A DNA stretch of 64,000 bases, from contig CAUYUJ010003003.1 of NCBI GenBank assembly GCA_963575745.1, positions 459,041-523,040 of the forward strand, in the 5' to 3' direction. The notes under the pieces are model-generated. The model did not search any database, was not told the DNA's origin, and was given only the letters and a program-made list of their open reading frames with translations. This DNA comes from Prorocentrum cordatum (lineage: Eukaryota; Sar; Dinophyceae; Prorocentrales; Prorocentraceae). Of this stretch, positions 1 through 64,000 are shown in pieces. Each line of letters starts with the position of its first letter. Positions within the stretch are counted from its first letter, which is position 1. The translations under genes were made by a program, and so were the position numbers.

Positions 1-233
1 ACCACCATCATCATCATCATCATCATAATCGCCATCACCATCGTCATCCCCATCATTGCATCATCATCATCGTCGTCGTCATAATCCTCCTCATCATCAT
101 CATCCTCTTCCTCATCATCATCACCATCATCAACAGCATCAGCATTAGCATCAGCAACATCAACATCATCATCAGCAGCATCACCGTCATCACAATCATC
201 AAGCAGCAACATCATCGTCACCAGCAGCATCAG

Positions 234-277
<44 letters not shown>

Positions 278-342
278 ACATCAACATCAACATCAACATC
301 AACATCAACATCACCACCATCACCATCAACATCATCAAATCG
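1..342. repeat. CAT/ATC-type trinucleotide microsatellite
   Basis: Almost pure CAT/ATC/CAA-type trinucleotides, with interruptions (tcgtcgtcgtc, cagcagc) and a CATCAA-rich end. The aspartate-rich reading of the other strand follows from the repeat and is not a gene. Confidence 0.95.
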
Positions 343-909
343 TCTCCCTAACGCCTGGAGACACGAGGTGTCGCACGTGACGGCCTCCCGTGCACACTGG
401 AAGAGTCGCAACCCAGAATGCTGGGCTGGCACGGTGGCGGGACTTGCCGCAAGCAGCTGGACACGCCTCCAGAGGTCCACGGCCCGCTGCTCAGCTGGCG
501 GCGGACCCCCCCGCGGCGGCGCGCCAAGCGGGAAGGGGGGGGGGGACAAGGGGGGGCGGCCGTCTGAAGCTGCGGGGGCGGCCTTCCAAAAAGGCGGGGG
601 GGCCCTCCGAAAAGGCACGGGCCCTACGCGAAGAGACGCGCCGGCCAGACGCCGCGGCTCGCGCGGGCCGCCAGCGCGGCACACCGCAAGGGAACGAAGG
701 CGCATGCGCGCGACCCTGTGCGGGATGCTCACGCGCGAGGGTCGGCGCAGACGACCCCCCCGGTCCTGCGCCGCGCCCCCCTGTCCTCCGAGAGGCCCCC
801 CGCGCCTTCTCGCCCGGGCGCCTCCCTCGCGCCAGCCCCTGCCGCGCGACGGCACGAGACGCGCGCGCGCGGGAGGATGCTGCGCGGACGGTAAGGAAGA
901 ATCTAGGGG
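343..909. other. GC-rich interval, no recognised gene
   Basis: Very GC-rich, with homopolymer G runs around 535-560. All open frames on both strands are Arg/Pro/Gly-rich and look compositional. I see no domain, RNA gene or clear repeat boundary. Confidence 0.5.
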
Positions 910-1375
910 ACTAAATCCGGTCGAGGGGGATACTTGACTTTTCGGCCAGTCCCCCAACCACTTTCGATGGCCAGCCCTGCTCGAATAGCTTCGGCGTGGG
1001 CGTCCAAGAGGCTTGCACCCTCACCGCGCAAACACACGATCATAGGGGAACAAAAAGTGACACAAATATAAAAAGAGGTCCGCACGGATTTCTCGGATCG
1101 GCGCTGGGGCCCCCCGGCGGCGCCTCCGGCGCCAACCCTGGCGCGCTCCGCGCGCCAGGGAGGGGGGTCGAGTCCAGCGCCGATCCGAGAAATCCGCGCG
1201 GACCTTCGAGTTGTTATGCTTATGTCATTTTTCGTTCCCGTATGATCGTGTGTTTGCGCGGTGAGGGTGCAAGCCTCTTGGACGCCCACGCCGAAGCTAT
1301 TCGAGCAGGGCTGGCCATCGAAAGTGGTTGGGGGATGGGCCGAAAAGGCAAGTATCCCCCTCGACCGGATTTAGT
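910..1375. repeat. Large palindrome / foldback element
   Basis: The left arm (910-1142) reads as a near-exact reverse complement of the right arm (1143-1375): ctaaatccgg at 911-920 pairs with ccggatttag at 1365-1374, and the match continues inward through the GTTTGCGCGGTGAGGG section to a GC-rich centre. The same short peptide (MGVQEACTLTAQTHDH) can therefore be read on both strands, which is a consequence of the palindrome and not a gene. The central 130 bp (about 1077-1207) is a copy of the nested hairpin family also seen at 1871, 10610, 18572, 30766 and 40550. A poly(C) run follows at 1381-1397. Confidence 0.85.
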
Positions 1376-1495
1376 GCGTTGCCCCCCCCCCCCCCCCCTA
1401 CGTTTGGACGGACACCAAAAATGCTCAACAAACAATCCAACCACTGTCAGCCATACGCAAAACGTCGTCACCAGTGGATGCTTGGACTCGTTTGG

Positions 1496-1528
1496 AATCG
1501 ATCCCTCCGGTGGGGGGGCAGGCCCGAC
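1496..1528 (-). mobile_element. Introner-like element end abutting exon
   Basis: On the minus strand the exon ending at 1529 is followed directly by GTCGGGCCTGCCCCCCC and ACCGGAGGG, matching the terminal repeat GTCGGGCCTGTCCCCC TACAGGGG of the elements at 10977 and 11320. It would supply the GT donor. The other end of this copy was not found. Confidence 0.45.
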
Positions 1529-1738
1529 TTGTCCCCGCGTCCTGTGCAGCAGTTGCTGGACCTGCAGTCCTGGCCGCGCGGGCTGCAGGCGGTCCAGCCC
1601 TCGGCGATGACCAGGGGCGTCGGAGCGCCCAGCTCCTCGCAATCCCACGGGGTGGGCTTGGGGTCGCCGTCCTGGAGGAGTGGCGTCAAGACACAACCCT
1701 ACACTCACGTCGGCCACGTCCTCCTGCAGGTCGATTCT
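1529..1738 (-). CDS. Two exons of a Cys-rich dinoflagellate protein (partial)
   Basis: Two short minus-strand exons can be read. The first (1738-1709, ten codons, RIDLQEDVAD) lies between a TTTTTCGCAG acceptor and a GTGAGTGTAG donor. After a 37-bp intron ending CTCCTCCAG, the second (1671-1529) continues in phase 0 with DGDPKPTPWDCEELG, then WTACSPRGQDCRSSNCC and TGRGDK. The spacing CxPxGxDCRSxxCC is a Cys motif I recognise from many dinoflagellate proteins, where it usually continues to a CY/CF-type pair; here the coding stops at an introner-like GTCGGG donor. Function is unknown. The coherent phase across the small intron is the main support. Start and end of the gene are not visible. Confidence 0.5.
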
Positions 1739-1857
1739 CTGCGAAAAATTGTACCTACACAGAAAAGATTCCAGCGTAGCGAAACATACCAAAAAAACGT
1801 CCCTGGACTGTTTCTGACTATTCTTGAATAGTTCTCCTGTAGAGGGACGAGCCCGAC
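1739..1857 (-). mobile_element. Introner-like intron (GTCGGG...CGCAG)
   Basis: Read on the minus strand, this 119-bp interval starts GTCGGGCTCGTCCCTC TACAGGAG, the terminal repeat of the GTCGGG family, and ends TTTTTCGCAG directly before the short exon at 1738. It could thus be an entire GT-AG intron made of one such element. The 3' terminal repeat is degenerate (CTGTGTAGG). Confidence 0.5.
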
Positions 1858-1870
1858 TTGAACCTGCACT

Positions 1871-1986
1871 TTCGAAGCTCCGCGCAGGTTTTGGGATCGA
1901 CCACGAGCCCCCCTCCCTGGCGCGCGGAGCGCGCCGAGGGATTGTCCAACGCAGATCCAAGAAATCCGCGCGGACCTCCGAAAGTG
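1871..1986. repeat. Nested foldback hairpin, copy 2
   Basis: Outer inverted repeat CTTTCGAAGCTCCGCGC / GCGCGGACCTCCGAAAG encloses the family core CCCTGGCGCGCGGAGCGCGCC. More diverged in the middle than the other copies. Confidence 0.7.
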
Positions 1987-2426
1987 TCCGTGTATGCCGC
2001 TTTTTCTCCTTCGACTTCCAGAATCGAGCCCTTTGTGCAGTTCGTCAGGCAGCTCGCCCACTTCTTGTTCTTGCTGTCCGCCACCACGCCCGCGGCGGCA
2101 GATGGGCATGTCGGGCCATGGCTTTTCTGCGTTGGTCTCGCCCATTGCGAATATGTGGCCAAGCAACAGTGATGCCAATGGGCCTCCTTGTCGGGAGATG
2201 CCCCCGAGTGCCTGGCCTTCCACGTAGATTACGCAGAAGCCTCAAAATAGAGAATTCGGCAGAGGGCATACATGATCCAGGCTTTCCCCCCCTCCCCCTC
2301 CCCCCCCTAGGTTCAAGCCCCCCCCATCCCATCTGGGGGGGGGCTGTGAACTCTCTACCCGGGATCATACATGGCGCCCCTTCTGGGGATTTCCCTCCCT
2401 CCTCCCTCCCTCTTCCCCTTGCAGTT

Positions 2427-2578
2427 AGGAGCGACCACCATGTAAGGAACGAAGGTGCTGTTCTGGTAAAGGCGAGCCTTGGCCACGAAGAGCTTCCCCG
2501 ACCTGGGTCTCTGGAAAGGCCAGAAAACCAGAGCCCCTCCCGAGCTCAAGGTGGTCCGTGTTTCTACGCCTGGGCTGT
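2427..2578 (-). CDS. Possible exon, unknown product
   Basis: The minus frame reads ALVFWPFQRPRSG, KLFVAKARLYQNSTFVPY and MVVAPN with an ordinary residue mix, unlike the compositional frames around it, and ends at GCAAGG, which fits a GC-type splice donor. The plus strand carries a competing signal: a pyrimidine tract ending cttgcag at 2433 looks like an acceptor for a plus exon. I recognise no domain and cannot settle the strand. Confidence 0.2.
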
Positions 2579-2764
2579 CTGATGAAGCAGTTGGTCGGCT
2601 ACACGCAAGGACTGACCCTGGGTAAGAGTGACCTTTGGTGCGCGGCGTTGTGGCAGCCAAACACAAGCGCGCAAGACGATACCATCGAATCGCGTTCGGC
2701 GATCGGAGGACCCAAATGGGAGCGTACCAAAGGCCAGTCCGGCGAAGGGTCATTCTTACGTGTA

Positions 2765-2953
2765 TCGGGGGCGGCCAAGAGGGGGGCGTCCAAAATGGGG
2801 GGGCGCACATCATGGCTGGCGGCACGTGCGCGGCCCAGGGGGGGGCCAAGGACGCAGTGACATGAGAAGAGGCGCCATGACGACCTCTGGGGAGATCTCA
2901 TGGCCCACGCCATGATCTCCCCCCCTCCCCCTGCTCATCACCCCCCTTTTCGC
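2765..2953. repeat. Dispersed repeat shared with 40855-41047
   Basis: From gggggcggccaagagggggg through the ggcggcacgtgcgcggccc section, gaggcgccatga and catggcc..gccatgatctcc to ctcatcacccccc, this segment matches 40855-41047 in the same orientation with modest divergence. It contains several short CATGG..CCATG inversions. Confidence 0.75.
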
Positions 2954-2972
2954 CGCCCCCGAGTGGAGAATC

Positions 2973-3092
2973 GGAGGAGGATGAGGAGGAGGAGGAGGAG
3001 GGAGGAGGAGGAGGAGGGAGAGGAGGAGGAGGAGAGGAGGAGGAGGAGGGAGGAGGAGGAGAGGAGGAGGAGGAGGAGGAGGAGGTGGGTGG
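2973..3092. repeat. (GGA)n microsatellite
   Basis: Imperfect GGA/GGAGG tract on the plus strand. No LINE sequence adjoins it. Confidence 0.95.
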
Positions 3093-3288
3093 GACCTCCT
3101 CTGCCCCCCATGGCGGGGCCCCCCGTGCCAGACCCGAGGCCTCCCCTGGGCTGCGGGAGGCCGCTCCGCGGCTTCCCGAGGCCACCAGAGGCTGCCAGGG
3201 CGCCGGCCGGGTGCCGACGAAGGCTGCAGCGCCAGCGTCGGGGCAGAGGAGGCCCGCCGCAGATTCTGCGCGACCTCCACCCACAAAC

Positions 3289-3545
3289 TCCTCCTCCTCG
3301 CCCTCCTCCTCCTCCTCCTCCTCCTCCTCCTCCTCCTCCGCATTCTTCTCCTCCTCCTCCTCATCCTCTGTCTCCTCCGCCTCCTCCTCCTCCTCCTCTT
3401 CCGCCTCCTCCTCCTATTCCTCATCCTCCTCTTCCGCCTCCTCCTCCTATTCCTCCTCATCCTCCGCCTCGTACGCCTCCTTCTTTTCCTCCTCCTCATG
3501 CTCTTCCTCCTCCTCCTCCTCCTCCTCCTCGTCCTCTTCCTCCTA
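3289..3545. repeat. (TCC)n microsatellite
   Basis: Imperfect TCC tract broken by TCATCC, TCCGCC and TATTCC units. The Ser-rich and Pro-rich frames through it are artefacts of the repeat. Confidence 0.95.
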
Positions 3546-3766
3546 AGGCTGCGGGGGAACGTTGGGGGCGGCGGAGTGCTTCGAGAGAGGGGCAAACCTC
3601 GAGCTCGAGCCGACGATGCATCGCAGTCGGATCGCCGACGGGCCCCCGATGGCGATTCCGCACCGGGGGGGTGGCCATCGGGCACCTGATTACCTTGGGC
3701 GCGCGCTAATACTTGGTCGTGTTGTTTTCCACCGCCCGCCACCATTACAAGTAGGAGGGGGAGGGG

Positions 3767-3915
3767 GTCCTCCGCCTCCTCCTCCTCCTCCTCCTCCTCC
3801 TCCTCCTCCTCATCCTCCTCCTCCTCCTCTCCGCCTCCTCCTCCTCCTCCTCCTCCTCCTCCTCCTCCTCATCCTCCTCCTCCTCCTCTCCTTCCTCCTC
3901 ATCCACCTCCATCCA
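3767..3915. repeat. (CCT)n microsatellite
   Basis: CCT tract with CATCCT breaks. It contains an internal duplication: ctcctcatcctcctcctcc recurs about 65 bp later. Confidence 0.95.
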
Positions 3916-4090
3916 CCTCCAGCTTATGGCGGTGGTGGTGGAAAACAAACCCATCAAACATGTATTACGGATGCGTGGATCTGGCGCGTGGGCGACAAAT
4001 CATCAATCGGAAAAGGTCCCCTTCATTGACGGATGCCAATGCGACTATCGGCGATGAGTGGGTGATTGGGGATCGATGCATTTCCTCCCT

Positions 4091-4525
4091 GAGCCGTTCC
4101 CCCTTTAACGTTGCCCCTCAGCAGGGGTCGAAAACCCATCCTTGGACATTCTGACCACAAGTTCGGGGCACAGGCCACGAGGGACGACAAGGCATCGCCA
4201 AAGAACGACCCGATCCTCGAACTGTCCGGGGCGATCCGGGCACTCGCGGAACGCCCTTGGCGAGGCGCAGCTGCTGGGACACCCCAAGGCTGGAACACCA
4301 GTGAGATGCGAGGAGAATGGCCAAGCATCTCGAACCTCTCAAACCTCAGGACTCCCCCCCGCTGTTTTCCTCCCTAATGTCGCCCATGGTCAGGGGTCAA
4401 ACATCGATCCCTGGACAGTTCCCAGGGCACGCTCTGACCACAACTTCGACGCGCGCACCAAGCCGTGGCCACGAGGGCGGGCCCAGGACGACCAGGCGTC
4501 GCCAGGGAACGACCCCCGACACTCG
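4091..4525. repeat. Diverged tandem duplication
   Basis: Two units of roughly 150 bp (about 4091-4215 and 4373-4525) share aggggtc, tggac, tctgaccacaa, ggccacgagggcg-type and gccagggaacgacccc-type segments in the same order, with a 160-bp spacer. No coding potential recognised. Confidence 0.55.
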
Positions 4526-4999
4526 AGCCTCGGACCACTGAGCCAAGAGGAGGCGGAGGAGGAAGGGGATAAGAATAAGGATAAGGATAAAGATAAGGCC
4601 CTTGGGGGTCTGAGTTACTCCGCTTACTAGAAAAGGCGGGGGCCCTGGGTAAGTATATGGATGCAGGCCCCCTTTACTACTGTTGGTGCTGGGGGTTGCC
4701 TGGCGCGCGCGGCCGCCTGCCCTATGGTAGGGGCCGCTGCGCCGCAGCATGGGGGCCCTGCCTTCGATTGCTGGATCTGGGACGCAGGCGGGCAGGGGTG
4801 CCCCTCCGTGGAGGCGGGCCCCCGCCCGCTGAGAACCCCCCCCTCCCCCCGCCCCCGCGCTCCCCCGCCCGCTCTCCTCGCTGCTGGTGCGCTGCAGCAC
4901 CAAGAGGAAAGATACACCAGCCCGCCCTACTGCTGAACTGACATGCGGCGGGGCTCGCCCTTCTGGCTAGTGCCGCATCGTGGGCCTCGTTGGCAGGTT

Positions 5000-6420
5000 A
5001 GTGCCGACGGACGTTGCAGGACAGGCGGGTCCGAAATACAAAAAGATGAGGGCAGGCTCTGGCTGGATTCGAGCTCGCGACAGCAGCCCCAGCCCCCACC
5101 CCGCCTGCTCGGCGATCGTTGCGCCGCAGGGGTGGAGGTCCCCGCTGGGACTCGGAGCCCGCCGGCTCTGCTGGGATCCTTGGCGGGGGCGGGGGCTGGA
5201 TCTGCAGCTGCGTTTGCAGCACCTTGGTGTACGGCTTCCACCCCTGTGCACTCTTGCTGGGCGCCTGGCATTTGGGGCTCTGCTGCTCGCTGCTGCCACT
5301 CGCCCGCTGCAAGCTGCTGGGCCCGTCCTGGTCCACCGTCTTTACCTCGTCATAGCCCTATTCGTGGCTGCTCTCCGTCCGCTTACTGTAGCAGTCCTCG
5401 AGCTCGTCAGTCTGGAGCATCTCGTAGTCGATCTCCCATGGGAAAAGGCCCCTGGTGGAGCCGACATTGGCTGCTGAGGGAGGATGATCTCGGCACTTCG
5501 GCAGTGCTCGATGGCCTTGCTGTGCTCGTGCAGATGCTGCCGTAGTAGTTCCGCCACGTGGGTCCTCTCGATCTCATCGTAATTACTGGTTCGGGCTTCT
5601 GCTGGCCGCGACGTCGTGAGGCTCATCGTGATGCGCTCCTGCTGCTTGTACAGGCCATACAGTACCATCTGGTTGTGCTGGATGATGTCGCTGTACTTCA
5701 CACTGGTGTTCTGCAGCGTTTTGTGGCACTTCTCCAAGCGGTACTGCAAGGTTCCGAAGACCTGGTCACCTGCTCCGCCTCAACGCTCGGCTGGTTTCTG
5801 ACTGGCCACCTCTTCCAAGTCCATCGCCGTCTCCTGCGCGGGGGAGTTGATCTCGGCCGCCGCGGCCGCCGCCCAGGCTGTTGGGCTGCGCTGCTGCGCC
5901 AGGCAACTGGCCGCGGTGTCGGTAGTAGCTCCAACTGCGGTCCCACGCGGGGGCGACGCCGTAAACCCTGGTGGAGTTGAACAAGGCTGCGGTAGAAGGC
6001 GTACCTGGTTGGGTTGGAGTCGGAGCCTGTCGCCTTGTTCTTGGCCTGGCCTGGTTGCTACCTCGGCTGGGGCGCACGACGTAGAAGGAGAGAGCAGGCG
6101 TGGGCCCGCAGCTGCGTCGGTGGTTGTGAGAGAGGGCGGGAACACTGGGTAGCGCGGAGGAGGAGGAGGAGACGACGTACCCAAGAAGGTCCGTACGACC
6201 ACCGGCCTCGACCTCGATCGACGCGAGAGCATCGACGGAGGGAGAGTGGGCCCCACGGAGGAGGAGGGAGAGGAGGAGGAGGAGGTAGAAGGATAATGAT
6301 GGCAAGATGGGGTTCTCGCAGGATGCGTCCCAGGGATTCTGAAGTATCTGGCGGCCCACGTTTTTCTGCAGCCCGTCATGTGGGGCATCAGACAATGCTT
6401 TGGACATCCAGGAGGTCCTG
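5000..6420 (-). pseudogene. Decayed coiled-coil protein gene
   Basis: A minus-strand frame with natural residue use runs from about 6420 through EINSPAQETAMDLEEVASQK, an in-frame TGA near 5780, then DQVFGTLQYRLEKCHKTLQN, KYSDIIQHNQMVLYGLYKQQ and HVAELLRQHLHEHSKAIEHC to about 5445. There it must shift frame to continue FPWEIDYEMLQTDELEDCYS, followed by a TAG at 5360-5358; the same frame stays protein-like beyond it (QDGPSSLQRASGSSEQQ, KPYTKVLQTQLQIQPPPPP). The middle is rich in E/K/Q/L with heptad-like spacing, suggesting a coiled coil. Two stops and one frameshift argue for a pseudogene; unrecognised introns could explain some of it. I do not recognise the family. Confidence 0.5.
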
Positions 6421-6453
6421 GCAACCCTGGAAACCCTGGAAAGCAACATTAAC

Positions 6454-6530
6454 ATGGCCTCCTCCTCCTCCTCCTCCTCCTCCTCCTCCTCCTCCTCCTC
6501 CTCCTCCTCCTCCTCCTCCTCCTCCTCCTA
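6454..6530. repeat. (CTC)n microsatellite
   Basis: About 25 uninterrupted TCC units. Confidence 0.97.
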
Positions 6531-7149
6531 TGTCCTCCCTGAGCCTACCTTCCCTCAATCGTCCTGGGATCGGTGCGAGGGGGGCTGAGGGAATCGATGG
6601 GCTATACGTGGATGCCGACGTGGATTATGTCTGGCCTGACCGTGCTTACGGGAGGATTACAAATTTTCAAAATGGCTCAGGGGCTGCCTCTGTAACCCAC
6701 GTATAAGCTAGATCAGGCCAGATACAGCCCACGTTGGCTTCCACTTATAATTTGCAGGCGTCTAGACGGTCGGAAGTGAACGGACCTCAAAAACATCTTG
6801 CAAGAAAGGGGGGAATCAAACCAAATACGCTCGAAGTCGGTTCCCGGACCCTTCCTGGGGTCCATCTGATGCAGTTTCTCACCCCAACTCAGTTCTAGAC
6901 GGTCCTGGAGCCCGAATGGGCCCCTGGAGGCCGACAAGGCAAAAACGCTGTCGAACCCAAAACCTCTGGCCTCGCCGGCCCTTCCCACTGACCGGAACCA
7001 ATGCTGGGCCATCTCGGCTCCCCAGCCGGCTCCGGCTCCTGACCCTCCTTAGCATACCCCCGCGCCTACCCCAGTGGCCCCCGAAAGGAATCCCGCCTCG
7101 AGGTCCTCCAGCCCCGAGTGCGGCGGCGGCGGACGCTGAGGCGCGACAG
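6531..7149. other. No recognised gene
   Basis: A transition from moderate to high GC. A degenerate inversion around 6600-6735 (gtggattatgtctggcctgac / gatcaggccagatacagccca) suggests an old short foldback repeat. No exon could be supported. Confidence 0.4.
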
Positions 7150-7243
7150 CGCGAGCGCGATAGCACTGGAAGCCCGGCTGGGAGCAGCACTTCGTCGACC
7201 GGCAGTCCTCGCCCTCTGGCGGGCAGTAGTCGTCGTCGACGCC
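7150..7243 (-). CDS. Cys-rich dinoflagellate motif exon (partial)
   Basis: After a CCGCCCAG acceptor-like sequence, the minus strand reads GVDDDYCPPEGEDCRSTKCC and SQPGFQCYRA. This is the same CxxxGxDCRSxxCC pattern as the exon at 1529-1671, here continuing to the xxPGxxCY pair I expect for the motif. The exon's 3' end is unclear because the GC-rich sequence after CYRA has no obvious donor. Role unknown; such Cys motifs occur in many otherwise unrelated dinoflagellate proteins. It is too short to judge whether the gene is intact. Confidence 0.5.
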
Positions 7244-7425
7244 CTGGGCGGAGCGAGCCAGGGCGGAGGGGAGATGTAAGACCCTGGTGCGGATGCCAAA
7301 AACTCGGGTTGGCCCGACGGGGCCGCCAGCGAGGTGACGAGGCCCAATCGGACACCCGACGCGAACTCCCGCTGCAAGCATTCCACGGAAACGGGGCCGT
7401 CAATGTCCAGGACGGGGGGGCTGCG

Positions 7426-7631
7426 CGCACAAGGTGGCGGAGTGAGAGGGGAGAGCTTCCCTGAAGAAGGCTGCCTCCTAGAAGGCAGCAGACCTCCCAG
7501 AAGGCAGCAGCCTTCCAGCAGGTCTGCTGCCTCCTAGCAGGCAGCAGGCCTCCTGGAAGGCTCGCGCCTTCCAAGAAGCAGGGGTGCGTCCGAGAAGCGC
7601 TCCCCCCTCCCCCCGCCCCCCTCTGCGCGCG
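7426..7631. mobile_element. MITE-like inverted-repeat element (TTCTTAGAAG family), copy 1
   Basis: Ends are ctgcgcgcacaagg with a purine-rich arm and a pyrimidine-rich arm closing ccccctctgcgcgcgg. The interior is a nest of AGAAGGCAGCAGG-type inversions and gaagcaggggtgcg. Matches copies at 40256-40419 and 61548-61724. Confidence 0.6.
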
Positions 7632-8390
7632 GATGACAAGGGGGGGGCGGGAACGTCAGGGGGCCGCCTTCCCTCCTCGGGGGAGAAGCATCGGACTGGA
7701 ACCGGCGGTACATCGCCGATGGATCGCCGATAGGCACCCGATGCCGGATCCGCGGGCTCCTGGGCCGGGTGGGCCATGGGGCCCCTACATACAGTCGGCC
7801 CCGATTGGGCAGGACACGCGAGAGGGCACAAGACCCTTCCGAGGGCCACCTCGCCACAGGAGTGTAAGAAGGCACGCGTCGCGAGGCACAGGACACAAGG
7901 GTACCCTTGAGCTGGCAGGGTCGACCTGCTAATTCGGGCCGACTGTATTGGCGACCAGATGGGCGATCGGGGGTCGATACCTCAACAAGGGCTCCCAACT
8001 TCGCGCTTCGCCCCGCGCGAAGCGCGAAGTGCGAATAACGTCGCGCTCTCGCGCCGCCTCCCAGGGGAAAAGAGCAGGATGAGGAGGAATCGGAGCCGAA
8101 CCGCGAAGCGCGATAAACTTCGCGCCCTCGAGGGCGCCCTTGCTCAAGCTCTGAGAAGATCCCACCCAACGCTGCCCCGGAAGGAGTAGGAAGGCAGAGA
8201 AGCCCAGGCCCTCGGAGCAGGCCCAGAAGGCTTCCCGAGCCTCCTGAGGAGGCCCGCTGCTCGCGCTGGGGCACGTCACGACACGAGGCTTGCCGCTATT
8301 TCTAGCTTCCGAGGGGGGTCCTCCCCCAGCCTGGGACCGTCGTAAGACAACTTCGAGGAGCTTCTGACCCGGGGCAGTCCAGGCCCGGGT
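7632..8390. other. Short palindromes, no recognised gene
   Basis: Contains a tatcgccgatggatcg-type palindrome (about 7690-7760) related to 3600-3690 and 8748-8876, and a GAAGCGCGAA inversion (about 8005-8130). Opposed frames are open on both strands but show no recognisable domain. Confidence 0.45.
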
Positions 8391-8394
8391 CAGT

Positions 8395-8535
8395 CAGGCC
8401 TTGCCGAACCCCGCAAGCTCCTGCAAGATCCTGTCCCCACACCCGGGTCAATGCGAAGGAGCCTGCAAGATCCTGCAGGATCCTGCACCCAAACCAGTGT
8501 CAGTGCGACCCTGGCCCTGCAGGATCCTGCAAGAT
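8395..8535. repeat. CAGGATCCTGCA-rich dispersed repeat
   Basis: Repeated cctgcaagatcctgc, cccgggtcaatgcgaagga and gcgaccctggcc modules recur in the same order at 53085-53185, next to the LINE-2 3' microsatellite. Confidence 0.75.
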
Positions 8536-8747
8536 CCGGCGCTTTGACTGTTCCCCGTTGGCATGGACCCCCGTCTCTTGAGCCCCGACGACTCATTAAA
8601 AACAGGTTCCTGGTACGGGGGACCAGACCCCTGGGGGCCCACGTCGGGGGTCTGGATCAGAAGGCTCAGCAGGCTTCCTTCGCTTACGCTTCCTAAGCCT
8701 TCTTTGAGGGGCAGCGAAATGGGGGGACTGGCATAGGGGGGAACACA

Positions 8748-8876
8748 TCGACCTGGAATCGGCGATGTATCGCCGATGGATCGGCGATAGGGCCCCGATA
8801 ATGAATCCGCATCTGCCTGGGCAGGTTGGGGTTATCGGGCCCCTATCGGCGACCTATGGGCGATTGGGGGTCGATG
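8748..8876. repeat. Inverted-repeat element (TATCGCCGAT family)
   Basis: tcgacctggaatcggcg pairs with cgattgggggtcga, and ggcgatagggccccgataa pairs with ttatcgggcccctatcggcg. Related palindromes lie near 3600-3690, 4040-4085 and 7690-7760. Confidence 0.65.
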
Positions 8877-8937
8877 CATCCCCCCCTCTGCCTACCCCCC
8901 CCCTTATCGTTGCCCCTGGTTCTTCTTGAGCAGGAAC

Positions 8938-9095
8938 CGACCGTCCTGGCATTCCTTTCGGCCTACCACGACATGTTCTTAGAACCCACACATGTTCTAA
9001 GAGCATAACCAATGTTCTTATACCTTAAACCCGATGTGTTCAAACAAGACAGCCCCGGCCAGAAAACATCTAAGACGTTTCGTGCAGACCACAAA
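8938..9095 (+). mobile_element. GTTCTTAGAAC-rich dispersed element, copy a (partial)
   Basis: Begins ccgtcctggcattcc and cggcctaccacgacatgttc, followed by several tgttctaag-type palindromes, cccgatgtgttcaaacaag and cccggccag. It lacks the gggcctat 3' end present in copies at 19110, 41300, 51424, 62246 and 62640. Confidence 0.75.
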
Positions 9096-9159
9096 CGGTT
9101 CTTGCCAAAAAGAGGGGGCTCAACCGAACGGTCATTCACTGTCCCTGGATGCGTGGCGG

Positions 9160-10075
9160 GTTGTTGTTGTTGTTGTTTGTTGTTTGTTGTTGTCGTCCCA
9201 CCCGCGACCCGCCCCGCGACACACCCGCGACCCACCCCGCGACCCACCCGCGACCCACCCGCGACCCACCCCGCGACCCACCCGCGACCCACCCCGCGAC
9301 CCACCCGCGACACACCCGCGACCCACCCGCGACCCACCCCGCGACCCGCCCGCGACCCACCCCGAGACCCCCCCAGCGACCCACCCGCGACCCACCCGCG
9401 ACCCACCCGTGACCCACCCGCGACCCACCCGCGACCCACCCGCGACCTCCACCCGCGACCCACCCAGCGACCCGCCCAAAATGTTCGGCGGCTGCGGCGG
9501 GTTTCTTTTGCATTCGTTCCAAATGGGAAACCTGCGACCCACCCGCGACCCAAACGGCGCCCGCGACCCACCCGCGACCCACCGCGACCCACCTGCGACC
9601 CCCCCGCGGCCCAACCCGCGACCCACCCAAAATGTTCGGCGTCTGCGGCGGGATTCTTTCGCATTCGTTCCAGGTGGAGAACCTGCGACCCATCCGCGAC
9701 CCAAACCGCGTTCAATGTACAAATCAAAATGTTCGGCGCCTGCGGCAGGTTGCTTTGAATTCCTTCCAAGTTGAGGTGGAGAACCCGCGACCCACCCGTG
9801 ACCCAAACTACGTTCATTGAACAAGCCAAGCATTCGGCGGCTGCGGCGGGTTTCTTTGCATCCGTTCCAGGTGGAGAACCTGCGACCCAAACCACGTTCA
9901 GTGTACAAATCAAAATGTTCGGCGCCTGCGGCGGGCCGTTTTTGAATTCCTTCCAAGTGGAGGTGGAGAACCCGCGACCCACCCGCGACCCAAACGACGT
10001 TCACTGAACAGGCCAAACACTCGGCGCCTGCGGCGGGTTGTTTTTGCATTCGTTCCGGGTGGCCCACCAGCGATC
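9160..10075. repeat. CGCGACCCAC satellite array with TTG tract
   Basis: A (TTG)n tract at 9160-9193 leads into a 10- to 11-bp array of GCGACCCACC units (9196-9470). After that the array alternates with a longer unit containing atgttcggcg, ctgcggcgggtt and cattcgttcc, repeated about five times to 10075. Frames reading [13 protein letters not shown] and similar are repeat artefacts. Confidence 0.93.
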
Positions 10076-10098
10076 CCCCCCGCGCTGAACTTGTCAGA

Positions 10099-10158
10099 GC
10101 ACGAGGAGGAAGACGAGGAGGAAGAGGAGCAGGAGGAGGAGGAGGAGGAGGAGGAGGG
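10099..10158. repeat. (GAG)n microsatellite
   Basis: Imperfect GAG/GAC tract. Confidence 0.9.
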
Positions 10159-10297
10159 CGCCATCGATAAGGAAGGTGAGGGCCACGAGGTCCGCCGGCT
10201 CGACGCCCGCGTCGCCTGCGCCCGCCCCCTCACTCTTTTCCCCAAGAGCGGGGTGCTGCGTGACATTCTCGACCTGGACGCTCCGCCGCAGCTTGAC

Positions 10298-10456
10298 CTT
10301 CGGAGCCGCAGGGCGCTGCTCCGAAGGCCCCCGGGCGGGGCTGCAGAGGAGCCCCGCGCCGCCCAGAGGGCGTCGCGCCACTGTCGCCTCCCCCTTTTGG
10401 CGCGCCGCCGCTCCTCCGTCCCGTTGGCGGACGGCACCAACTCCTCCTCCTGAGGA
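10298..10456. repeat. Direct repeat shared with 12225-12385
   Basis: About 160 bp from cttcggagccgcagggcgct to cgtcccgttggcggacg match the second copy at roughly 90 percent by eye, in the same orientation and 1.9 kb apart. The plus frame is open in both (CRLPLLARRRSSVPLAD) but ends in different contexts, so coding is unproven. Confidence 0.8.
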
Positions 10457-10609
10457 AGAAGGAAACAACTGCACAGGCGAGGCGGCTCCTCCAACTCCTC
10501 CAAAAAAGCAGCCGGAGGAAGACGGAGCCAACCCCTCCAGAAAACGACTTTCGGGGGTCCGTGCTCAGTGCACCACTGGGGGAGCGGACAGTGGCATAAC
10601 CATCAAAAC

Positions 10610-10744
10610 TCGGAGGTCCGCGGGGATTTCTCGGCTCGGCGCTCGACCCACCTGCCTGGCGCGCGGAGCGCGACAGGGGCGGTGCCGGAGGCGCCGTCAG
10701 GGGATCCCAGCGCCGATCCAAGAAATCCGCGCGAACCTCCGAGT
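10610..10744. repeat. Nested foldback hairpin, copy 3
   Basis: ctcggaggtccgcgggg pairs with gcgcgaacctccgag; inner stems are ctggcgcgcggagcgcg and gcggtgccggaggcgccgtc. The 3' flank (gttgtcatgtttacgtcatt) resembles the flank of the core at 1077-1207. Confidence 0.85.
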
Positions 10745-10976
10745 AGTTGTCATGTTTACGTCATTGTTCGTTCCCCAGATTACAACCGTCTCCCTTCCCC
10801 GAGTGGCGGCAGCACTGGCGATGCTGTGGGGACAGCGTGTGTTGTTGAACTTCACCAGCCCTCTGGGCGCAGGTGACAAAAACACGTGTCGTTCTTCCCT
10901 GTTCCCAAACAAAGTATTCGTCTTCGGTGGTAGCCCATGGGAGCCTCCCACACCATCGCGCTGGCCCTTGCGTGAA

Positions 10977-11158
10977 GTCGGGCCTGTCCCCCTACAGGGG
11001 ATTTTCGATGAAAAATGAAAAATACCAACCAAAAATCTAAAAATAATACAAACACAGTCTGGGGATTTGTTTTTAAATATTTGTTTACCTTTTGGGGGCA
11101 TGTTGGGGGTATGTTCTATTTTTCGTCGAAAATCCCCCTGTAGGGGGGCAAGCCCGAC
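10977..11158 (+). mobile_element. Introner-like inverted-repeat element A
   Basis: A 182-bp element with terminal inverted repeats of about 40 bp: left GTCGGGCCTGTCCCCC TACAGGGGATTTTCGATG, right CGTCGAAAATCCCCC TGTAGGGGGGCAAGCCCGAC. The interior is AT-rich. The left end offers a GT donor, and CAAG at 11149-11152 offers an acceptor; the open frame on its right (11153-11319) runs straight into the next copy. Confidence 0.8.
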
Positions 11159-11319
11159 ATAACCCCTGCGGACCGACGCTGCTGGACGCCAGTCGACCCC
11201 GAACCGACGCTGCGCCGGCGCTGTCACGCCGATGGCCCGCTGCTGCTCGCCGCCGAAGACGGAGGTTGCGAGGGCACACGAGGCCCCGACGACGTGCTAC
11301 CGCATGCCACTGGCCTGCA
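11153..11319 (+). CDS. Candidate exon bracketed by two introner-like elements
   Basis: One plus frame is open through the whole 167-bp gap between elements A and B and reads PDITPADRRCWTPVDPEPTL, RRRCHADGPLLLAAEDGGCE and GTRGPDDVLPHATGLQ. It ends at a CA|GTCGGG junction. A next exon candidate lies at 11459-11565, between elements B and C, reading GTGPTSHWPGEDFL and on to TRGPDF. No domain is recognised. The support is positional: repeated GTCGGG elements divide a GC-rich, stop-free stretch into exon-sized pieces. Confidence 0.35.
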
Positions 11320-11473
11320 GTCGGGCCTGTCCCCCGACAGGGGGATCCTGGGCGAAACATGAAGAGTACGCAAAAAACATGCCCCGAAAATGCTCAAGCA
11401 TGGTCAAGAAAGGGTCCCCCGACGATGTTCTGACTATCTTTGCACATCCCTCCTGTAGAGGGACCGGCCCGAC
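11320..11473 (+). mobile_element. Introner-like inverted-repeat element B
   Basis: Left GTCGGGCCTGTCCCCC GACAGGGGGATCC, right CTCCTGTAGAGGGACC GGCCCGAC; 154 bp, with an interior that includes an aaaaaacatgcccc segment. Confidence 0.75.
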
Positions 11474-11565
11474 TTCCCACTGGCCGGGGGAGGACTTCCT
11501 CCCCCCCCATTCTCCCCCGCCCTGCCTGCACGCACCCTGGACCTGGACGAGGGGTCCAGACTTCG
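11459..11565 (+). CDS. Candidate exon between elements B and C
   Basis: Stop-free continuation in the phase required by the exon at 11153-11319 if the acceptor is CTGTAG at 11453-11458. It is Pro/Trp-rich (HWPGEDFLPPHSPPPCLHAP) and ends TTCG|GTCGGG. No recognised domain. Confidence 0.25.
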
Positions 11566-11690
11566 GTCGGGCCTGTCCCCATACAGGGGGATTTCTTAGA
11601 GGAAAAATAAAGAAAATACTCAAAAATATGCGAAAGATGCCAAACAGTACTCAAAAGATAGTCCCCAGACTAGTTGTTGAGACCTGACCC
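11566..11690 (+). mobile_element. Introner-like element C (3' end missing)
   Basis: Starts GTCGGGCCTGTCCCCA TACAGGGGGATTTC, followed by an A-rich interior with agtccccagactag, a segment also seen near 40145 and 30675. The right terminal repeat is absent; another inverted-repeat element begins at 11737. Confidence 0.65.
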
Positions 11691-11736
11691 GTGGGGACTC
11701 CTGCTAATTTCGAGAACGAAGCGGCATCGGAAAAGG

Positions 11737-11901
11737 AAAAAACGACCCTACCCTGGGTTACAAGTGCGCGGTCTGTAAACCTCCTGGGAACCCCCAAAGC
11801 CTAGAGCCGCCAGGACGCGGCACAGCACGCAGGGTTTACCCTGTAAGCCCACAGGAGTTTCAGCGCACATCGCCTCGTAAACCAGGGTAGGGGCGTTTTT
11901 T
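11737..11901. mobile_element. MITE-like element (AAAAAACGACCCTACCC family), copy 1
   Basis: Terminal inverted repeats of about 28 bp: left aaaaaacgaccctaccctgg, right ccagggtaggggcgtttttt. The interior (tgggaacccccaaagcc, ggacgcggcaca) is nearly identical to 14103-14266. Similarity continues a little beyond the right end (ctgccct). Confidence 0.85.
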
Positions 11902-12065
11902 CTGCCCTCGATTAACCCCAGGAAGCATTTAAGAAACCCCCCAGCGATATCTTAGCACCGCATTTTTATTCGATATTCCGAGGGGCCGAAATAACCGCAC
12001 GATAGGTTTAGCACCCGGACACACAACAAATTCGCGGAGGCCTGGCCCCTGGGCTACAATTCGCG

Positions 12066-12116
12066 GGTGGAGGAGAGGAGGAGGAGGAGGAGGATGAGGA
12101 GGAGGAGGAGGAGGGC
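12066..12116. repeat. (GGA)n microsatellite
   Basis: Short GGA tract with one GGATGA break. Confidence 0.9.
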
Positions 12117-12224
12117 TCCTGGTGCCAGGTAACGCTTCCAGGGTGCGGAAGGGTTATCGATTTGCCGGAAGGGGGGGGGGGGGGTTCTTAAATGCTTCCT
12201 GGGGTTACAGGCCCCCAAGGCCTC

Positions 12225-12385
12225 CTTCGGAGCCGCAGGGCGCTGCTCCGAAGGCCCCCCCGGACGGGGCTGCAGAGGAGCCTCCCGCCACCCGCCCCGA
12301 GGGCGTCGCGCCCCCCTGTCGCCTCCCCCTTTTGGCGCGCCGCCGCTCCTCCGTCCCGTTGGCGGACGCAGCCATGTCATCCTGA
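12225..12385. repeat. Direct repeat, second copy of 10298-10456
   Basis: Same order and orientation as the first copy, with small indels in C/G runs. It ends in a different 3' context (gccatgtcatcctgag). Confidence 0.8.
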
Positions 12386-12415
12386 GAAGGAAGAGCAGGG
12401 GCCCAAAAAAAAAAC

Positions 12416-12592
12416 CACAGTACAGGGCAGATTTTAATACATAGGATTTTTAATACAGTTGATGTTAATACATGATTAATTTACTAATAAATCAATGCAT
12501 AAACTCATCGTTGTGTTTGATACTAAATCCCTGCATTTTTTATACATGATCCGCACGCGGAGCATGTATTAAAACCGGCACTGTAACCACCC
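12416..12592. mobile_element. AT-rich MITE-like element
   Basis: A distinctly AT-rich island in GC-rich surroundings. Left cagtacagggcagattttaa plus tacat mirrors right atgtattaaaaccggcactg. Interior contains ttaatacatgattaatttac. Confidence 0.65.
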
Positions 12593-13059
12593 CGACACGC
12601 GAAGCCGTTTAGCAACCGCGCCCAAAGAAATAGTCAAGCAGGGCAGGGCTGTTCAGCAAACGCCCAAGGCCGTTTGGTAAACGCCAATGGTCCGGACTGG
12701 GTGGTTTTTGCCTCCCTTGAAAGAAACAACTGCGCAAACACCAACTTTCGGAGGTCCGTGTTTGTTGCATCACGGCGGCTGTCTCCTTCCCCCCCGGGTG
12801 GAGGCAACACTGGCGCTGCTATGGGGAGAGCGCAGGCTGTAGAAACGGGTCGTCCTTCCCTGCCCCGGGAGCCACTATTCCTCTCTCCGGAGGCAGCTCA
12901 TGGGAGCCTCTCATGCCATCTGGTTGGCTCCTGCGGATCGATGCGACTCGATACGGACCGACGCTGCATCAGCGCAAACCGATGCCAAATCGGCGCCGGC
13001 CCATCGACTGCCCGCCGCCAGTCGACGCTCGAAACTGAATGACGAGACGAGGGTACACT
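12593..13059. other. Repeat-derived interval, no recognised gene
   Basis: 12770-12920 is a diverged copy of 10786-10960 (ctgtctccttcc..gggtgg, actggcg.tgct.tgggga, catgggagcctc). The rest has GATGC/GACGC-rich short repeats. Confidence 0.45.
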
Positions 13060-13252
13060 CGGGCCGGGCCAAAGGAGGGGATAGCGAAGGGGGGGTTGGA
13101 GAATCAGCTGCTGATTTTCCCGGCGCCTCCCGGCGCCGGAGGAGGCCATGTATCGAGGAGAGGGCCCGGCGGCGGGGCCGAAACCAGCTGCATGCAGCAG
13201 ATTTCGTACCCCCCCCCTTTCCCTATCCCCCCCGTTCGCTCGGCCCGAGACT
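13060..13252. mobile_element. MITE-like element (AGCTGCATGCAGCA family), copy 1
   Basis: Ends ctcgggccgggcc with a purine arm and a pyrimidine arm closing gctcggcccgag. The interior gaaaccagctgcatgcagca and cagctgctgattttcc also occurs at 50090-50245. Confidence 0.65.
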
Positions 13253-13685
13253 CGCTGCCGAATCCCCCTGGCCGGGGAGGAGTTGACCTCCCCCCCTCCC
13301 TGCGCACACCCTGGGTAGGGGGCCCCCGGACGCGCGAGGGGCTGGAGGGGGTCCTAATGCTGGCCCAGAAACCGGCTCGCAGGATGGATGGCCTCGCACT
13401 GCACAAAATATTATGGCCAAACGGAGGCGCAGAGCTCGAGTGGCCTCACAGATCAGGGGCGCGCAAACCTGGATTAGCGATCCATGAATGTGGCGCGCGG
13501 TCGCCAAATCCACGGATCGGGGGAGGTGCCCTCCCGAAAATGCGGCTGGTGCCACCTCGTTCGGCGGCGGAAATGTGCGATCCCCCATGGAAACGGGACC
13601 CGTGGCTAATCCACGCCCCCTCAATCCATGTTTGCGATCGCCCGAACATAGCTAACATGACGTACCCTGGCCCTTAGAGGGCCCC

Positions 13686-13905
13686 GAAAACGGCAGGGCC
13701 GTTTTTTCACCGTTTCCGAAAAAGAGCCCCTTGAACATGGAAACGGCCAAACAACGGCGACCAACAACGGCAACAAAAACGGCTCCAATATTGGAACTGG
13801 AGCGGGAACCCATCAAAAAACGGCGACGGAACCGGTGAAAAAACGGCGTCGGAACCGGCAACAAAAACGGCAAAACGGAACCGGTACAAAAAGCGGCCCT
13901 GTCGT
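13686..13905. repeat. AACGGC-rich degenerate minisatellite
   Basis: Irregular repeats of aaaacggc, ggaaccggcaac and aaaaacggctcc. No coding frame supported. Confidence 0.7.
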
Positions 13906-13913
13906 TAGAGGAA

Positions 13914-14070
13914 AAAGAGCTGTGCGCATACAACGATTCTGGCCAGGCCGATCCTTAGCCCAGGATCGGTGCATACGCCCGCCTGCCTTGGCCAGGAAGG
14001 CATATGCACCGATCCTGGGTCAAGGATCGGCCTTGCCAGGATCGGTGCATGTGCATAGTTCTCTTCGCCC
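13914..14070. repeat. Cruciform-type inverted repeat
   Basis: ctggccaggccgatcc..agcccaggatcggtgcata pairs with tatgcaccgatcctgggt..ggatcggccttgccag. Outer aagagctgtgcgcat pairs with atgtgcatagttctctt. Confidence 0.8.
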
Positions 14071-14102
14071 GAGTCGCTTCCAGGGCCCACTATTGAGGGA
14101 TG

Positions 14103-14266
14103 AAAAAACGACCCTACCCTGGGTTACAGGTGCGTGGTCTGAAAACCTCCTGGGAACCCCCAAAGCCTAGAGCCGCCAGGACGCGGCACATCACGCAGGG
14201 TTTACCCAGTCAGCCCACAGGAGTTTCAGCGCACAGCGCCTCGCAAACCAGAGTCGGGGCGTTTTT
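14103..14266. mobile_element. MITE-like element (AAAAAACGACCCTACCC family), copy 2
   Basis: Nearly identical to 11737-11901 in the same orientation, with left aaaaaacgaccctaccctgg and right accagagtcggggcgttttt. Confidence 0.85.
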
Positions 14267-14408
14267 CCTGCCCTTGACACTAAGCCCTGGCTTCCCCATG
14301 GCTCGAATGCCCTCGCACAACGCAGTGCGGCCGCAGTCAGCCTCCAAAGCGTGCGGAAGAAACTCCCCGACTGCACCGAGGCGGCTCCAAATGCCCCTTG
14401 GGCCCCAC

Positions 14409-14625
14409 GTGTTTTTTTTTGTTTTTTTTTTTTTGTTTTGTTTTTTTACCTGCACGAAGGAGCCCAGTGGCACGAACGGCGGACGAACGAAGGACGACGA
14501 CGAACAACGGGCCCAACGAACGAGGACGACGACGAGGACGACGACGAACAACGGGCCCAACGAACGAGGACGACGACGAAGGACGACGACGAACGAAGGA
14601 CGACGACGCACGAACGAAGGCCCCA
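14409..14625. repeat. Poly(T) tract and GACGAACGA minisatellite
   Basis: A T-rich run (14409-14447) is followed by degenerate units of gaacgaaggacgacgac and gggcccaacgaacgaggac through 14625. The Arg/Thr-rich frames are repeat artefacts. Confidence 0.85.
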
Positions 14626-14626
14626 C

Positions 14627-15229
14627 GGGCCCCTGCCCCCCCCCAAAGGAGCCTCAGACAGTCCCCTGCTGTGTGCCTTCTTCCCGCTTCGCCGCCGGTG
14701 GGCATCTCAGGTGCTCAGACTGTCCCAGACAGCATAAGTTGAAGGGGAACTGGAACACACAAATAAATACACACAAATAAAAGGATTCCCCTTATTTTCC
14801 TATATTTTCTGGGTTTCTGTCTTCCCGCCCAACTCCCATATTTTCCTATATTGTCTGGGGAATCGACGATTAATTGTGTCTGTGTGTTTCTTCCCCTCCT
14901 GAAAGTAGAGACACGGGAGGACCTTCAGACAAGACGGCCCCAGAGACCCGAAGAGGCCCGCAAGCACGCCGCCCCCAGAGGCCCTCATAGACACTTCGCT
15001 TGGCTTCCGAGGGGGAGGGCCCCGACCCTTTGAGCCGTGGAGCCAAATACTGCGGCAGAAAATCCCCAAACCCCTCCATAACGCCCATAAGCAGCCTCAA
15101 AAGGGCCCCGAGACAGTCCTAACATGACCCCAAAATGGCCACAAGGAGACCGCAGTATTCCTCCAAGTTTCCTAGAAACATGGTAGCACAACAAAATGTC
15201 CACGAAGGCATCCTATTCGACGTCGCCCT
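14627..15229. other. No recognised gene
   Basis: Includes two similar aaattattttcctatattttctgg-like segments near 14790 and 14840. Nothing else could be supported. Confidence 0.4.
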
Positions 15230-15421
15230 CATCCTCCTCTGTTCCACCTTGTGTTTCCTCCTCCTCCTCCTCCTACTCCTCCTCCTCCCCCTCCTTCCTC
15301 CCCTTTCTCCTCCTCCTCCTCCTCCTCCTCCTCCTCCTTATCCTCCTCCTCCTCCTCCTACTCCTCATAATCATCTTCATATTGCTCCTCCTCGCTCTCC
15401 TCATCCTCCTCCTCTCCCGCA
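15230..15421. repeat. (CCT)n microsatellite
   Basis: Long imperfect CCT tract with TCCTAC and CATCTTCAT breaks. Confidence 0.95.
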
Positions 15422-15647
15422 GCCTCCTTATCCAAGCGACGCGCTGATGCGCATCGTTTCTGGATGTGCGAAACGTCTAGAATTCGTCGCTGGGATCGTT
15501 AACGACTGCTGCTCTCCACGCGAACTTCATGCAAGATTGGCCCCAGGCCGAACTCCACATGTTCTTATGTGTTCGCGACTGGGAGCTGGCGAGGGTCCGA
15601 CTATCCAAGCCCAGGGTCGATAGAGCGCGATTTTCCATGTTCGGCGA

Positions 15648-17525
15648 TGACGGGCGTCATGGGCGGGGGAAAAGGGTATGACGTAACGCCCCCCCCCCCG
15701 CGGTGTGGGTCCGGCACCACAGCCGCGCCCGCGCGCACGACGCAACAATCGACGACGAAGACGACAACGCCGCGAGCAGCATGTAGGCGGCGATCTGCCC
15801 CACTGCGCCTGTGTACACCACATCGCTCGCGTGCAACACAACGCGCGTGTACACCACACCGCCTGCGTACACCGCAACAAACGTGTGCAACGCAGCGCCT
15901 GTGCACGCAGCAATGCTTGCGTACATTACAGCGCTGGTGTACATGCGTACACCGCAGCATTTTTTTCGGGGGGGGGCAAAGCCCAGAGAGGACGGCGGTG
16001 ACCGACGCCCCCTGCGCACGCCACGGGCGCACGGAAGTCCGCCGCCGCCGACGACGCGTGGGCCGTCGCGGCTCGGGGAACCCGCCGATGACGCGTGGGC
16101 CGTCGCGGCGGGGCGCGCTGGTGGCGCCGAAGGGTCGCGCGGCTAGCGCGGCCGCGTGGCGGGGGCGGCAGCGCTCGGGAAGCCTGGTGCCTCGCCAGCC
16201 GCCGCGCCGTCGGCGAGGCGAGCCGAGCTGGTGGGGTGCTGACCCCGCCGAATGCGGTGAGCCCGAAGACGTCGAACGCGCCCAGCCTCGCCCACGTGCG
16301 GGGCGCACTGAGCCGCTAAAGCTTTGATGCTGCCGAGGCGCCCCCTGGCGTAGGCGTGGCACCTCGCGCACAGCACGTAGCCGAATGCACGCTGCACGAT
16401 GTGCCCGAGGGCGTCGCGCGCCCGCGGCGCGTCCTCCTCGGCGTCGGCCTCGCCCCCCGCAGGCACCGCTGGGCCCGCCGACGGCGGGGGGTGCTGGCGG
16501 CCGCGGCGTGGAGATCGGGGCGTCGCGGCCGCCTCCGAGGTCCACCCGCGGGGGGTCGTGGCTCCGACCAGGCCACTGGCCGCGGCGGCGGCCTGGGCCG
16601 CCGCGGCCCCCGCCGGGGCAGGCGGCGGGCCCCCCGAGCTCGACGCTGGGCCCCGGCCGCGGGCCGCGCCAACCTCGCCTGCGGTCGCGGGCCCCTGCCC
16701 CGCCGCACTCGGCGCGGGGCCCTGGCCCCGGACGGTCTATTGAATCGGTTCACTTGGTTACTGGGCGGCCAAATTTAGCTAGAGCCTCCTGGACGCAGAT
16801 AGGAGGACGTACGGTGATGCGGGCGGACTCTGGAGGACTCGTAGATTCCAGCGGCGATCCTCTGTCCAGAAGGATTCCTTTTTCTGTTGTTTGTGTGGAG
16901 TCCACAAGCGCTTCATTTTGACAAAACGGTATCTTGTAACATTCTACCTGCAACAATTGGCGTTGTGTTGCACACGGCGGCTGTGTTGCACACGGCTGAT
17001 GTGGTGTACGCAGGCGCTGTGGTGTACACAAGAGCTGTTTGTGCCCGCAGGCACGGAAGCACAAACTGGTGTTGTGTTGAACGCGGTTGCTGTGGTGTAC
17101 ATAGGCAGCGTGGTGTACACAGTCGCTGTGGTGCACACAGACTTTGGTGCACGCAGGCGCTGTGGTACAGATCACCACCTACATGCTGGTGCTACCCGTC
17201 CTCCGCCATTCTTAGGCATTCCCAGACGCCGCTGGCGCGAAGCGTGACGTCATCGACCCCCCCACCCCCCGCCAGATGATTGCTGCCATTGGCCCAGCAT
17301 AAAAAACATGCTCCAGCCGCGTCCGCGCGCACGACGACGATGAGCGACGAGCGACAAGCGACGACGATGAGCGACGACGACGACGACGACTCCTATTCGC
17401 ATTCCTACGCAGACACCTGCGCAGATCCCAATGCGCACGGCGGCAGCGCCCGGAGGGCACTCGGGAGGGGGGGGGGAGGGTTACGTCATAGGGGGGGGGG
17501 GGGGGGCGGGGGCCATGACGCCCGT
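15648..17525. mobile_element. Composite foldback element of about 1.9 kb
   Basis: The left end tgacgggcgtcatgggcgg..atgacgtaacgccccccc is mirrored by the right end gggttacgtcata..ccatgacgcccgtca. Inside, a minisatellite of gtgtacaccacacc/gcgtacaccgcaac units (15797-15955) is mirrored by ggtgtacacagtcgctg-type units (16962-17165), and GACGACGA segments flank both. The middle (16000-16900) is unique GC-rich DNA holding a zinc-finger-like ORF fragment. Boundaries are a visual estimate. Confidence 0.55.
16143..16466 (-). pseudogene. Fragment resembling a LINE C-terminal zinc-finger domain
   Basis: The minus frame reads DALGHIVQRAFGYVLCARCH, AYARGRLGSIKALAAQCAPH and VGEAGRVRRLRAHRIRRGQH. The layout (H, about ten residues, CxxCHAYA, a basic spacer, C) parallels the C-terminal segments of the two full LINEs here (CVKCGHTATHQVKSLQFPC in LINE-1, CRMCGASARA in LINE-2). 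Upstream the frame is Ala/Pro-rich without reverse transcriptase or RNase H motifs, so this would be a 3' remnant or a host zinc-ribbon exon. Confidence 0.35.
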
Positions 17526-17855
17526 CATGCCCCAAGCAATAAAGAAACGGGCCCATACCACTGCTCGACGGACTCCCGACAGTGCTTGCCACACGAAGCG
17601 GAAACGCACGTCTTAACACGGCGCTTGCATTCTGGACGCCGCTCGCAGGCGGACGAGGGGTCGGAGCTGGGTGGGCCCCGAGAGAAGCGGCCAGGAAGGG
17701 GGGGTGAAGCCAAATCCGACCACGAGCGGCCCCCAAACCCCTCCACGGGTGCCTCCCGTGCAGCGTCGCAGCCCGGAGCCGTGGCTCACGGCCCTTGGGG
17801 GCCCGACGGAGGCCCCCCCCCGTTGCGAGGAGGCCGGGCCTCCTCGAAGGTCCTC
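17526..17855. other. No recognised gene
   Basis: GC-rich, with open frames on both strands. No motif, splice signal pair or repeat boundary stands out. Confidence 0.4.
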
Positions 17856-17945
17856 CTCCTCCTGCTTCCTCCTGATCCTGCTTTCTCCTGCTTGTTCCTC
17901 CTCCTCCTCCTCCTCCTCATCCTCCTCCTCCTCCTCCTCCTCCTC
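17856..17945. repeat. (CCT)n microsatellite
   Basis: CCT tract with TTCCTCCTGATCC breaks. Confidence 0.92.
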
Positions 17946-18304
17946 GAACCCTGCCCCCCGGTTTCCTGCTCGCCAGAACCGGGGCCGGGCCACCTCAGAC
18001 CCCCAGCCGGCTCCAGCCTGCATGCTGGACGCCGCATCCACATCTGCTCTTCGGTGCAGGGCGCCGAAGCGCAGACGCTGCGTCCAGGCTGGCCGAGTCT
18101 TGCACGATCGTCGTCTACTGAACAAGTACGCTTCATTAAACAGTGCCGACTCAGACTGTCGACGCTTGCGCCTCAACAGAGAAGGGAACGCTTCCCGCCA
18201 GCCAGGGCTCGGAGAGAGCACCAAAATGACAACGTGAACGTCAAGACTAGCCGATTCGATCAACATCTGATCTGGATGTGAGCCGGAACTGTTTTAGCCA
18301 CCCT

Positions 18305-18502
18305 TCAGACCTCGCAGCCCTTCTGCTCCGTCTGGCAGCAGAACGCCTTCTTGTCCACAGACCACCCAGCAGCCCAATTTGAGTAGCCCGCGTCGCAGTC
18401 GTAGTCGCAGCCCTTCTGCTCCTTCTCGCAGCAGAACGCCTTCTTTGCCGCAGACCACCCAGCAGCCCAATTGGAGTAGCCCGCGTCGCAGTCAAAGTCC
18501 TC
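18305..18502 (-). CDS. C-terminal exon with two CDAGYSNW Cys-rich repeats
   Basis: After a GGGGAG junction the minus strand reads DFDCDAGYSNWAAGWSAAKK and AFCCEKEQKGCD, then a second copy YDCDAGYSNWAAGWSVDKKA and FCCQTEQKGCEV, ending in TGA at 18307-18305. The unit CDAGxxNWxxGWSxxKKxxCCxxxxxGC is a tandem motif I recognise from many dinoflagellate proteins, usually extracellular or secreted-looking but without an assigned biochemical role. The two 33-residue copies differ at only four or so residues, suggesting recent duplication or constraint. The exon is preceded by a purine-rich stretch; the upstream exons are not visible. The foldback hairpin at 18572 lies just upstream, probably in the intron. 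Confidence 0.75.
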   Translation of the reverse strand, partial: EDFDCDAGYSNWAAGWSAAKKAFCCEKEQKGCDYDCDAGYSNWAAGWSVDKKAFCCQTEQKGCEV

Positions 18503-18571
18503 CCCTCCCCCACGCCGCTTCTCCCCTCCCCTTCCCCCACTTAAAAAACGGCATCACCATACAGTGAAATT

Positions 18572-18706
18572 TCGACGGTCCGCGCGGCTCTCTTGAATCT
18601 TCACTGGACCCCCCTCCCTGGCGCGCGGAGCGCACCAGGGGCGGCGCCAGAGGCGCCGCCAGGGGATCCCATGCGCCGACCCAAAAAGTCCGCGTTGAAC
18701 TCCGAA
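18572..18706. repeat. Nested foldback hairpin, copy 4
   Basis: ttcgacggtccgcgcgg pairs with gtccgcgttgaactccgaa. Inner stems are ccctggcgcgcggagcgcacc and ggcgccagaggcgccgcc. Confidence 0.8.
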
Positions 18707-18712
18707 TGCCGA

Positions 18713-19109
18713 TTATCTTCTTCGATTTCCGCTCCGCCCTTCCATACTAGAAACGGCGCGCTCCCTCTGCATCCCGTAGGACCTTGTATCCCTTATAATG
18801 CAGTGCTTATGCCACTTGAGATCCTCGGACCGCCGCCGAAGTTTAGGAACCTCGGCTGCGCCGAGGGGGCGTCCTCTTGCATCCCAGGGCGCCAGATGCA
18901 TTCTCTGAGGCCAAACGAGTACAGGCGAAGACTCTAAGACCGCGGGCCGCCTTCCCTCCTCATCTCCCCCTTTCGCGCCGTCCTCTCCGCGTTCCATCGC
19001 GGCTCCTGGCCACTCTTGCCGAACGCGTGCCCGCACCCTCCCCGACCCCTCGGGCCAGGCTCAGCGGTGAGGCATCGTGGACCGAAGCTCTCTTTCCAGA
19101 GTTGAGCAC
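18713..19109. other. No recognised gene
   Basis: Open frames on both strands, without domain or splice context. The sequence becomes C-rich toward 19060. Confidence 0.4.
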
Positions 19110-19335
19110 GGACCGACCGTCTCGGCATTCCTCTAGGCCTACCACGGAATGCTCTTAAAACCCATAAATGCTCCAAGAAGAAAAACAGTGTTCTTAGAAC
19201 ATAAGCCCGATGTGTTGAAACAAGGCAGTCCCAGCCAGAAATGTTCTAAGAACAAACTGTGGAAACCACACGACGTTATTAGAACATTGTTTGGCAGGCC
19301 GATAGGCAAGCCAGGACGCTTCGCCACTGCTTGAC
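19110..19335 (+). mobile_element. GTTCTTAGAAC-rich dispersed element, copy b
   Basis: Complete-looking copy: ggaccgaccgtctcggcatt, ctaggcctaccacgg, cccataaatgctcc, gtgttcttagaacataagcc, cgatgtgttgaaacaaggc, ccagccagaaatgttctaag, gtggaaaccacacg, ttagaacattg, ggcaggccgatagg, gacgcttcgccactgcttga. Confidence 0.85.
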
Positions 19336-19534
19336 AGAGAGCTTGGCCGCAAAACCTCTTCGGGCCCCGGCTCAGCGTCTGGGAGGGACAAGGTGAAGAG
19401 AGATGCATCGGGAGGAGAAGCTTCCCACGAGCGCACTGCCCCACCACGGGGAGGAGTGGCGTTTGAGGGCAATGGCTAAATCCACACCCAGTGCGTCTAA
19501 GAGTTTGTTCAGTGTCCACCACAAGGGGGAAGAC

Positions 19535-19845
19535 CCTGAGGGGGGTGTGAATTCGATCCGCTGGTGCATCGACTTTCCGAAAAACGATGCCCCCCGCGCG
19601 CCCCGATTGTCGACACCTCTCGGTTCCGGCGGCGGCCGGAGACCTCGTCTTGCATCGATGTTCTGCGGTTCGATGCGCCAACGGACCGAACTCACCCCCC
19701 CTCCTGTGGCACCACCCCCCCTTACGAGGTCCCGATGTTGGGCTCTCTTCCACAGAAACCAGAATCTGGAGGCGCACTGGATACTCGGATCAAAAATCTG
19801 GCCCCCAAAGGCTCGACATGTTATCCCTATCCAGTGCGCCTCGGC
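19535..19845. repeat. Inverted repeats, possible MITE remnants
   Basis: ggggggtgtgaattcgatcc..tggtgcatcgac pairs with gatgcgccaacggaccgaac..tcacccccc at 19670-19702. A second pair is ggcgcactggata (19772) / tatccagtgcgcc (19828). Confidence 0.55.
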
Positions 19846-20371
19846 CTCGCGGCACCGATTCCCCAGCAAGTCCAAGACGCCCTGGATGTATCGAAGCACT
19901 GCCCGCAGCGTGCAGCACCCGCTCCGAGCACAAAAACAAAAAAACAGCAAGCGAGCGCGCCAGGGAAAAAGGTCCCGCGCCCGTCCCAGAAATCCGCGCA
20001 TCTTGCAGTGCGCGTGGTTCTTCAATGGGCCCTGGAGGCGACAGGGCCGCGTGTGCTACTGGTTCTGTTCTGCCGTTAGCTTGCGGGCTCCGACGCCGGT
20101 TTGGTTGCTGGCTCCGTCGCCGTTTCTTTTTCTGGTTCCGGCTCCGTTTCCAGTCCACGAGCCGTTCTTGTTGCCGTTTCGGGTCGCCGTTCTTGTTGTC
20201 GTTTTCATGTTCGAGGAACCCTTTTCCGGAAGCGGTGGAATTATCCCGGCAAAGCAACCTAACAGCGATGTGTAGAAGCATATCTGGAAGCATATCCCTT
20301 AAGATTCGGATGAGAATCCAGTTGTAGAATTCTGCTGTTCTCGCAGTCGTAATCGCATTCGCGATGACAGT
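19846..20371. other. No recognised gene
   Basis: Contains ggttccggctccg-type degenerate repeats near 20090-20180. No supported exon. Confidence 0.4.
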
Positions 20372-21592
20372 CGCAGTGGCAACGGCAGTCGCAGTCACAG
20401 CCTCAGCCTCAGCCTGCCTCAGCCTCAGCCTCAGCCTGCCTCAGCCTCAGCCTCAGCCTCAGCCTCAGCCTGCTTCAGCCTCAGCCTCAGTCTGCCTTCA
20501 GCCTCGGCCTCAGCCTCAGCCTGCCTCAGCCTCAGCCTGCATCAGCCTCAGCCTCAGCCTCAGCCTGCATCAGCATCAGCCTGCCTCAGCCTCAGCCTCA
20601 GCCTGCCTCAGCCTCAGCCTCAGCCTGCTTCAGCCTCAGCCTCAGTCTGCCTTCAGCCTCGGCCTCAGCCTCAGCCTGCCTCAGCCTCAGCCTGCATCAG
20701 CCTCAGCCTCAGCCTCAGCCTGCCTCAGCATCAGCCTGCCTCAGCCTCAGCCTCAGCCTGCCTCAGCCTCAGCCTCAGCCTCAGCCTCAGCCTCAGCCTC
20801 AGCCTCAGCCTCAGCCTCAGCCTCAGCCTCAGCCTGCAGCCAGCCTGCCTCAGCCTCAGCCTCAGCCTGCAGCCTCAGCCTCAGCCTGCTTCAGCCTCAG
20901 CCTCAGTCTGCCTTCAGCCTCGGCCTCAGCCTCAGCCTGCCTCAGCCTCAGCCTGCATCAGCCTCAGCCTCAGCCTCAGCCTGCCTCAGCATCAGCCTGC
21001 CTCAGCCTCAGCCTCAGCCTCAGCCTGCCTCAGCCTCAGCCTCAGCCTGCTTCAGCCTCAGCCTCAGTCTGCCTTCAGCCTCGGCCTCAGCCTCAGCCTG
21101 CAGCCTCAGCCTGCAGCCTCAGCCTCAGCCTGCAGCCTCAGCCCTCAGCCTCAGCCTCAGCCTGCCTCAGCCTCAGCCTGCCTCAGCCTCAGCCTCAGCC
21201 TGCTTCAGCCTCAGCCTCAGTCTGCCTTCAGCCTCGGCCTCAGCCTCAGCCTGCCTCAGCCTCAGCCTGCATCAGCCTCAGCCTCAGCCTCAGCCTCAGC
21301 CTGCCTCAGCCTCAGCCTGCCTCAGCCTCAGCCTCAGCCTGCCTCAGCCTCAGCCTCAGCCTCAGCCTGCCTCAGCCTCAGCCTCAGTCTGCCTTCAGCC
21401 TCGGCCTCAGCCTGCCTCAGCCTCAGCCTGCCTCAGCCAGCTCAGCCTCAGCCTGCCTCAGCCTCAGCCTCAGCCTCAGCCTGCCTCTGCCTCAGTCTCA
21501 GCCTGCCTGCAGCCTCGGCCTCAGTCTGCCTTCAGCCTCGGCCTCAGCCTCAGCCTGCCTCAGCCTCAGCCTCAGCCTGCCTCAGCATTCAA
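20372..21592. repeat. 1.2-kb CAGCCT hexamer satellite
   Basis: CAGCCT/TCAGCC units with regular CTGCCTCAG and CTTCAGCCT variants. A higher-order block (cagtctgccttcagcctcgg) recurs at least six times. A related tract in the opposite orientation lies at 52640-52765. The 411-codon Ser/Ala/Leu/Gln frame is a repeat artefact. Confidence 0.97.
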
Positions 21593-21925
21593 AATGTAGC
21601 CCGGGAATGCAGTTCTGGGAACTCGAAGACCACGAAGTGGCCTACAATTGGCTCCGGGCATTCAAAATGTGGCCCGGGAATGGAGTTCTGGGAACTCCAA
21701 GAACACGAAGTGGCCTACAGTTAGCTCCGGGCATCCAAAATGTGGCCTGGGAATGGAGTTCTGGGAAGTCGAAGAGCACGAAGTGGCCTACAGTTGGCTC
21801 CGGGCATTCAAAATGTAGCCTGGGAATGGAGTTCTGGGAAGTCGAAGAGCACGAAGTGGCCGACAATTGGCTCCGGGCATTCAAAATGTGGCCCGGGAAT
21901 GGAGTTCTGGGAGGTCGAAGTGTGT
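21593..21925. repeat. 73-bp tandem repeat, about 4.5 copies
   Basis: Each unit contains gggaatggagttctgggaa, cgaagagcacgaagtggcc, tacagttggctccgggc and attcaaaatgtggcc. Equivalent positions at 21601, 21674, 21747, 21820 and 21893 give an exact 73-bp spacing. Confidence 0.97.
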
Positions 21926-22600
21926 GACTGTTTGCTTAAAACGAGCCCGGCCCTCGCCTGTCCGGCTCCCGCCCAGACCCCCCTGGGGAGTCATCAGATG
22001 CTCTCTTGTGACCCCATTAGAAACCTATCAGTCTTCGCTGTTAGGTAAAAACGGCGCTACCGTGTTGCGGGGCCCAGGGCCCACTGAGGTGTAGTTCCAC
22101 CAGCCCTCTGCGCGTAGGTGATTTAGCGAGTGTTGTCTTTTCTCTGCCCAATAGCCCGTCTTCCCCTGCTCGGGAGAAGGGTTTACCACTGCCCCCTGTC
22201 AGTATGCACCCCCTCCACAAGGCGACCGGCAGCCAACGAGGAACAATGAAGATCCCACGGACGGGAGGCCCCCCCCACCACCATCCCTGCCAACCAAACA
22301 ATACAAAGCACACTCTGGGGAAACGTCTGGAGCCAGGTCCGTGAGGCCCGCGAGCACGTCTGACTGTCTGTTGGCAGGGACGGCGGGGGTGTCAGCAAGT
22401 TGCCTGCTGCGCGCAGGGCTATCACCCTTGACAAACACAATGCAACATGCACCTCGCAGCTGAATCTGGATCTGAATCTGGATCCCGCGATCACTGTCAA
22501 ATGGTAGCGTACGGCCTGCTGCTCGCAGACACACTAGAAACAATGATGGGCATTGGTTTTCGACATGGATGGTGGGGATCGACATGTTTCCCGATATGTG
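21926..22600. other. No recognised gene; dispersed-repeat traces
   Basis: Holds an accagccctctgcgcgtaggtg segment (22097-22120) of the family also seen near 10855, 25275 and 32040. No supported exon. Confidence 0.4.
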
Positions 22601-22860
22601 CTGTCACGTGCGCAGGCGCACTTGACACACTCTGCACGTGCCCCGAACGTGGCGCACTTAGCGCGGCTCGAGTATGTAGCACACCTGGCGCACGCGGAGG
22701 CACGTGGCGCATCTGGCGCACCAGGCGTGCCTGGCACGCTCGGGCCCAAAGGTGCCTTGCGCGCGTGGCGCGCCTGGCACGCGTGGCGCACCTCGAACGA
22801 ACGTCGCGCACATGGGCTCGATGTTGGTTCCCAGTAGCTGCCCATCCAGAGACGACCGCT
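22600..22860. repeat. GGCGCACCTGGC-type minisatellite, array 1
   Basis: Degenerate 9- to 12-bp units (ggcgcacctggcgc, gtggcgcatctggcgc). One frame looks collagen-like (GAPGVPGTLGPKG) because of the unit length. A second array lies at 23318-23450. Confidence 0.6.
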
Positions 22861-23317
22861 GAACATGCTGAGCCTCGGGTGTTGCTTCTGTGCTGGGAGG
22901 GCGGTTGGCAGTGAGCTAGACGGCTTGCTATCTAGGAAGATGTCTGGATCACTTTTCCTGATTAATATACATCTCTCCCCCATCTGGCCGGCGGACTACC
23001 CGGAACCTTGACGACCCCATGAGGGCCACCCCCCCACCATCCCTATCAAAAAACAATACAAGCACACCCTGCCTCCACATTTGGAGCATACGCGGCCGCC
23101 CCGCGACCAATTTACATTGGTTTTTTAAAGGGACGGCTGGGGTGCCAGCAGATCCTACCTGCCTTCTGGGCGCAGGTGGTCGACCGACTGGTGTGATACA
23201 TCATTGGCTGCTACCTTTGAGCCTTGCTGTTTCCGATGACATTTCGAAACCTCCACATGATATGGCTCCAAAATTGGCTAAGAAAGCTCAAAGCCGGGCC
23301 AACGAGCCCTTATTGGT

Positions 23318-23450
23318 TCCCAGTGGCTGGCGCACCTGGCGCGGCTGGAGCACGTGGAACACTGGGCGCACGTGGAGCACGTGTCGCACCTGGCGCGACT
23401 GGCACGCTTGGGCCTCCAGGGTCTGGTGCATCTGGAACCCGTGGCGTCTG
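23318..23450. repeat. GGCGCACCTGGC-type minisatellite, array 2
   Basis: Same unit type as 22600-22860, preceded in both cases by tggttcccagt. A GxY frame (GAPGAAGARGTLGARGAR) runs through it. Confidence 0.6.
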
Positions 23451-23614
23451 CAGCGTTCTTACGCGGTATGCTGATTCAAGGGTGTTACGTATGTGTTGGG
23501 AGGGCGGGTGGGAGTGAGCAAGCCGGCTGGCGGGGGCGGGTGGGAAGCTTGACCCCTCCCCCTACCCCGTCCCATGGGCCTGGGAGGGGGGGGCGCGGGT
23601 AGTTAGAGGGTCGA

Positions 23615-24140
23615 AGATGGCAAGATGGCTCCGGGAGGGCCTCAGAGGCCTAAGGCCCAAGATGGCATCCAAGAGGGCTCAAGATAGCTCAAAGATAGTT
23701 CAAGATGGCTCAAGATAACTTGCGGCACGCATCCCAGAGGCCTGAAGACTGCCGCAAGACGGTTTCAAGTGCCCTCCGAGCCCCAAGGACCCCCCCAAGA
23801 GGCACAAATTGTCCAAAACCTGACGAACATTGACGATGTTTGCCTTCTCGCCCTTTCGCTTCCCATGGGCCTCGGAGGCCTCAGGATGGTCCAAAGATAG
23901 CCCAAGAGAGCACCAAGAGGGACCTCAAAGGGCTCCAAGACGGACCCAAGAGCGCCCAAGAGCGCCCCAAGGGCGCCCCAAGACGGCCCCATGACGCCAT
24001 TTTTGAGCATCCGAGGGGAGGGGGGGGGCTGGATTTCTGACCCCCCTTTTTGAACAATGGAATCTAACATTGCCTCAAGAGGCCTCCCCAAAGTGCACCA
24101 AGTGTCCCGCGAGGGCCCCACCAAAGAGCCAAGATGGCTC
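23615..24140. repeat. CAAGATGGCTC / CCCCAAGA degenerate repeats
   Basis: Irregular repetition of caagatggctc, ggcctcagaggcc and gcgccccaag units. A related stretch lies at 25320-25465. No gene. Confidence 0.6.
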
Positions 24141-24512
24141 CAAGAGACCTCCGAGAAATCACTTCCAAAAGGCGGTTGTTACACTGCTGTGTCTGTGTAG
24201 TTAATGTTTGTGTAGTTCATACTTGCGTTAGTTTTTCTGTGCATGTCCTAGAAAGGACTCCAACGGGGCTTTCTGTTTGTGCACTGTGCTCGCCCTCGGC
24301 TCAGCGGACGACGAAGGTTTCAAAACAAACTGCTTCGCCGTCGGTCACAGCCGCCCCAAGGCGGCTGGAATGTTTCATGCCCGCCGCGGAGGCACCCCGG
24401 GGCAGAAAGCTCCCTCGCTACCCCTGCACAAGCGCCCCCGATGGCGAGACCGTTTGGGTTGCACCGTCAGCGCCGGTGGAACGCTGGAGCGGGCGGCCGT
24501 CAGTGCAGCAGT

Positions 24513-24580
24513 CCTCCTCCTCCTCCTCCTCCTCCGCCTCCTCCTCCTCCTCCTCCTCCTCCTCCTCCTCCTCCTCCTCT
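24513..24580. repeat. (TCC)n microsatellite
   Basis: Nearly uninterrupted TCC tract. Confidence 0.95.
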
Positions 24581-24802
24581 ACGTCCCCCGATCGATCGAT
24601 CCTTCTCCTCTTCGCCGTCCGCTGCTGCACCGTCCGCGCCGGTGGTCGAGGCGCCGCCCCCCTGGCCGGCCGCAGGCTCTGCGTCGTCCGTGGCCGGGGG
24701 GGCCTCCTCGCCCGGTGCCCCTGCTGCCGGCGCCTCGTCGCCGGGGGCCTCGGGCTCGGCCACGGGCTCGTCTGTGGCATCGCCCGGCGCCTCTCACGAG
24801 TA
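24581..24802 (+). CDS. Possible Ala/Ser/Pro-rich C-terminal exon
   Basis: Plus frame: RPPIDRSFSSSPSAAAPSAP, VVEAPPPWPAAGSASSVAGG and ASSPGAPAAGASSPGASGSA, ending SPGASHE and TAG at 24800-24802. Low complexity, and the opposite strand is also open, so this is weak evidence for a gene. Confidence 0.2.
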
Positions 24803-25690
24803 GGGAGCCCACAAAGGACGTACGCGCCCAGCTATGTACATGAACACGGCCCCTCGATTCGCGAGACCCGCCGCGTTATACGAACATTTGTGCAATGCGT
24901 GCTCTCGAAACCAGCGTGGATTCATGTACATGTACGTCCTTGTTTCGCTCCTGAACGAGCAACGGACATCTCGACACACGTGCTCTCGAGGCGCAGAATC
25001 CGGGACGCTGCTCCCGTGGATGCGCGGCCGCATGGGCACGCTTCGCGCGGCGCAGCCGCGAAAAAACGGCCCGAATCCACGGGGTCGCCGCCCAAGGGCC
25101 TCGCCCGCGAGGCCGTGGATACGGATATACCCAGAGCCCCGACGGCCCTGAGGCATAGGCCTGGCATGGCACCCGGAAGCCGAAAATGTAGTGACAAAAT
25201 GATAGGTCGTGATTTCTTCAAGACGCAAGGGGGTCTGGCTCCTCCAGACTTCATATGGTAATGAGAAGACTGATAATAATCCCACCAGCCCTTTGGGAGA
25301 CAGGTGGTCTAAGGATGGTCTCCTATCTCTTCCAGATGACCAGAGCGGCCTCAGAGAGCCCAAGATGACCTCCAAGATGGCTCAAATAGCCCAAGCTGGC
25401 TCAAAATGGCTCCCAAGATGCTCAAAACAGCCCTAAGACCGCTCCAAGACAGCTCGAGATGGCCACGGATCCTCACGAGCCTCCCTCGCTGTTAGACTAC
25501 TCGTGTCTATTCCTCTCTCCCCCCGTCAACTCTCATGGGCATCGTTTCTGGATGGGCAGTGGGGATTTTTTTGTCGCAACCGCAAGCGAACGCGCAGGCG
25601 GCGAGTAAAAGGTCCGAGCGGGCCGCTCAAGAGGCGGTGGGGATACGCGCAGCGTCAATAAACGGAGTAAGGGGGCCGAACGGTCATTCA
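24803..25690. other. No recognised gene
   Basis: Contains an atgtacatgaa/ttcatgtacatg inversion (24836-24930), an aatcccaccagccctttggg repeat trace (25279-25298) and a caagatggctc stretch. No exon supported. Confidence 0.4.
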
Positions 25691-25990
25691 TTGTCCCAGG
25701 GACCGCGGCTCTAGTGGGGATCCGTGGTGAGGATTCGGCCCAGCGCGCGACCCAGCCCGCGACCAAGCCCGCGACCCACCTGCGACCCACCCCGTGACCC
25801 GTCCGCGACCCACCCGCGACCCACCCGCGACCCACCCCGCGACCCAAAATGCGACCCACCCCGCGACCCACCCCGTGACCCACCCCGCGACCCACCCCGC
25901 GACCCACCCCGCGACCCACCCCGCGACCCACCCCGCGACCCACCCGCGACCCACCCGCGACCCACCCGCGAATACTACCCCGCGACCCAC
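25676..25990. repeat. CGCGACCCAC satellite, second array
   Basis: Preceded by gccgaacggtcattcattgt and ggggatccgtggtgaggatt, then GCGACCCACC units from about 25738 to 25985 in the same orientation as 9196-10075. Confidence 0.93.
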
Positions 25991-26204
25991 CCGCGAATAC
26001 TAATATGATCGTACTACGGGTAAGATTCATCGTGCTACCAATCACCCGTAACACCCCGCAGTTGCGGATAAGAGTGAGGGAGCTGCGAGGACGTCCTCAG
26101 TCTGCGAGGCTCTGGAGAAGCCCGCCGCAGGCGCCTAACTTTAACAACTTCTGCATTGAGCCCGCCGCAAGCGCCGATTTTTTCGTTAAAACCTTGAGGG
26201 TGGA

Positions 26205-26595
26205 TGGCGGGGTGGGTCGCGGGTGGGTCGCTGGTGGGTCGCGGGCTGGGTCGCGGGTGGGTCGCGGGAGGGTCGGGCATGGGGCGCGGGTGGGTCGCGG
26301 GGTAGATCGCGGCGGGTCGCGGGTGGGTCGCGGGGTGGGTCGCGGGTGGGTCGCGGGGTGGGTCGCGGGGTGGGTCGCGGGTGGGTCGCGGGGTGGGTCG
26401 CGGGGGGGGTCGCGGGGTGGGTCGCGGGGTGGGTCGCGGGTGGGTCGCGGGTGGGTCTCAGGCGGGTCACAGGCTGGGTCGCGGGTAGGTCGCGGGTGGG
26501 TCGCGGGCTTGGTCGCGGGGTGGGTCATGAGGTGGGTCGCGGGGTTGGTCGCGGGGTGGGTCGCGGGGTGGGTCGCGGGGTGGGTCGCAGGGGGG
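26205..26595. repeat. GTGGGTCGCG satellite, inverted array
   Basis: Reverse complement of the unit at 25738-25985, so the two arrays face each other across about 215 bp of non-repetitive DNA. Confidence 0.93.
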
Positions 26596-26606
26596 ACGAC
26601 GACAAC

Positions 26607-26681
<75 letters not shown>

Positions 26682-26716
26682 AAAGCAGCAACAACAACAA
26701 CAACAACAACAATAAT

Positions 26717-26754
<38 letters not shown>

Positions 26755-26816
26755 ACAACAAACAACAAACAACAAACAACAAACAACAAACAACAAACAA
26801 CAACACCAACACCACC

Positions 26817-26860
<44 letters not shown>

Positions 26861-26930
26861 CGACAGCACCATCACCAACAACAACAACAACAACACCAAC
26901 AACACCAACAATAACAACAACTATCATTTT
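26607..26930. repeat. (CAG/CAA)n microsatellite
   Basis: CAACAG units, then CAACAA with AAACAAC and ACACCAA variants, ending tatcattttaagactgttcg; the same exit sequence follows the CAA tract at 28250. Confidence 0.95.
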
Positions 26931-27164
26931 AAGACTGTTCGCTCTTACTTGCCCGCGTGCCATGTAACGTGTATACCCACGCCCTCGATACCCGCCCCCT
27001 TCGTCTTCGAGCGTACCCCCTTCTGGGGGGATTGTTTCTTTTTGCAGGGGCGGGCGGGCTTAGACAAGCGGGCGTGAACGGGCGGGGAATTATTCGGAGG
27101 ATGGGGCACGCATCTCTTTGCCTACCATTGGAATTAGCGCGGGCCCTGCAAGAAGAGGAAGGGG

Positions 27165-27440
27165 GAGAACGAGGGAGAGTGGGAGGAAGGGAGGGGGAGG
27201 GACGAGGCTAAAGGGGAACACGCCAGGAGAGAGGGGGCGAGGAGGGGGGGGGGGACGATTGGAGATAGAGAGACAGAGGAGGGAGGAAGGAGGCTGGAGA
27301 GGGGAGGGCGAAGAGAGGAGGGAGGAGGGTTATGGGAGGAGGGTGAGGGGAGAGAGGAAGAGGGAGGAGGAGGGTGGATATGAGGGAGAGGGGAGGGAGG
27401 AGGGAGGTTGGATGGGGAGGAAGGGGCAGGAGGGTAAGAG
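27165..27440. repeat. Purine-rich GGGAGGA tract
   Basis: Almost pure A/G strand with irregular gggagg units. Strand-asymmetric; no gene. Confidence 0.85.
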
Positions 27441-27935
27441 TGTGAACGTTCGAGGAAGTCCTAGGCGAGGGCGTATTCCTCAAGGGAGAGTTGGGCGGGA
27501 ACGGGGGTCCCGAGTACATTGTCGGACGTCTCAAGCGGGAGCGCCGGTCGGGCGGGCGGACCCTGACGGGCGGGTCGGGCGGGCGGGACATTCAAACGGG
27601 ATGTTTGCGTAAATTGCGAGGAAGTATTAAGCGAGAGCGCGATTCCTAAGTAAATTGCAAGGGCGTCCTTGGCGCGAGCGAGGTTCCTGACCGTCGAGAA
27701 CGCGATGCTGCAATAAATTGCGAGGAAGTCCGAAGCGAGAGCGCCATTCCTGAGTAAATTATGCGGAAGTCTCGGGCGGGAGCAGGGGTCCTGATTCAGG
27801 AAGTCTCAAGCGGGAGCGCCGCTTCTGAGTAAAATGTAAAAAAAGTCTGAAGCGGGAGCGCCATTCCAGAGCAAATTTTGAGGAAGTCTCACGCGGGAGC
27901 GGGGGTCCTGAGTAAATTGTGAAGAATTCTCAAGC
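27440..27935. repeat. Degenerate minisatellite of about 43 bp, array 1
   Basis: Units of the form gcgaggaagtctcaagcg, ggagcgccattcctgag, taaattg repeat with heavy divergence and some deletions. A second array lies at 28835-29050. Confidence 0.75.
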
Positions 27936-28116
27936 GAGAGCCGTTGTTGTTGTAGTCCGGGGCCCAACAACGCAATCTGAAACGCAACGCTTTCCCTGTC
28001 AAAAAACAGAGTGCGAGCCCCGGAGGCAGCACTTCAATTGAAAAAAACAATGGGCACCGGACAGGGGGGATCAATAATAATTATTCTTCAGAAGTGAGAG
28101 TTCAGCAACAACAACA
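27880..28116. repeat. Near-identical direct repeat, copy 1 (copy 2 at 28998-29233)
   Basis: From gaggaagtctcacgcgggag through gtagtccggggcccaacaac and cttcaattgaaaaa to ttcagcaacaac, the two copies differ by a few substitutions and one A-run indel over about 236 bp. They are 1,118 bp apart and both lead into CAA microsatellites. Confidence 0.93.
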
Positions 28117-28186
28117 ACAGCAACAACAACAAGAACAACGCCAACAAGAACGCCAACAACAACGCCAACAACAACAACACCAACAA

Positions 28187-28218
<32 letters not shown>

Positions 28219-28248
28219 CCAACAGCAACAACAACAACAACAACAATA
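28104..28248. repeat. (CAA)n microsatellite
   Basis: CAA tract with CGCCAA, GAACAA and CACCAA variants. Confidence 0.95.
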
Positions 28249-28997
28249 ATTTCAAGACCGTTCGCCCTTATATGCTCGAGTGTTCAATAACGCGTGTTCC
28301 CCAAACCCTCGATACCCGCCCTCTTCGTCTTCAATCGAACCCATTTTGGGGGGGAGTACCTTTCTTCCCTGCAGGCCGGGCCCCGGCAAGCGGCGGGGCG
28401 GCTGCGGACCGTCGGCCTGGACAGCGGCAGCGCTGATCGGCGGGGCGGCCGCGGACCGTCGACCCGACCCGAAGAGGGACGGACAGGGGACCGACCACGA
28501 CGACGACGACGACGACGACGACGACGTCGACGGCGACGGCGACGACGGCGAGCGAAAGCGAGAGGGAGAGATAACGAGAGCAGGGCCACGAAGGGCACGA
28601 AGTAGGCCACGAAGGGCGACAGCGGGGACAAGAAGGGAATGTGTGAGCGCGAACGATCGGGGGCCACGAAGTGCAGATAATGCGGGGCCACAGAAGGCAA
28701 CTATGGGGCCACTGAGGATAGCAACTGGGCCACGTAGGACAGTGAGGGGGACACAAACAGCGACAGCGGGGCCACGAAGGGCATGCACATGGGGCCACAA
28801 TGGGCGCGACTCCTGGGTGCCTGGGTGTCGGGAGCGCGGCGCTTGGGCAAATTGCAAGAAATTCCAACGCAAGGCCATTCTTCAGTAAGTTGCAAGCAAG
28901 TCTCCAGCGAGAGCGCGACTCCAGAGCGCCGGAAGAGCGATTCCTCAATAAATTGCAAAGAAATCAAAAGCGAGAGCGCGATTCCTGAATAACATGC

Positions 28998-29247
28998 GAG
29001 GAAGTCTCACGCGGGAGCGGGGGTCCTGAGTAAATTGTGAAGAATTCTCAAGCGAGAGCCGTTGATGTTGTAGTCCGGGGCCCAACAACGCAATCTGAAA
29101 CGCAACGCTTTCCCTGTCAAAAAACAGAGTGCGAGCCCCAGAGGCAGCACTTCAATTGAAAAAACAATGGGCACCGGACAGGGGGGATCAATAATAATGA
29201 TTCTTCAGAAGTGAGAGTTCAGCAACAACAACAACAACAGCAACAGC

Positions 29248-29283
<36 letters not shown>

Positions 29284-29285
29284 CA
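28998..29285. repeat. Direct repeat copy 2 plus (CAA)n
   Basis: Copy 2 of the 27880 repeat (28998-29233), followed by CAA units to about 29283 and tcatttaagactgggg. Confidence 0.93.
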
Positions 29286-29687
29286 TTTAAGACTGGGGAC
29301 ATTCCGTTCTCACCAGTGCCAGGGTTTTCCTAGGAGGCGGGCAATACCCCCACTTTGTGGGGGGGCCGGTTCAAGCTCTACCAAATTTCCATACGACTCT
29401 TCGCCACCACCCACACCCAGCTCCCCGCCCTATGACGTTCGGACACTTCACTTCGTGGCATGCGGACGACCGTGGCTACTATTCAGGGCCCCGCGGCCGA
29501 CGACGACGGCGTGCGCGCGCGAAGAAAAAACGAATGTGTCCAATATGGTATTATTTGACAGGGATGATGGCCCTGGCATGCGCGCAACCGTTGTTGCAGA
29601 AGTTCGAAGCACGTGAAAAAGTTGCTCGCAAGAGCCCGTTTGACAGAAATGTTGAAAAAATATTGGGTTTCCTCAGAAATCCGCAAG

Positions 29688-29806
29688 AGCGCGCAAGATG
29701 AATTTTTGAAACTTTTTTTTGAAAAACCATTGGGTTTTTCATGTTTTTATGTTAAAATCGCTACGAAAACTAAGGTTTTGGAAGGATTTCATCTTGCGCG
29801 CGCGAG
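29688..29806. repeat. AT-rich hairpin with GCGCGCAAGATGAA ends
   Basis: gcgcgcaagatgaat (29688) is mirrored by atttcatcttgcgcgcgc (29785-29803) around a T-rich loop of about 85 bp. Confidence 0.6.
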
Positions 29807-30052
29807 TGTGCACTTCGTGTCATTTTTTCAAAGGATTCTTGAAGTTTGGTTATGTTAGAACAAGAAATTTCATTTTATAGTGTTTTTTGCAAGGGAAAGC
29901 GGGCGTCAACAAAACAACCGGATCCGGACACCCACGTTTTGCCTGAGACTTCCTCACGAAAATGATGAAAATGTGGCTGCGGCCTAGGCGCGGCGAGGGG
30001 GGCGCGCACCAGGGGTCCCAACAATAATTATTCTTTAGAATAAATAATGTTC

Positions 30053-30190
30053 AACAACAACATCAAAAACAACAACAACACCAACAACAACAACAACAAC
30101 AACAACACCAACAACACCAACACCAACACCAACACCAACACCAACACCAACACCAACACCAACACCAACACCAACACCAACACCAACACC

Positions 30191-30222
<32 letters not shown>

Positions 30223-30310
30223 CGACGCAACAAGCATAATCCTCACCACGGATCCCCACTAGAGCCACGCACCCAGGGACAATGAATGACCGTTCGGCCC
30301 CCTCACCCTG
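30053..30310. repeat. CAA/CACCAA microsatellite plus GAATGACCGTTCGG module
   Basis: CAA and CACCAA units (30053-30222) lead into ataatcctcaccacggatcc, ccactagagcc and gacaatgaatgaccgttcgg. This is the reverse complement of the module at 25676-25730 and partly of 9129-9155, always beside a CAA/TTG tract or a CGCGACCCAC array. Confidence 0.85.
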
Positions 30311-30575
30311 AGAACAGTACAACAAATAAGAAAAATGATAAGTATACCCGTAACAGGCCTCGGCCGCCGCAGGCTGCGCCTGGAGGAGCAGAGCTGAAAG
30401 GGGGCCCTGGGGCACGCAAAGAGGTGGACGCAAAACAACAGGGTTCCCCATGTGTTGTTCCAATCTTTCCGGGGGGGTTTTGGCTCCCCCCCCACTCCCC
30501 ATCGTTTCCCTGATCTTCTGGGGAATCGCCGACGGGTTGTGCCTGTGTGTGATCTTCTCCAGAAAAACATGCGGC

Positions 30576-30734
30576 ATGCACGGGCGCGTGTCCTCCTACA
30601 GGCGACTTTTGGACGAAGACTTGCAAACACTCAGAACATTTTCAAACACATTCTAAACACACACTTAAGAATCGACCCCAGACTATTTTTGGACCATGTT
30701 TGAATATTCCTCCTGTATGGGGGATATGCCCGAC
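30576..30734 (-). mobile_element. Introner-like inverted-repeat element E
   Basis: On the minus strand it starts GTCGGGCATATCCCCC ATACAGGAGG after ACTCAA and closes with CGCCTGTAGGAGGACACGCG. The interior carries the family segment cccagactatttttgg. About 159 bp. Confidence 0.65.
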
Positions 30735-30765
30735 TTGAGTAACACAGCGGCATGCACGGACACGT

Positions 30766-30903
30766 TCGGAGGTCCGCGCCGATCTCTTGGATCCGCGCTG
30801 GGCCCTCCTCCCTGGCGCGCGGAGCGCGCCAGGGGCGGCGCTGGAGGCGCCGCCAGGGGGTCCCAGCGCGGATCCAGGAAGTCTGCGCGGAGCCACGGAA
30901 GTC
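30766..30903. repeat. Nested foldback hairpin, copy 5
   Basis: Best-preserved copy: ttcggaggtccgcgccgatc..ttggatccgcgctgg pairs with ccagcgcggatccagg..gcgcggagccacggaa. Inner stems are ctggcgcgcggagcgcgccag and ggcggcgctggaggcgccgcc. Confidence 0.88.
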
Positions 30904-31047
30904 TACAGCGGGGCTGCTGAAATGAGGAAGCATGCACGAGGAAGGCAACCCCGTGGTGGCCTCGGCAAAGCCTTGCGTGTACGAGGAGGGCCGGAGGAAC
31001 CGCAGTGGACGGACCGAGGGAACATCGAGCCCCCCCCGAACCAAAAC

Positions 31048-31561
31048 TACCCCTTAGCTCAGCGTCTCGGCTGTCTCGTTGTGCCGGTGCTTCTTCTCCG
31101 GGCGCCGCTGCAGGTGCCGCCACCGGCTCGGGCTCGGCCGCCGGCGCGGGCGCCAGCGGCACGAACGCGTCCGCGGGATCGGACGTGTAGGTGGGCGCGG
31201 GCTCGGCCGCCGGCTCGGCCGCCAGCGGCACGACCGCCGCGGGCGCGGCCGACGTGGGCTGGGCCACGGGCGCGGCCGACGCGGGCTGCGCCGCGGGCGC
31301 GGCCGCGGGCATCACGGGCGCGGCCGACGTGGGCTGGGCCACGGGCGCGGTCGCCGCGGGCACCACGGGCGCGGTCGCCGCGGGCGCCACGGGCGCGGTC
31401 GCCGCGGGCACCACGGGAGCGGTCGCCGCGGGCGCCACGGGCGCGGTCGCCGCGGGCACCACGGGCGCGGTCGCCGCGGGCACCACGGGCGCGGTCGCCG
31501 CGGGCTCGTCGGGCGCGTACACGGTCTGCAGCGAGGACGCGGCCATGGGCGCGAGAATCAT
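31048..31561 (-). CDS. First exon of an Ala/Pro/Val-rich protein
   Basis: The frame opens at ATG 31561 with MILAPMAASSLQTVYAPDEP and runs through about eleven PAATAPVV/PAATAPVA units, then AAAPAAQPASAAPVAQPTS, PTYTSDPADAFVPLAPAPA and GEEAPAQRDSRDAELRG. It then loses protein character at AAGGG|GTAGTTTTGG, a plausible splice donor. Which of the first two Met codons is used is not clear. The repeat unit is 21 or 24 bp, so copy number may be polymorphic. No domain beyond low-complexity Ala/Pro/Val repeats, typical of linker or cell-surface regions. Downstream in the same direction lie a foldback hairpin (30766) and an introner-like element (30576). Confidence 0.55.
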
Positions 31562-32290
31562 GCCATGCCACGCGGATGTGACCCCATCGCCACCATCGCT
31601 CCGCCGACCCCCACGGGCCTCAGGGGTGACCTTGCATCCGAAGTGTCACCTACCTGCGGCCAATCCCACCAGCGTTCCGGGCGTGAGTATTTTGGGGAAT
31701 TGTTTCTTCCTACCTCCTTCTTCCCCCCGTCGGGGTCACCCATCCCCCATATCCCCTTCCGTGGGAGTGGTCAGGGTGCCCCGCGAGGTGTCAGACCGTC
31801 CAAGGCGGCAAGATGACTGCAATCGCGTGCCGGTTTGTCGACGAAGGCTTCCGATATGATTCAAGATGATCTTCGATATGCCTGCCACGGGCCCCCAGAC
31901 CACCTCGAGACAACTCCGAATGGCCACGCAGCCCTCAATGAGACCACCGAGATGCCCCATTCCTTCGAGAATCCAAAATTATTCTAACGATTGCTGCATT
32001 CTCGCCGTTTCGTTTCCTCTGGGCCTCCGGGGCATAAAATCCCACCAGCCCTTTGGGCGTGAGTGGTTTAGAGAGCCCGCTCTGTTCTCAACCCCCTTCT
32101 TCCCCTTCGGGGAGGGGTTTACCCCTCCCCCTACCCCCTCCCCCTGGGCCTGGAGAGGGCGCCCCGCGGGTCGTTGGAGGGGTTTTTTTCGACTCCTGGG
32201 AGGGCTAAAATTCGACACCCCTCACGAGGATTCTGGCCCCGACGGGGGGAGGCAGAAAAGTGCTCGCCTCATCTGTGATCGATCGCCCGA
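31562..32290. other. Dispersed repeat traces, no recognised gene
   Basis: aatcccaccagc..tttgggcgtgag and ggaattgtttcttcc / tcttccccttcggggagggg segments occur twice (31660-31760 and 32036-32160), members of a repeat also seen near 25280 and, cut off, at 63991-64000. Confidence 0.5.
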
Positions 32291-32299
32291 CAGATGGCC

Positions 32300-32870
32300 C
32301 CAAGATTCCTCCCAGACCCCTCCCAAAGAGTCCCAAGAGGCCCCAAGAGGCCTCCAAGAGGCCCCCAAGATGCCCCCAAGAGGCGCCCAAGAGGCCCCAA
32401 GAGGCTCCCCCGAGGCACCCAAGACGCTCCTGGAAGCCCCTGGAGCCGCCAAGAGGCCCCCAAGACGCCCCAAACGGCCTCCAAGAGGCTCCCAAGAGGC
32501 CCGAAGAGGCTCCCCCAAGGCACCCAAGACGCTCCTAGAAGCCCCTGGGGCCGCCAAGAGGCCCCGAAGACGCCCCAAAAGGCCTCCAAGAGGCTCCCAA
32601 AACGACTCACACCACGACGAGGGCCCCGAACGACTCACACCACGAGGAGCCCGAACGAGTCACACCAGGAGGAGGGGCCCGAACGACTCACACGACGACG
32701 AGGGGCCCGAACAACTCACACCACGAGAAGCCCGAACGACTCACACCAGGACGAAGAGCCCGAACGACTCACATCACGAAGAGCCCGACCGATTCACACC
32801 AGGAAGGAGGGCCCGAACGACTCACACCAGGACAAGAAACCCCAAACGACTCAAACCACGAGGAACGCTT
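32300..32870. repeat. CCCAAGAGGC and CGACTCACACCA minisatellites
   Basis: First part: units of gaggcccccaag and caaagagtcccaagaggcc, with a duplication of the block caagacgctcctggaagccc (32430 and 32527). Second part: gaacgactcacaccacgacg-type units of about 30 bp. Confidence 0.85.
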
Positions 32871-34084
32871 TCTCTCCCTCCTCCTCCGCCTCGTCCTTCT
32901 CCCGCTCCCACCACAAGGAGGATGTACAAGGAGGCGGGGGGAAGGAGGAACAGGGGAGACATGCGGGGGCAGGCGGAAACACGCCTGAAAAACACGACTG
33001 TCGGCATGCTTCGCAAGAGTTGCTGTTTTGAGATGGGCTGGTGGGGATACGCGAAGCGTAAAGAATTGGCTTGAAGATCGCCACATAATTTCAAGAAGGA
33101 CCCACAACGGGCCACATACGGCCCACAAGACGCACCAAAGCACCCCAAGAGCGCCCCATGACACGACTTCTCACGCTCTGGCAAGGCACGGTTAATTGAA
33201 GGTCCCCCTATTTCTGATTGAGGCCCTCCGAAAATGACCAAGACGACCCCAAGACCTCTCGATTATCCTCCCCCCTCTTCTGTTCCTCCCCCCCTTCTCT
33301 CACCTCGGGCTCACCTGGCGACCTAGGCCTGCGATCTTCTCCCACGCTCCTCCTCCGCAGCCGCCCTCCTTTTTTCCTGGTCATAATTGTGTACTCCTGT
33401 TTCCGACAGGGCCCGCTGGCCGTTCGAACGCGATGGCGTCCACCATAGCTACCGCTGGTCAAAACAACGTATCGTAACATCCCTCTTCTTTCTACTCGCG
33501 GTCCTCGGCGTCCTCGACGGGAAGGAGCATATACGTCATGTGCAACACAAGCCCTATACGATGAACGTCGTGTGAAACACATGCTGTACACGAAGTAGGC
33601 CAAAGGCAAGACATGACGTGCACGACGATGGGGGCCACTTGGGGGACAGGCCATACACTCGGGACAGGCCATGCACTCGGGAGGCCATCGGGGAAAGACG
33701 CACATAGCATTTGGCTCACACGACGACTCTGGTGTGATGTATTGGCCTGCCACGAGGAGGATCCATACAATAATGGTCCTGCGGCATGGGCTCTCCACTT
33801 CTTCCTTCGATGGCGGGTTCAACAGTTTCGCTGCGTACGCTGCGGCCGGCTCCTAGCCGTACCGGACAGTGTCGCTGGAATCCCAAACATTCCACGCGCA
33901 ACCGCACTGCGCGTCGCACCGCGACGATGGATGTGGCGCTCGACCCTAGACGCGCGCAGCGCTGCCCCTGGCCGACCGCGGCGCGGGCACAGGCCTGCGT
34001 CGCCCGCCCAGCCGAGCGCCCGGTGCCAACGCCCCAAACCGAATGACCGCCAAGGAACAGTGGGCGAGCAAAAACCACCGCGGG
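32871..34084. other. No recognised gene
   Basis: Mixed sequence. A gtgcaacacaagc/gtgtgaaacacatgc region near 33540-33590 and a ggacaggccatacactcggg duplication near 33652-33675 are the only local structure I see. Confidence 0.4.
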
Positions 34085-34290
34085 CGCTCCTCGCCTAGCG
34101 CGGCGGGACACCACCCAGCCGAGCGCGCGACACCCCTCCCAACCCTGGGCAGCGCGCGCGCCCCCTCGCGCCCTTCGCGACTGCTCGGGCGGCGCCCCCT
34201 GTCCTCTCGCCCAAGCGCGGAAACTGGGGCAGAAGCGCCCGCCCCGCCCTTTCGAGCCCACGATCAACGGTGCGCGATGATCGCCCGCCG
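34085..34290. repeat. GC-rich segment duplicated at 36560-36810
   Basis: caccgcgggcgctcctcgc, cacccagccga, acccctcccaaccctgggc, gcggcgccccct and tcgcccaagcgcgg recur in the same order at 36560-36810 with indels. Confidence 0.6.
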
Positions 34291-34504
34291 CAAAACCTCG
34301 GCGCGGACTCCAAGCGGCTCGGCGCGTCGCGCAGCGACGATGGTCCGAGAGGCCTAGCTGTGCGAGCCGCGCGCGCGCGGGCGCAGACCCAATGCGCAGC
34401 GCCCGCTGGAGCGCCCGCGCGCGCGCTCTACCTAGCACGGGGCCGGGCCTCATTCCCTCGCGCATTGCTGTCGGACGCGCAAGTGCCCCCAGCCTCGAGA
34501 GAAA

Positions 34505-34640
34505 CGTCCCGCCTCGGCGGGCAAACGCTGTAGACTGGATGCGCTCCGCCACCCGCCCGCGCGAACCACCTCGGCCAGGCCGGTGCCGCGCTCGAGCAAG
34601 TCGAGCGCGTTCCCTCGTAGAGGCTCTTTCTCGTCGAGTT
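34505..34640 (-). pseudogene. Tyrosine recombinase-like C-terminal fragment
   Basis: The minus frame reads EKEPLRGNALDLLERGTGLA, EVVRAGGWRSASSLQRL. This resembles the last catalytic block of tyrosine recombinases (R-x-x-ALDLL-x-RG-x-x-L-x-EV-x-x-AGGWRS, then a Y). The Arg is present; the His three residues before it is replaced (EPLR where HxxR is expected), and the expected Tyr after LQR is Leu. The frame stays open upstream but no other recombinase block is recognisable, so this is a decayed or frameshifted remnant at best. Confidence 0.35.
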
Positions 34641-35644
34641 CCTCTCCTCTGCGCCAGCCGCCCTGAACGCTATCCAGATGGCGGCCGCGGCGCCGGCGGG
34701 GGAGATGCTCGCGAAGGCCTGCTTGCCCACGCCCACTTTCTCTCATAACACGCCGACATCGCACACTGGGCGCGCGCCTTTGCCGCCCGCAGTGCGGCGC
34801 CAAAGCGCGGGCCACATTGTGGCAGGCCGTGCCGAATTCTTGCGCCGCTGCAAACGCATACCTGACGCGCCCGCTGAGATGCTCGCTGGCGCCGCGCTGC
34901 TCGTTGAATGCCGACCCATCGAAGACAGCGGGCAAGCCCTAACATGGCAGGAGCACGCCCCTCCTGACTGACGCGGCCGCCACGCCCGAGGGGCTCGCCC
35001 CGACCGCTCTGGATCAGGGGGCGCGCTGCGCGCGTCGCTCGACTCCTGCGGGCGCCGGGCGCCGCGCGACTCTTCGCGGCGCCCAATCGCGCGCGCATCC
35101 AAAAACGCTCGCCGAGGGCAGCCGTCGACGCCGACGCGTGCTCGAAAACCTGCGCCAAAGCCCGCAACGCTTCAAGAACCTGCGATCGCGCGGCACAGCG
35201 CGCCGGCAATCCTCCTGCACCCAAGCGAACTTCCAGAAGCGCAACCACCGAGCACTGCGCTGAGCGAGGACAGCTGCCAAGCGCCGCGGCCAGGCGCGCC
35301 CTCGCGGAGGAAGACGCGCGCCCTCGCGGAGGAAAGCCAGCGCTGGGGGGGCCCATTGCTGCGATGCCATCGAAGGCGCGCTGCGATTCTTTCACTGGGC
35401 GCGGCAAGTTGATTCGGGCGCTATACAGCATGCTCGGCGACGGCCTCGACCGCCCCTCGAACTCTCGAGCTCGCCGCAGGATCTCCTCTCGCGACGGCAG
35501 GGCACGGCGGCGAACAGAATTGCTCTCCGGCGCCGTCGCCCCGGCCGCGCCCCCAGGACCCAGCCGCCAGCGCGGCGGGGGCCCGTGGAGGGCCGCGCTT
35601 GGCAGCCTTTCGCGCGCGCCGCGAAGTCGCGCGCAGGCGGGCAC

Positions 35645-36510
35645 GCGGGCGCCACGCACGGTCAGCTGCGCACGGGCAAGACAGCGCCACGCACGGGCAG
35701 ATGCGTGCCACGCGCGGGCAGATCGCGCCACCTCTGGGCACAACCGCACACGGGCAGTCGAAGGCCCCGCATGGGCATGCCACGCACGGGCAGCACTGTG
35801 CTCCGAGAAGCAAAAAGCGTACCGCACATGGGCAGCAGGTGTCCCACGGTGGTATCTGCGCACCACGCGCGGGCAAAGTTGCGCCGCCATCGGGCAGCGC
35901 CACACTCAGGCAGACGCGCATGCCACACACGGGCAAATCGCTCCACGTCAGAAGGATAAACACGACCCACGCGAACACAAGTACGGCCACGAGTGGGCCT
36001 GGACACACGCCTCTCGCGTGCATAGTGCCACGCACAGGCAAAACGTGACACGAAAGGACAAACGCACGCCTCACGCGTGCACGCTCGCAACCACCAGTGG
36101 GCCTGGGATACGCGCCTCAGGCCTGCAACGTGCCACGCACGCGAATGACGTGCCACGCTGCGGCGGACATGCGCCCGACACGTCCATAGTCGCGGCAACT
36201 GATGACCACACATTATGCTCAGACGCGCGCCTTGCGAATGCAAGCGGGCAAGACGATATTTCGGATGCGAGCCTCGCGCGTGTACAGCCGCGGCCACCAA
36301 CGGACCAGGGACACGTGTCCCACTCGTGCAGCGTGCCACACACGGGCAGAACGTGCAACAACAGAGCAGACACACGCGGGGACATGAATAGGCCAAGGAC
36401 ACACGCCTCACACATGCATGATGCCTCTCACGGGCAGAAAGTGGCACAATAGGGCATACACGTGCCTCTCACATGCAAAGTGCTACACACGGGCAAACCC
36501 ACGCATCGCA
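35645..36510. repeat. CACGCACGGGCAG degenerate minisatellite
   Basis: Irregularly spaced gccacgcacgggcag and cacacgggcagaacg units. The opposite strand reads repeated PVCGT/PVRG peptides as a result. No gene. Confidence 0.75.
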
Positions 36511-36559
36511 CATGCGCATCGCATGCACAAGCGCGCGATGACGCCGGGGCGGGGCTCCA

Positions 36560-36810
36560 AAACCGCACCACGGGTGCCCCTCGCTGGGGTACCCCCCCAG
36601 CCGACTGTGCGCGGTGCCCCTCCCAACCCTGGGCCGCGCACGCGGCTCCTCGCGCGCTCGCCCACGCAAAAGCAGGGCGGACCGCGCAACGCCTCGCACC
36701 CATGGCTTGGGCTCGCGCGGCGCCCCCTAGTTTTCGCCCAAGCATGGGAGCTGGGGTGGGGGCGCCCGCTCCGCCGTTTCTTGCCCGCGATCAGTGCTGC
36801 ACGATGGTCA
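36560..36810. repeat. Second copy of the 34085 segment
   Basis: Same order of blocks, ending cgcgatcagtgctgcacgatgg against cacgatcaacggtgcgcgatg in the first copy. Confidence 0.6.
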
Positions 36811-36837
36811 GTGCCACCTGCTTTCCCCCAATCCCTC

Positions 36838-37130
36838 CTCGTCCTCCTCCTCCTCCTCCTCTTCCTCCTCCTCCTCCTCCATCATCCTGTTTCCTCCTGC
36901 TTCTCCTCCCGCCACCTCCTCCTCCTCCTCCTCCTCCTCCTCCTCCTCCTCCTCCTCCTCCTCCTCCCCCTTCTCCTCCTCCCCTTCCTCATCCACTTCC
37001 TCCTCGTCCTCTTCCTCAGTCCGCCTCCTTATCCGCCTTTTTCTTTTCCTCCTCCTCCGCCTCCTTCTCCTCCTCCTCCTTCTCGTCCTCCTCCTCCTCG
37101 CCCTCCTCCTCCCACCCGTCGCCCGCCATC
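36838..37130. repeat. (CCT)n microsatellite
   Basis: Long imperfect CCT tract with CATCATCCTG and CGCCTCC breaks. Confidence 0.95.
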
Positions 37131-37609
37131 ATCACTCCCCCCAGGGATGCACTATTCTGACACCCGCTCTGGGTCCAGGCTTGGCGGAAACGGGTTCGAC
37201 ATCGACGCGTAGTTGGGGCGCTCCAACCAAAACCCGCTCCAGTCCTACCCCCAGCTCCTTCTGAGGCCAATCCTGGCCTGTGTTCCGAGACGCGCCAGGC
37301 TTTTGCGACGAGAAACCCCGCCCCGAAGGCCCCTGAGAGGCACCGCGAAAAGCCCTCACCTCAACGGCCTGCCCCCCGGGAGCGCAGCGAATGCTGCCGA
37401 ACTGAAGGCCTTCGCCGTGCTGGAACACAGTCCTCCAATTCGATGAGCCCGGCCCCGCCATCCTGCGGGGCCAGCCACGATCGAATCCCTGACCATACGT
37501 TCGGCAGGGCTCAAAGGAAAGACTTCAAGGGGCTTGGAGGTTGCGGCGAAAAGCCAGCTGGATCGACTCCTGCAGCTGCGTGAAGGACGAGACGGGCGAA
37601 CTCGACCTC

Positions 37610-37915
37610 AACGACGATCACGACGACCACGACGACGACGACGACGACGACCTACGACTTCGACATCAGCTTCGGCGACGACAGACGACAGACGATGACG
37701 ACGACGACAACGACCTCGACCTCAATATCAGCCTCGACGGCGACATCGATGAGGACGAAAACGACGGCGACGACTTTGGCGACGACGGCGGCGTCGGTTC
37801 CCGCATCGAACGCGGAACCGACGCCGCAACGCCGGCGACGACGACCCAGAAAACGACGACGACGACGACGACGAACTACGACGACAACGACGAACAAAAA
37901 CCGCGGCGGCGGCGG
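37610..37915. repeat. ACG/GAC trinucleotide-rich region
   Basis: cgacgacgacg tracts alternate with cgacctcaa and ggcgacgacttt segments. Acidic or basic frames on each strand are compositional. Confidence 0.8.
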
Positions 37916-37929
37916 CGGGGGCGGTTACG

Positions 37930-38614
37930 GCGAGGCTGGCAACTGCCACGTCGACAGCGGCGGCCCCTGACATCCGCCGCGCTGAAATTTTTCAATTGGC
38001 GGCCAAGGAAATCGGGGCCTTTTCCCCAAGCTGGCAAGGTTAGGTCGAGCATGTCCCCCAAAAGGCGAATTTCGGGAAGAGGAATAACAACAACTCCTTG
38101 GCGCGTGCTCGAAAAAATGACCCAGGCGAAAGACCCAACCATGTGCAGTTGTGAATACTGCAATTCTGAATCTTGTCTTCGGTGGCGCTCCCTGCGGGGC
38201 CAGGAATCCACAAACCGCGCGAGGGGCGCGCCGAATTGCGTGGCGAGGCACACGCCGCGAACGGGGACGATCGGTCGAATTTTAAAAGACTGAGCGCGGG
38301 TGAGTCTGAGCGCGAGCGAATATGGAGTGTGAATGAGTCAGCGCGCGGGTGAGTACATGTGCATGAATGCTATGGCTACGACTAAAATGTAAATGCATAT
38401 GAAAGTGATTGGTTCGGGCAGGCCTGACTCTGAACACTCGTGACGCTGAGCGAGGCCGCCGCGTGGAGCGCCCCCGGAAACCCCGATGGCAGCGCCCGCG
38501 CGCCGCGACGCCCATGTCGGCACGCCCCTCACGAAGATCGCGCCCGCTTCCTTCCCCTCCTTTCCCTAGCTCATTGCCCGCGCATTCCGAAGTCCGAGGC
38601 TGCGGGCGCAGCGC
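37930..38614. other. No recognised gene
   Basis: 37980-38250 has balanced composition and open frames both ways (for example minus MPRHAIRRAPRAVCGFLAPQ), but no motif or splice structure that I can support. Confidence 0.4.
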
Positions 38615-38770
38615 AGCGCGGAGTCCCCGCGACGCGCGCCGGTCGCCCTGGAAGGTCCCAGCGACGCGCGCGGGTCGTCCGCTGCGCGGAGCAAAGAGAG
38701 CTGGCCCGCGACGCGCGCCGGTCGCCCGGAGAGGGTCCCAGCGACGCGCGCGGGTCGTCCGCGGCGCGAG
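38615..38770. repeat. Tandem duplication of about 77 bp
   Basis: gcgacgcgcgccggtcgccc, ggtcccagcgacgcgcgcgg, gtcgtccgc occurs twice, spaced by gcgcggagcaaagagag. Confidence 0.85.
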
Positions 38771-38829
38771 GCCAGACAATTAATCGGGCAATCGACAGAA
38801 TTCGCGGCTCGGGCGGGGCGCCCCTCAAG

Positions 38830-38999
38830 TCAGCCCTCGCGGATGAACTCGGTGAAGCCGGGCTCCCTTGCGAGGGCCGTCGCCTCCCTCCTGCACCGCG
38901 TCGTGCGCGCCGCAAACTGCTCCAGCTGCTTCCGCAAGCCCTCCCGCGGCCCTGCCAGGAAGAACTCGATGCGCGGCGCCCGCATGAGCAGGAGGTCCT
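38830..38999 (-). CDS. Possible C-terminal exon, unknown product
   Basis: After a CTGCCATAAG acceptor-like junction, the minus frame reads DLLLMRAPRIEFFLAGPREG, LRKQLEQFAARTTRCRREAT and ALAREPGFTEFIREG, then TGA at 38832-38830. Residue use is normal and amphipathic, better than the other frames, but no family is recognised. The upstream side is a tandem repeat, so any preceding exon lies beyond 39600. Confidence 0.3.
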
Positions 39000-39625
39000 T
39001 ATGGCAGACGCAGCCACTGTGGCCTTCGGAGGAGCTCCCTATGATTGGGGCCACGACACGTGTGAGGGGTGTGCCGAAATGGGGCGGGTGGAACCGCATG
39101 CGGTCGCTGCCGCTGGGGCCTTCGGTGGAGCTCCCTGTGGGGCCACGACACGTGTGGGGCGTGTGCCGAAATAGGGGTGGAACCGCATGCGGGCGCTGCT
39201 GCTGGGGCCTTCGGTGGAACTCCATATTGGCGACGCAAAACGTGTGAGGAGTGTGCCGAAATGGGGGGGTGGAGCCACATGCGGGCGCTGCCGCTGGGGC
39301 CTTCGGTGGAACTCCCTATTGCGGCCAGAAAACGTGTGAGGGGTGTGCCGAAATGGGGGTGGAAGACTATGTGGGCGCTGCCGCTGGGGCCTTCGGTGGA
39401 GCTCCCTATGCGGCCACGAATCGTGTGAGGGGAATGCCGAAATGGGGGGGGGATGGAACCGCATGCGGTCGCTGCCGCTGGGGCCTTCGGTGGAGCTCCC
39501 TATGGGGCCAGGAAGCGTGTGAGGGGTATGCCGGAATGGGGGTGGAGCCGCATGCGCGCGCTGCCGCTGGGGCCTTCGGAGCTCCCTAGTGGGCCACGAA
39601 ACGTGTGAGGGGTGTGCCGAACTTG
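39000..39625. repeat. Tandem repeat of about 84-92 bp, seven copies
   Basis: Each unit has cacgtgtgaggggtgtgccg, aaatggggg, tggaaccgcatgcggg, cgctgccgctggggccttcg and gtggagctccctat. Spacing varies by small indels. Confidence 0.95.
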
Positions 39626-39629
39626 GTGC

Positions 39630-39978
39630 CGTTGATGGCGACGATAACGGCGATGATGATTGCAAGGATGGTGATGATGACGATGATGCCGACGAAGATG
39701 AATATGATGATGCTGATGATGATGATGCTGATGATGCTGATGATGATGATGTTGATGGCGACGATAACGGCGATGATGATTGCAAGGATGGTGATGATGA
39801 CGATGATGCCGACGAAGATGAATATGATGATGATGATGTTGATGATGATGATGATGAAGATGATGATGATGCTGATGCTGATGCTGCTGATGATGATGAT
39901 GATGATGATGATGGTAATAACGATAACGATGACGATGATGATGCCGATGATGATGATGACGATGACGATGACGATGAC

Positions 39979-40039
<61 letters not shown>

Positions 40040-40045
40040 GTAAGA
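39630..40045. repeat. GAT-type trinucleotide microsatellite
   Basis: GATGATG-rich tract containing a 120-bp direct duplication (gttgatggcgacgataacgg at 39629 and 39749). The poly-Asp frame is a repeat artefact. Confidence 0.95.
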
Positions 40046-40119
40046 GGAGGGAGGGGGCAGCGGGATGAGTGAACGCGAGGCGCTGTCTCTTCAAAACGAG
40101 GACCCAACACCACAGGATG

Positions 40120-40204
40120 GTTGGGAAAATGGGGAAAAAAGGTAGTCTCCAGACTATTTTTCTGTTATTTCTGAATTTTCGTCCTGAAGAGGGACACGCC
40201 CGAT
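40120..40204 (-). mobile_element. Introner-like element end
   Basis: Minus strand begins ATCGGGCGTGTCCCTC TTCAGGACG; the interior includes the family segment agtctccagactattttt. The distal end is not identifiable. Confidence 0.45.
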
Positions 40205-40255
40205 GTCAGGGTAGGGCAGTCTTTCCGACTGGATCAGCGTGTCCGTGCCATTGTT

Positions 40256-40419
40256 GGCGGCGCACTCGGGGGGGTAGGGCGAGGGGGGAAGACTTCTTAG
40301 AAGGGGGCTGCTTCTCAGAAGGCGCCGGCCTTCCATGTATAGAGAGGGCACGCGTCTTCTGAAGCAAGGTTGCGTCTAAGAAGCATTCCCCCTTTCCCTA
40401 CCCCACTCTGCGCGTGGCC
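40256..40419. mobile_element. MITE-like element (TTCTTAGAAG family), copy 2
   Basis: ggcggcgcactcggggggg arm with acttcttagaagggggct, interior gaaggcgccggccttccatg and aagcaaggttgcg, closing aagaagcattccccc..ctctgcgcgtggc. Confidence 0.75.
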
Positions 40420-40549
40420 GGCACAGGGCCCGAAAACGGGCCCCACAGGCCGAAATCTAGGAACACACCTGGCATGAAACAGTCGTATCATCGGAGGCGA
40501 TGTTGCAATTCTTTTCGCTAGATCGGATCTAAGGAGGAGAAAGAAGGAC

Positions 40550-40646
40550 CAGCACGGACTTCTTGCGCCAGGGACGGCGCCGGAAGCGCCGCCCATGGGG
40601 GAGCCCGGCGCCGATGTAAGAATTCCGCGCCGACCTCTGGACACTT
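40550..40646. repeat. Nested foldback hairpin, copy 6 (shortened)
   Basis: gacttcttgcgccaggg, inner cggcgccggaagcgccg, then gatgtaagaattccgcgccg and acctctgg. The left outer arm is partly missing. Confidence 0.6.
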
Positions 40647-40854
40647 ACGATAATGCCGGCTGTGTCCCGCGACCTGGGGCTGGCGGCGGAGGCGACATGA
40701 GCCGACCTCGACGACCGCGACGACGACGACGACGACTGCGAGTCCAGATCAACTGGTCCTTGCCCAGAGGCTCCCGAAAACGGGCCCCAGAGGCAGGCCG
40801 AAATCTGGGAACGCACCCGGCATGATACCTTCGGAGATCTACAGGGCGGTGGTG

Positions 40855-41047
40855 TCGGGGGCGGCCAAGAGGGGGGCGCCCAAGAGGGGGGGGCGCAAAT
40901 CATGACCGGCGGCACGTGCGCGGCCCAGGGGGGGGGGGCCCGGGATGTCATGAAATAAGAGGAGGCGCCATGAAATCTGGGGAAATATCATGGCCCCCGC
41001 CATGACACCCACCCCCCCCCTAGTCATCACCCCCCTCATTTTCCGCC
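40855..41047. repeat. Dispersed repeat, second copy of 2765-2953
   Basis: Same order and orientation as the first copy, from gggggcggccaagagggggg to tagtcatcacccccc. Confidence 0.78.
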
Positions 41048-41299
41048 TCCGATGGTTGCGCAGGCGACCTCGCCGACCCCGACGACGACTACGGCGGCGG
41101 CGGCCGGCGGCGACGTCGGCGCCGACGCCGGCCGCGCGGCCTTGGCCCGCCGTGGCGAGGGCGCGCCGTGGCGAAGGCCGCGGCCGCCGCGGCGCACGCG
41201 GCGGCGGCCGCGGCGAGGGCCGCGAAGGCGGCGCGGCGGTGCGCGCGGCGGCGCCCGGGCGCCTGCTCGGGGGGGGGTCCAACATGAAGCAGGGGCCGG
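41048..41299. other. GC-rich CGGCGGC segment, no recognised gene
   Basis: Dense CGG/GGC codon-like repeats; Ala/Arg frames on both strands are compositional. Confidence 0.5.
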
Positions 41300-41492
41300 C
41301 CGTCCCGGCAGTTCTATATAGGCCTACCACGACATGCTCTCAGAACCCCACAGTGTTCCCATAAGAGAAAACAGGGTTCTTTGAACATGTAAGCCCGATG
41401 TGCTAAAACAAGTCGGTCCCAGCCAGACATGTTCTGAGAACATGTCGTGGAAGCCACAAGAGGCTATTAAAACATTGCTTGGGGGGTCCGAA
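41300..41492 (+). mobile_element. GTTCTTAGAAC-rich dispersed element, copy c
   Basis: ccggccgtcccggcagttct, ataggcctaccacgacatg, gggttctttgaacatgtaag, cccgatgtgctaaaacaagt, ccagacatgttctgagaac, atgtcgtggaagccacaag, ttaaaacattgcttgg. Confidence 0.83.
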
Positions 41493-41536
41493 AGGAGGGG
41501 GGCGCGCCAGCGGCAGGGCTGAACCGAAACGGTGTG

Positions 41537-41582
41537 TGTGTGTGTGTGTGTGTGCATGCCGGTGTGTGTGTGTGTGTGGGTG
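41537..41582. repeat. (TG)n dinucleotide tracts
   Basis: Two TG runs separated by catgccggtg. Confidence 0.95.
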
Positions 41583-41935
41583 TTCGGTTTCGATGTTTTC
41601 TTCGTTGTCCCTCGTGCTGCCTGCGATCCGCCTTTTTTCCCCGCACACCGCAGTTGAAACGAAAGCGGCCCACGATATCGCCAGAACGCCGTGTGAGTCC
41701 AGCCCTTCCTGCCGCCGGCTCCCCCACAGCCTCGCGGCTGCTTCGTGGGTGGGCCGGCCGGCTGGCGGCGCCACTCGTAGCCAATGAAGCCTGCCCGTTG
41801 GCCCGGCTCGCCCTGCTCGCCGCCTGCGCTCTTTCGCTCGCGGCCGCGACCAACAAAAAGTGAGTCCAGCGCCCTCGCCAGCGGGGGGCTCGCGAGTCGT
41901 GGGCCCGAGGCACGCGCGCACGGGCGAGGGCGAGG

Positions 41936-42017
41936 GGAGGAGGAGGAGGAGGAGGAGGAGGAGGAGGAGGAGGAGGAGGCGGAGGAGGAGGAGGAGGAGG
42001 AGGAGGAGGAGGAGGAG
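41936..42017. repeat. (GGA)n tract flanking the LINE-1 3' end
   Basis: About 27 GGA units with one GGC break. Read along LINE-1 this is (TCC)n directly abutting the element's 3' end, where a poly(A) tail would be expected; the other flank (49001-49046) is the same repeat in the same orientation. Confidence 0.93.
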
Positions 42018-42148
42018 CGGAGTGGAGCAATCGGACGTAGTCCGTTCGGGAACCCAGAGACGCCAGGGGGGCCATCCAGAATTTCTCGGAGAGCCGTGGG
42101 GGGCGACATCCCACGGCACACCGCGACAGGCCCCCCTGGCCTCACAAT

Positions 42149-43510
42149 TTACTCAGAGGCAGCGCCAGCCGCGTGAGAAACGATCGCGGCTTCGGCTGCC
42201 GAAACATGCATAGCCTCTAGAACAGACTTGCTGGGACCCGATCTGGACGGATGGAGGCCTCGCCTGATCCTGCTGAGGTTTTCGAGGCCTTTGCCAGTGG
42301 GTCCCAGGGCCCTGCGCTCTCCCACTTGGTGGGTGAGAGGGCAAGGGAACTGTAAGCTTTTGACCTGGTGTGTGGCCGTATGGCCGCACTTCACGCAGAA
42401 GAACATTTGCCACTTGGGGATGGTGGCCAACGTGTGGGAGGGGTGTATCGCCTTGCCACTGATCACACGGGGACCCCTCGACCACAGCACCTCGCCACAC
42501 GCAGCAAACTCGGGAAGGGGGCAAGGCGGTACACACTCCGTGGCGGCGGCTGGAATAACCTGGCAAGCATCGACGATGATGAGGCAGGCAGAGCATCGCC
42601 ATTTGTCTGCACACCGCTCGAATTTGTGCTGTGAAGCCGCGATCGCGGTCTGCAACAGAGAACGAGGGGCTGCCTCCTGCGTGGGTTGCCTCTCTGGCCA
42701 CAGTCCTCGAGGCTCTGAATTCTTTCCTAAGGAACGTAGGATTAGTCGTGCCCGCTGTCGGACAATCGCTGTGATAGCATCGTATTCATCAGTCCTGGGC
42801 ACAGGCGGGAGGGCAAGGGTGGCCGACTTGCGGGCCGCGCTTCCCGCAAGCTCATCGGCTTGCTGATTGCCGAGAGCTGGGAATTTCTGAAAACCGTGAA
42901 GAGTCTGGGGATCGGCATGAGATGGGGTCCTGAGCACCGTGACCGAGGAGACGCCGCAAGGTCGATCCTGCACGAGATGCCGAATTCTCAGCCAGAGATC
43001 TCCATTCTTATTATTACCTCTGAGGCTGCATGGCCTGAGACATCTGCCATTCTGCCAACCGCGCTGCAAGGCTAGATGATCGGTAACAAACGTGAAATCC
43101 TGATGGCACGTCTCTAGTGCCAGGCAAAACGCATATAATTCTCCTCTTGGGACGGTCTGGCGGGGGCCTGGGAGGGGGGCAAGGAGGCCCGCGCGGGGGG
43201 TCCAGGAGGCCGAGGGAGGGTTCCAACGGAGGGCCGCGAGGCCAGATCCGACGCGACGTCGCCTGACGTCGTCAGAAAAGGCACCGCCAGACCCGTCACC
43301 AAAAAGAAACAACTCACCCTCTGCGTTACGAGCACCTTCCCAGGCCGGCAAACCCTCCCGCACCGCGCCAACAAACTCCCACCCGTCCCTCCCAGTCAAT
43401 GGCTCGAACGTGGGCGTAGTGAGAGCAACAGAGGGAATGCCACGGGGACCCACAAGGCGGGGTCGGCGTCGGCCCCCGCCTAGGCTCGCGGCAGTAGCTT
43501 GTCGCTGGCC
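42149..43510 (-). CDS. LINE-1 RNase H plus C-terminal zinc-finger ORF
   Basis: Open from just after a TGA at 43513-43511 to TAA at 42151-42149. It lies in the -1 frame relative to ORF2 and overlaps its last 30 nt or so; the first plausible in-frame start after ORF2 is only a GTG (43453), so expression probably needs a frameshift or reinitiation. RNase H residues are all visible: FGDGSGG (about codon 71), RGELYAFCLALE (about 121), FVTDHLAL (about 142) and the closing H..D in TPSHAD and GNQQADELAG (about 217). The C-terminal part has RCADKWRCSAC and FFCVKCGHTATHQVKSLQFP plus C, a probable zinc-binding unit as in LINE-2. It would degrade RNA in the RNA-DNA hybrid during retrotransposition. In LINE-2 the same module is fused in frame. 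Confidence 0.85.
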   Translation of the reverse strand, partial: GQRQATAASLGGGRRRPRLVGPRGIPSVALTTPTFEPLTGRDGWEFVGAVREGLPAWEGARNAEGELFLFGDGSGGAFSDDVRRRRVGSGLAALRWNPPSASWTPRAGLLAPLPGPRQTVPRGELYAFCLALETCHQDFTFVTDHLALQRGWQNGRCLRPCSLRGNNKNGDLWLRIRHLVQDRPCGVSSVTVLRTPSHADPQTLHGFQKFPALGNQQADELAGSAARKSATLALPPVPRTDEYDAITAIVRQRARLILRSLGKNSEPRGLWPERQPTQEAAPRSLLQTAIAASQHKFERCADKWRCSACLIIVDACQVIPAAATECVPPCPLPEFAACGEVLWSRGPRVISGKAIHPSHTLATIPKWQMFFCVKCGHTATHQVKSLQFPCPLTHQVGERRALGPTGKGLENLSRIRRGLHPSRSGPSKSVLEAMHVSAAEAAIVSHAAGAASE

Positions 43511-46500
43511 TCAAACTCGGGTCCAACGTTCGCCTCGCACTGCCACATTCGGTGAAACAAGGTTTCAGGAACTCCAGCGCTGCAGCGGTCGCAGTTCCTG
43601 TCGATCTGGTAGCCCGCGTTGTGAAGGCGGTCTCTGGTCCACTGTCCTCCGCCGATGATGGTGTCGTTGAGGGCCCAGTCGCTGAAGTCGCCGTTTGCGA
43701 GGAACCTCCTTTGTTCAATGCGGATAGTGACCATGTCTGCGCCACCAGCCAGCGTGTCTCCATGGGCATGCGTAGCGGCCTGCGTCCAGAGGAGCCTGTG
43801 TAAATCCTCGCTGAGGTCCTGCAATACTGCGTGAATGTCGGCGTCGAGGAGGTCGGGGTCGTCGGCAGGGGGGAGGTTCCACTCCTCGATGTAGCCGTCC
43901 TTCGTACGCCTCCACTTGGTAGCTGAGGCCGGCTCCCAACTAGCCTCCAGCAGGGTCGCGATGGCCGCGCCTGTGGGGCCCTTGACCTTACACCACAGCT
44001 TGGGGCCAGCGGCGAGCAAGGTGGTCTTGATCCTTGGCCAGGCTCTGATGATCCTGGCGCGCGTGCTCGGGTGGCGTATCCAGTGCTGAAGCCAAGCCTC
44101 GATGAGCTCGATCCTTAGGGAAACTCCTGGGTCCATGCCGTCAAAAGTGGCGCCGAGGAGGGAGGTGAGGCATCGGCCTGCGGCAGCGCCCGTGGCTGCA
44201 ATGGCGGCCTGACGCCGCCAGCGTAGTAGAGCGTGCCGAGCGAGGCCGTGAACCTGATGACCGAATACTCCTTCTGGGAGAGCACCAGTGCGCCACAGTC
44301 CAGCTGAGATTCGGGCCTGCTGTGCAGTGCTCCGTAAACGGTGTATCTTGCGAAGCCTGGCTGTGGCTGAGATATGTCGCTTCCTGGCTTTGGCTTGTAC
44401 ACGTCGAGTAGCCGCGGCCGCGTCAACTCCAAGGTCGACGGCCGTGGAGGTCGCAGTAACTGAGACGTCGTACTGTCGCATCTTCTTGGCTAGCGAGTGG
44501 CGGACCTTGGGAGTGGAGCCAATGAGGACGGTCTTGTCTGAGATAGGCAGCCCGAACTCCTTCAATCCGTCGCAGAGCGTCCTGGCGGCACGGGGGAGGT
44601 GCTTCTGTAAAGCACGTAGGACTCCTTCGACTCGAAGAACAGTGTCGTCGACGAAGGTCCACATCTGGGCAAGCTCTGCCTGAGCTTGGGCTTGTCGAAG
44701 AATTGGTAGCAAAATAAGTCGTGCCAGGGTGGTGCCGTGAGGGGAGCCTGCAATGATGCCTTTGGAGGCGAAGATAGGCATACTCACCCATTGCCGACTG
44801 CGCAAGAATCTGGGCGCCAGGTATAGCTGCACCTCCAATAATAGAATGATGGGAGGAAAGCCGCAGTTGAGGCCGACCATGATGAGGTTGGCGAGCTTGA
44901 TATTGTCGTAGAACTTCTGGATGTCTAATAGCAAGGTGGCCGACTGTATGCCAAGTGCTGAGGCTGTCTCGTCTAACAAGGCCCTATGTAGGGCGGCTTG
45001 GAGAGCTGAAGAGCCTTTGATGGCTGTAGTCCAAAAGTCGTCCAGACCTTGCGTCCAGGCTGCCGATGCGGTAGATCTAATGCGAGACCAGAGTCTGGCC
45101 ATATGTGGGAGCATGCCGAGGACCCTGTCGCCTCCAGACTTCTTGGCGGCGAGAGCTGCAATTGTGCCTGAAATTTGTAGTGGCCAGATGCCTGCTTGCT
45201 CCACTGAATTGAGGATATCTGCATAAGCTTCGACTGCTGGTTCTGGTAATCGATGGAGGTCGCGAGGTCCTAGGGCGTCAACTCCGTGTGCTTTACTGGG
45301 TGGCATGCGGCCGTGAATGCGGTGCACGATCTCGGCTGCGATGGGCTCGAGCGGTTGATGAGCAGCTGCTGCCTTGGCCTTTGACAGGGCCTGGAGGATG
45401 TCGTCGGAGGTCTCGGTGGCTTGCCATACTTGCTGCCATTGTTGCTTCTTGTTGTCCATGATGACGGTGGGGTCAGCGATGGTCAGGTTCCATTGCGTGC
45501 GGGCGACATGGGCGTGTAGTACTCCAGGGCGGTGCTTCCATTGCTGGGCGAGCCAAGCCCCGTAGGCCCTCTTGGACTTGGCGAGGGCGGCCGAGAGGGC
45601 TCTGGAGGCCCAGGTAGCGGCAATGGTGACCAAGTCGTCGGTGTCATCCTTGTCCAGGTGAGGGGCCCAGACGAGCGCAAACCAGCGGAAGATGGTGTCC
45701 TCATCCTTCTCGAACTGAAGGTCGTGCATGTGAGTGTTGAAGTGGTCCGCGCGCTGCTGGATGATGGTGGCCTGCTGCTGCATAAGCGCTGTGTGCTTGG
45801 GCTTGTCGTGAAGCGCGGCGTAGCGCTTGATGAGGGTGAGCGTAATTGCCCACCATTCCGAATGTGGGTCGTGTACGTGTACGCGGCCTGGGGCAGCAGC
45901 TGTCTTCTTCCAATATAACTGGTAGCCCTGAGCTCGGCCAGTGTATGCTGCAGCTTCCTTCGGGTCAATCTGGTGGTGGCTGATCATGGTGTTCTCGAGC
46001 GCCGTGACCCATTTGGCGTACTTGAGGTTGAGGACGTCGGCGTCGTGCACCCAGTGTCTGTACACGAAGTGCGCGTGTGGCTGCTTACAACGTGTGGGCA
46101 CCGCTTCCTGCCATTGTTTTTCCCACAAGTCCATCGGGATGGCATAGGGGATAGGTTCCTGTGCTGCGGGCTCGTCTTGTGGCTGAGGCTGTGCTGCTGC
46201 TTGTTGGAGTTCAGGAGGTAGATCACGGAGACGTGCTGCTCGAGCTTCAGCTGTTTTACGTTTCTTGATGGCGGTCTTGCTGTTGGGGTCTGGCGGAATC
46301 CTGGGTCTGCCCACTATGGGGAAGGACTTGGGGGTATCGATCGACTGATACCACCAGGGGTCTGCACTGCCTGCTCGAACTTCAAGGCCAACGTGGGTGG
46401 CCCAGGGTACTGTGGGGCACTGGCGAATGGAGATCGTGTGCTCGATGCCAGTCTTGACCAATGCGAAATCAAGCGTGAGTCCCTGGCCCTTGTCGCAAGT

Positions 46501-47523
46501 GGCGGATCCAGGTGCTCGCGCGATGGTAGCATTCCATTTGGCGAGCCACTCTGTCGCTGCAAGCTGCTCAGGTGTCATGTTCCAATCGGCCAGGATGATC
46601 CAAGGGTCTGTGAGCATAGTAACGAACGCTCCCAGCGAAAGTAGCTTATCGTGTACTGCACCCTCGATCTGCCTGTGGGGTTCCAGATGCGCGGCAATAA
46701 CAACCAAGTTGCCAGAACGTCTGTGCCATACCATGGGCGTGAAGCCGAGGAACGGGTCAGGCCTGCGCTGGGAGATGGCAAGGTCACGGAGGTGGTTGAA
46801 CGTAGTGGCCTGGACATGGTACCTGGATAAGATGATCTCGCCCCCCGTGTTGCCGCCGTCTGATCTACTGGTAGGAGTGGCCGTAGTCGATGATATTCTC
46901 CAACCATCCGCTGCTAGCTTGTCGTAGATGGGCGGCGCTTTTCCAGGCGAGATGCGTGTTTCAACTAATGCTACCATCTGATAGTGCTTGCCTGGTCGTG
47001 CCAACCATTTCTCCGACTGTGGCCCCCATTGAGTAATGTTGGAGAAGAACAGGGAATGGTCTGACAGCGGGGGCTTCGTAGGGCCTTCGTCTTGGCAGGC
47101 GGGACTAGGGTCGGCTCTCGGGCTGCTGGGCTTCCATGGCCCTTTCCCTGCGGGCGTGTCGACAGCTTTCGCCATCTCATCGCCCCCTACCAAGGACTGC
47201 GTCTTGGGCGGGGCGGCATCGGGGTTTGCCTTTGGCGAAGGCTCCCCTGGTTCCTGTACCACATGCACGTCGACAGCTTGTGCCGTCTCATCGCTCCCTA
47301 CCGAGGACAGCGTCTCGGGCGGAGCGGCATCAGGGTCGGACCGCGTAGCACGCTGCGGCTGCCCTGGGTCCCATACCACGGGGTCGACGGTCTGCGCCGC
47401 CTCATCGCCCCCTACCGAGGACAACGTCTCGGGCGGGGCGGTAGCGTACTGCTCGGAAACTGCGAAATCGATGTGGGCGTCCAACTCGGCCAGCTCGTCG
47501 AACGGGTCGAGGACTGCGTCCAT
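43480..47523 (-). CDS. LINE-1 ORF2: endonuclease and reverse transcriptase
   Basis: From ATG 47523 this encodes 1,347 residues, ending at TAG 43482-43480. Residues 1-140 hold three Pro/Glu-rich repeats of 37-38 residues (APPETLSSVGGDE). An exonuclease-endonuclease-phosphatase domain follows (about 183-381): VALVETRIS (catalytic Glu), WIILADWNMTPE, LTLDFALV and WATHVGL (catalytic His). The reverse transcriptase carries LGMLPHMARLWSRI, motif A LLLDIQKFYDNI (about 866), motif B GIIAGSPHGTT and motif C TFVDDTVL (about 958), that is FVDD rather than YxDD. LWRTGALPEG and a terminal CDRCSAGVPETLFHRMWQC (CxxC...HxxxxC) follow. The frame is also open upstream to ATG 48981, directly after the spliced leader, across all of ORF1. 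It should nick target DNA and copy the RNA onto it. Confidence 0.93.
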   Translation of the reverse strand: MDAVLDPFDELAELDAHIDFAVSEQYATAPPETLSSVGGDEAAQTVDPVVWDPGQPQRATRSDPDAAPPETLSSVGSDETAQAVDVHVVQEPGEPSPKANPDAAPPKTQSLVGGDEMAKAVDTPAGKGPWKPSSPRADPSPACQDEGPTKPPLSDHSLFFSNITQWGPQSEKWLARPGKHYQMVALVETRISPGKAPPIYDKLAADGWRISSTTATPTSRSDGGNTGGEIILSRYHVQATTFNHLRDLAISQRRPDPFLGFTPMVWHRRSGNLVVIAAHLEPHRQIEGAVHDKLLSLGAFVTMLTDPWIILADWNMTPEQLAATEWLAKWNATIARAPGSATCDKGQGLTLDFALVKTGIEHTISIRQCPTVPWATHVGLEVRAGSADPWWYQSIDTPKSFPIVGRPRIPPDPNSKTAIKKRKTAEARAARLRDLPPELQQAAAQPQPQDEPAAQEPIPYAIPMDLWEKQWQEAVPTRCKQPHAHFVYRHWVHDADVLNLKYAKWVTALENTMISHHQIDPKEAAAYTGRAQGYQLYWKKTAAAPGRVHVHDPHSEWWAITLTLIKRYAALHDKPKHTALMQQQATIIQQRADHFNTHMHDLQFEKDEDTIFRWFALVWAPHLDKDDTDDLVTIAATWASRALSAALAKSKRAYGAWLAQQWKHRPGVLHAHVARTQWNLTIADPTVIMDNKKQQWQQVWQATETSDDILQALSKAKAAAAHQPLEPIAAEIVHRIHGRMPPSKAHGVDALGPRDLHRLPEPAVEAYADILNSVEQAGIWPLQISGTIAALAAKKSGGDRVLGMLPHMARLWSRIRSTASAAWTQGLDDFWTTAIKGSSALQAALHRALLDETASALGIQSATLLLDIQKFYDNIKLANLIMVGLNCGFPPIILLLEVQLYLAPRFLRSRQWVSMPIFASKGIIAGSPHGTTLARLILLPILRQAQAQAELAQMWTFVDDTVLRVEGVLRALQKHLPRAARTLCDGLKEFGLPISDKTVLIGSTPKVRHSLAKKMRQYDVSVTATSTAVDLGVDAAAATRRVQAKARKRHISATARLRKIHRLRSTAQQARISAGLWRTGALPEGVFGHQVHGLARHALLRWRRQAAIAATGAAAGRCLTSLLGATFDGMDPGVSLRIELIEAWLQHWIRHPSTRARIIRAWPRIKTTLLAAGPKLWCKVKGPTGAAIATLLEASWEPASATKWRRTKDGYIEEWNLPPADDPDLLDADIHAVLQDLSEDLHRLLWTQAATHAHGDTLAGGADMVTIRIEQRRFLANGDFSDWALNDTIIGGGQWTRDRLHNAGYQIDRNCDRCSAGVPETLFHRMWQCEANVGPEFEASDKLLPRA
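47158..47500. repeat. Tandem repeat in the ORF2 N-terminal linker of LINE-1
   Basis: Three copies beginning gtcgac at 47158, 47269 and 47383 (111 and 114 bp apart, both multiples of three), each with cgccccctaccgaggac-like and gtctcgggcggggcgg-like blocks. The frame is kept in every copy. Confidence 0.92.
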
Positions 47524-47614
47524 TGTATTGATGATCGGTGGGTTGTCGCAGATCGTGGTCTCTGACGGTAGGCGCCCCGTCTCACCATTCCGTCCAGGGT
47601 CGGGTTGTAGTCGG

Positions 47615-48841
47615 CTAAAGAGGCTGCTGCGGTCCAGCGGCGGCGGCGGCAGTGGGCTTGCGCATCTGGCTGAGCATCTTCTGTGCCTTGTCTTCGAGGT
47701 CGGGGTCCTTGTTGAGTGCAGGTACAGGCTGTGTGGCGTAGCCGCCGTCAGAAGAAGCGCCAGCAGCAGGCGCGGGCGGCTCATCGCTTGGCGCCGCTGG
47801 CGGAGAGGGCGCAGTGCCCTCAGCATCCGCTGCGGCTGCCGCTGGGGGTTCGCCTGCTGCAGCCGTGGCGGCGGGCGGTGATCCACCTCCCTCTCTGGCG
47901 TGCCCATCCTCGTCAGCGCGCTGCCGCTTGGAGGCGAAGCGCGTGCGCATGGTGCTGGCCTCTGCTCGGAGCTGGCTGATGCGGCTGGCGGTGTTGCCGA
48001 AGAGCTCTGTGACCTTGGCCTTGAGCTCCGTGGCAAAGCGCTGTTGCAGGGATTCCCATGCCTGGCGGTCGCTGTCGTCGATGTCGAGGCCTTGGAGATC
48101 GAACGCTGCACCCGCTTCGATGGAGATGTCGCCGTCCTCGAGGAGGCTGGTGAGGTTGAAGGTCGGGTTCTGCTGCGACGGCGTAGAAGTAGCTGTGCCG
48201 CCCTTGCGGGCGGCTTGGAGTGCGTCGAGAGCCGCTTGGGCCTCCGCCTGGGCTTCAGCCAACTTGTAGGCGGCCTCCTCCGACGCCTGCTTGCGCTCTG
48301 TGTACCAGCTGAGCGCCTTCTGCTCGCTCTCCAGCAGCCTCTCCAGGTTGTTCTTGCAGCGGCGCTCCGTAGCCTGGGCGCGGCTGTAGATGTCGTTGAG
48401 GTCGGCTGGCTTCTGCGGCTGGGGCGGCGGAATCTGCGACTTGATGCCGTCAGTGGCTGCCTTGTCGATGTGGGGGGCGATCGCCTGGAGCTCCGCCAAG
48501 ATGTCCTCGGCGGAGCGAGCCTTGGGGGTGTCGTTCTTGCTGGCCCACCAGTCGTCGTCTTGGTCCTTGCCGTTGCCCTTGCCACGGCGGCGGCGGGACT
48601 TGGGCCATGATGACCACGGCTCCCAACCTCCCTCGGGGCTGGACTGCTGGGTGCACTTGGCCTCGGCCTGGGCTGCGGCTGAGACACGGGCCGCCCAAGC
48701 ACCTTGCACCGGAGGCGGGGCATCTGTCCACGGCGCCAAAGCTTTGCCACACCAGTAGCACGTCTGCTTGGTCTTCCAGTTCCAGGCGTACGAGCAGGAG
48801 TAGCACTTGACGTAGCCGCTGCGCTGCTGCGGAGGCGCCAT
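47615..48841 (-). CDS. LINE-1 ORF1: zinc-finger and coiled-coil protein
   Basis: 408 residues from ATG 48841 (MAPPQQRSGYVK). C13-x2-C16-x11-C28-x2-C31 (CYSC and CYWCGKAL) makes a small four-Cys zinc finger reminiscent of RanBP2 type. Residues of about 125-210 are heptad-like and Glu/Ala/Gln-rich (ERLLESEQKALSWYTERKQA, EEAAYKLAEAQAEAQAALD), a likely coiled coil; the C-terminus is Pro/Ala-rich. By analogy with other LINE ORF1 proteins it would bind element RNA and multimerise. ORF2's ATG lies 91 nt past its stop, in the +1 frame. LINE-2 ORF1 has the same order of features with little sequence identity. Confidence 0.85.
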   Translation of the reverse strand: MAPPQQRSGYVKCYSCSYAWNWKTKQTCYWCGKALAPWTDAPPPVQGAWAARVSAAAQAEAKCTQQSSPEGGWEPWSSWPKSRRRRGKGNGKDQDDDWWASKNDTPKARSAEDILAELQAIAPHIDKAATDGIKSQIPPPQPQKPADLNDIYSRAQATERRCKNNLERLLESEQKALSWYTERKQASEEAAYKLAEAQAEAQAALDALQAARKGGTATSTPSQQNPTFNLTSLLEDGDISIEAGAAFDLQGLDIDDSDRQAWESLQQRFATELKAKVTELFGNTASRISQLRAEASTMRTRFASKRQRADEDGHAREGGGSPPAATAAAGEPPAAAAADAEGTAPSPPAAPSDEPPAPAAGASSDGGYATQPVPALNKDPDLEDKAQKMLSQMRKPTAAAAAGPQQPL

Positions 48842-48981
48842 GGACGAGCTGAGGAACAGAGAAAGCTCACCTGCGGGCAGCAGGAGGCACACGGAGCGTT
48901 GAACAAAACTGTCGGGCTAGAGAGCCCTGGCACTGGCCGCGGACTAGCGGTATCCACTTGTTCCCCTGCGGAACTAGGCAT

Positions 48982-49003
48982 CTTGAGCCAAAATGGCTAC
49001 GGA
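48982..49003 (-). promoter_or_regulatory. DinoSL spliced-leader sequence at the LINE-1 5' end
   Basis: Reads T, CCGTAGCCATTTT, GGCTCAAG on the minus strand, identical to the 22-nt dinoflagellate trans-spliced leader (D = T). It is followed by ATGCCTAG instead of the GT donor of an SL RNA gene, so it is a leader already joined to an mRNA and copied into DNA. Upstream is (TCC)n. Confidence 0.95.
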
Positions 49004-49046
49004 GGAGGAGGAGGAGGAGGAGGAGGAGGAGGAGGAGGAGGAGGAG
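49001..49046. repeat. (GGA)n tract flanking the LINE-1 5' end
   Basis: Uninterrupted GGA units, starting at the GG that also forms the CC of the spliced leader on the other strand. Confidence 0.93.
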
Positions 49047-50085
49047 GGGGGCAGACCCGGCCACGCCTTTGGGGCAGCGTGAGGCCGCCGCACGTCGCGC
49101 AAGCCGCGCGCGCGCCGCGCGATGTTTGCGCGGTGGTCTCCGCGCTCTCGCGCCGCCCCCCCCTGGGGAGAGGGGGGCAGCGCTTCAGCACAAGCCGCGA
49201 TGCGCGAAGCGCGTTGAGCTTCGGGTCCCCAGGGGTGACATGGGACATCATAAAAATAAGAGTGCGAATACTGATACAATAATAGTAATAATAGCCTAAT
49301 AATAATATGATTAGAAGGAGAGGAAGACACAGAAGAAGAAGGCCATGACATCAGGGGAGATCTGTTCCGACATTACGATGGCTTCGATCTGGGCGTTGTT
49401 CAGCGATTTCGCCCTACAGGGCCCGTCACCAGGCCTCGAGGCAATGAAACACAGGTTCTGGGCGCAAGCCAGGCCCCGGGGAAAGGGATCGCGACCTCTG
49501 GAGCCGAGCAAGGAACGTATCGTATCGGATCATGCCTGGTTCGATAGGAGCGCATGCTTTTTGCTTTTCGTTGTAAGGGCTGTCGCCGAGCCCGCCGCAA
49601 GGAACGCCGAATGAGGAGCGCAGAGGCTTTTCTAGCCACGGAGAGCTTCGGCCACGACCAAGATCTCCAGAGCGGCCCGGAAACGAAGAGCCCCTGCCGA
49701 TCACACTGCGGTTCTACGCTCGGGACGCACGCTGTTTCTCGTTCGGCGCAACGGCCGTTACCGCGTCCTCCCCCCTTGAGCTTGTGTTTGTTTGCTGTGA
49801 GGCTCTGGCTAAATCTACTCGCGTAGCATTTTGCCCCCCCCCCCACACCACCACCCCCTTGCTGCCAAGTCATTCGGCACTGGGCCGAGAAGAACGCACA
49901 TGACTGATTTCGATGCACGTGATCTTCAACTTTCGTGGTCTGGGAATGTCTGGCAATCTTAGCTGGTCTGGGCCATTCCCAAAACCCGCCAGCGCAAGAC
50001 TTCGCTACTCCGCTCAAAGGTAATTATGGAAGTGCCTCCACCGGTACGGACGAAGAGGGGGGTGTAAAGAAGGGTTTACCGAATG
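49047..50085. other. No recognised gene
   Basis: Contains a GCGCGAAGCGCG-type segment (49196-49215), an AT-rich patch (49245-49330) and open frames in both directions without recognisable domains. Confidence 0.4.
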
Positions 50086-50089
50086 AGCT

Positions 50090-50245
50090 CACGCAGCTGA
50101 TTTTCCAGGTGCCTCCTGGCGCCTGAGGCGCCCATGTCTCAAGAAAGCGTTTGGCGTGCGGCCGAAACCAGCTGCATGCAGCAAACTCCATCCCCCCCCT
50201 TTCGCCCGGCCTGGTTCTTGAGCAGCCCCCCCCACCCCCCTTCGC
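50090..50245. mobile_element. MITE-like element (AGCTGCATGCAGCA family), copy 2
   Basis: cgcagctgattttccaggtg, cctcctggcgcctgaggcgc, ccatgtctcaagaaagcg, gccgaaaccagctgcatgca, gcaaactccatccccccc; matches the interior of 13060-13252. Confidence 0.65.
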
Positions 50246-50633
50246 CCCGCTCCCAACCGCACGCAACTCGCCAAGCCCTCGAAAGCAGAGCGCCACCTGG
50301 AGCAGACACGCAACTGCCTGGCCGCGGTGCCAGCAGCCGCACGACGCGGTCGGAGCCTGAGCGGGGACACTGCGGGGCGCATCGCATAACCTGCGGGCGG
50401 CAGGCAGGAGAGGGCGGCCGCGGAGGAAGAAAGGAGAGCTGGGCCCGTGCGCACGAGGGCGGGCACGGGGGCACGGGGGGAAGGCTCCTTCGAAAGCGCC
50501 TCCCACATGCGGCAGGCGTGCTCCCTGCCGAGCAGCCTCCTCCCCCGCCCCCCCTCGGGCGGCAGGAGCGCAGCAGGGCGGCGCACCCAGTCCGTGCAAG
50601 ACGCCGTGAGCTGTGCTGCTCGGCGGCCTCCGG

Positions 50634-50770
50634 CTCCTCCTCCTCCTCCTCCTCTTCCTCCTCCTCCTCCTCCTCCTCCTCCTCGTTCCTCCTCCTCCTC
50701 CTCCTCCTCCTCCTCCTCCTCCTCCTCCTCCTCCTCGTTCCTCCTCCTCCTCCTCCTCCTCCTCCTCCTC
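50634..50770. repeat. (CCT)n microsatellite, tandem blocks
   Basis: Three CCT blocks separated by two CTCGTTCCTC breaks. Confidence 0.95.
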
Positions 50771-51069
50771 GGGGGAAGACGCGAATCGGCCCCGCGAGGT
50801 TCCCAGACGCGGGGCAGCCAGAGTGGATTGGCTGGCCCCCGTGAGCGCTGGCCCCCTTGGCGTGAGCACCGGATTGACTGCCCTTGCGGCAAGCGGCTGG
50901 CGCGCCGCACCGCGAGGGGGCCGTGGCCAAGCGCCCCCCCGCCAGCCGAGGTCCCCGAGGCATGAAGCGTGAGGCGCAGCGCCGACCCGTTTCCGCGCCC
51001 ACGCCTGCGCCCCGTTCTGGGCGAGCAGCGACTGCACCGCCTCCTCTGGAAGGGTTCCCAACTTAGATT

Positions 51070-51278
51070 TGGACGCCCGAAATGGGTACGGAAAAAATGG
51101 GTACAATGCCCAAGAACAAATGTTGTCCCAAACCAACAGCGGCCGCTGTTAGGCAGGCGGCCTTCTGTCTCGAATGGACACAGGCCGCGGCGGCGTGGAC
51201 AGCGAATCCTGTTCAAAATGAACAGGGACTGCTGTTGGGCATTGTACCCATTCTTTTGGTACCCATTTCGGGCGTCCA
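51070..51278. mobile_element. MITE-like element with 43-bp terminal inverted repeats
   Basis: Left tggacgcccgaaatgggtac..aatgggtacaatgcccaa mirrors right ttgggcattgtacccatt..gtacccatttcgggcgtcca. Second-level stems ctgttcaaaatgaacag are also present. Flanks cttagatt and gattagacc share GATT, a possible 4-bp target duplication. Confidence 0.8.
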
Positions 51279-51423
51279 GATTAGACCCGAGCAAACGGGG
51301 TCAGAGGTTCGCGCCGCACCCGGATGCATGGGCGACGCCGGCGATGCATCGGCGCCGCGGGCGCGAAGAAAGCCGGGCCCCGCATCGAGCCGCATCGTCG
51401 ATGCATCGGCGATGCGGCGGGAT

Positions 51424-51650
51424 CCGACCGTGCCGGCATTCCTGTAGGCCTGCCACGAGATACGCTTAGAACAAAATAATGTTCACATCACCAAAACAAG
51501 GCTCGCATGACATGAAGACGATGTATTCGGGCAAGACGGTCTCAGCCAGAACTGCTCCAGGCGCATTCCGTGCAAACCACGAGAGAATGTTAGAACAGTA
51601 CTCGGTGGGCCTATGGGTATAGCTCAGGGCGCTTCGCCACTGCTGGAATG
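51424..51650 (+). mobile_element. GTTCTTAGAAC-rich dispersed element, copy d (diverged)
   Basis: ccgaccgtgccggcattcct, gtaggcctgccacgagatac, cagccagaactgctcc, aaaccacgagagaatgttag, gtgggcctatgggtatagct, cgcttcgccactgctgg. Confidence 0.75.
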
Positions 51651-51979
51651 TGGGAGGCCTGGGCCCCCCGGAAGGGCCAACCAACGGCACAAGCATGCGC
51701 CGGCGGGGCTCCGCGCAGCGGGGAGCTTACCAGCCTGGAACATTTATCCCCATCCCTATGCTGGGCACCTTCTCATCACGATGCCAATCTTGGGGACTCC
51801 CTTGTTTTTCGAGGGCGAACCCCTAAGCTTGTCGTCGCATTTGGGCGTGCCAATCTTAGGGACAGGGATACGTTCGAGGCTGGCAAGGAGCGCTCGAATC
51901 ATCGGCGCCAGGACCCCCCGCCGCCGCCAGGGAAGCGGGGGGGGGGGGGGGGGGCTGAAGGCCGACCGGGGTCCGCGCG

Positions 51980-52390
51980 TGGCCCCTCCTCCTCCCCCCC
52001 TCCTCCTCCTCCCTCCTCCTCCTCCTCCTCCTCCTCTCCTCCTCCTCTCCTCCTCCTCCTCCTCCTCCTCCTCCTCCTCCTCCTCCTCCTCCTTCCTCCT
52101 CCTCCCCTCCTCCTCCTCCTCCTCCTCCTCCCCCTCCCCTCCCCCTCCTCCCCCCTCCCCCTCCCCCTCCCCTCCCTCCTCCTCCCTCCCCTCCCTCCTC
52201 CTCCTCCTCCTCCTCCTCCTCCCTCCTCCCTCCTCCTCCTCCTCCTCCTCCTCCTCCTCCTCCTCTCCTCCTCCTCCCTCCTCTCCTCCTCCTCCTCCTC
52301 CTCCTCCTCCTCCTCCTCCTCCTCCTCCTCCTCCTCCTCCTCCTCCTCCTCCTCCTCCTCCTCCTCCTCCTCCTCCTCCTCCTTCCTCCC
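51980..52390. repeat. (CCT)n microsatellite of about 400 bp
   Basis: Longest CCT tract in the window, with CCCCTCC and TCCCTCC variants, preceded by a run of about 18 G (51940-51955). Long Pro, Ser or Glu/Gly frames through it are artefacts. Confidence 0.97.
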
Positions 52391-52639
52391 TGTGCCTGAG
52401 GCCTCCCCTGAGAGCCCTGAGGCTGAGGCCTCCCCTCCATGGAGGAGGAGCCCGAGGGCGGGCCCCAGAGACGGAGGAGGAGCACGTCGCCGTGGAGCGG
52501 GAGTCCTCGTCGCCGGAGCTCTGGGCCCCATCGCCGGGGTCTCTGGCGGCCGCTTGGGCCGTTGGAGGCGGCTCCAGCGCCCCAGGGAGCGCCCTCGGCG
52601 AGGCGCAGCTTCCAGGAATGCATCCTGAGGAGGCAGGCT

Positions 52640-52765
52640 GCGGCTGAGGCTGAGGCAGGCTGATGCTGAGGCAGGTTGAGGCTGAGGCTGAGGCTGATGC
52701 AGGCTGAGGCTGAGGCAGGCTGAGGCTGAGGCCGAGGCTGAAGGCAGATTGAGGCTGAGAGGCCC
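52640..52765. repeat. GAGGCT hexamer tract
   Basis: Reverse complement of the CAGCCT satellite at 20372-21592, including the ccgaggctgaaggcagattg higher-order junction. Confidence 0.9.
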
Positions 52766-53084
52766 CTGGGAGTCCATGAGCGCGCCCGAAAAGACCAACC
52801 TCGAAGACGCCCGGAAACCACCTGGCCTGGGTGCCAGTGAGCGCGCCAGCGTGGGCGCGCGTGCGACAGTCGGTGCACTTCGCAATAGAAGAGCGCCACG
52901 TCAGCCGGGGAGCCAAAAGTGAACCGATTGGATTCTTTAGTTAGGCCACCATGCGTTTTCTGTGCACACGCAACCATGCTGGCTTCCACCAGACACCGTC
53001 GGAGATCTGGCGTGTCCCTCTCGACTCGGGGATCTTCTGACCCTGGTCGATCCAGATCCGGGTCAGCCAGGCCTCGCAGCATCC

Positions 53085-53183
53085 TGCAAGATCCTGCACC
53101 CAAGCCCGGGTCAAGGCGAAGGATCCTGCAGGATCCTGCGGGACACTGCACCCAAACCCGGGTCAATGCGACCCTGGCCATGC
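53085..53183. repeat. CAGGATCCTGCA-rich dispersed repeat, copy 2
   Basis: agatcctgcacccaagcccg, ggtcaaggcgaaggatcctg, caggatcctgcgggacactg, cacccaaacccgggtcaatg, cgaccctggccatgcagg; matches 8395-8535. Confidence 0.8.
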
Positions 53184-53247
53184 AGGAGGAGGAGGAGGAG
53201 GAGGAGGGAGGAGGAGGAGATGGAGGAGGAGGAGGAGGAGGAGGAGG
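53184..53247. repeat. (GGA)n tract flanking the LINE-2 3' end
   Basis: GGA units with one GGAGAT break. Along LINE-2 it is (TCC)n, joined to ...CTGCACCCTGCACC with no poly(A). Confidence 0.93.
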
Positions 53248-53399
53248 GTGCAGGGTGCAGGCAACCAAGAGTACGCCAGCAGGACTGACATACCTCAGCA
53301 CAAAACTGGGGACAAACAAAAACAAAGCCACACCAGGAAAAGCGAGGGGCCCCAGGACCGCACACGCCAGGATCCAGGGGGGCACAGCCCAAGGACAGC

Positions 53400-56300
53400 C
53401 TATGGCGGGGGCTTGGGGTCCCCTCCTCGCTGTCGTGGCTCGAGCCCACGGCTGATCCTGTCGATCGCCCTGAGCTGGCTCCTCCGAGTGCTGAGGTTGT
53501 CCGAGAGGCCTACACACTCACGCTTCAGCTTCCTGAGACTATTAACCTGCCACACTGAACAATGCCCTGCACAACGACGGCAACAATACATTGAATTAAC
53601 ACGAAAAACGTCGTGCCCAAGAGTCCCGCACTCCAGGATGAGGGGGTCTATATCATCCCCTGAGGCCCCGTCGAGCACAGGTGGCTGGGAGGGGCCTCCT
53701 TCGGCCTCCGCGGGGGCTCCTTGGGGCTCCAAGGCGGCAGCAGCATCTAAAGCAGCGGCAACGCGCTCATCACTCACTGGCTTCTCCCACTCATCGAGGG
53801 ACGTCCTGAAGAACTCATTTGTGAGGGCCTGGGTGACCTTGCTGGGCGCACACTTCCGACCACCACCAACACGCAGATTGTCGAAGGATGCAGGCGCGCG
53901 GGCGGAGGCCCCACACATTCTACACTTGAAAACGCCCGTCTTGACGTTTTTGCACAAGACATGATCATCCGCTTTTTGAAAGAGCACAGGCGCACGAATC
54001 TCCACTGGACGGGGCCCTGGAAACACATCACGGCCGTACTTCTGAGACTCCACCACCCTCTGGATTCCCCAGGACACATACTGAAGAACCTGTCGGTGCT
54101 CTTTCAGGGCGGTCATCACACTCTCAGTCGTCACCTTTGCGACAGCATGTTGAGCAGCGCCGACTCTTGCGAAAAAATCCGCCCAGGCATTGCCGAGCCA
54201 ATCTTGAATTTCCAAGGTACCAGCCCCCCCCAACACCACAGCTTCGATGTCTCGATGCGCAGGGGTCCACTGGAATGCTGGAGGCGGCAGCTTCTTGTCC
54301 CGCTTCTCAGCCGCAATAAAAATATCTCTCCACACTCGTGCATGCTGCGTTCGGCCGTGCTGAAGCTCGTCCACCCAAGTATTCCCCTCCTCCACCAAAG
54401 AGAGTAAATCGCTCACGAAAACCTCGTGGTTTGGATGAACAACCAGCCCCATTCGTATAGCATATCTTTCAGCACGGCCGACTGTCTGGATTAGATACGG
54501 CAATGGGCCGAAAATCGCCCGCTTCGGCAAGAAAGTGTCGGGGTCCAACTGGCATAGGCCCCAGCCACACCTCCTGGTTTCTGGCACATTCGACCCGAAC
54601 CCCGAACCGTCCGTGTACGACTTTGGCCCCCATTGCCCCTCTGTATCGCCCCAATACAAAACTTCTGAACTCACAGACTCCCTCGGAGGTAGCCCGACAG
54701 GAAGCTCAGGGATCCCATAGACAGGATATGTGTAGTCCCATTCGGGACGGCCTGCCCCGACTCCAGAATTCACCAGGCGATCTCGCACTTCGACGAGCTG
54801 TTCAGGCAGAGCAGCAAATTCATCATCGGGGTCGCCCTCCAAGAGAGCAGGGCAATCGTACAGGATGTGGCCCCAGCATTCGTTGATCTGGCGACCACAA
54901 GCTGCGCAAGGACGGAAGCGGCCTCCCGCCTTCAAATCCAGCCTGGCAGGTATAGGGATACCGTCGGCCCAATGTGCCTGAATCGCTCCCAGACGCTTCA
55001 CACAACGAATCCCCTTTATCGCATACCTGAGGGCCCTATGCCAGACTGGAATAGCTTCTCCTTCGCCCACAGTATAAAGATGCCGCAAGAGGCGGCCGTG
55101 TTGCCACCTCTGCACTCCCTCTATCAAGAAGTGCTTGAAATCTGCTGGGCTCAACATCCTGAGGTCGTAGACTCGGCCTAGGTCGCCCCTAACTACGTGG
55201 CTGGCGACGAGGTCCCAAGAGATCCTTCGGAGCGACAGCCATGTGGCCGCCATGGGGCCCCTGGCCTGGGCCCATGCGGCCTTCTGCGAGCCCCCGAACT
55301 TCTCGTTGAGCTTCTCCCAGGCCCTGTGAAGCCTGCTCGGTTGAACCCTGGAGTCCCAGATCCATTCCGAAAACTTAATCACAACCTGCAGAGTCGCATG
55401 GTATATGGGGTCATACTGGTCATTCTTATGCGAGATCAAATACGCCGTGAGCCCCGTGGAGGATCTGCCAGGAGCCCCATTGAGGACCGCCGCGAACAGC
55501 CTGAGCTCCTTCAAAGCCGAGTCGCTCACCCCCGCCACAGTGGCGCCGTGGCCCACTGACGGCAGGGCTCCAGTCCTCCACAACGATGTCACTCGCCTGC
55601 CTGTCGCCCTTCGCAGCATGGTGAAACGCTGGCGGCGATCTCTAAAACTGGTCAGGCGACGCTTCTCAATCCTACGCAAAACTCGAGGACCAGACAACTC
55701 GTGGCCTAAGTTCCTCATGTGGGCCTTGAACGGGATCTTCATGGAGCCCATGTACTTACTGACGGTCTTCCAAAGACGTTTTTTCCCAGGGATCCCGCCT
55801 GACTTCGCAGCATTTAAAACCATACCCAGCCCCTTGGAGTCGTGGACGAAGCCCTTGGCCGCAATGGCCAGATACTTGAGGTCCTCAGGGGCCTTCGAGA
55901 TGGACTGAAGCCCGACATCATCCATGAGGGTGCGGGGCGTGATCGTGACCGAGACCTGGTTTGCTCTGCTGACAGCCCTATACGTGAGCAGGTAGAGGAG
56001 GAACGTAGCATGCGTGCATCCCGCCAGAATTCCTTGGAAAGATACCTGCCCGACCGATACGCTACCAAACGCACGAATCCTTCGCGGCTGCTGGTAACTG
56101 CACACGAGCATCCACAGCAATCGCATAGAGAACCCCAAGGCTCTCCCTTCCCGCAACAAAGCGTGCGGGTCTACCATCTCGTAGCACTTGGACATATCCA
56201 AAAGAATCGTGCATGTGTTCTCACCTAGCAACTCGGCAATCTCCTGCTGCAAATTGTGGTCGAATGCCGAATCGCTCGAAGTCTGCCCCGATTTTGTGCC

Positions 56301-59249
56301 CCACATCTCATGACAGGCATAGCGATCCTGCCACTCCCTCGAAATCGGTCGTCTGAGTTTCCCCCATACACGTATCAATGTGTTACTCAGAACAATTAAT
56401 CGGTGATCGCCATCGGGTTTCGGCAGTCGCACGAGTTCGCTGTATATTCGATCTGCTGGCCAGCACAACCACCGTTCACACAGCATGAAGAGGTTGCCGA
56501 TTGCTTGGAGCGCGCCGTCGGACAGGACGTCCAGACTCCTCGGCGCCAACCTCGTAGGGCCAGCAGCTGTCTTGGTCGAAAAAGACCTTACCACATTCCT
56601 TACATCAGTAGAAGAGATATGGGGGAGAGCTTCCCACTCGCTGGAATCCGAAGGAAGATCAGGCGCTTGAAGCCGATGATGCGTCCATACCTTGGACCAA
56701 TGCCGCAAAGTCTGGTCCGCTAGCTGGTATGGCTGAGACTCCTGACAATATTGGAGTACTTCAGCTTGTGCTCGGACTTTGGACATCGCGTGGGCCCGGC
56801 TGGCCCCTTCCAAGAAAGACTCGCGAGCCCATTCTCTCCAAATCTTTTCCGTTCTAGAACGCTCCTGGCCTAAAACCTTGTCGGCCTGGGTGGATATGGC
56901 ATCGGTGATACTCTCAAAAATAGGATCGACTATCATCACCAACCCTTTTTGCAGAAATTCACTGAACTCCTCACCCAATTCCTTGAGCACCCACTGCTCA
57001 GCAGAAATCTTGTCACAGTATCTTCCAGCCTCGTCGAACGCCTGCAGCACCTTGAAGTACTGCATCTCAGTTAACGTGCACACCGCACTACATATTCGAA
57101 GCCGCTCACAAAAACGGTGCAGCTTGTCCTTCTCCGACCGCAGGTGGGCAACCCAACGCTTCGCCGTGGCCCACGCAGCCACCTTGGAGTCTCGATACTC
57201 TCGCCTTCGAGGTGGAGTCCATGTCATTTGTTCCCATTTGAATCGTGGGGGTCCAGCTCGTCCGACGAATTCCTTGGCCTTTGAATCGACTTTGTCAAAC
57301 CTCCCAGCAATCTCGAAATCAACGCCATCAAGTACTGCGTCCCACACACGCGGTAGGTCACTGGACGACTGCACAGACTCAAACATGCCTTTGATCCCTT
57401 CCCAATTGTACGGGTACCTCGCACATCCCACTGGTGGAATCGGAGGGAACTTCCTCGGTTCATCAGCTACTCGACACCACATGGGCCTGTCCGATCCGTG
57501 GACCACTAGCTGCACAGGAAAATGTGGGGGTGGAATGGTGGCTTGGGCATTCAAAACAACCGCCTGCCTGTCAAGTCTGGGAACCAGGTTGCTGGCGGCC
57601 AGAAAATAATCAATCTTGGAAGAACCAGCGTCGGTAATGCACGTGGCCTCCGAAGGAACAAACGCCAAGCCAGCAAGCTTCTCGACCCATCCCTTGACAT
57701 TGACGGCATAGAAGTCGCAGTTCCAATCACCGCCTATAACCCAGTCCAGTCCCAGAGCCTGCCACTGAGCTATCCTCTGCACAACTGCCCAAAGTATAGC
57801 AAAATTTTCCCCAGTCATGCCTATCGCCGTCACAAAGTAAACGCTAGTAAAGACAATGCCACCTGGGACCCCACATTGCACGTGGGCACATACCGCTCTT
57901 CCAGGATATATCACATGGCTACCGTCGGGGGGGGCGGTGATGGTAATGTTGGTGCGAGCAAAAACCACCACCCCACTCGAGTTGGACGTGGTCGACTCGC
58001 CCGTCTCTAAAGCTGCTGACCACAGCCCGTGCCAGCCTGCATCCCGCGCCCTATTCTGAAATTCTCCCAAACGGGCCTCCACGACTCTGGTCTCCTGCGC
58101 CAAGAGAACCGAGCCCTGGTACTCCGAGAGATACTCAAACAGCGGCCCATGCGAGCCAGCATTGACTGTCGTAATGCAACATCGTCTAGCCGACCTCGTA
58201 CCTGTGAGAGGTGGACCATCAGCAGCCTCGGTCGGGGCAATGACCGCGGGCTGCCCCCAACCGCCTGAACCAGCCGACCTAGACGTCGAACTGCCAGCAC
58301 TTGGCCCACCACCAGGGGCAGAGAACTGCCGAGTCGCCGAACTCGCCGCTGTCCTGGAACAGGAGGCCGACGCCGAAGCCCAAGCCCCTGGCCCACTACC
58401 AGGGGCAGACAAGAAACTGGTGGAAGCCGATGTACTCCACATACCAGCCTTCACTGGGGTAGGGCTTCCACTGGCCTCATTCACGCAATCACCTGCGCCA
58501 GTCAGCCCGACAACAGGTCCAGCGCTTCCGAGCACACAGCGGTCGCCCTCTATAAGCGCAGGGACGAAGGTAGGTCCCAGAACTGCACCAGGGGCAGAGA
58601 ACTGCCGAGTCGCCGAACTCGCCGCTGTCCTGGAACAGGAGGCCGACGCCGAAGCCCCAGCACCTGGCCCACTACCAGGGGCAGACAAGAACCTGGTGGA
58701 AGCCCTTGTACTCCACATACCAGCATTCACTGGGGAAGGGCTTCCACTGGCCTCATTCACGCAATCACCCGCGCCAGTCAGCCCGACAACAGGTCCAGCG
58801 CTTCCGAGCACACAGCGGTCGCCCTCTATAAGCGAAGGGACGGGGGTAGGTCCCAGAACTGCAATGTTTGACCCATCACGTGAAGTCGCACATCGACTCC
58901 ATGAGGAAACGCTCCCACTGGCCTCATTCACGCAATCACCTGTGCCAGTCGGCCCGACAACAGGTCCAGCGCTTCCGAGCACACAGCGGTCGCCCTCTGT
59001 AGCCGTTGGGACCGAAGCAGGTCCCATCCCTGCAAAGTATGTACCATCACCTGAAGTTGCACATCGACTCCATGAGAGAGGGCTTCCACTGGCCTCCTTC
59101 TCGCAATCACCAGTGCCAGTCAGCCCGACAACAGGTCCAGCGCTTCCGAGTACACAGCGGTCGCCACTCGAGCCCAACATTCCTTCCGTTCGCAGGGAAG
59201 GTCCTGCACTTTCCGAAACAACCATCATTCCAATAAAGATTCCAACCAT
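53400..59249 (-). CDS. LINE-2 ORF2: endonuclease, reverse transcriptase, RNase H and zinc fingers
   Basis: From ATG 59249 (MVGIFIGMMVVSESAG) to TAG 53402-53400, 1,949 residues. Order: tandem repeats (about 10-355); endonuclease (about 380-605) with VLLAQETRV, DWVIGGDWNCDF and SSKIDYFLA; reverse transcriptase (about 940-1120) with HRLIVLSNTLIRVWGKL, motif A CTILLDMSKCYEMVD, motif B GILAGCTHATF and motif C RTLMDDVGLQ (LMDD in place of YxDD); LWRTGALP; a CAACGRQINECWGHILYDC finger (about 1450); RNase H (about 1543-1700) with YTDGSGFG, VGRAERYAIRMG, VFVSDLLSLV and WTPAHRD..GNAWADFFA; then FKCRMCGASA and MYCCRRCAGHC. A single frame carries everything, unlike LINE-1. The frame is also open upstream through ORF1 to 60380. 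The ATG lies 31 nt after the ORF1 stop, in +1, allowing reinitiation or frameshifting. Confidence 0.94.
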   Translation of the reverse strand: MVGIFIGMMVVSESAGPSLRTEGMLGSSGDRCVLGSAGPVVGLTGTGDCEKEASGSPLSWSRCATSGDGTYFAGMGPASVPTATEGDRCVLGSAGPVVGPTGTGDCVNEASGSVSSWSRCATSRDGSNIAVLGPTPVPSLIEGDRCVLGSAGPVVGLTGAGDCVNEASGSPSPVNAGMWSTRASTRFLSAPGSGPGAGASASASCSRTAASSATRQFSAPGAVLGPTFVPALIEGDRCVLGSAGPVVGLTGAGDCVNEASGSPTPVKAGMWSTSASTSFLSAPGSGPGAWASASASCSRTAASSATRQFSAPGGGPSAGSSTSRSAGSGGWGQPAVIAPTEAADGPPLTGTRSARRCCITTVNAGSHGPLFEYLSEYQGSVLLAQETRVVEARLGEFQNRARDAGWHGLWSAALETGESTTSNSSGVVVFARTNITITAPPDGSHVIYPGRAVCAHVQCGVPGGIVFTSVYFVTAIGMTGENFAILWAVVQRIAQWQALGLDWVIGGDWNCDFYAVNVKGWVEKLAGLAFVPSEATCITDAGSSKIDYFLAASNLVPRLDRQAVVLNAQATIPPPHFPVQLVVHGSDRPMWCRVADEPRKFPPIPPVGCARYPYNWEGIKGMFESVQSSSDLPRVWDAVLDGVDFEIAGRFDKVDSKAKEFVGRAGPPRFKWEQMTWTPPRRREYRDSKVAAWATAKRWVAHLRSEKDKLHRFCERLRICSAVCTLTEMQYFKVLQAFDEAGRYCDKISAEQWVLKELGEEFSEFLQKGLVMIVDPIFESITDAISTQADKVLGQERSRTEKIWREWARESFLEGASRAHAMSKVRAQAEVLQYCQESQPYQLADQTLRHWSKVWTHHRLQAPDLPSDSSEWEALPHISSTDVRNVVRSFSTKTAAGPTRLAPRSLDVLSDGALQAIGNLFMLCERWLCWPADRIYSELVRLPKPDGDHRLIVLSNTLIRVWGKLRRPISREWQDRYACHEMWGTKSGQTSSDSAFDHNLQQEIAELLGENTCTILLDMSKCYEMVDPHALLREGRALGFSMRLLWMLVCSYQQPRRIRAFGSVSVGQVSFQGILAGCTHATFLLYLLTYRAVSRANQVSVTITPRTLMDDVGLQSISKAPEDLKYLAIAAKGFVHDSKGLGMVLNAAKSGGIPGKKRLWKTVSKYMGSMKIPFKAHMRNLGHELSGPRVLRRIEKRRLTSFRDRRQRFTMLRRATGRRVTSLWRTGALPSVGHGATVAGVSDSALKELRLFAAVLNGAPGRSSTGLTAYLISHKNDQYDPIYHATLQVVIKFSEWIWDSRVQPSRLHRAWEKLNEKFGGSQKAAWAQARGPMAATWLSLRRISWDLVASHVVRGDLGRVYDLRMLSPADFKHFLIEGVQRWQHGRLLRHLYTVGEGEAIPVWHRALRYAIKGIRCVKRLGAIQAHWADGIPIPARLDLKAGGRFRPCAACGRQINECWGHILYDCPALLEGDPDDEFAALPEQLVEVRDRLVNSGVGAGRPEWDYTYPVYGIPELPVGLPPRESVSSEVLYWGDTEGQWGPKSYTDGSGFGSNVPETRRCGWGLCQLDPDTFLPKRAIFGPLPYLIQTVGRAERYAIRMGLVVHPNHEVFVSDLLSLVEEGNTWVDELQHGRTQHARVWRDIFIAAEKRDKKLPPPAFQWTPAHRDIEAVVLGGAGTLEIQDWLGNAWADFFARVGAAQHAVAKVTTESVMTALKEHRQVLQYVSWGIQRVVESQKYGRDVFPGPRPVEIRAPVLFQKADDHVLCKNVKTGVFKCRMCGASARAPASFDNLRVGGGRKCAPSKVTQALTNEFFRTSLDEWEKPVSDERVAAALDAAAALEPQGAPAEAEGGPSQPPVLDGASGDDIDPLILECGTLGHDVFRVNSMYCCRRCAGHCSVWQVNSLRKLKRECVGLSDNLSTRRSQLRAIDRISRGLEPRQRGGDPKPPP
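58310..59215. repeat. Tandem coding repeats in the ORF2 linker of LINE-2
   Basis: Two 276-bp units (for example gagaactgccgag at 58321 and 58597) and 171-bp units (ctggcctc at 58747, 58918 and 59089) share the block encoding GDRCVLGSAGPVVGLTGAGD C, present five times. Both periods are multiples of three (92 and 57 codons). Confidence 0.95.
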
Positions 59250-59280
59250 CACACTGAACGTATTGAACACAAGCGAGATC

Positions 59281-60354
59281 CTACTCGGCCGACGGCTTCT
59301 GCCGCTTGCACATGGAGAGGTAGCTCGTCTGCATCTTCCTGATCTTGCCTCGCAACATCTCCGCGTCATCCGTGGGTTGGGCTGGAATCCCTGCTGCGTC
59401 CAGAGTAGCCCGCAGATCATCCACGTCCATGGACTCAACATGTGGCGCAGGGTCCTCCTCGGGCGTCTGTTGCGGTTGCTGCTGTGGCTCTTCCTGGGGT
59501 GGCTGCGCCGCAGGGAGTTCGCCGAGCTTCTTGATCGTGGCCGCCATCGCCTGCAGCTCATCCAACAACTCTGGAGGAACCCCCAGCCCAGAAGCAACCG
59601 CCCCCAGCTGCTCGACCGACACAGAGAGCGTGGGGAGCATTTGCCGCAACGAAGGAGGCCCTTCACCACTGCCCTCGGGTGGCTGAGCCTTGGACATGGT
59701 TGCCCTCGTCTCACACTCAAGCCGCAGGACCTCCTCCTTGGCCTCCACCAAACGCGTGTCGAGGCTCTCCAAGACCGTCTGGAGCTCGTTGATCTTGCTC
59801 TGCTGCTCATCGCGGGCCTTCTGCAGCTGCGTTTCCTTATGCCGAGCACTTTGAAGCCTGTTCGCCAAACTGCGGGCCTGCTCTTCAACTGGTCTGTCAG
59901 CGAACAAGGCCGTCTCGAGGGCAGACTTCTCGTCTCGGTACCGTCTGAGCAGCTCCTCGTCCTGGGAAAAGCCTCCGCTAGCCACCTGCTTGATGAGACC
60001 TTCCAGGTACTTGATCCTGCTGCGCTTGTCACATTGCTTAGAATCAGCAGCCCAAGGATGAGGGTTCCCAGTACCTGAATCAGGGGGAGAACGCCTTGTT
60101 GCTTGAAGCTGTCTGACTTGCTCTTGAAGCTCCGCACACTTGGCCTCGAGAGTGGCAGACCGAGTAGAAGTGCTTGGAGATTCCGACTGCTTGAGATTCT
60201 CTTTGAAGCACACGGACTTGTGCAGGCTGCACTGGCGGCAGTACGTGACCCCTGCCTTGTTGAACCAGGGTTTCTTCGTGACAGCGTGGACGCAAAATCG
60301 ACAGGTCCAATTCTCACTCTCATTCTGCCGCCGCCTCGCCGCCTTCGAAGACAT
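59281..60354 (-). CDS. LINE-2 ORF1: zinc-finger and coiled-coil protein
   Basis: 357 residues from ATG 60354 (MSSKAARRRQNESENW) to TAG 59283-59281. Zinc finger: W16-T-C18-x2-C21, then C39-x2-C42 (NWTCRFC ... TYCRQC). A long Glu/Gln/Lys/Leu-rich coiled coil spans about 65-220 (LRRYRDEKSALETALFA, RHKETQLQKARDEQQSK, INELQTVLESLDTRLVEAKE), then a Pro/Gln-rich segment and a C-terminal helix-like AEMLRGKIRKMQTSYLSMCK. The assumed role is RNA binding and multimerisation. The start was chosen because upstream extension has no ATG in frame and the finger lies directly after it. Confidence 0.87.
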   Translation of the reverse strand: MSSKAARRRQNESENWTCRFCVHAVTKKPWFNKAGVTYCRQCSLHKSVCFKENLKQSESPSTSTRSATLEAKCAELQEQVRQLQATRRSPPDSGTGNPHPWAADSKQCDKRSRIKYLEGLIKQVASGGFSQDEELLRRYRDEKSALETALFADRPVEEQARSLANRLQSARHKETQLQKARDEQQSKINELQTVLESLDTRLVEAKEEVLRLECETRATMSKAQPPEGSGEGPPSLRQMLPTLSVSVEQLGAVASGLGVPPELLDELQAMAATIKKLGELPAAQPPQEEPQQQPQQTPEEDPAPHVESMDVDDLRATLDAAGIPAQPTDDAEMLRGKIRKMQTSYLSMCKRQKPSAE

Positions 60355-60509
60355 GGAATGGCTCGGGAAATCCGAGCCACGTGGTGTAGCAGCTGCTGGG
60401 GCGATCCAGCACTGCAAAGAAACTGATCGGGCGCAAGCGCCCTCGCACTGCCGCGGTGTCAGCGGTGTCCGTTTCTGCCTATGCGGGCTCAGCCCGCCAA
60501 GACAAAGCT

Positions 60510-60531
60510 CTTGAGCCAAAATGGCTACGGT
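60510..60531 (-). promoter_or_regulatory. Inner DinoSL copy of LINE-2
   Basis: A, CCGTAGCCATTTT, GGCTCAAG on the minus strand (D = A), followed by AGCTTTGTC. There is no GT donor after CAAG, so it is a retained leader, not an SL RNA gene. Confidence 0.96.
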
Positions 60532-60553
60532 CTTGAGCCAAAATGGCTACGGA
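60532..60553 (-). promoter_or_regulatory. Outer DinoSL copy of LINE-2
   Basis: T, CCGTAGCCATTTT, GGCTCAAG on the minus strand, joined head-to-tail to the inner copy with no intervening base. (TCC)n precedes it. Confidence 0.96.
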
Positions 60554-60690
60554 GAGGAGGAGGAGGAGGAGGAGAAGGAGGAGGAGGAGGAGGAGGAGGA
60601 GGAGGAGGAGGAGGAGGGAGGAGGAGGAGGAGGGAGGAGAGGAGGAGGAGGAGGAGGAGGAGGAGGAGGAGGAGGAGGAGGAGAAGGACT
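60553..60690. repeat. (GGA)n tract flanking the LINE-2 5' end
   Basis: Long GGA tract with GGAGAAGGAG and GGAGGGAGG breaks, on the promoter side of the element. Confidence 0.93.
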
Positions 60691-61545
60691 TGAGCCCCGA
60701 CCTCTCGGCTCCTCCACGTCGCCGCTGGCGAAGGCCGCCGGAGAGGCGGGGTCGGACGGCATGGCTGGCTCCGCTCGGGTGCTGCCGCGGCTGGCCCTGG
60801 CCGAGCCGGGGCTGGACCTGGACGTTGCTTTTTTCGTGGCGTCTTCGCTTCCCTTTTCGATGTGCTCCACCTGTGCTCCTGCACTAGGAGGAAAACAAAC
60901 CTACCTCGCTTTTGACCACCCTCGCTTCCAAGAGATACCAAACGATGCCAAATTGCGGCCTGTACTGGTCAGGCCGCTTGACGAGGAGGCGCGTGGTATG
61001 GCTTGGTCTTGCCTGGAAGCGAAAGCGGGGGAGGTAATTCACGCTCTGAATTTCGATGTGCTCCTCCTGTGCTCCTGCACCTCCCTCCCAAAACGAAAAA
61101 AACAAGGCACGGCCGAAGTCCAGCAGAACAGCGCTCAGGTCCAGCCCTGGCCAAGCCTGTCGCGTCGCCCTGGACCCCCGGCCTCCCGAGACCTCCTGGG
61201 GACACTTTCGGGCGTGGGGGTCGCTTGGGGGATACGGCAGGTTCATGCCGTGTCGACCCCGGCGTTGGTTCCCGACATCGCAGGGATCCTTCGACCTTGA
61301 ACGATCGGCCGTTCCCGAAACGTCAGGATGGTTCAACATCGCCCGATGCCGGGTCGCCGGCGACGTTCAACGTTGAAGACCCGTGTCGGGGCTCATCCGT
61401 GGGTGCCGACACAGGTCATATCTGGCCGACCCTGGCTGACGAGTGGGTCACACATGTCCCAAGTAGCTTGGGTTACGTAGGCCAGGTGCAACCCAGCTTG
61501 GCATCCACTGATAACTGATAACCCCCCGTCTCCCCTCAGCAACCC
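60691..61545. other. No recognised gene; local duplication
   Basis: tttcgatgtgctccacctgt at 60855 and tttcgatgtgctcctcctgt at 61051 start two partly similar segments of about 50 bp. Frames are open both ways (minus YLPRFRFQARPSHTTRLLVK is the most protein-like) but no family is recognised. Confidence 0.4.
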
Positions 61546-61547
61546 TT

Positions 61548-61724
61548 GGCGGCGCGCACAAGGGGGTGGGGGGAGGGGGGAGGGCTTCTTAGAAGCAGAG
61601 TGCTTCCTTAGAAGGCGCCGGCCTTACATACATCTGAAGACAAGGCCCGCACCCTCTGAGAAGCAGGGGTGCTTCTGAGAAGCCCTCCCCCCTCCCCCCA
61701 CCCCGCTCTGCGCGTGGCTGAAAC
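61548..61724. mobile_element. MITE-like element (TTCTTAGAAG family), copy 3
   Basis: Best copy: ttggcggcgcgcacaagggg with gtggggggaggggggagggc and ttcttagaag mirrors gcttctgagaagccctcccc with cctccccccaccccgctctg and cgcgtggc. Confidence 0.83.
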
Positions 61725-61799
61725 CCCAGCGCCGATCCCAGCATCCCCGTCCCAAGTGTTGCTTGCTCATTCTGGGGACCTTCCTGGAGCCACTCGCTC

Positions 61800-61938
61800 C
61801 ACTCGTGCGTCGAAGCTGCGTCGAACCTGAGTCGAACCTGAGTCGAACCTGCGTCGAACCTGAGTCGAACCTGAGTCGAACCTGAGTCGAATCTGAGTCG
61901 AACCTCAGTCGAACTTGAGTCGAAACTGAGTCGAACAG
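61800..61938. repeat. GTCGAACCTGA 11-bp tandem repeat
   Basis: About twelve units of gtcgaacctga with single-base variants, one every 11 bp. The 11-bp period rotates through all frames, so any encoded peptide repeats every 11 residues (FDSGSTQVRLR on the minus strand). Confidence 0.95.
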
Positions 61939-62245
61939 ATCCGTTGGGTGGGCTCCAGGAAGGTCCCCGAAACGAGCATCGAACAAGTGGTTCCCGGGCC
62001 ACACCACGGGCCGGCGGCCTCCGGCAGCCCTTCGGGCCGGTCAGGGGCACCGCCGAAATGCGCCCTCGACGAGGCGCCGCTGCTATAGAGGGCATCCCGA
62101 GGCTGGACAAAACGGCAGAGAATCGGCGGGGGCTCCCCCGCAAGCCTCGGGCGTCGAAGCTCGAAAACACTTCCTCGAGATCTCGAGCCCAGGTGGGCCT
62201 CCCTGGAAATCCTGGGGACGCCCTGGGGGAAGGGTACCTCCTTTG
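61939..62245. other. No recognised gene
   Basis: GC-rich with both strands open. ctcgagatctcgag at 62173 is a short perfect palindrome. Confidence 0.4.
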
Positions 62246-62460
62246 AGCAGGGACCGACCGTGCGGGCGTTCCTATAGGCCGAATTACCACGAGATGTTCT
62301 TAGTCTTATACCCCAGAAATGTTCTAATAACAAAAACGATGTTCTCATAACATAAGCCCGACGTGTTAAAACACAGCAGCCCTGGCCAGAAATGTTCTCT
62401 AAGAACACTTCGTGGAAACCACATAGGGTTCTTAGAACATTATTTGGTGGGCCTATAAAT
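62246..62460 (+). mobile_element. GTTCTTAGAAC-rich dispersed element, copy e
   Basis: gagcagggaccgaccgtgcg, ttcctataggccgaattacc, acgagatgttcttag, gatgttctcataacataagc, ccgacgtgttaaaacac, ctggccagaaatgttctc, cgtggaaaccacatagggtt, cttagaacattatttggtgg, gcctataaa. Confidence 0.87.
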
Positions 62461-62639
62461 ATGTTGCTTATTTCGTACTTAAGGTCCACATCTCAGAAAT
62501 AACTTCGAGCACTGGGAAAAGCGTCGAAAGAGTGTCGAAACAGTGTCGGACGAGCGTCTCCCAGGGCCCGAGGCGTGAACACCTGCGCGTTTCGGTACCT
62601 TCTTGGGGGGCTCAGAACTCTTTCGGGTGGCCAAGGCTA

Positions 62640-62890
62640 AAATAGGTTGGAACATAATGAGCCTCGCTTCGCCACTGCTTGACTCCTGGTAGCACCACGA
62701 GATGTTCTTAGAACGCATAAATGTTCTACAAGCAAAACGGTGTTCTCAGAGCATGAGCCCGACGGGTTAAAACGAAACGGCCCCGGCCAGGCATGTCCTA
62801 AGAACCCTCCGTGGAAACCACAAAGGGCTCTCAGAGCATTGGAGCACTCTTTAGTGGGCCTATCGGCGAGCCAGGACGCTTCGCCATGAC
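62640..62890 (+). mobile_element. GTTCTTAGAAC-rich dispersed element, copy f
   Basis: cgcttcgccactgcttgact, accacgagatgttcttagaa, cgcataaatgttctac, ggtgttctcagagcatgagc, ccgacgggttaaaacg, cccggccaggcatgtcctaa, cgtggaaaccacaaagggct, gtgggcctatcggcgagcca. Confidence 0.85.
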
Positions 62891-63310
62891 GCCTGGCAGC
62901 ACCCGCGACCGCGCCCGGGCGCGCTGGGCAGGCCGCGCGGCGACGCTGCGCTCGGGCCGGGCCGGGCTGCGGCCTGCTCGCGTGTCAGGCCCCCTCGGGC
63001 GCCCTGGGGCCCGAGGGAGGACGAGGAGGGCGAGGAGGGCGAGGAGGACGAGGAAGGAGGACGATGAGGACGCCTCGCAGCACCCGCGACCGCGCCCTGG
63101 GCGCCCCGGGGCGCGCTGGGCAGGCCGCGCGCAGCGACGCTGCGCTCGGGCCGGGCCGGGCTGCGGCCTGCTCGCGCAGCAGGCCCCCTTTGGGGCGCCC
63201 TGGGGCCCGAGGACGAGGACGAGGAGGGCGAGGAGGGCAAGGAGGGCGAGGAGGACGAGGAGGACGAGGAGGGCGAGGACGAGGAGGACGAGGAGGACGA
63301 GGAAACTGGG
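62889..63310. repeat. Tandem duplication plus GAGGACGAGG tract
   Basis: cagcacccgcgaccgcgccc, gcgctgggcaggccgcgcg, gctgcgctcgggccgggccg, ggctgcggcctgctcgcg occurs at 62893 and 63077, each followed by ggcgccctggggcccgag and a GAGGACGAGG tract. Confidence 0.9.
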
Positions 63311-63448
63311 CCCCACCACGGCCGAGGAGGCCACCTGGACGTGCCCCATAACCCCCCAAAAACGGCCCCAGTTGACAGGGATAGTTTTGCTTTCGAGGAT
63401 CGTTCGGCTGCCTTTAAAAATGCTTTCGCGGCGGTGGCGATGGCGACT

Positions 63449-63523
63449 ATGGCGGCGAGAAGATGGAAGGCAAGTGTGAGCATGGCGACGGCAGCGTGGC
63501 TGGCGCTGGCGGCGCTGGCGACG
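63449..63523 (+). CDS. Possible first exon with signal peptide
   Basis: ATG at 63449 opens MAARRWKASVSMATAAWLAL AALAT, a basic n-region followed by a hydrophobic core, then GTGAGTGACG at 63524, a good splice donor. This is what a signal-peptide first exon would look like. Downstream coding cannot be assigned; an introner-like element begins at 63948. The opposite strand is open too. Confidence 0.3.
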
Positions 63524-63947
63524 GTGAGTGACGAGGCTGCCGGTGGCGACGGCAGCGGGGGGCGGGATGGCAACGAGGGGCGCTGGCTCAGCGGGGGCGG
63601 GACGTCGAGCGGGAATCGGCGGTGCCTCGCGGACGACTCGGCCCTCGGCCCCTGGTGGCGGCACCGCACGGCGAGGCGGGCTGGCAAGATGCCGGGGTGG
63701 GTGGCGGACCCGTGGGCCCGGCGCGTGGAGGTCCCCCATCCGCGGAGCATGCTGCTGGTCCCAACGAGCGGCGGTGGACTCTGCCCACACGAGCCGCCTC
63801 TACGGCTGCAGGCCTGCCGAACGCAGGGAGCCGAGAGGCGCAGCTGCGGACCTCTGCAACAAGAGGCACACAACAGGCACCGCTGCAGGCATCGAGAGTC
63901 TGTAGCTTCAAGCGGTAGGTCCGGCCGAAACAGGAGGCCAACATGAG

Positions 63948-64000
63948 GTCGGGCTTGTCCTCCTACAGGCGGACTCTAGGCGAAAAGCAATAATCCCACC
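63948..64000 (+). mobile_element. Introner-like element G, cut by the window end
   Basis: ACATGAG followed by GTCGGGCTTGTCCTCC TACAGGCGGACTC; the terminal repeat of the GTCGGG family in plus orientation. Confidence 0.6.

Follow-up and report, generated by a model that had tools for sequence, protein, structure and literature searches.

The window analysed here, a 64-kb stretch of Prorocentrum cordatum DNA, contains two LINEs, both on the minus strand; in both, an ORF1 bearing CxxC pairs at its N-terminus is combined with an endonuclease and a reverse transcriptase. Each starts with complete spliced-leader (DinoSL) sequence and has CCT microsatellites at its two ends. The features, listed from the 5' to the 3' end of each element, are:

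60553..60688, minus strand: CCT (pyrimidine) microsatellite directly upstream of the LINE-2 outer leader (Tandem Repeats Finder, 60554-60688, 44.7 copies)
60552 to about 53248, minus strand: LINE-2, whole element
60532..60553, minus strand: outer complete DinoSL of LINE-2 (exact match; first base T, possibly part of the adjoining repeat)
60510..60531, minus strand: inner complete DinoSL of LINE-2 (exact match; first base A)
60450..60470, minus strand: LINE-2 hairpin motif GGAyACCnC...GnGGC, within a 68-nt block common to LINE-1
59281..60354, minus strand: LINE-2 ORF1 (ORF list; ATG start; N-terminal CxxC pairs; relative P0013 86 % identical)
53400..60380, minus strand: LINE-2 ORF2 open frame (Pfam; relative P0003 aligned over 58310-53433)
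about 57582-58142, minus strand: LINE-2 endonuclease (Pfam Exo_endo_phos, 20.2 bits, under the curated cut-off of 24.5)
about 55800-56423, minus strand: LINE-2 reverse transcriptase (Pfam RVT_1, 24.6 bits, under the cut-off of 29.6)
53248..53399, minus strand: LINE-2 3' untranslated region, without A-tail (from the sequence)
53184..53247, minus strand: CCT microsatellite at the LINE-2 3' end (Tandem Repeats Finder)
49003..49047, minus strand: CCT microsatellite abutting the LINE-1 leader on its 5' side (Tandem Repeats Finder)
49002 to about 42018, minus strand: LINE-1, whole element
48982..49003, minus strand: single complete DinoSL at the LINE-1 5' end (exact match)
48936..48955, minus strand: LINE-1 hairpin motif, in the shared block (motif scan)
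47615..48841, minus strand: LINE-1 ORF1 (ORF list; ATG start; N-terminal CxxC pairs; P. cordatum protein P0009)
43480..47523, minus strand: LINE-1 ORF2, with the reverse transcriptase at about 44536-45144 (Pfam RVT_1, 36.5 bits, above the cut-off of 29.6)
42149..43453, minus strand: LINE-1 RNase H-like part (Pfam RNase_H, E 0.013, under the cut-off), in a different frame in the window copy
41932..42017, minus strand: CCT microsatellite at the LINE-1 3' end (Tandem Repeats Finder)

LINE-1 and LINE-2 represent separate families, since their long frames are only 21 % identical. The similarity between their 3' untranslated regions is weak, 32 of 1,000 mononucleotide shuffles being equally good. 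Relatives of LINE-1 at 85-95 % identity are P. cordatum proteins, and one of them, P0009, spans both LINE-1 frames, that is, ORF2 and the RNase H-like part. In the window copy, a stop at 43453-43480 separates the reverse transcriptase from the RNase H-like part; P0009 reads through at this place, and the window copy looks decayed. No Pfam match was found for the endonuclease of LINE-1. An eight-protein profile had its best match in the LINE-1 ORF2 protein (E 4.2e-18), followed by R2 (9.3e-9), and also matched ExoIII (E 1.8e-7). In the LINE-2 relative P0003, the endonuclease and reverse transcriptase domains both exceed the Pfam cut-off. The non-LTR reverse transcriptase, the APE-like endonuclease, a self-comparison that revealed internal repeats only and no long terminal repeats, and the 5' truncation of one copy (L131, described below) place the elements among the APE-type non-LTR retrotransposons. 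LINE-2 also contains internal tandem repeats, with units of 171 and 276 bp, at 58310-59165 between ORF1 and the endonuclease.

A scan for the 21-nt DinoSL core, allowing up to three mismatches, detected three exact copies in the window (60532-60552, 60510-60530 and 48982-49002), each of them on the minus strand, and 100 dinucleotide-preserving shuffles of the window contained none. In a scan for further relics, again with up to three mismatches, these did not exceed chance, with four matches including the three leaders and 1.9 expected. The two complete, abutting leaders that the earlier note had described at the 5' end of LINE-2 are borne out by exact matches, and their first bases differ as it had claimed, T in the outer and A in the inner one; that note does not mention that LINE-1, too, has a leader at its 5' end, the third in the window. 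The LINE-2 pair forms a perfect 22-bp repeat (60509-60552, 100 %), so that an A likewise follows the inner leader. In both LINEs a CCT tract adjoins the leader and another one, on the same strand, lies at the 3' end. The window has 24 clusters of CCT/AGG tracts, and the chance of a same-strand tract abutting a given position is about 0.06 %.

The genome assembly (4,128,499,153 bp in 21,875 contigs) contains 14,218 exact DinoSL cores. We searched it with the 309 nt located 3' of the inner leader of LINE-2, leader excluded, and scored the best 40 of 377 candidates; a 5' query of this kind is blind to 5'-truncated copies. Twenty-five of these 40 match from the first base, the window copy included, and the upstream DNA was read for all 39 matches outside the window. 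A complete DinoSL stands exactly at the first base in all 24 other close copies, with different flanks; it is single in 23 of them and followed by a 15-nt relic in the remaining one (L120), and a complete leader tandem was found in none of the 24. The leader is also present in 14 of 14 more distant relatives, 13 times exact and once with one mismatch (L137). L131 matches the query only from base 159 on and is directly preceded there by a CCT tract, with no leader; this is a 5'-truncated copy. Upstream of the 39 copies and relatives, the sequence is of the CCT class in 35 and at least 80 % pyrimidine in 38, and an AGG tract occurs in none. Unrelated, leader-free 5' ends, which the earlier note had named as evidence against its reading, were not encountered among the copies with an intact 5' end.

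For LINE-1, 39 of the best 40 matches (out of 1,056 candidates) begin at the base after the leader. Upstream of eight copies we found six exact leaders, one leader with a single mismatch and one assembly gap, that is, all seven readable copies are headed by the leader. The surveys thus show that both LINE-1 and LINE-2 have the leader as a fixed 5' end. The LINE-1 5' UTR pattern is also present in L077, L079 and L095; the piece of L079 that was read (L106) showed no close match to LINE-1 protein. Since the copies carry the leader as their own 5' end and lie in CCT-type repeats, it is well supported, as far as genomic sequence can tell, that LINE-1 and LINE-2 move as trans-spliced, leader-capped mRNA. 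The proposal of the earlier note that a LINE with endonuclease and reverse transcriptase travels in this form is in this respect supported by the 24 leader-headed close copies and 14 relatives of LINE-2. Present-day transcripts of these LINEs would then be expected to carry the leader as well.

The tandem of the window copy is a different matter. In the earlier note, the two complete leaders and their differing first bases were taken to show that LINE-2 had passed at least twice through the whole cycle of trans-splicing, reverse transcription and reinsertion. In favour of two rounds, the repeat begins exactly at the 5' end of the leader, as a transcript end would, the first bases of the outer and inner units do differ (T and A), seven more complete tandems exist in the genome, all of them having T as the base between the units, and two of 100 leader sites (L021 and L054) have a second leader that is complete but degenerate. 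The relevant parts of PMC3229502 and PMC12014239 describe, however, a recycled leader that is cut after nucleotide 7, the AG at this place being the next acceptor. In fact, tandems of an exact leader and a truncated 15-nt relic number 1,202 in the genome, against only eight complete ones. Two rounds would moreover need an AG directly before the older leader, and the CCT tract before the outer leader has none. The A found between the units is unique to the window copy; it is the first base of the leader at only five of 100 sites (T at 88), yet it is identical to the base that follows the inner leader, as predicted for a copied unit. With no complete tandem in any of the other 24 LINE-2 copies, we regard two rounds as an unlikely source of this tandem, and the reading of the complete pair as their record is not supported.

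Most likely, the tandem is a local duplication, in one copy, of the 22-nt unit made up of the leader and the following A. Such a duplication could have come about by a template jump at the 5' end of the transcript or by slippage. A single step would explain the perfect 22-bp repeat, the A at the junction, the missing AG and the close copy L108 (99 % over 309 nt), in which the leader is single and followed by A; the junction base in the 24 close copies is G in 20, A in two, T in one and absent in one. That the unit begins exactly at the leader end speaks for an event at the end of the transcript rather than for random slippage. The signature of an element recycled twice, a leader followed by a 15-nt relic, is absent from the window and present in L120 and L089, so at the sequence level repeated rounds are evidenced by other copies. 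L021 and L054, in which the leader is followed by the degenerate complete second leader and then by common sequence, possibly belong to a family with older complete tandems.

The repeat setting was also studied at leader sites in general, using the first 100 listed of the 14,218 (contigs C1-C114), which are not a random draw. The 40 nt upstream of these sites contain a CCT tract in 41 cases, an AGG tract in 19, another simple repeat in nine and none in 31. At random positions (20,000 draws from the loci read and the window), the corresponding values are 1.2, 1.1, 5.0 and 92.7 %, so that a CCT or AGG tract lies right upstream of 60 of the 100 leader sites versus 2.4 % of random positions. Twenty of the 100 sites were read with 9 kb of downstream DNA, and nine of them, corresponding to eight distinct elements because L042 and L043 overlap, encode an endonuclease and/or a reverse transcriptase (reverse transcriptase in eight, endonuclease in nine). 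Every match to these two domains is on the leader strand; the single RNase H match (L034) is on the opposite strand, about 8 kb away. The 19 sites with AGG instead of CCT upstream, a situation found at none of the LINE-2 copies, may represent a different class of leader-tagged insertions.

The 3' junctions are known from few copies. Among the eight distinct LINE loci, the same repeat flanks both sides in five, being CCT in L024, L035 and L040, ATC in L027 and ACAGAC in L043, where the 5' side is short. As for the other three, L041 has a repeat on the 3' side only, L025 has none on either side and the end of L026 lies outside the region read. No run of ten or more A was found in the distinct LINE loci examined. 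The microsatellite is the putative insertion target. It might instead be a product of insertion or of later growth at the junctions; simple repeats are common, as the tract clusters of the window illustrate, and element ends resembling CCT could seed tracts on the 5' and 3' sides. This origin seems improbable to us, since the repeat type varies from locus to locus and still matches across the element, as in L027 and L043, which is the pattern expected of a target.

An error of assembly, which might be suspected because the tandem adjoins a 136-bp repeat and is unique among the 25 copies matching from the first base, is a poor explanation of its presence: the 22-bp unit is well inside the read length of any technology, and seven further complete tandems occur in the genome. 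SLACS and CZAR are trypanosome LINEs that lie inside leader genes and, like the elements described here, are linked to spliced-leader sequence. A comparable origin by insertion into leader RNA genes could draw on the 14,218 leaders and on the existence of leader genes, of which L003, a chimeric MAG contig with rDNA, offers a leader followed by GTACGC; it can nevertheless be ruled out for practical purposes, as the upstream DNA is a microsatellite with flanks that differ per copy, the leader is complete and at the 5' side only, and the GTA that a leader gene would have after the leader was found at none of the 100 sites. Unlike SLACS and CZAR, LINE-1 and LINE-2 would thus carry a leader that comes from their own mRNA.

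The leader as 5' end, the CCT or pyrimidine tract upstream on the coding strand and the 15-nt relics are read directly from the DNA. Based on them, we propose the following course of events. LINE RNA would be trans-spliced like other dinoflagellate mRNA, and the leader-capped mRNA would undergo target-primed reverse transcription into a CCT-type microsatellite. A complete DinoSL would thereby stand at the head of each full-length copy, and in many families a conserved hairpin motif comes next. Taken as a whole, that is, trans-spliced APE-type LINEs, target-primed insertion into CCT-type microsatellites, copies headed by the leader and a tandem due to duplication of the leader with its A, we hold this account to be highly probable.

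The CCT tract of an inserted copy lies directly upstream of the two AGs of the relic leader, and the copy would therefore carry a ready acceptor. The upstream pyrimidine tract may then act as the signal for the next trans-splicing, the insertion site in this way resupplying the 5' processing signal. The single leader of most copies suggests either that the last AG of the leader itself is used, which would make the leader self-renewing, or that these copies descend from a few sources free of relics. Under self-renewal, the CCT repeat would give the pyrimidine tract and the relic leader the acceptor AG, and each trans-splicing would remake the leader. We can only tentatively extend this to a whole class of dinoflagellate LINEs that would have ceded their 5' end to the host, with DinoSL as a component that renews itself in every round. 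Target choice would then be coupled to the processing of mRNA in a single system, and the machinery involved, when working on host mRNA, would also have produced the thousands of leader-tagged insertions in the genome; such an extension has somewhat more against it than for it.

Just 3' of the leader, LINE-1 and LINE-2 agree at 51 of 68 nt, with a score of 45 compared with 33 for the best of 2,000 dinucleotide-shuffled pairs. The hairpin core of this block (GGAyACCnC, loop, GnGGC) lies at most 130 nt from the leader at 15 of the 100 sites; with the two window elements, this makes 17 of 102, and a scan of both strands of the window gave no further occurrence. At the third stem pair, 13 cases have G-C, four have T-A and none has a mismatch, which points to a compensatory change. 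The folding stability of the 5' UTRs is not exceptional (z 0.12 to -0.75); the 5' ends match no Rfam family, and no HDV-like ribozyme was detected up to E 5 in 41800-61000. L030, L032 and L036 (near position 501) have some 170 nt in common, including the hairpin motif at their 5' end, and then diverge. Their 9 kb contain no reverse transcriptase, with only a weak endonuclease match in L036, and they are perhaps non-autonomous or chimeric insertions.

In elements with a single leader, 25-26 or 38 nt separate the leader from the hairpin core. This distance rises to 41 nt in L012 and L081, 54 in L080 and 69 in L089, and these larger distances correspond to 15-nt steps of one, one and two relics, respectively, the relic of L081 being degenerate. 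Endonuclease and reverse transcriptase were confirmed only in L089 (locus L105) among these relic-bearing loci. L089 has a leader and two relics, and its endonuclease and reverse transcriptase are 42 % identical to those of LINE-2; by the accepted signature, the two relics make it a LINE that cycled at least three times. The 15-nt ladder offers a clean count of retrotransposition rounds on one element, and the leader combined with the hairpin motif may serve as a marker for full-length LINE insertions in very large genomes.

The kinds of sequence involved, that is, LINEs, relic-tagged retrogenes and repeat-targeted LINEs, are all known, and in the open-access papers searched we found no report of a dinoflagellate LINE that has the leader as its 5' end. 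The Tx group, said to have been described by Kojima and Fujiwara in 2004 (a reference of PMC3747384), reportedly consists of non-LTR elements targeting microsatellites or RNA genes. The likeness to our elements lies in an APE-type LINE inside a simple repeat that is present on both sides. To our knowledge, a 5' leader is not a feature of that group. Dinoflagellate retrogenes with a relic DinoSL were reportedly described by Slamovits and Keeling in 2008. As in those retrogenes, a DNA copy of the leader here heads the retrocopy at its 5' end, and 15-nt relics mark further rounds. Unlike them, the mRNA that is retrocopied is the retrotransposon's own, and whole families are found in CCT or pyrimidine repeats. 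These retrogenes are cited in passages of PMC3229502, PMC6050394 and PMC12014239, and a section of PMC6050394 puts the share of leader-tagged retrogenes among the genes of two Symbiodiniaceae genomes at between roughly one fifth and one quarter.

A further comparison within trans-splicing protists is with the L1Tc/ingi elements and their Pr77, which are also LINEs with a short conserved 5' block (excerpts of PMC4748587). According to the same excerpts, trypanosomatid L1Tc has an internal promoter and unspliced, leader-free transcripts, although its host trans-splices. In LINE-1 and LINE-2, by contrast, the leader is the 5' end of the DNA itself and no ribozyme family was matched. The retroelement behind dinoflagellate retroposition is called unknown in a part of PMC6050394, where LTR elements are favoured. 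Elements of the LINE-1 and LINE-2 type are a plausible source of the enzymes for gene retroposition; given LINEs that bear the leader themselves and share their repeat setting with other leader-tagged insertions, non-LTR elements become a candidate open to direct testing.

LINEs have also been suspected in the endogenising of RNA viruses, in the portion of PMC10235124 that deals with this subject. Using P0003 as query, we found no LINE relatives in viral contigs, and a single, unrelated contig bore the leader. This IMG/VR contig (L001, 7157 bp, AT-rich) has two exact DinoSLs on the minus strand (2746-2766 and 2893-2913), one of them before a 254-aa ORF; a virus may here have taken up a host gene together with its leader tag, or may imitate the leader. 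The prokaryote collection contained two leader-bearing contigs, which resemble dinoflagellate sequence in MAGs. In L002, from a Dehalococcoidia MAG, an ATC-type repeat at the start of the contig is joined directly to a complete DinoSL (32-52) and followed by bacterial-looking sequence; the contig is apparently chimeric, part of it being dinoflagellate DNA, and adds a further junction of repeat and leader. L003, from another Dehalococcoidia MAG, carries eukaryote rDNA in which a DinoSL (4334-4354, minus strand) precedes the GTACGC mentioned above, and the site looks like a leader RNA gene in an rDNA spacer.
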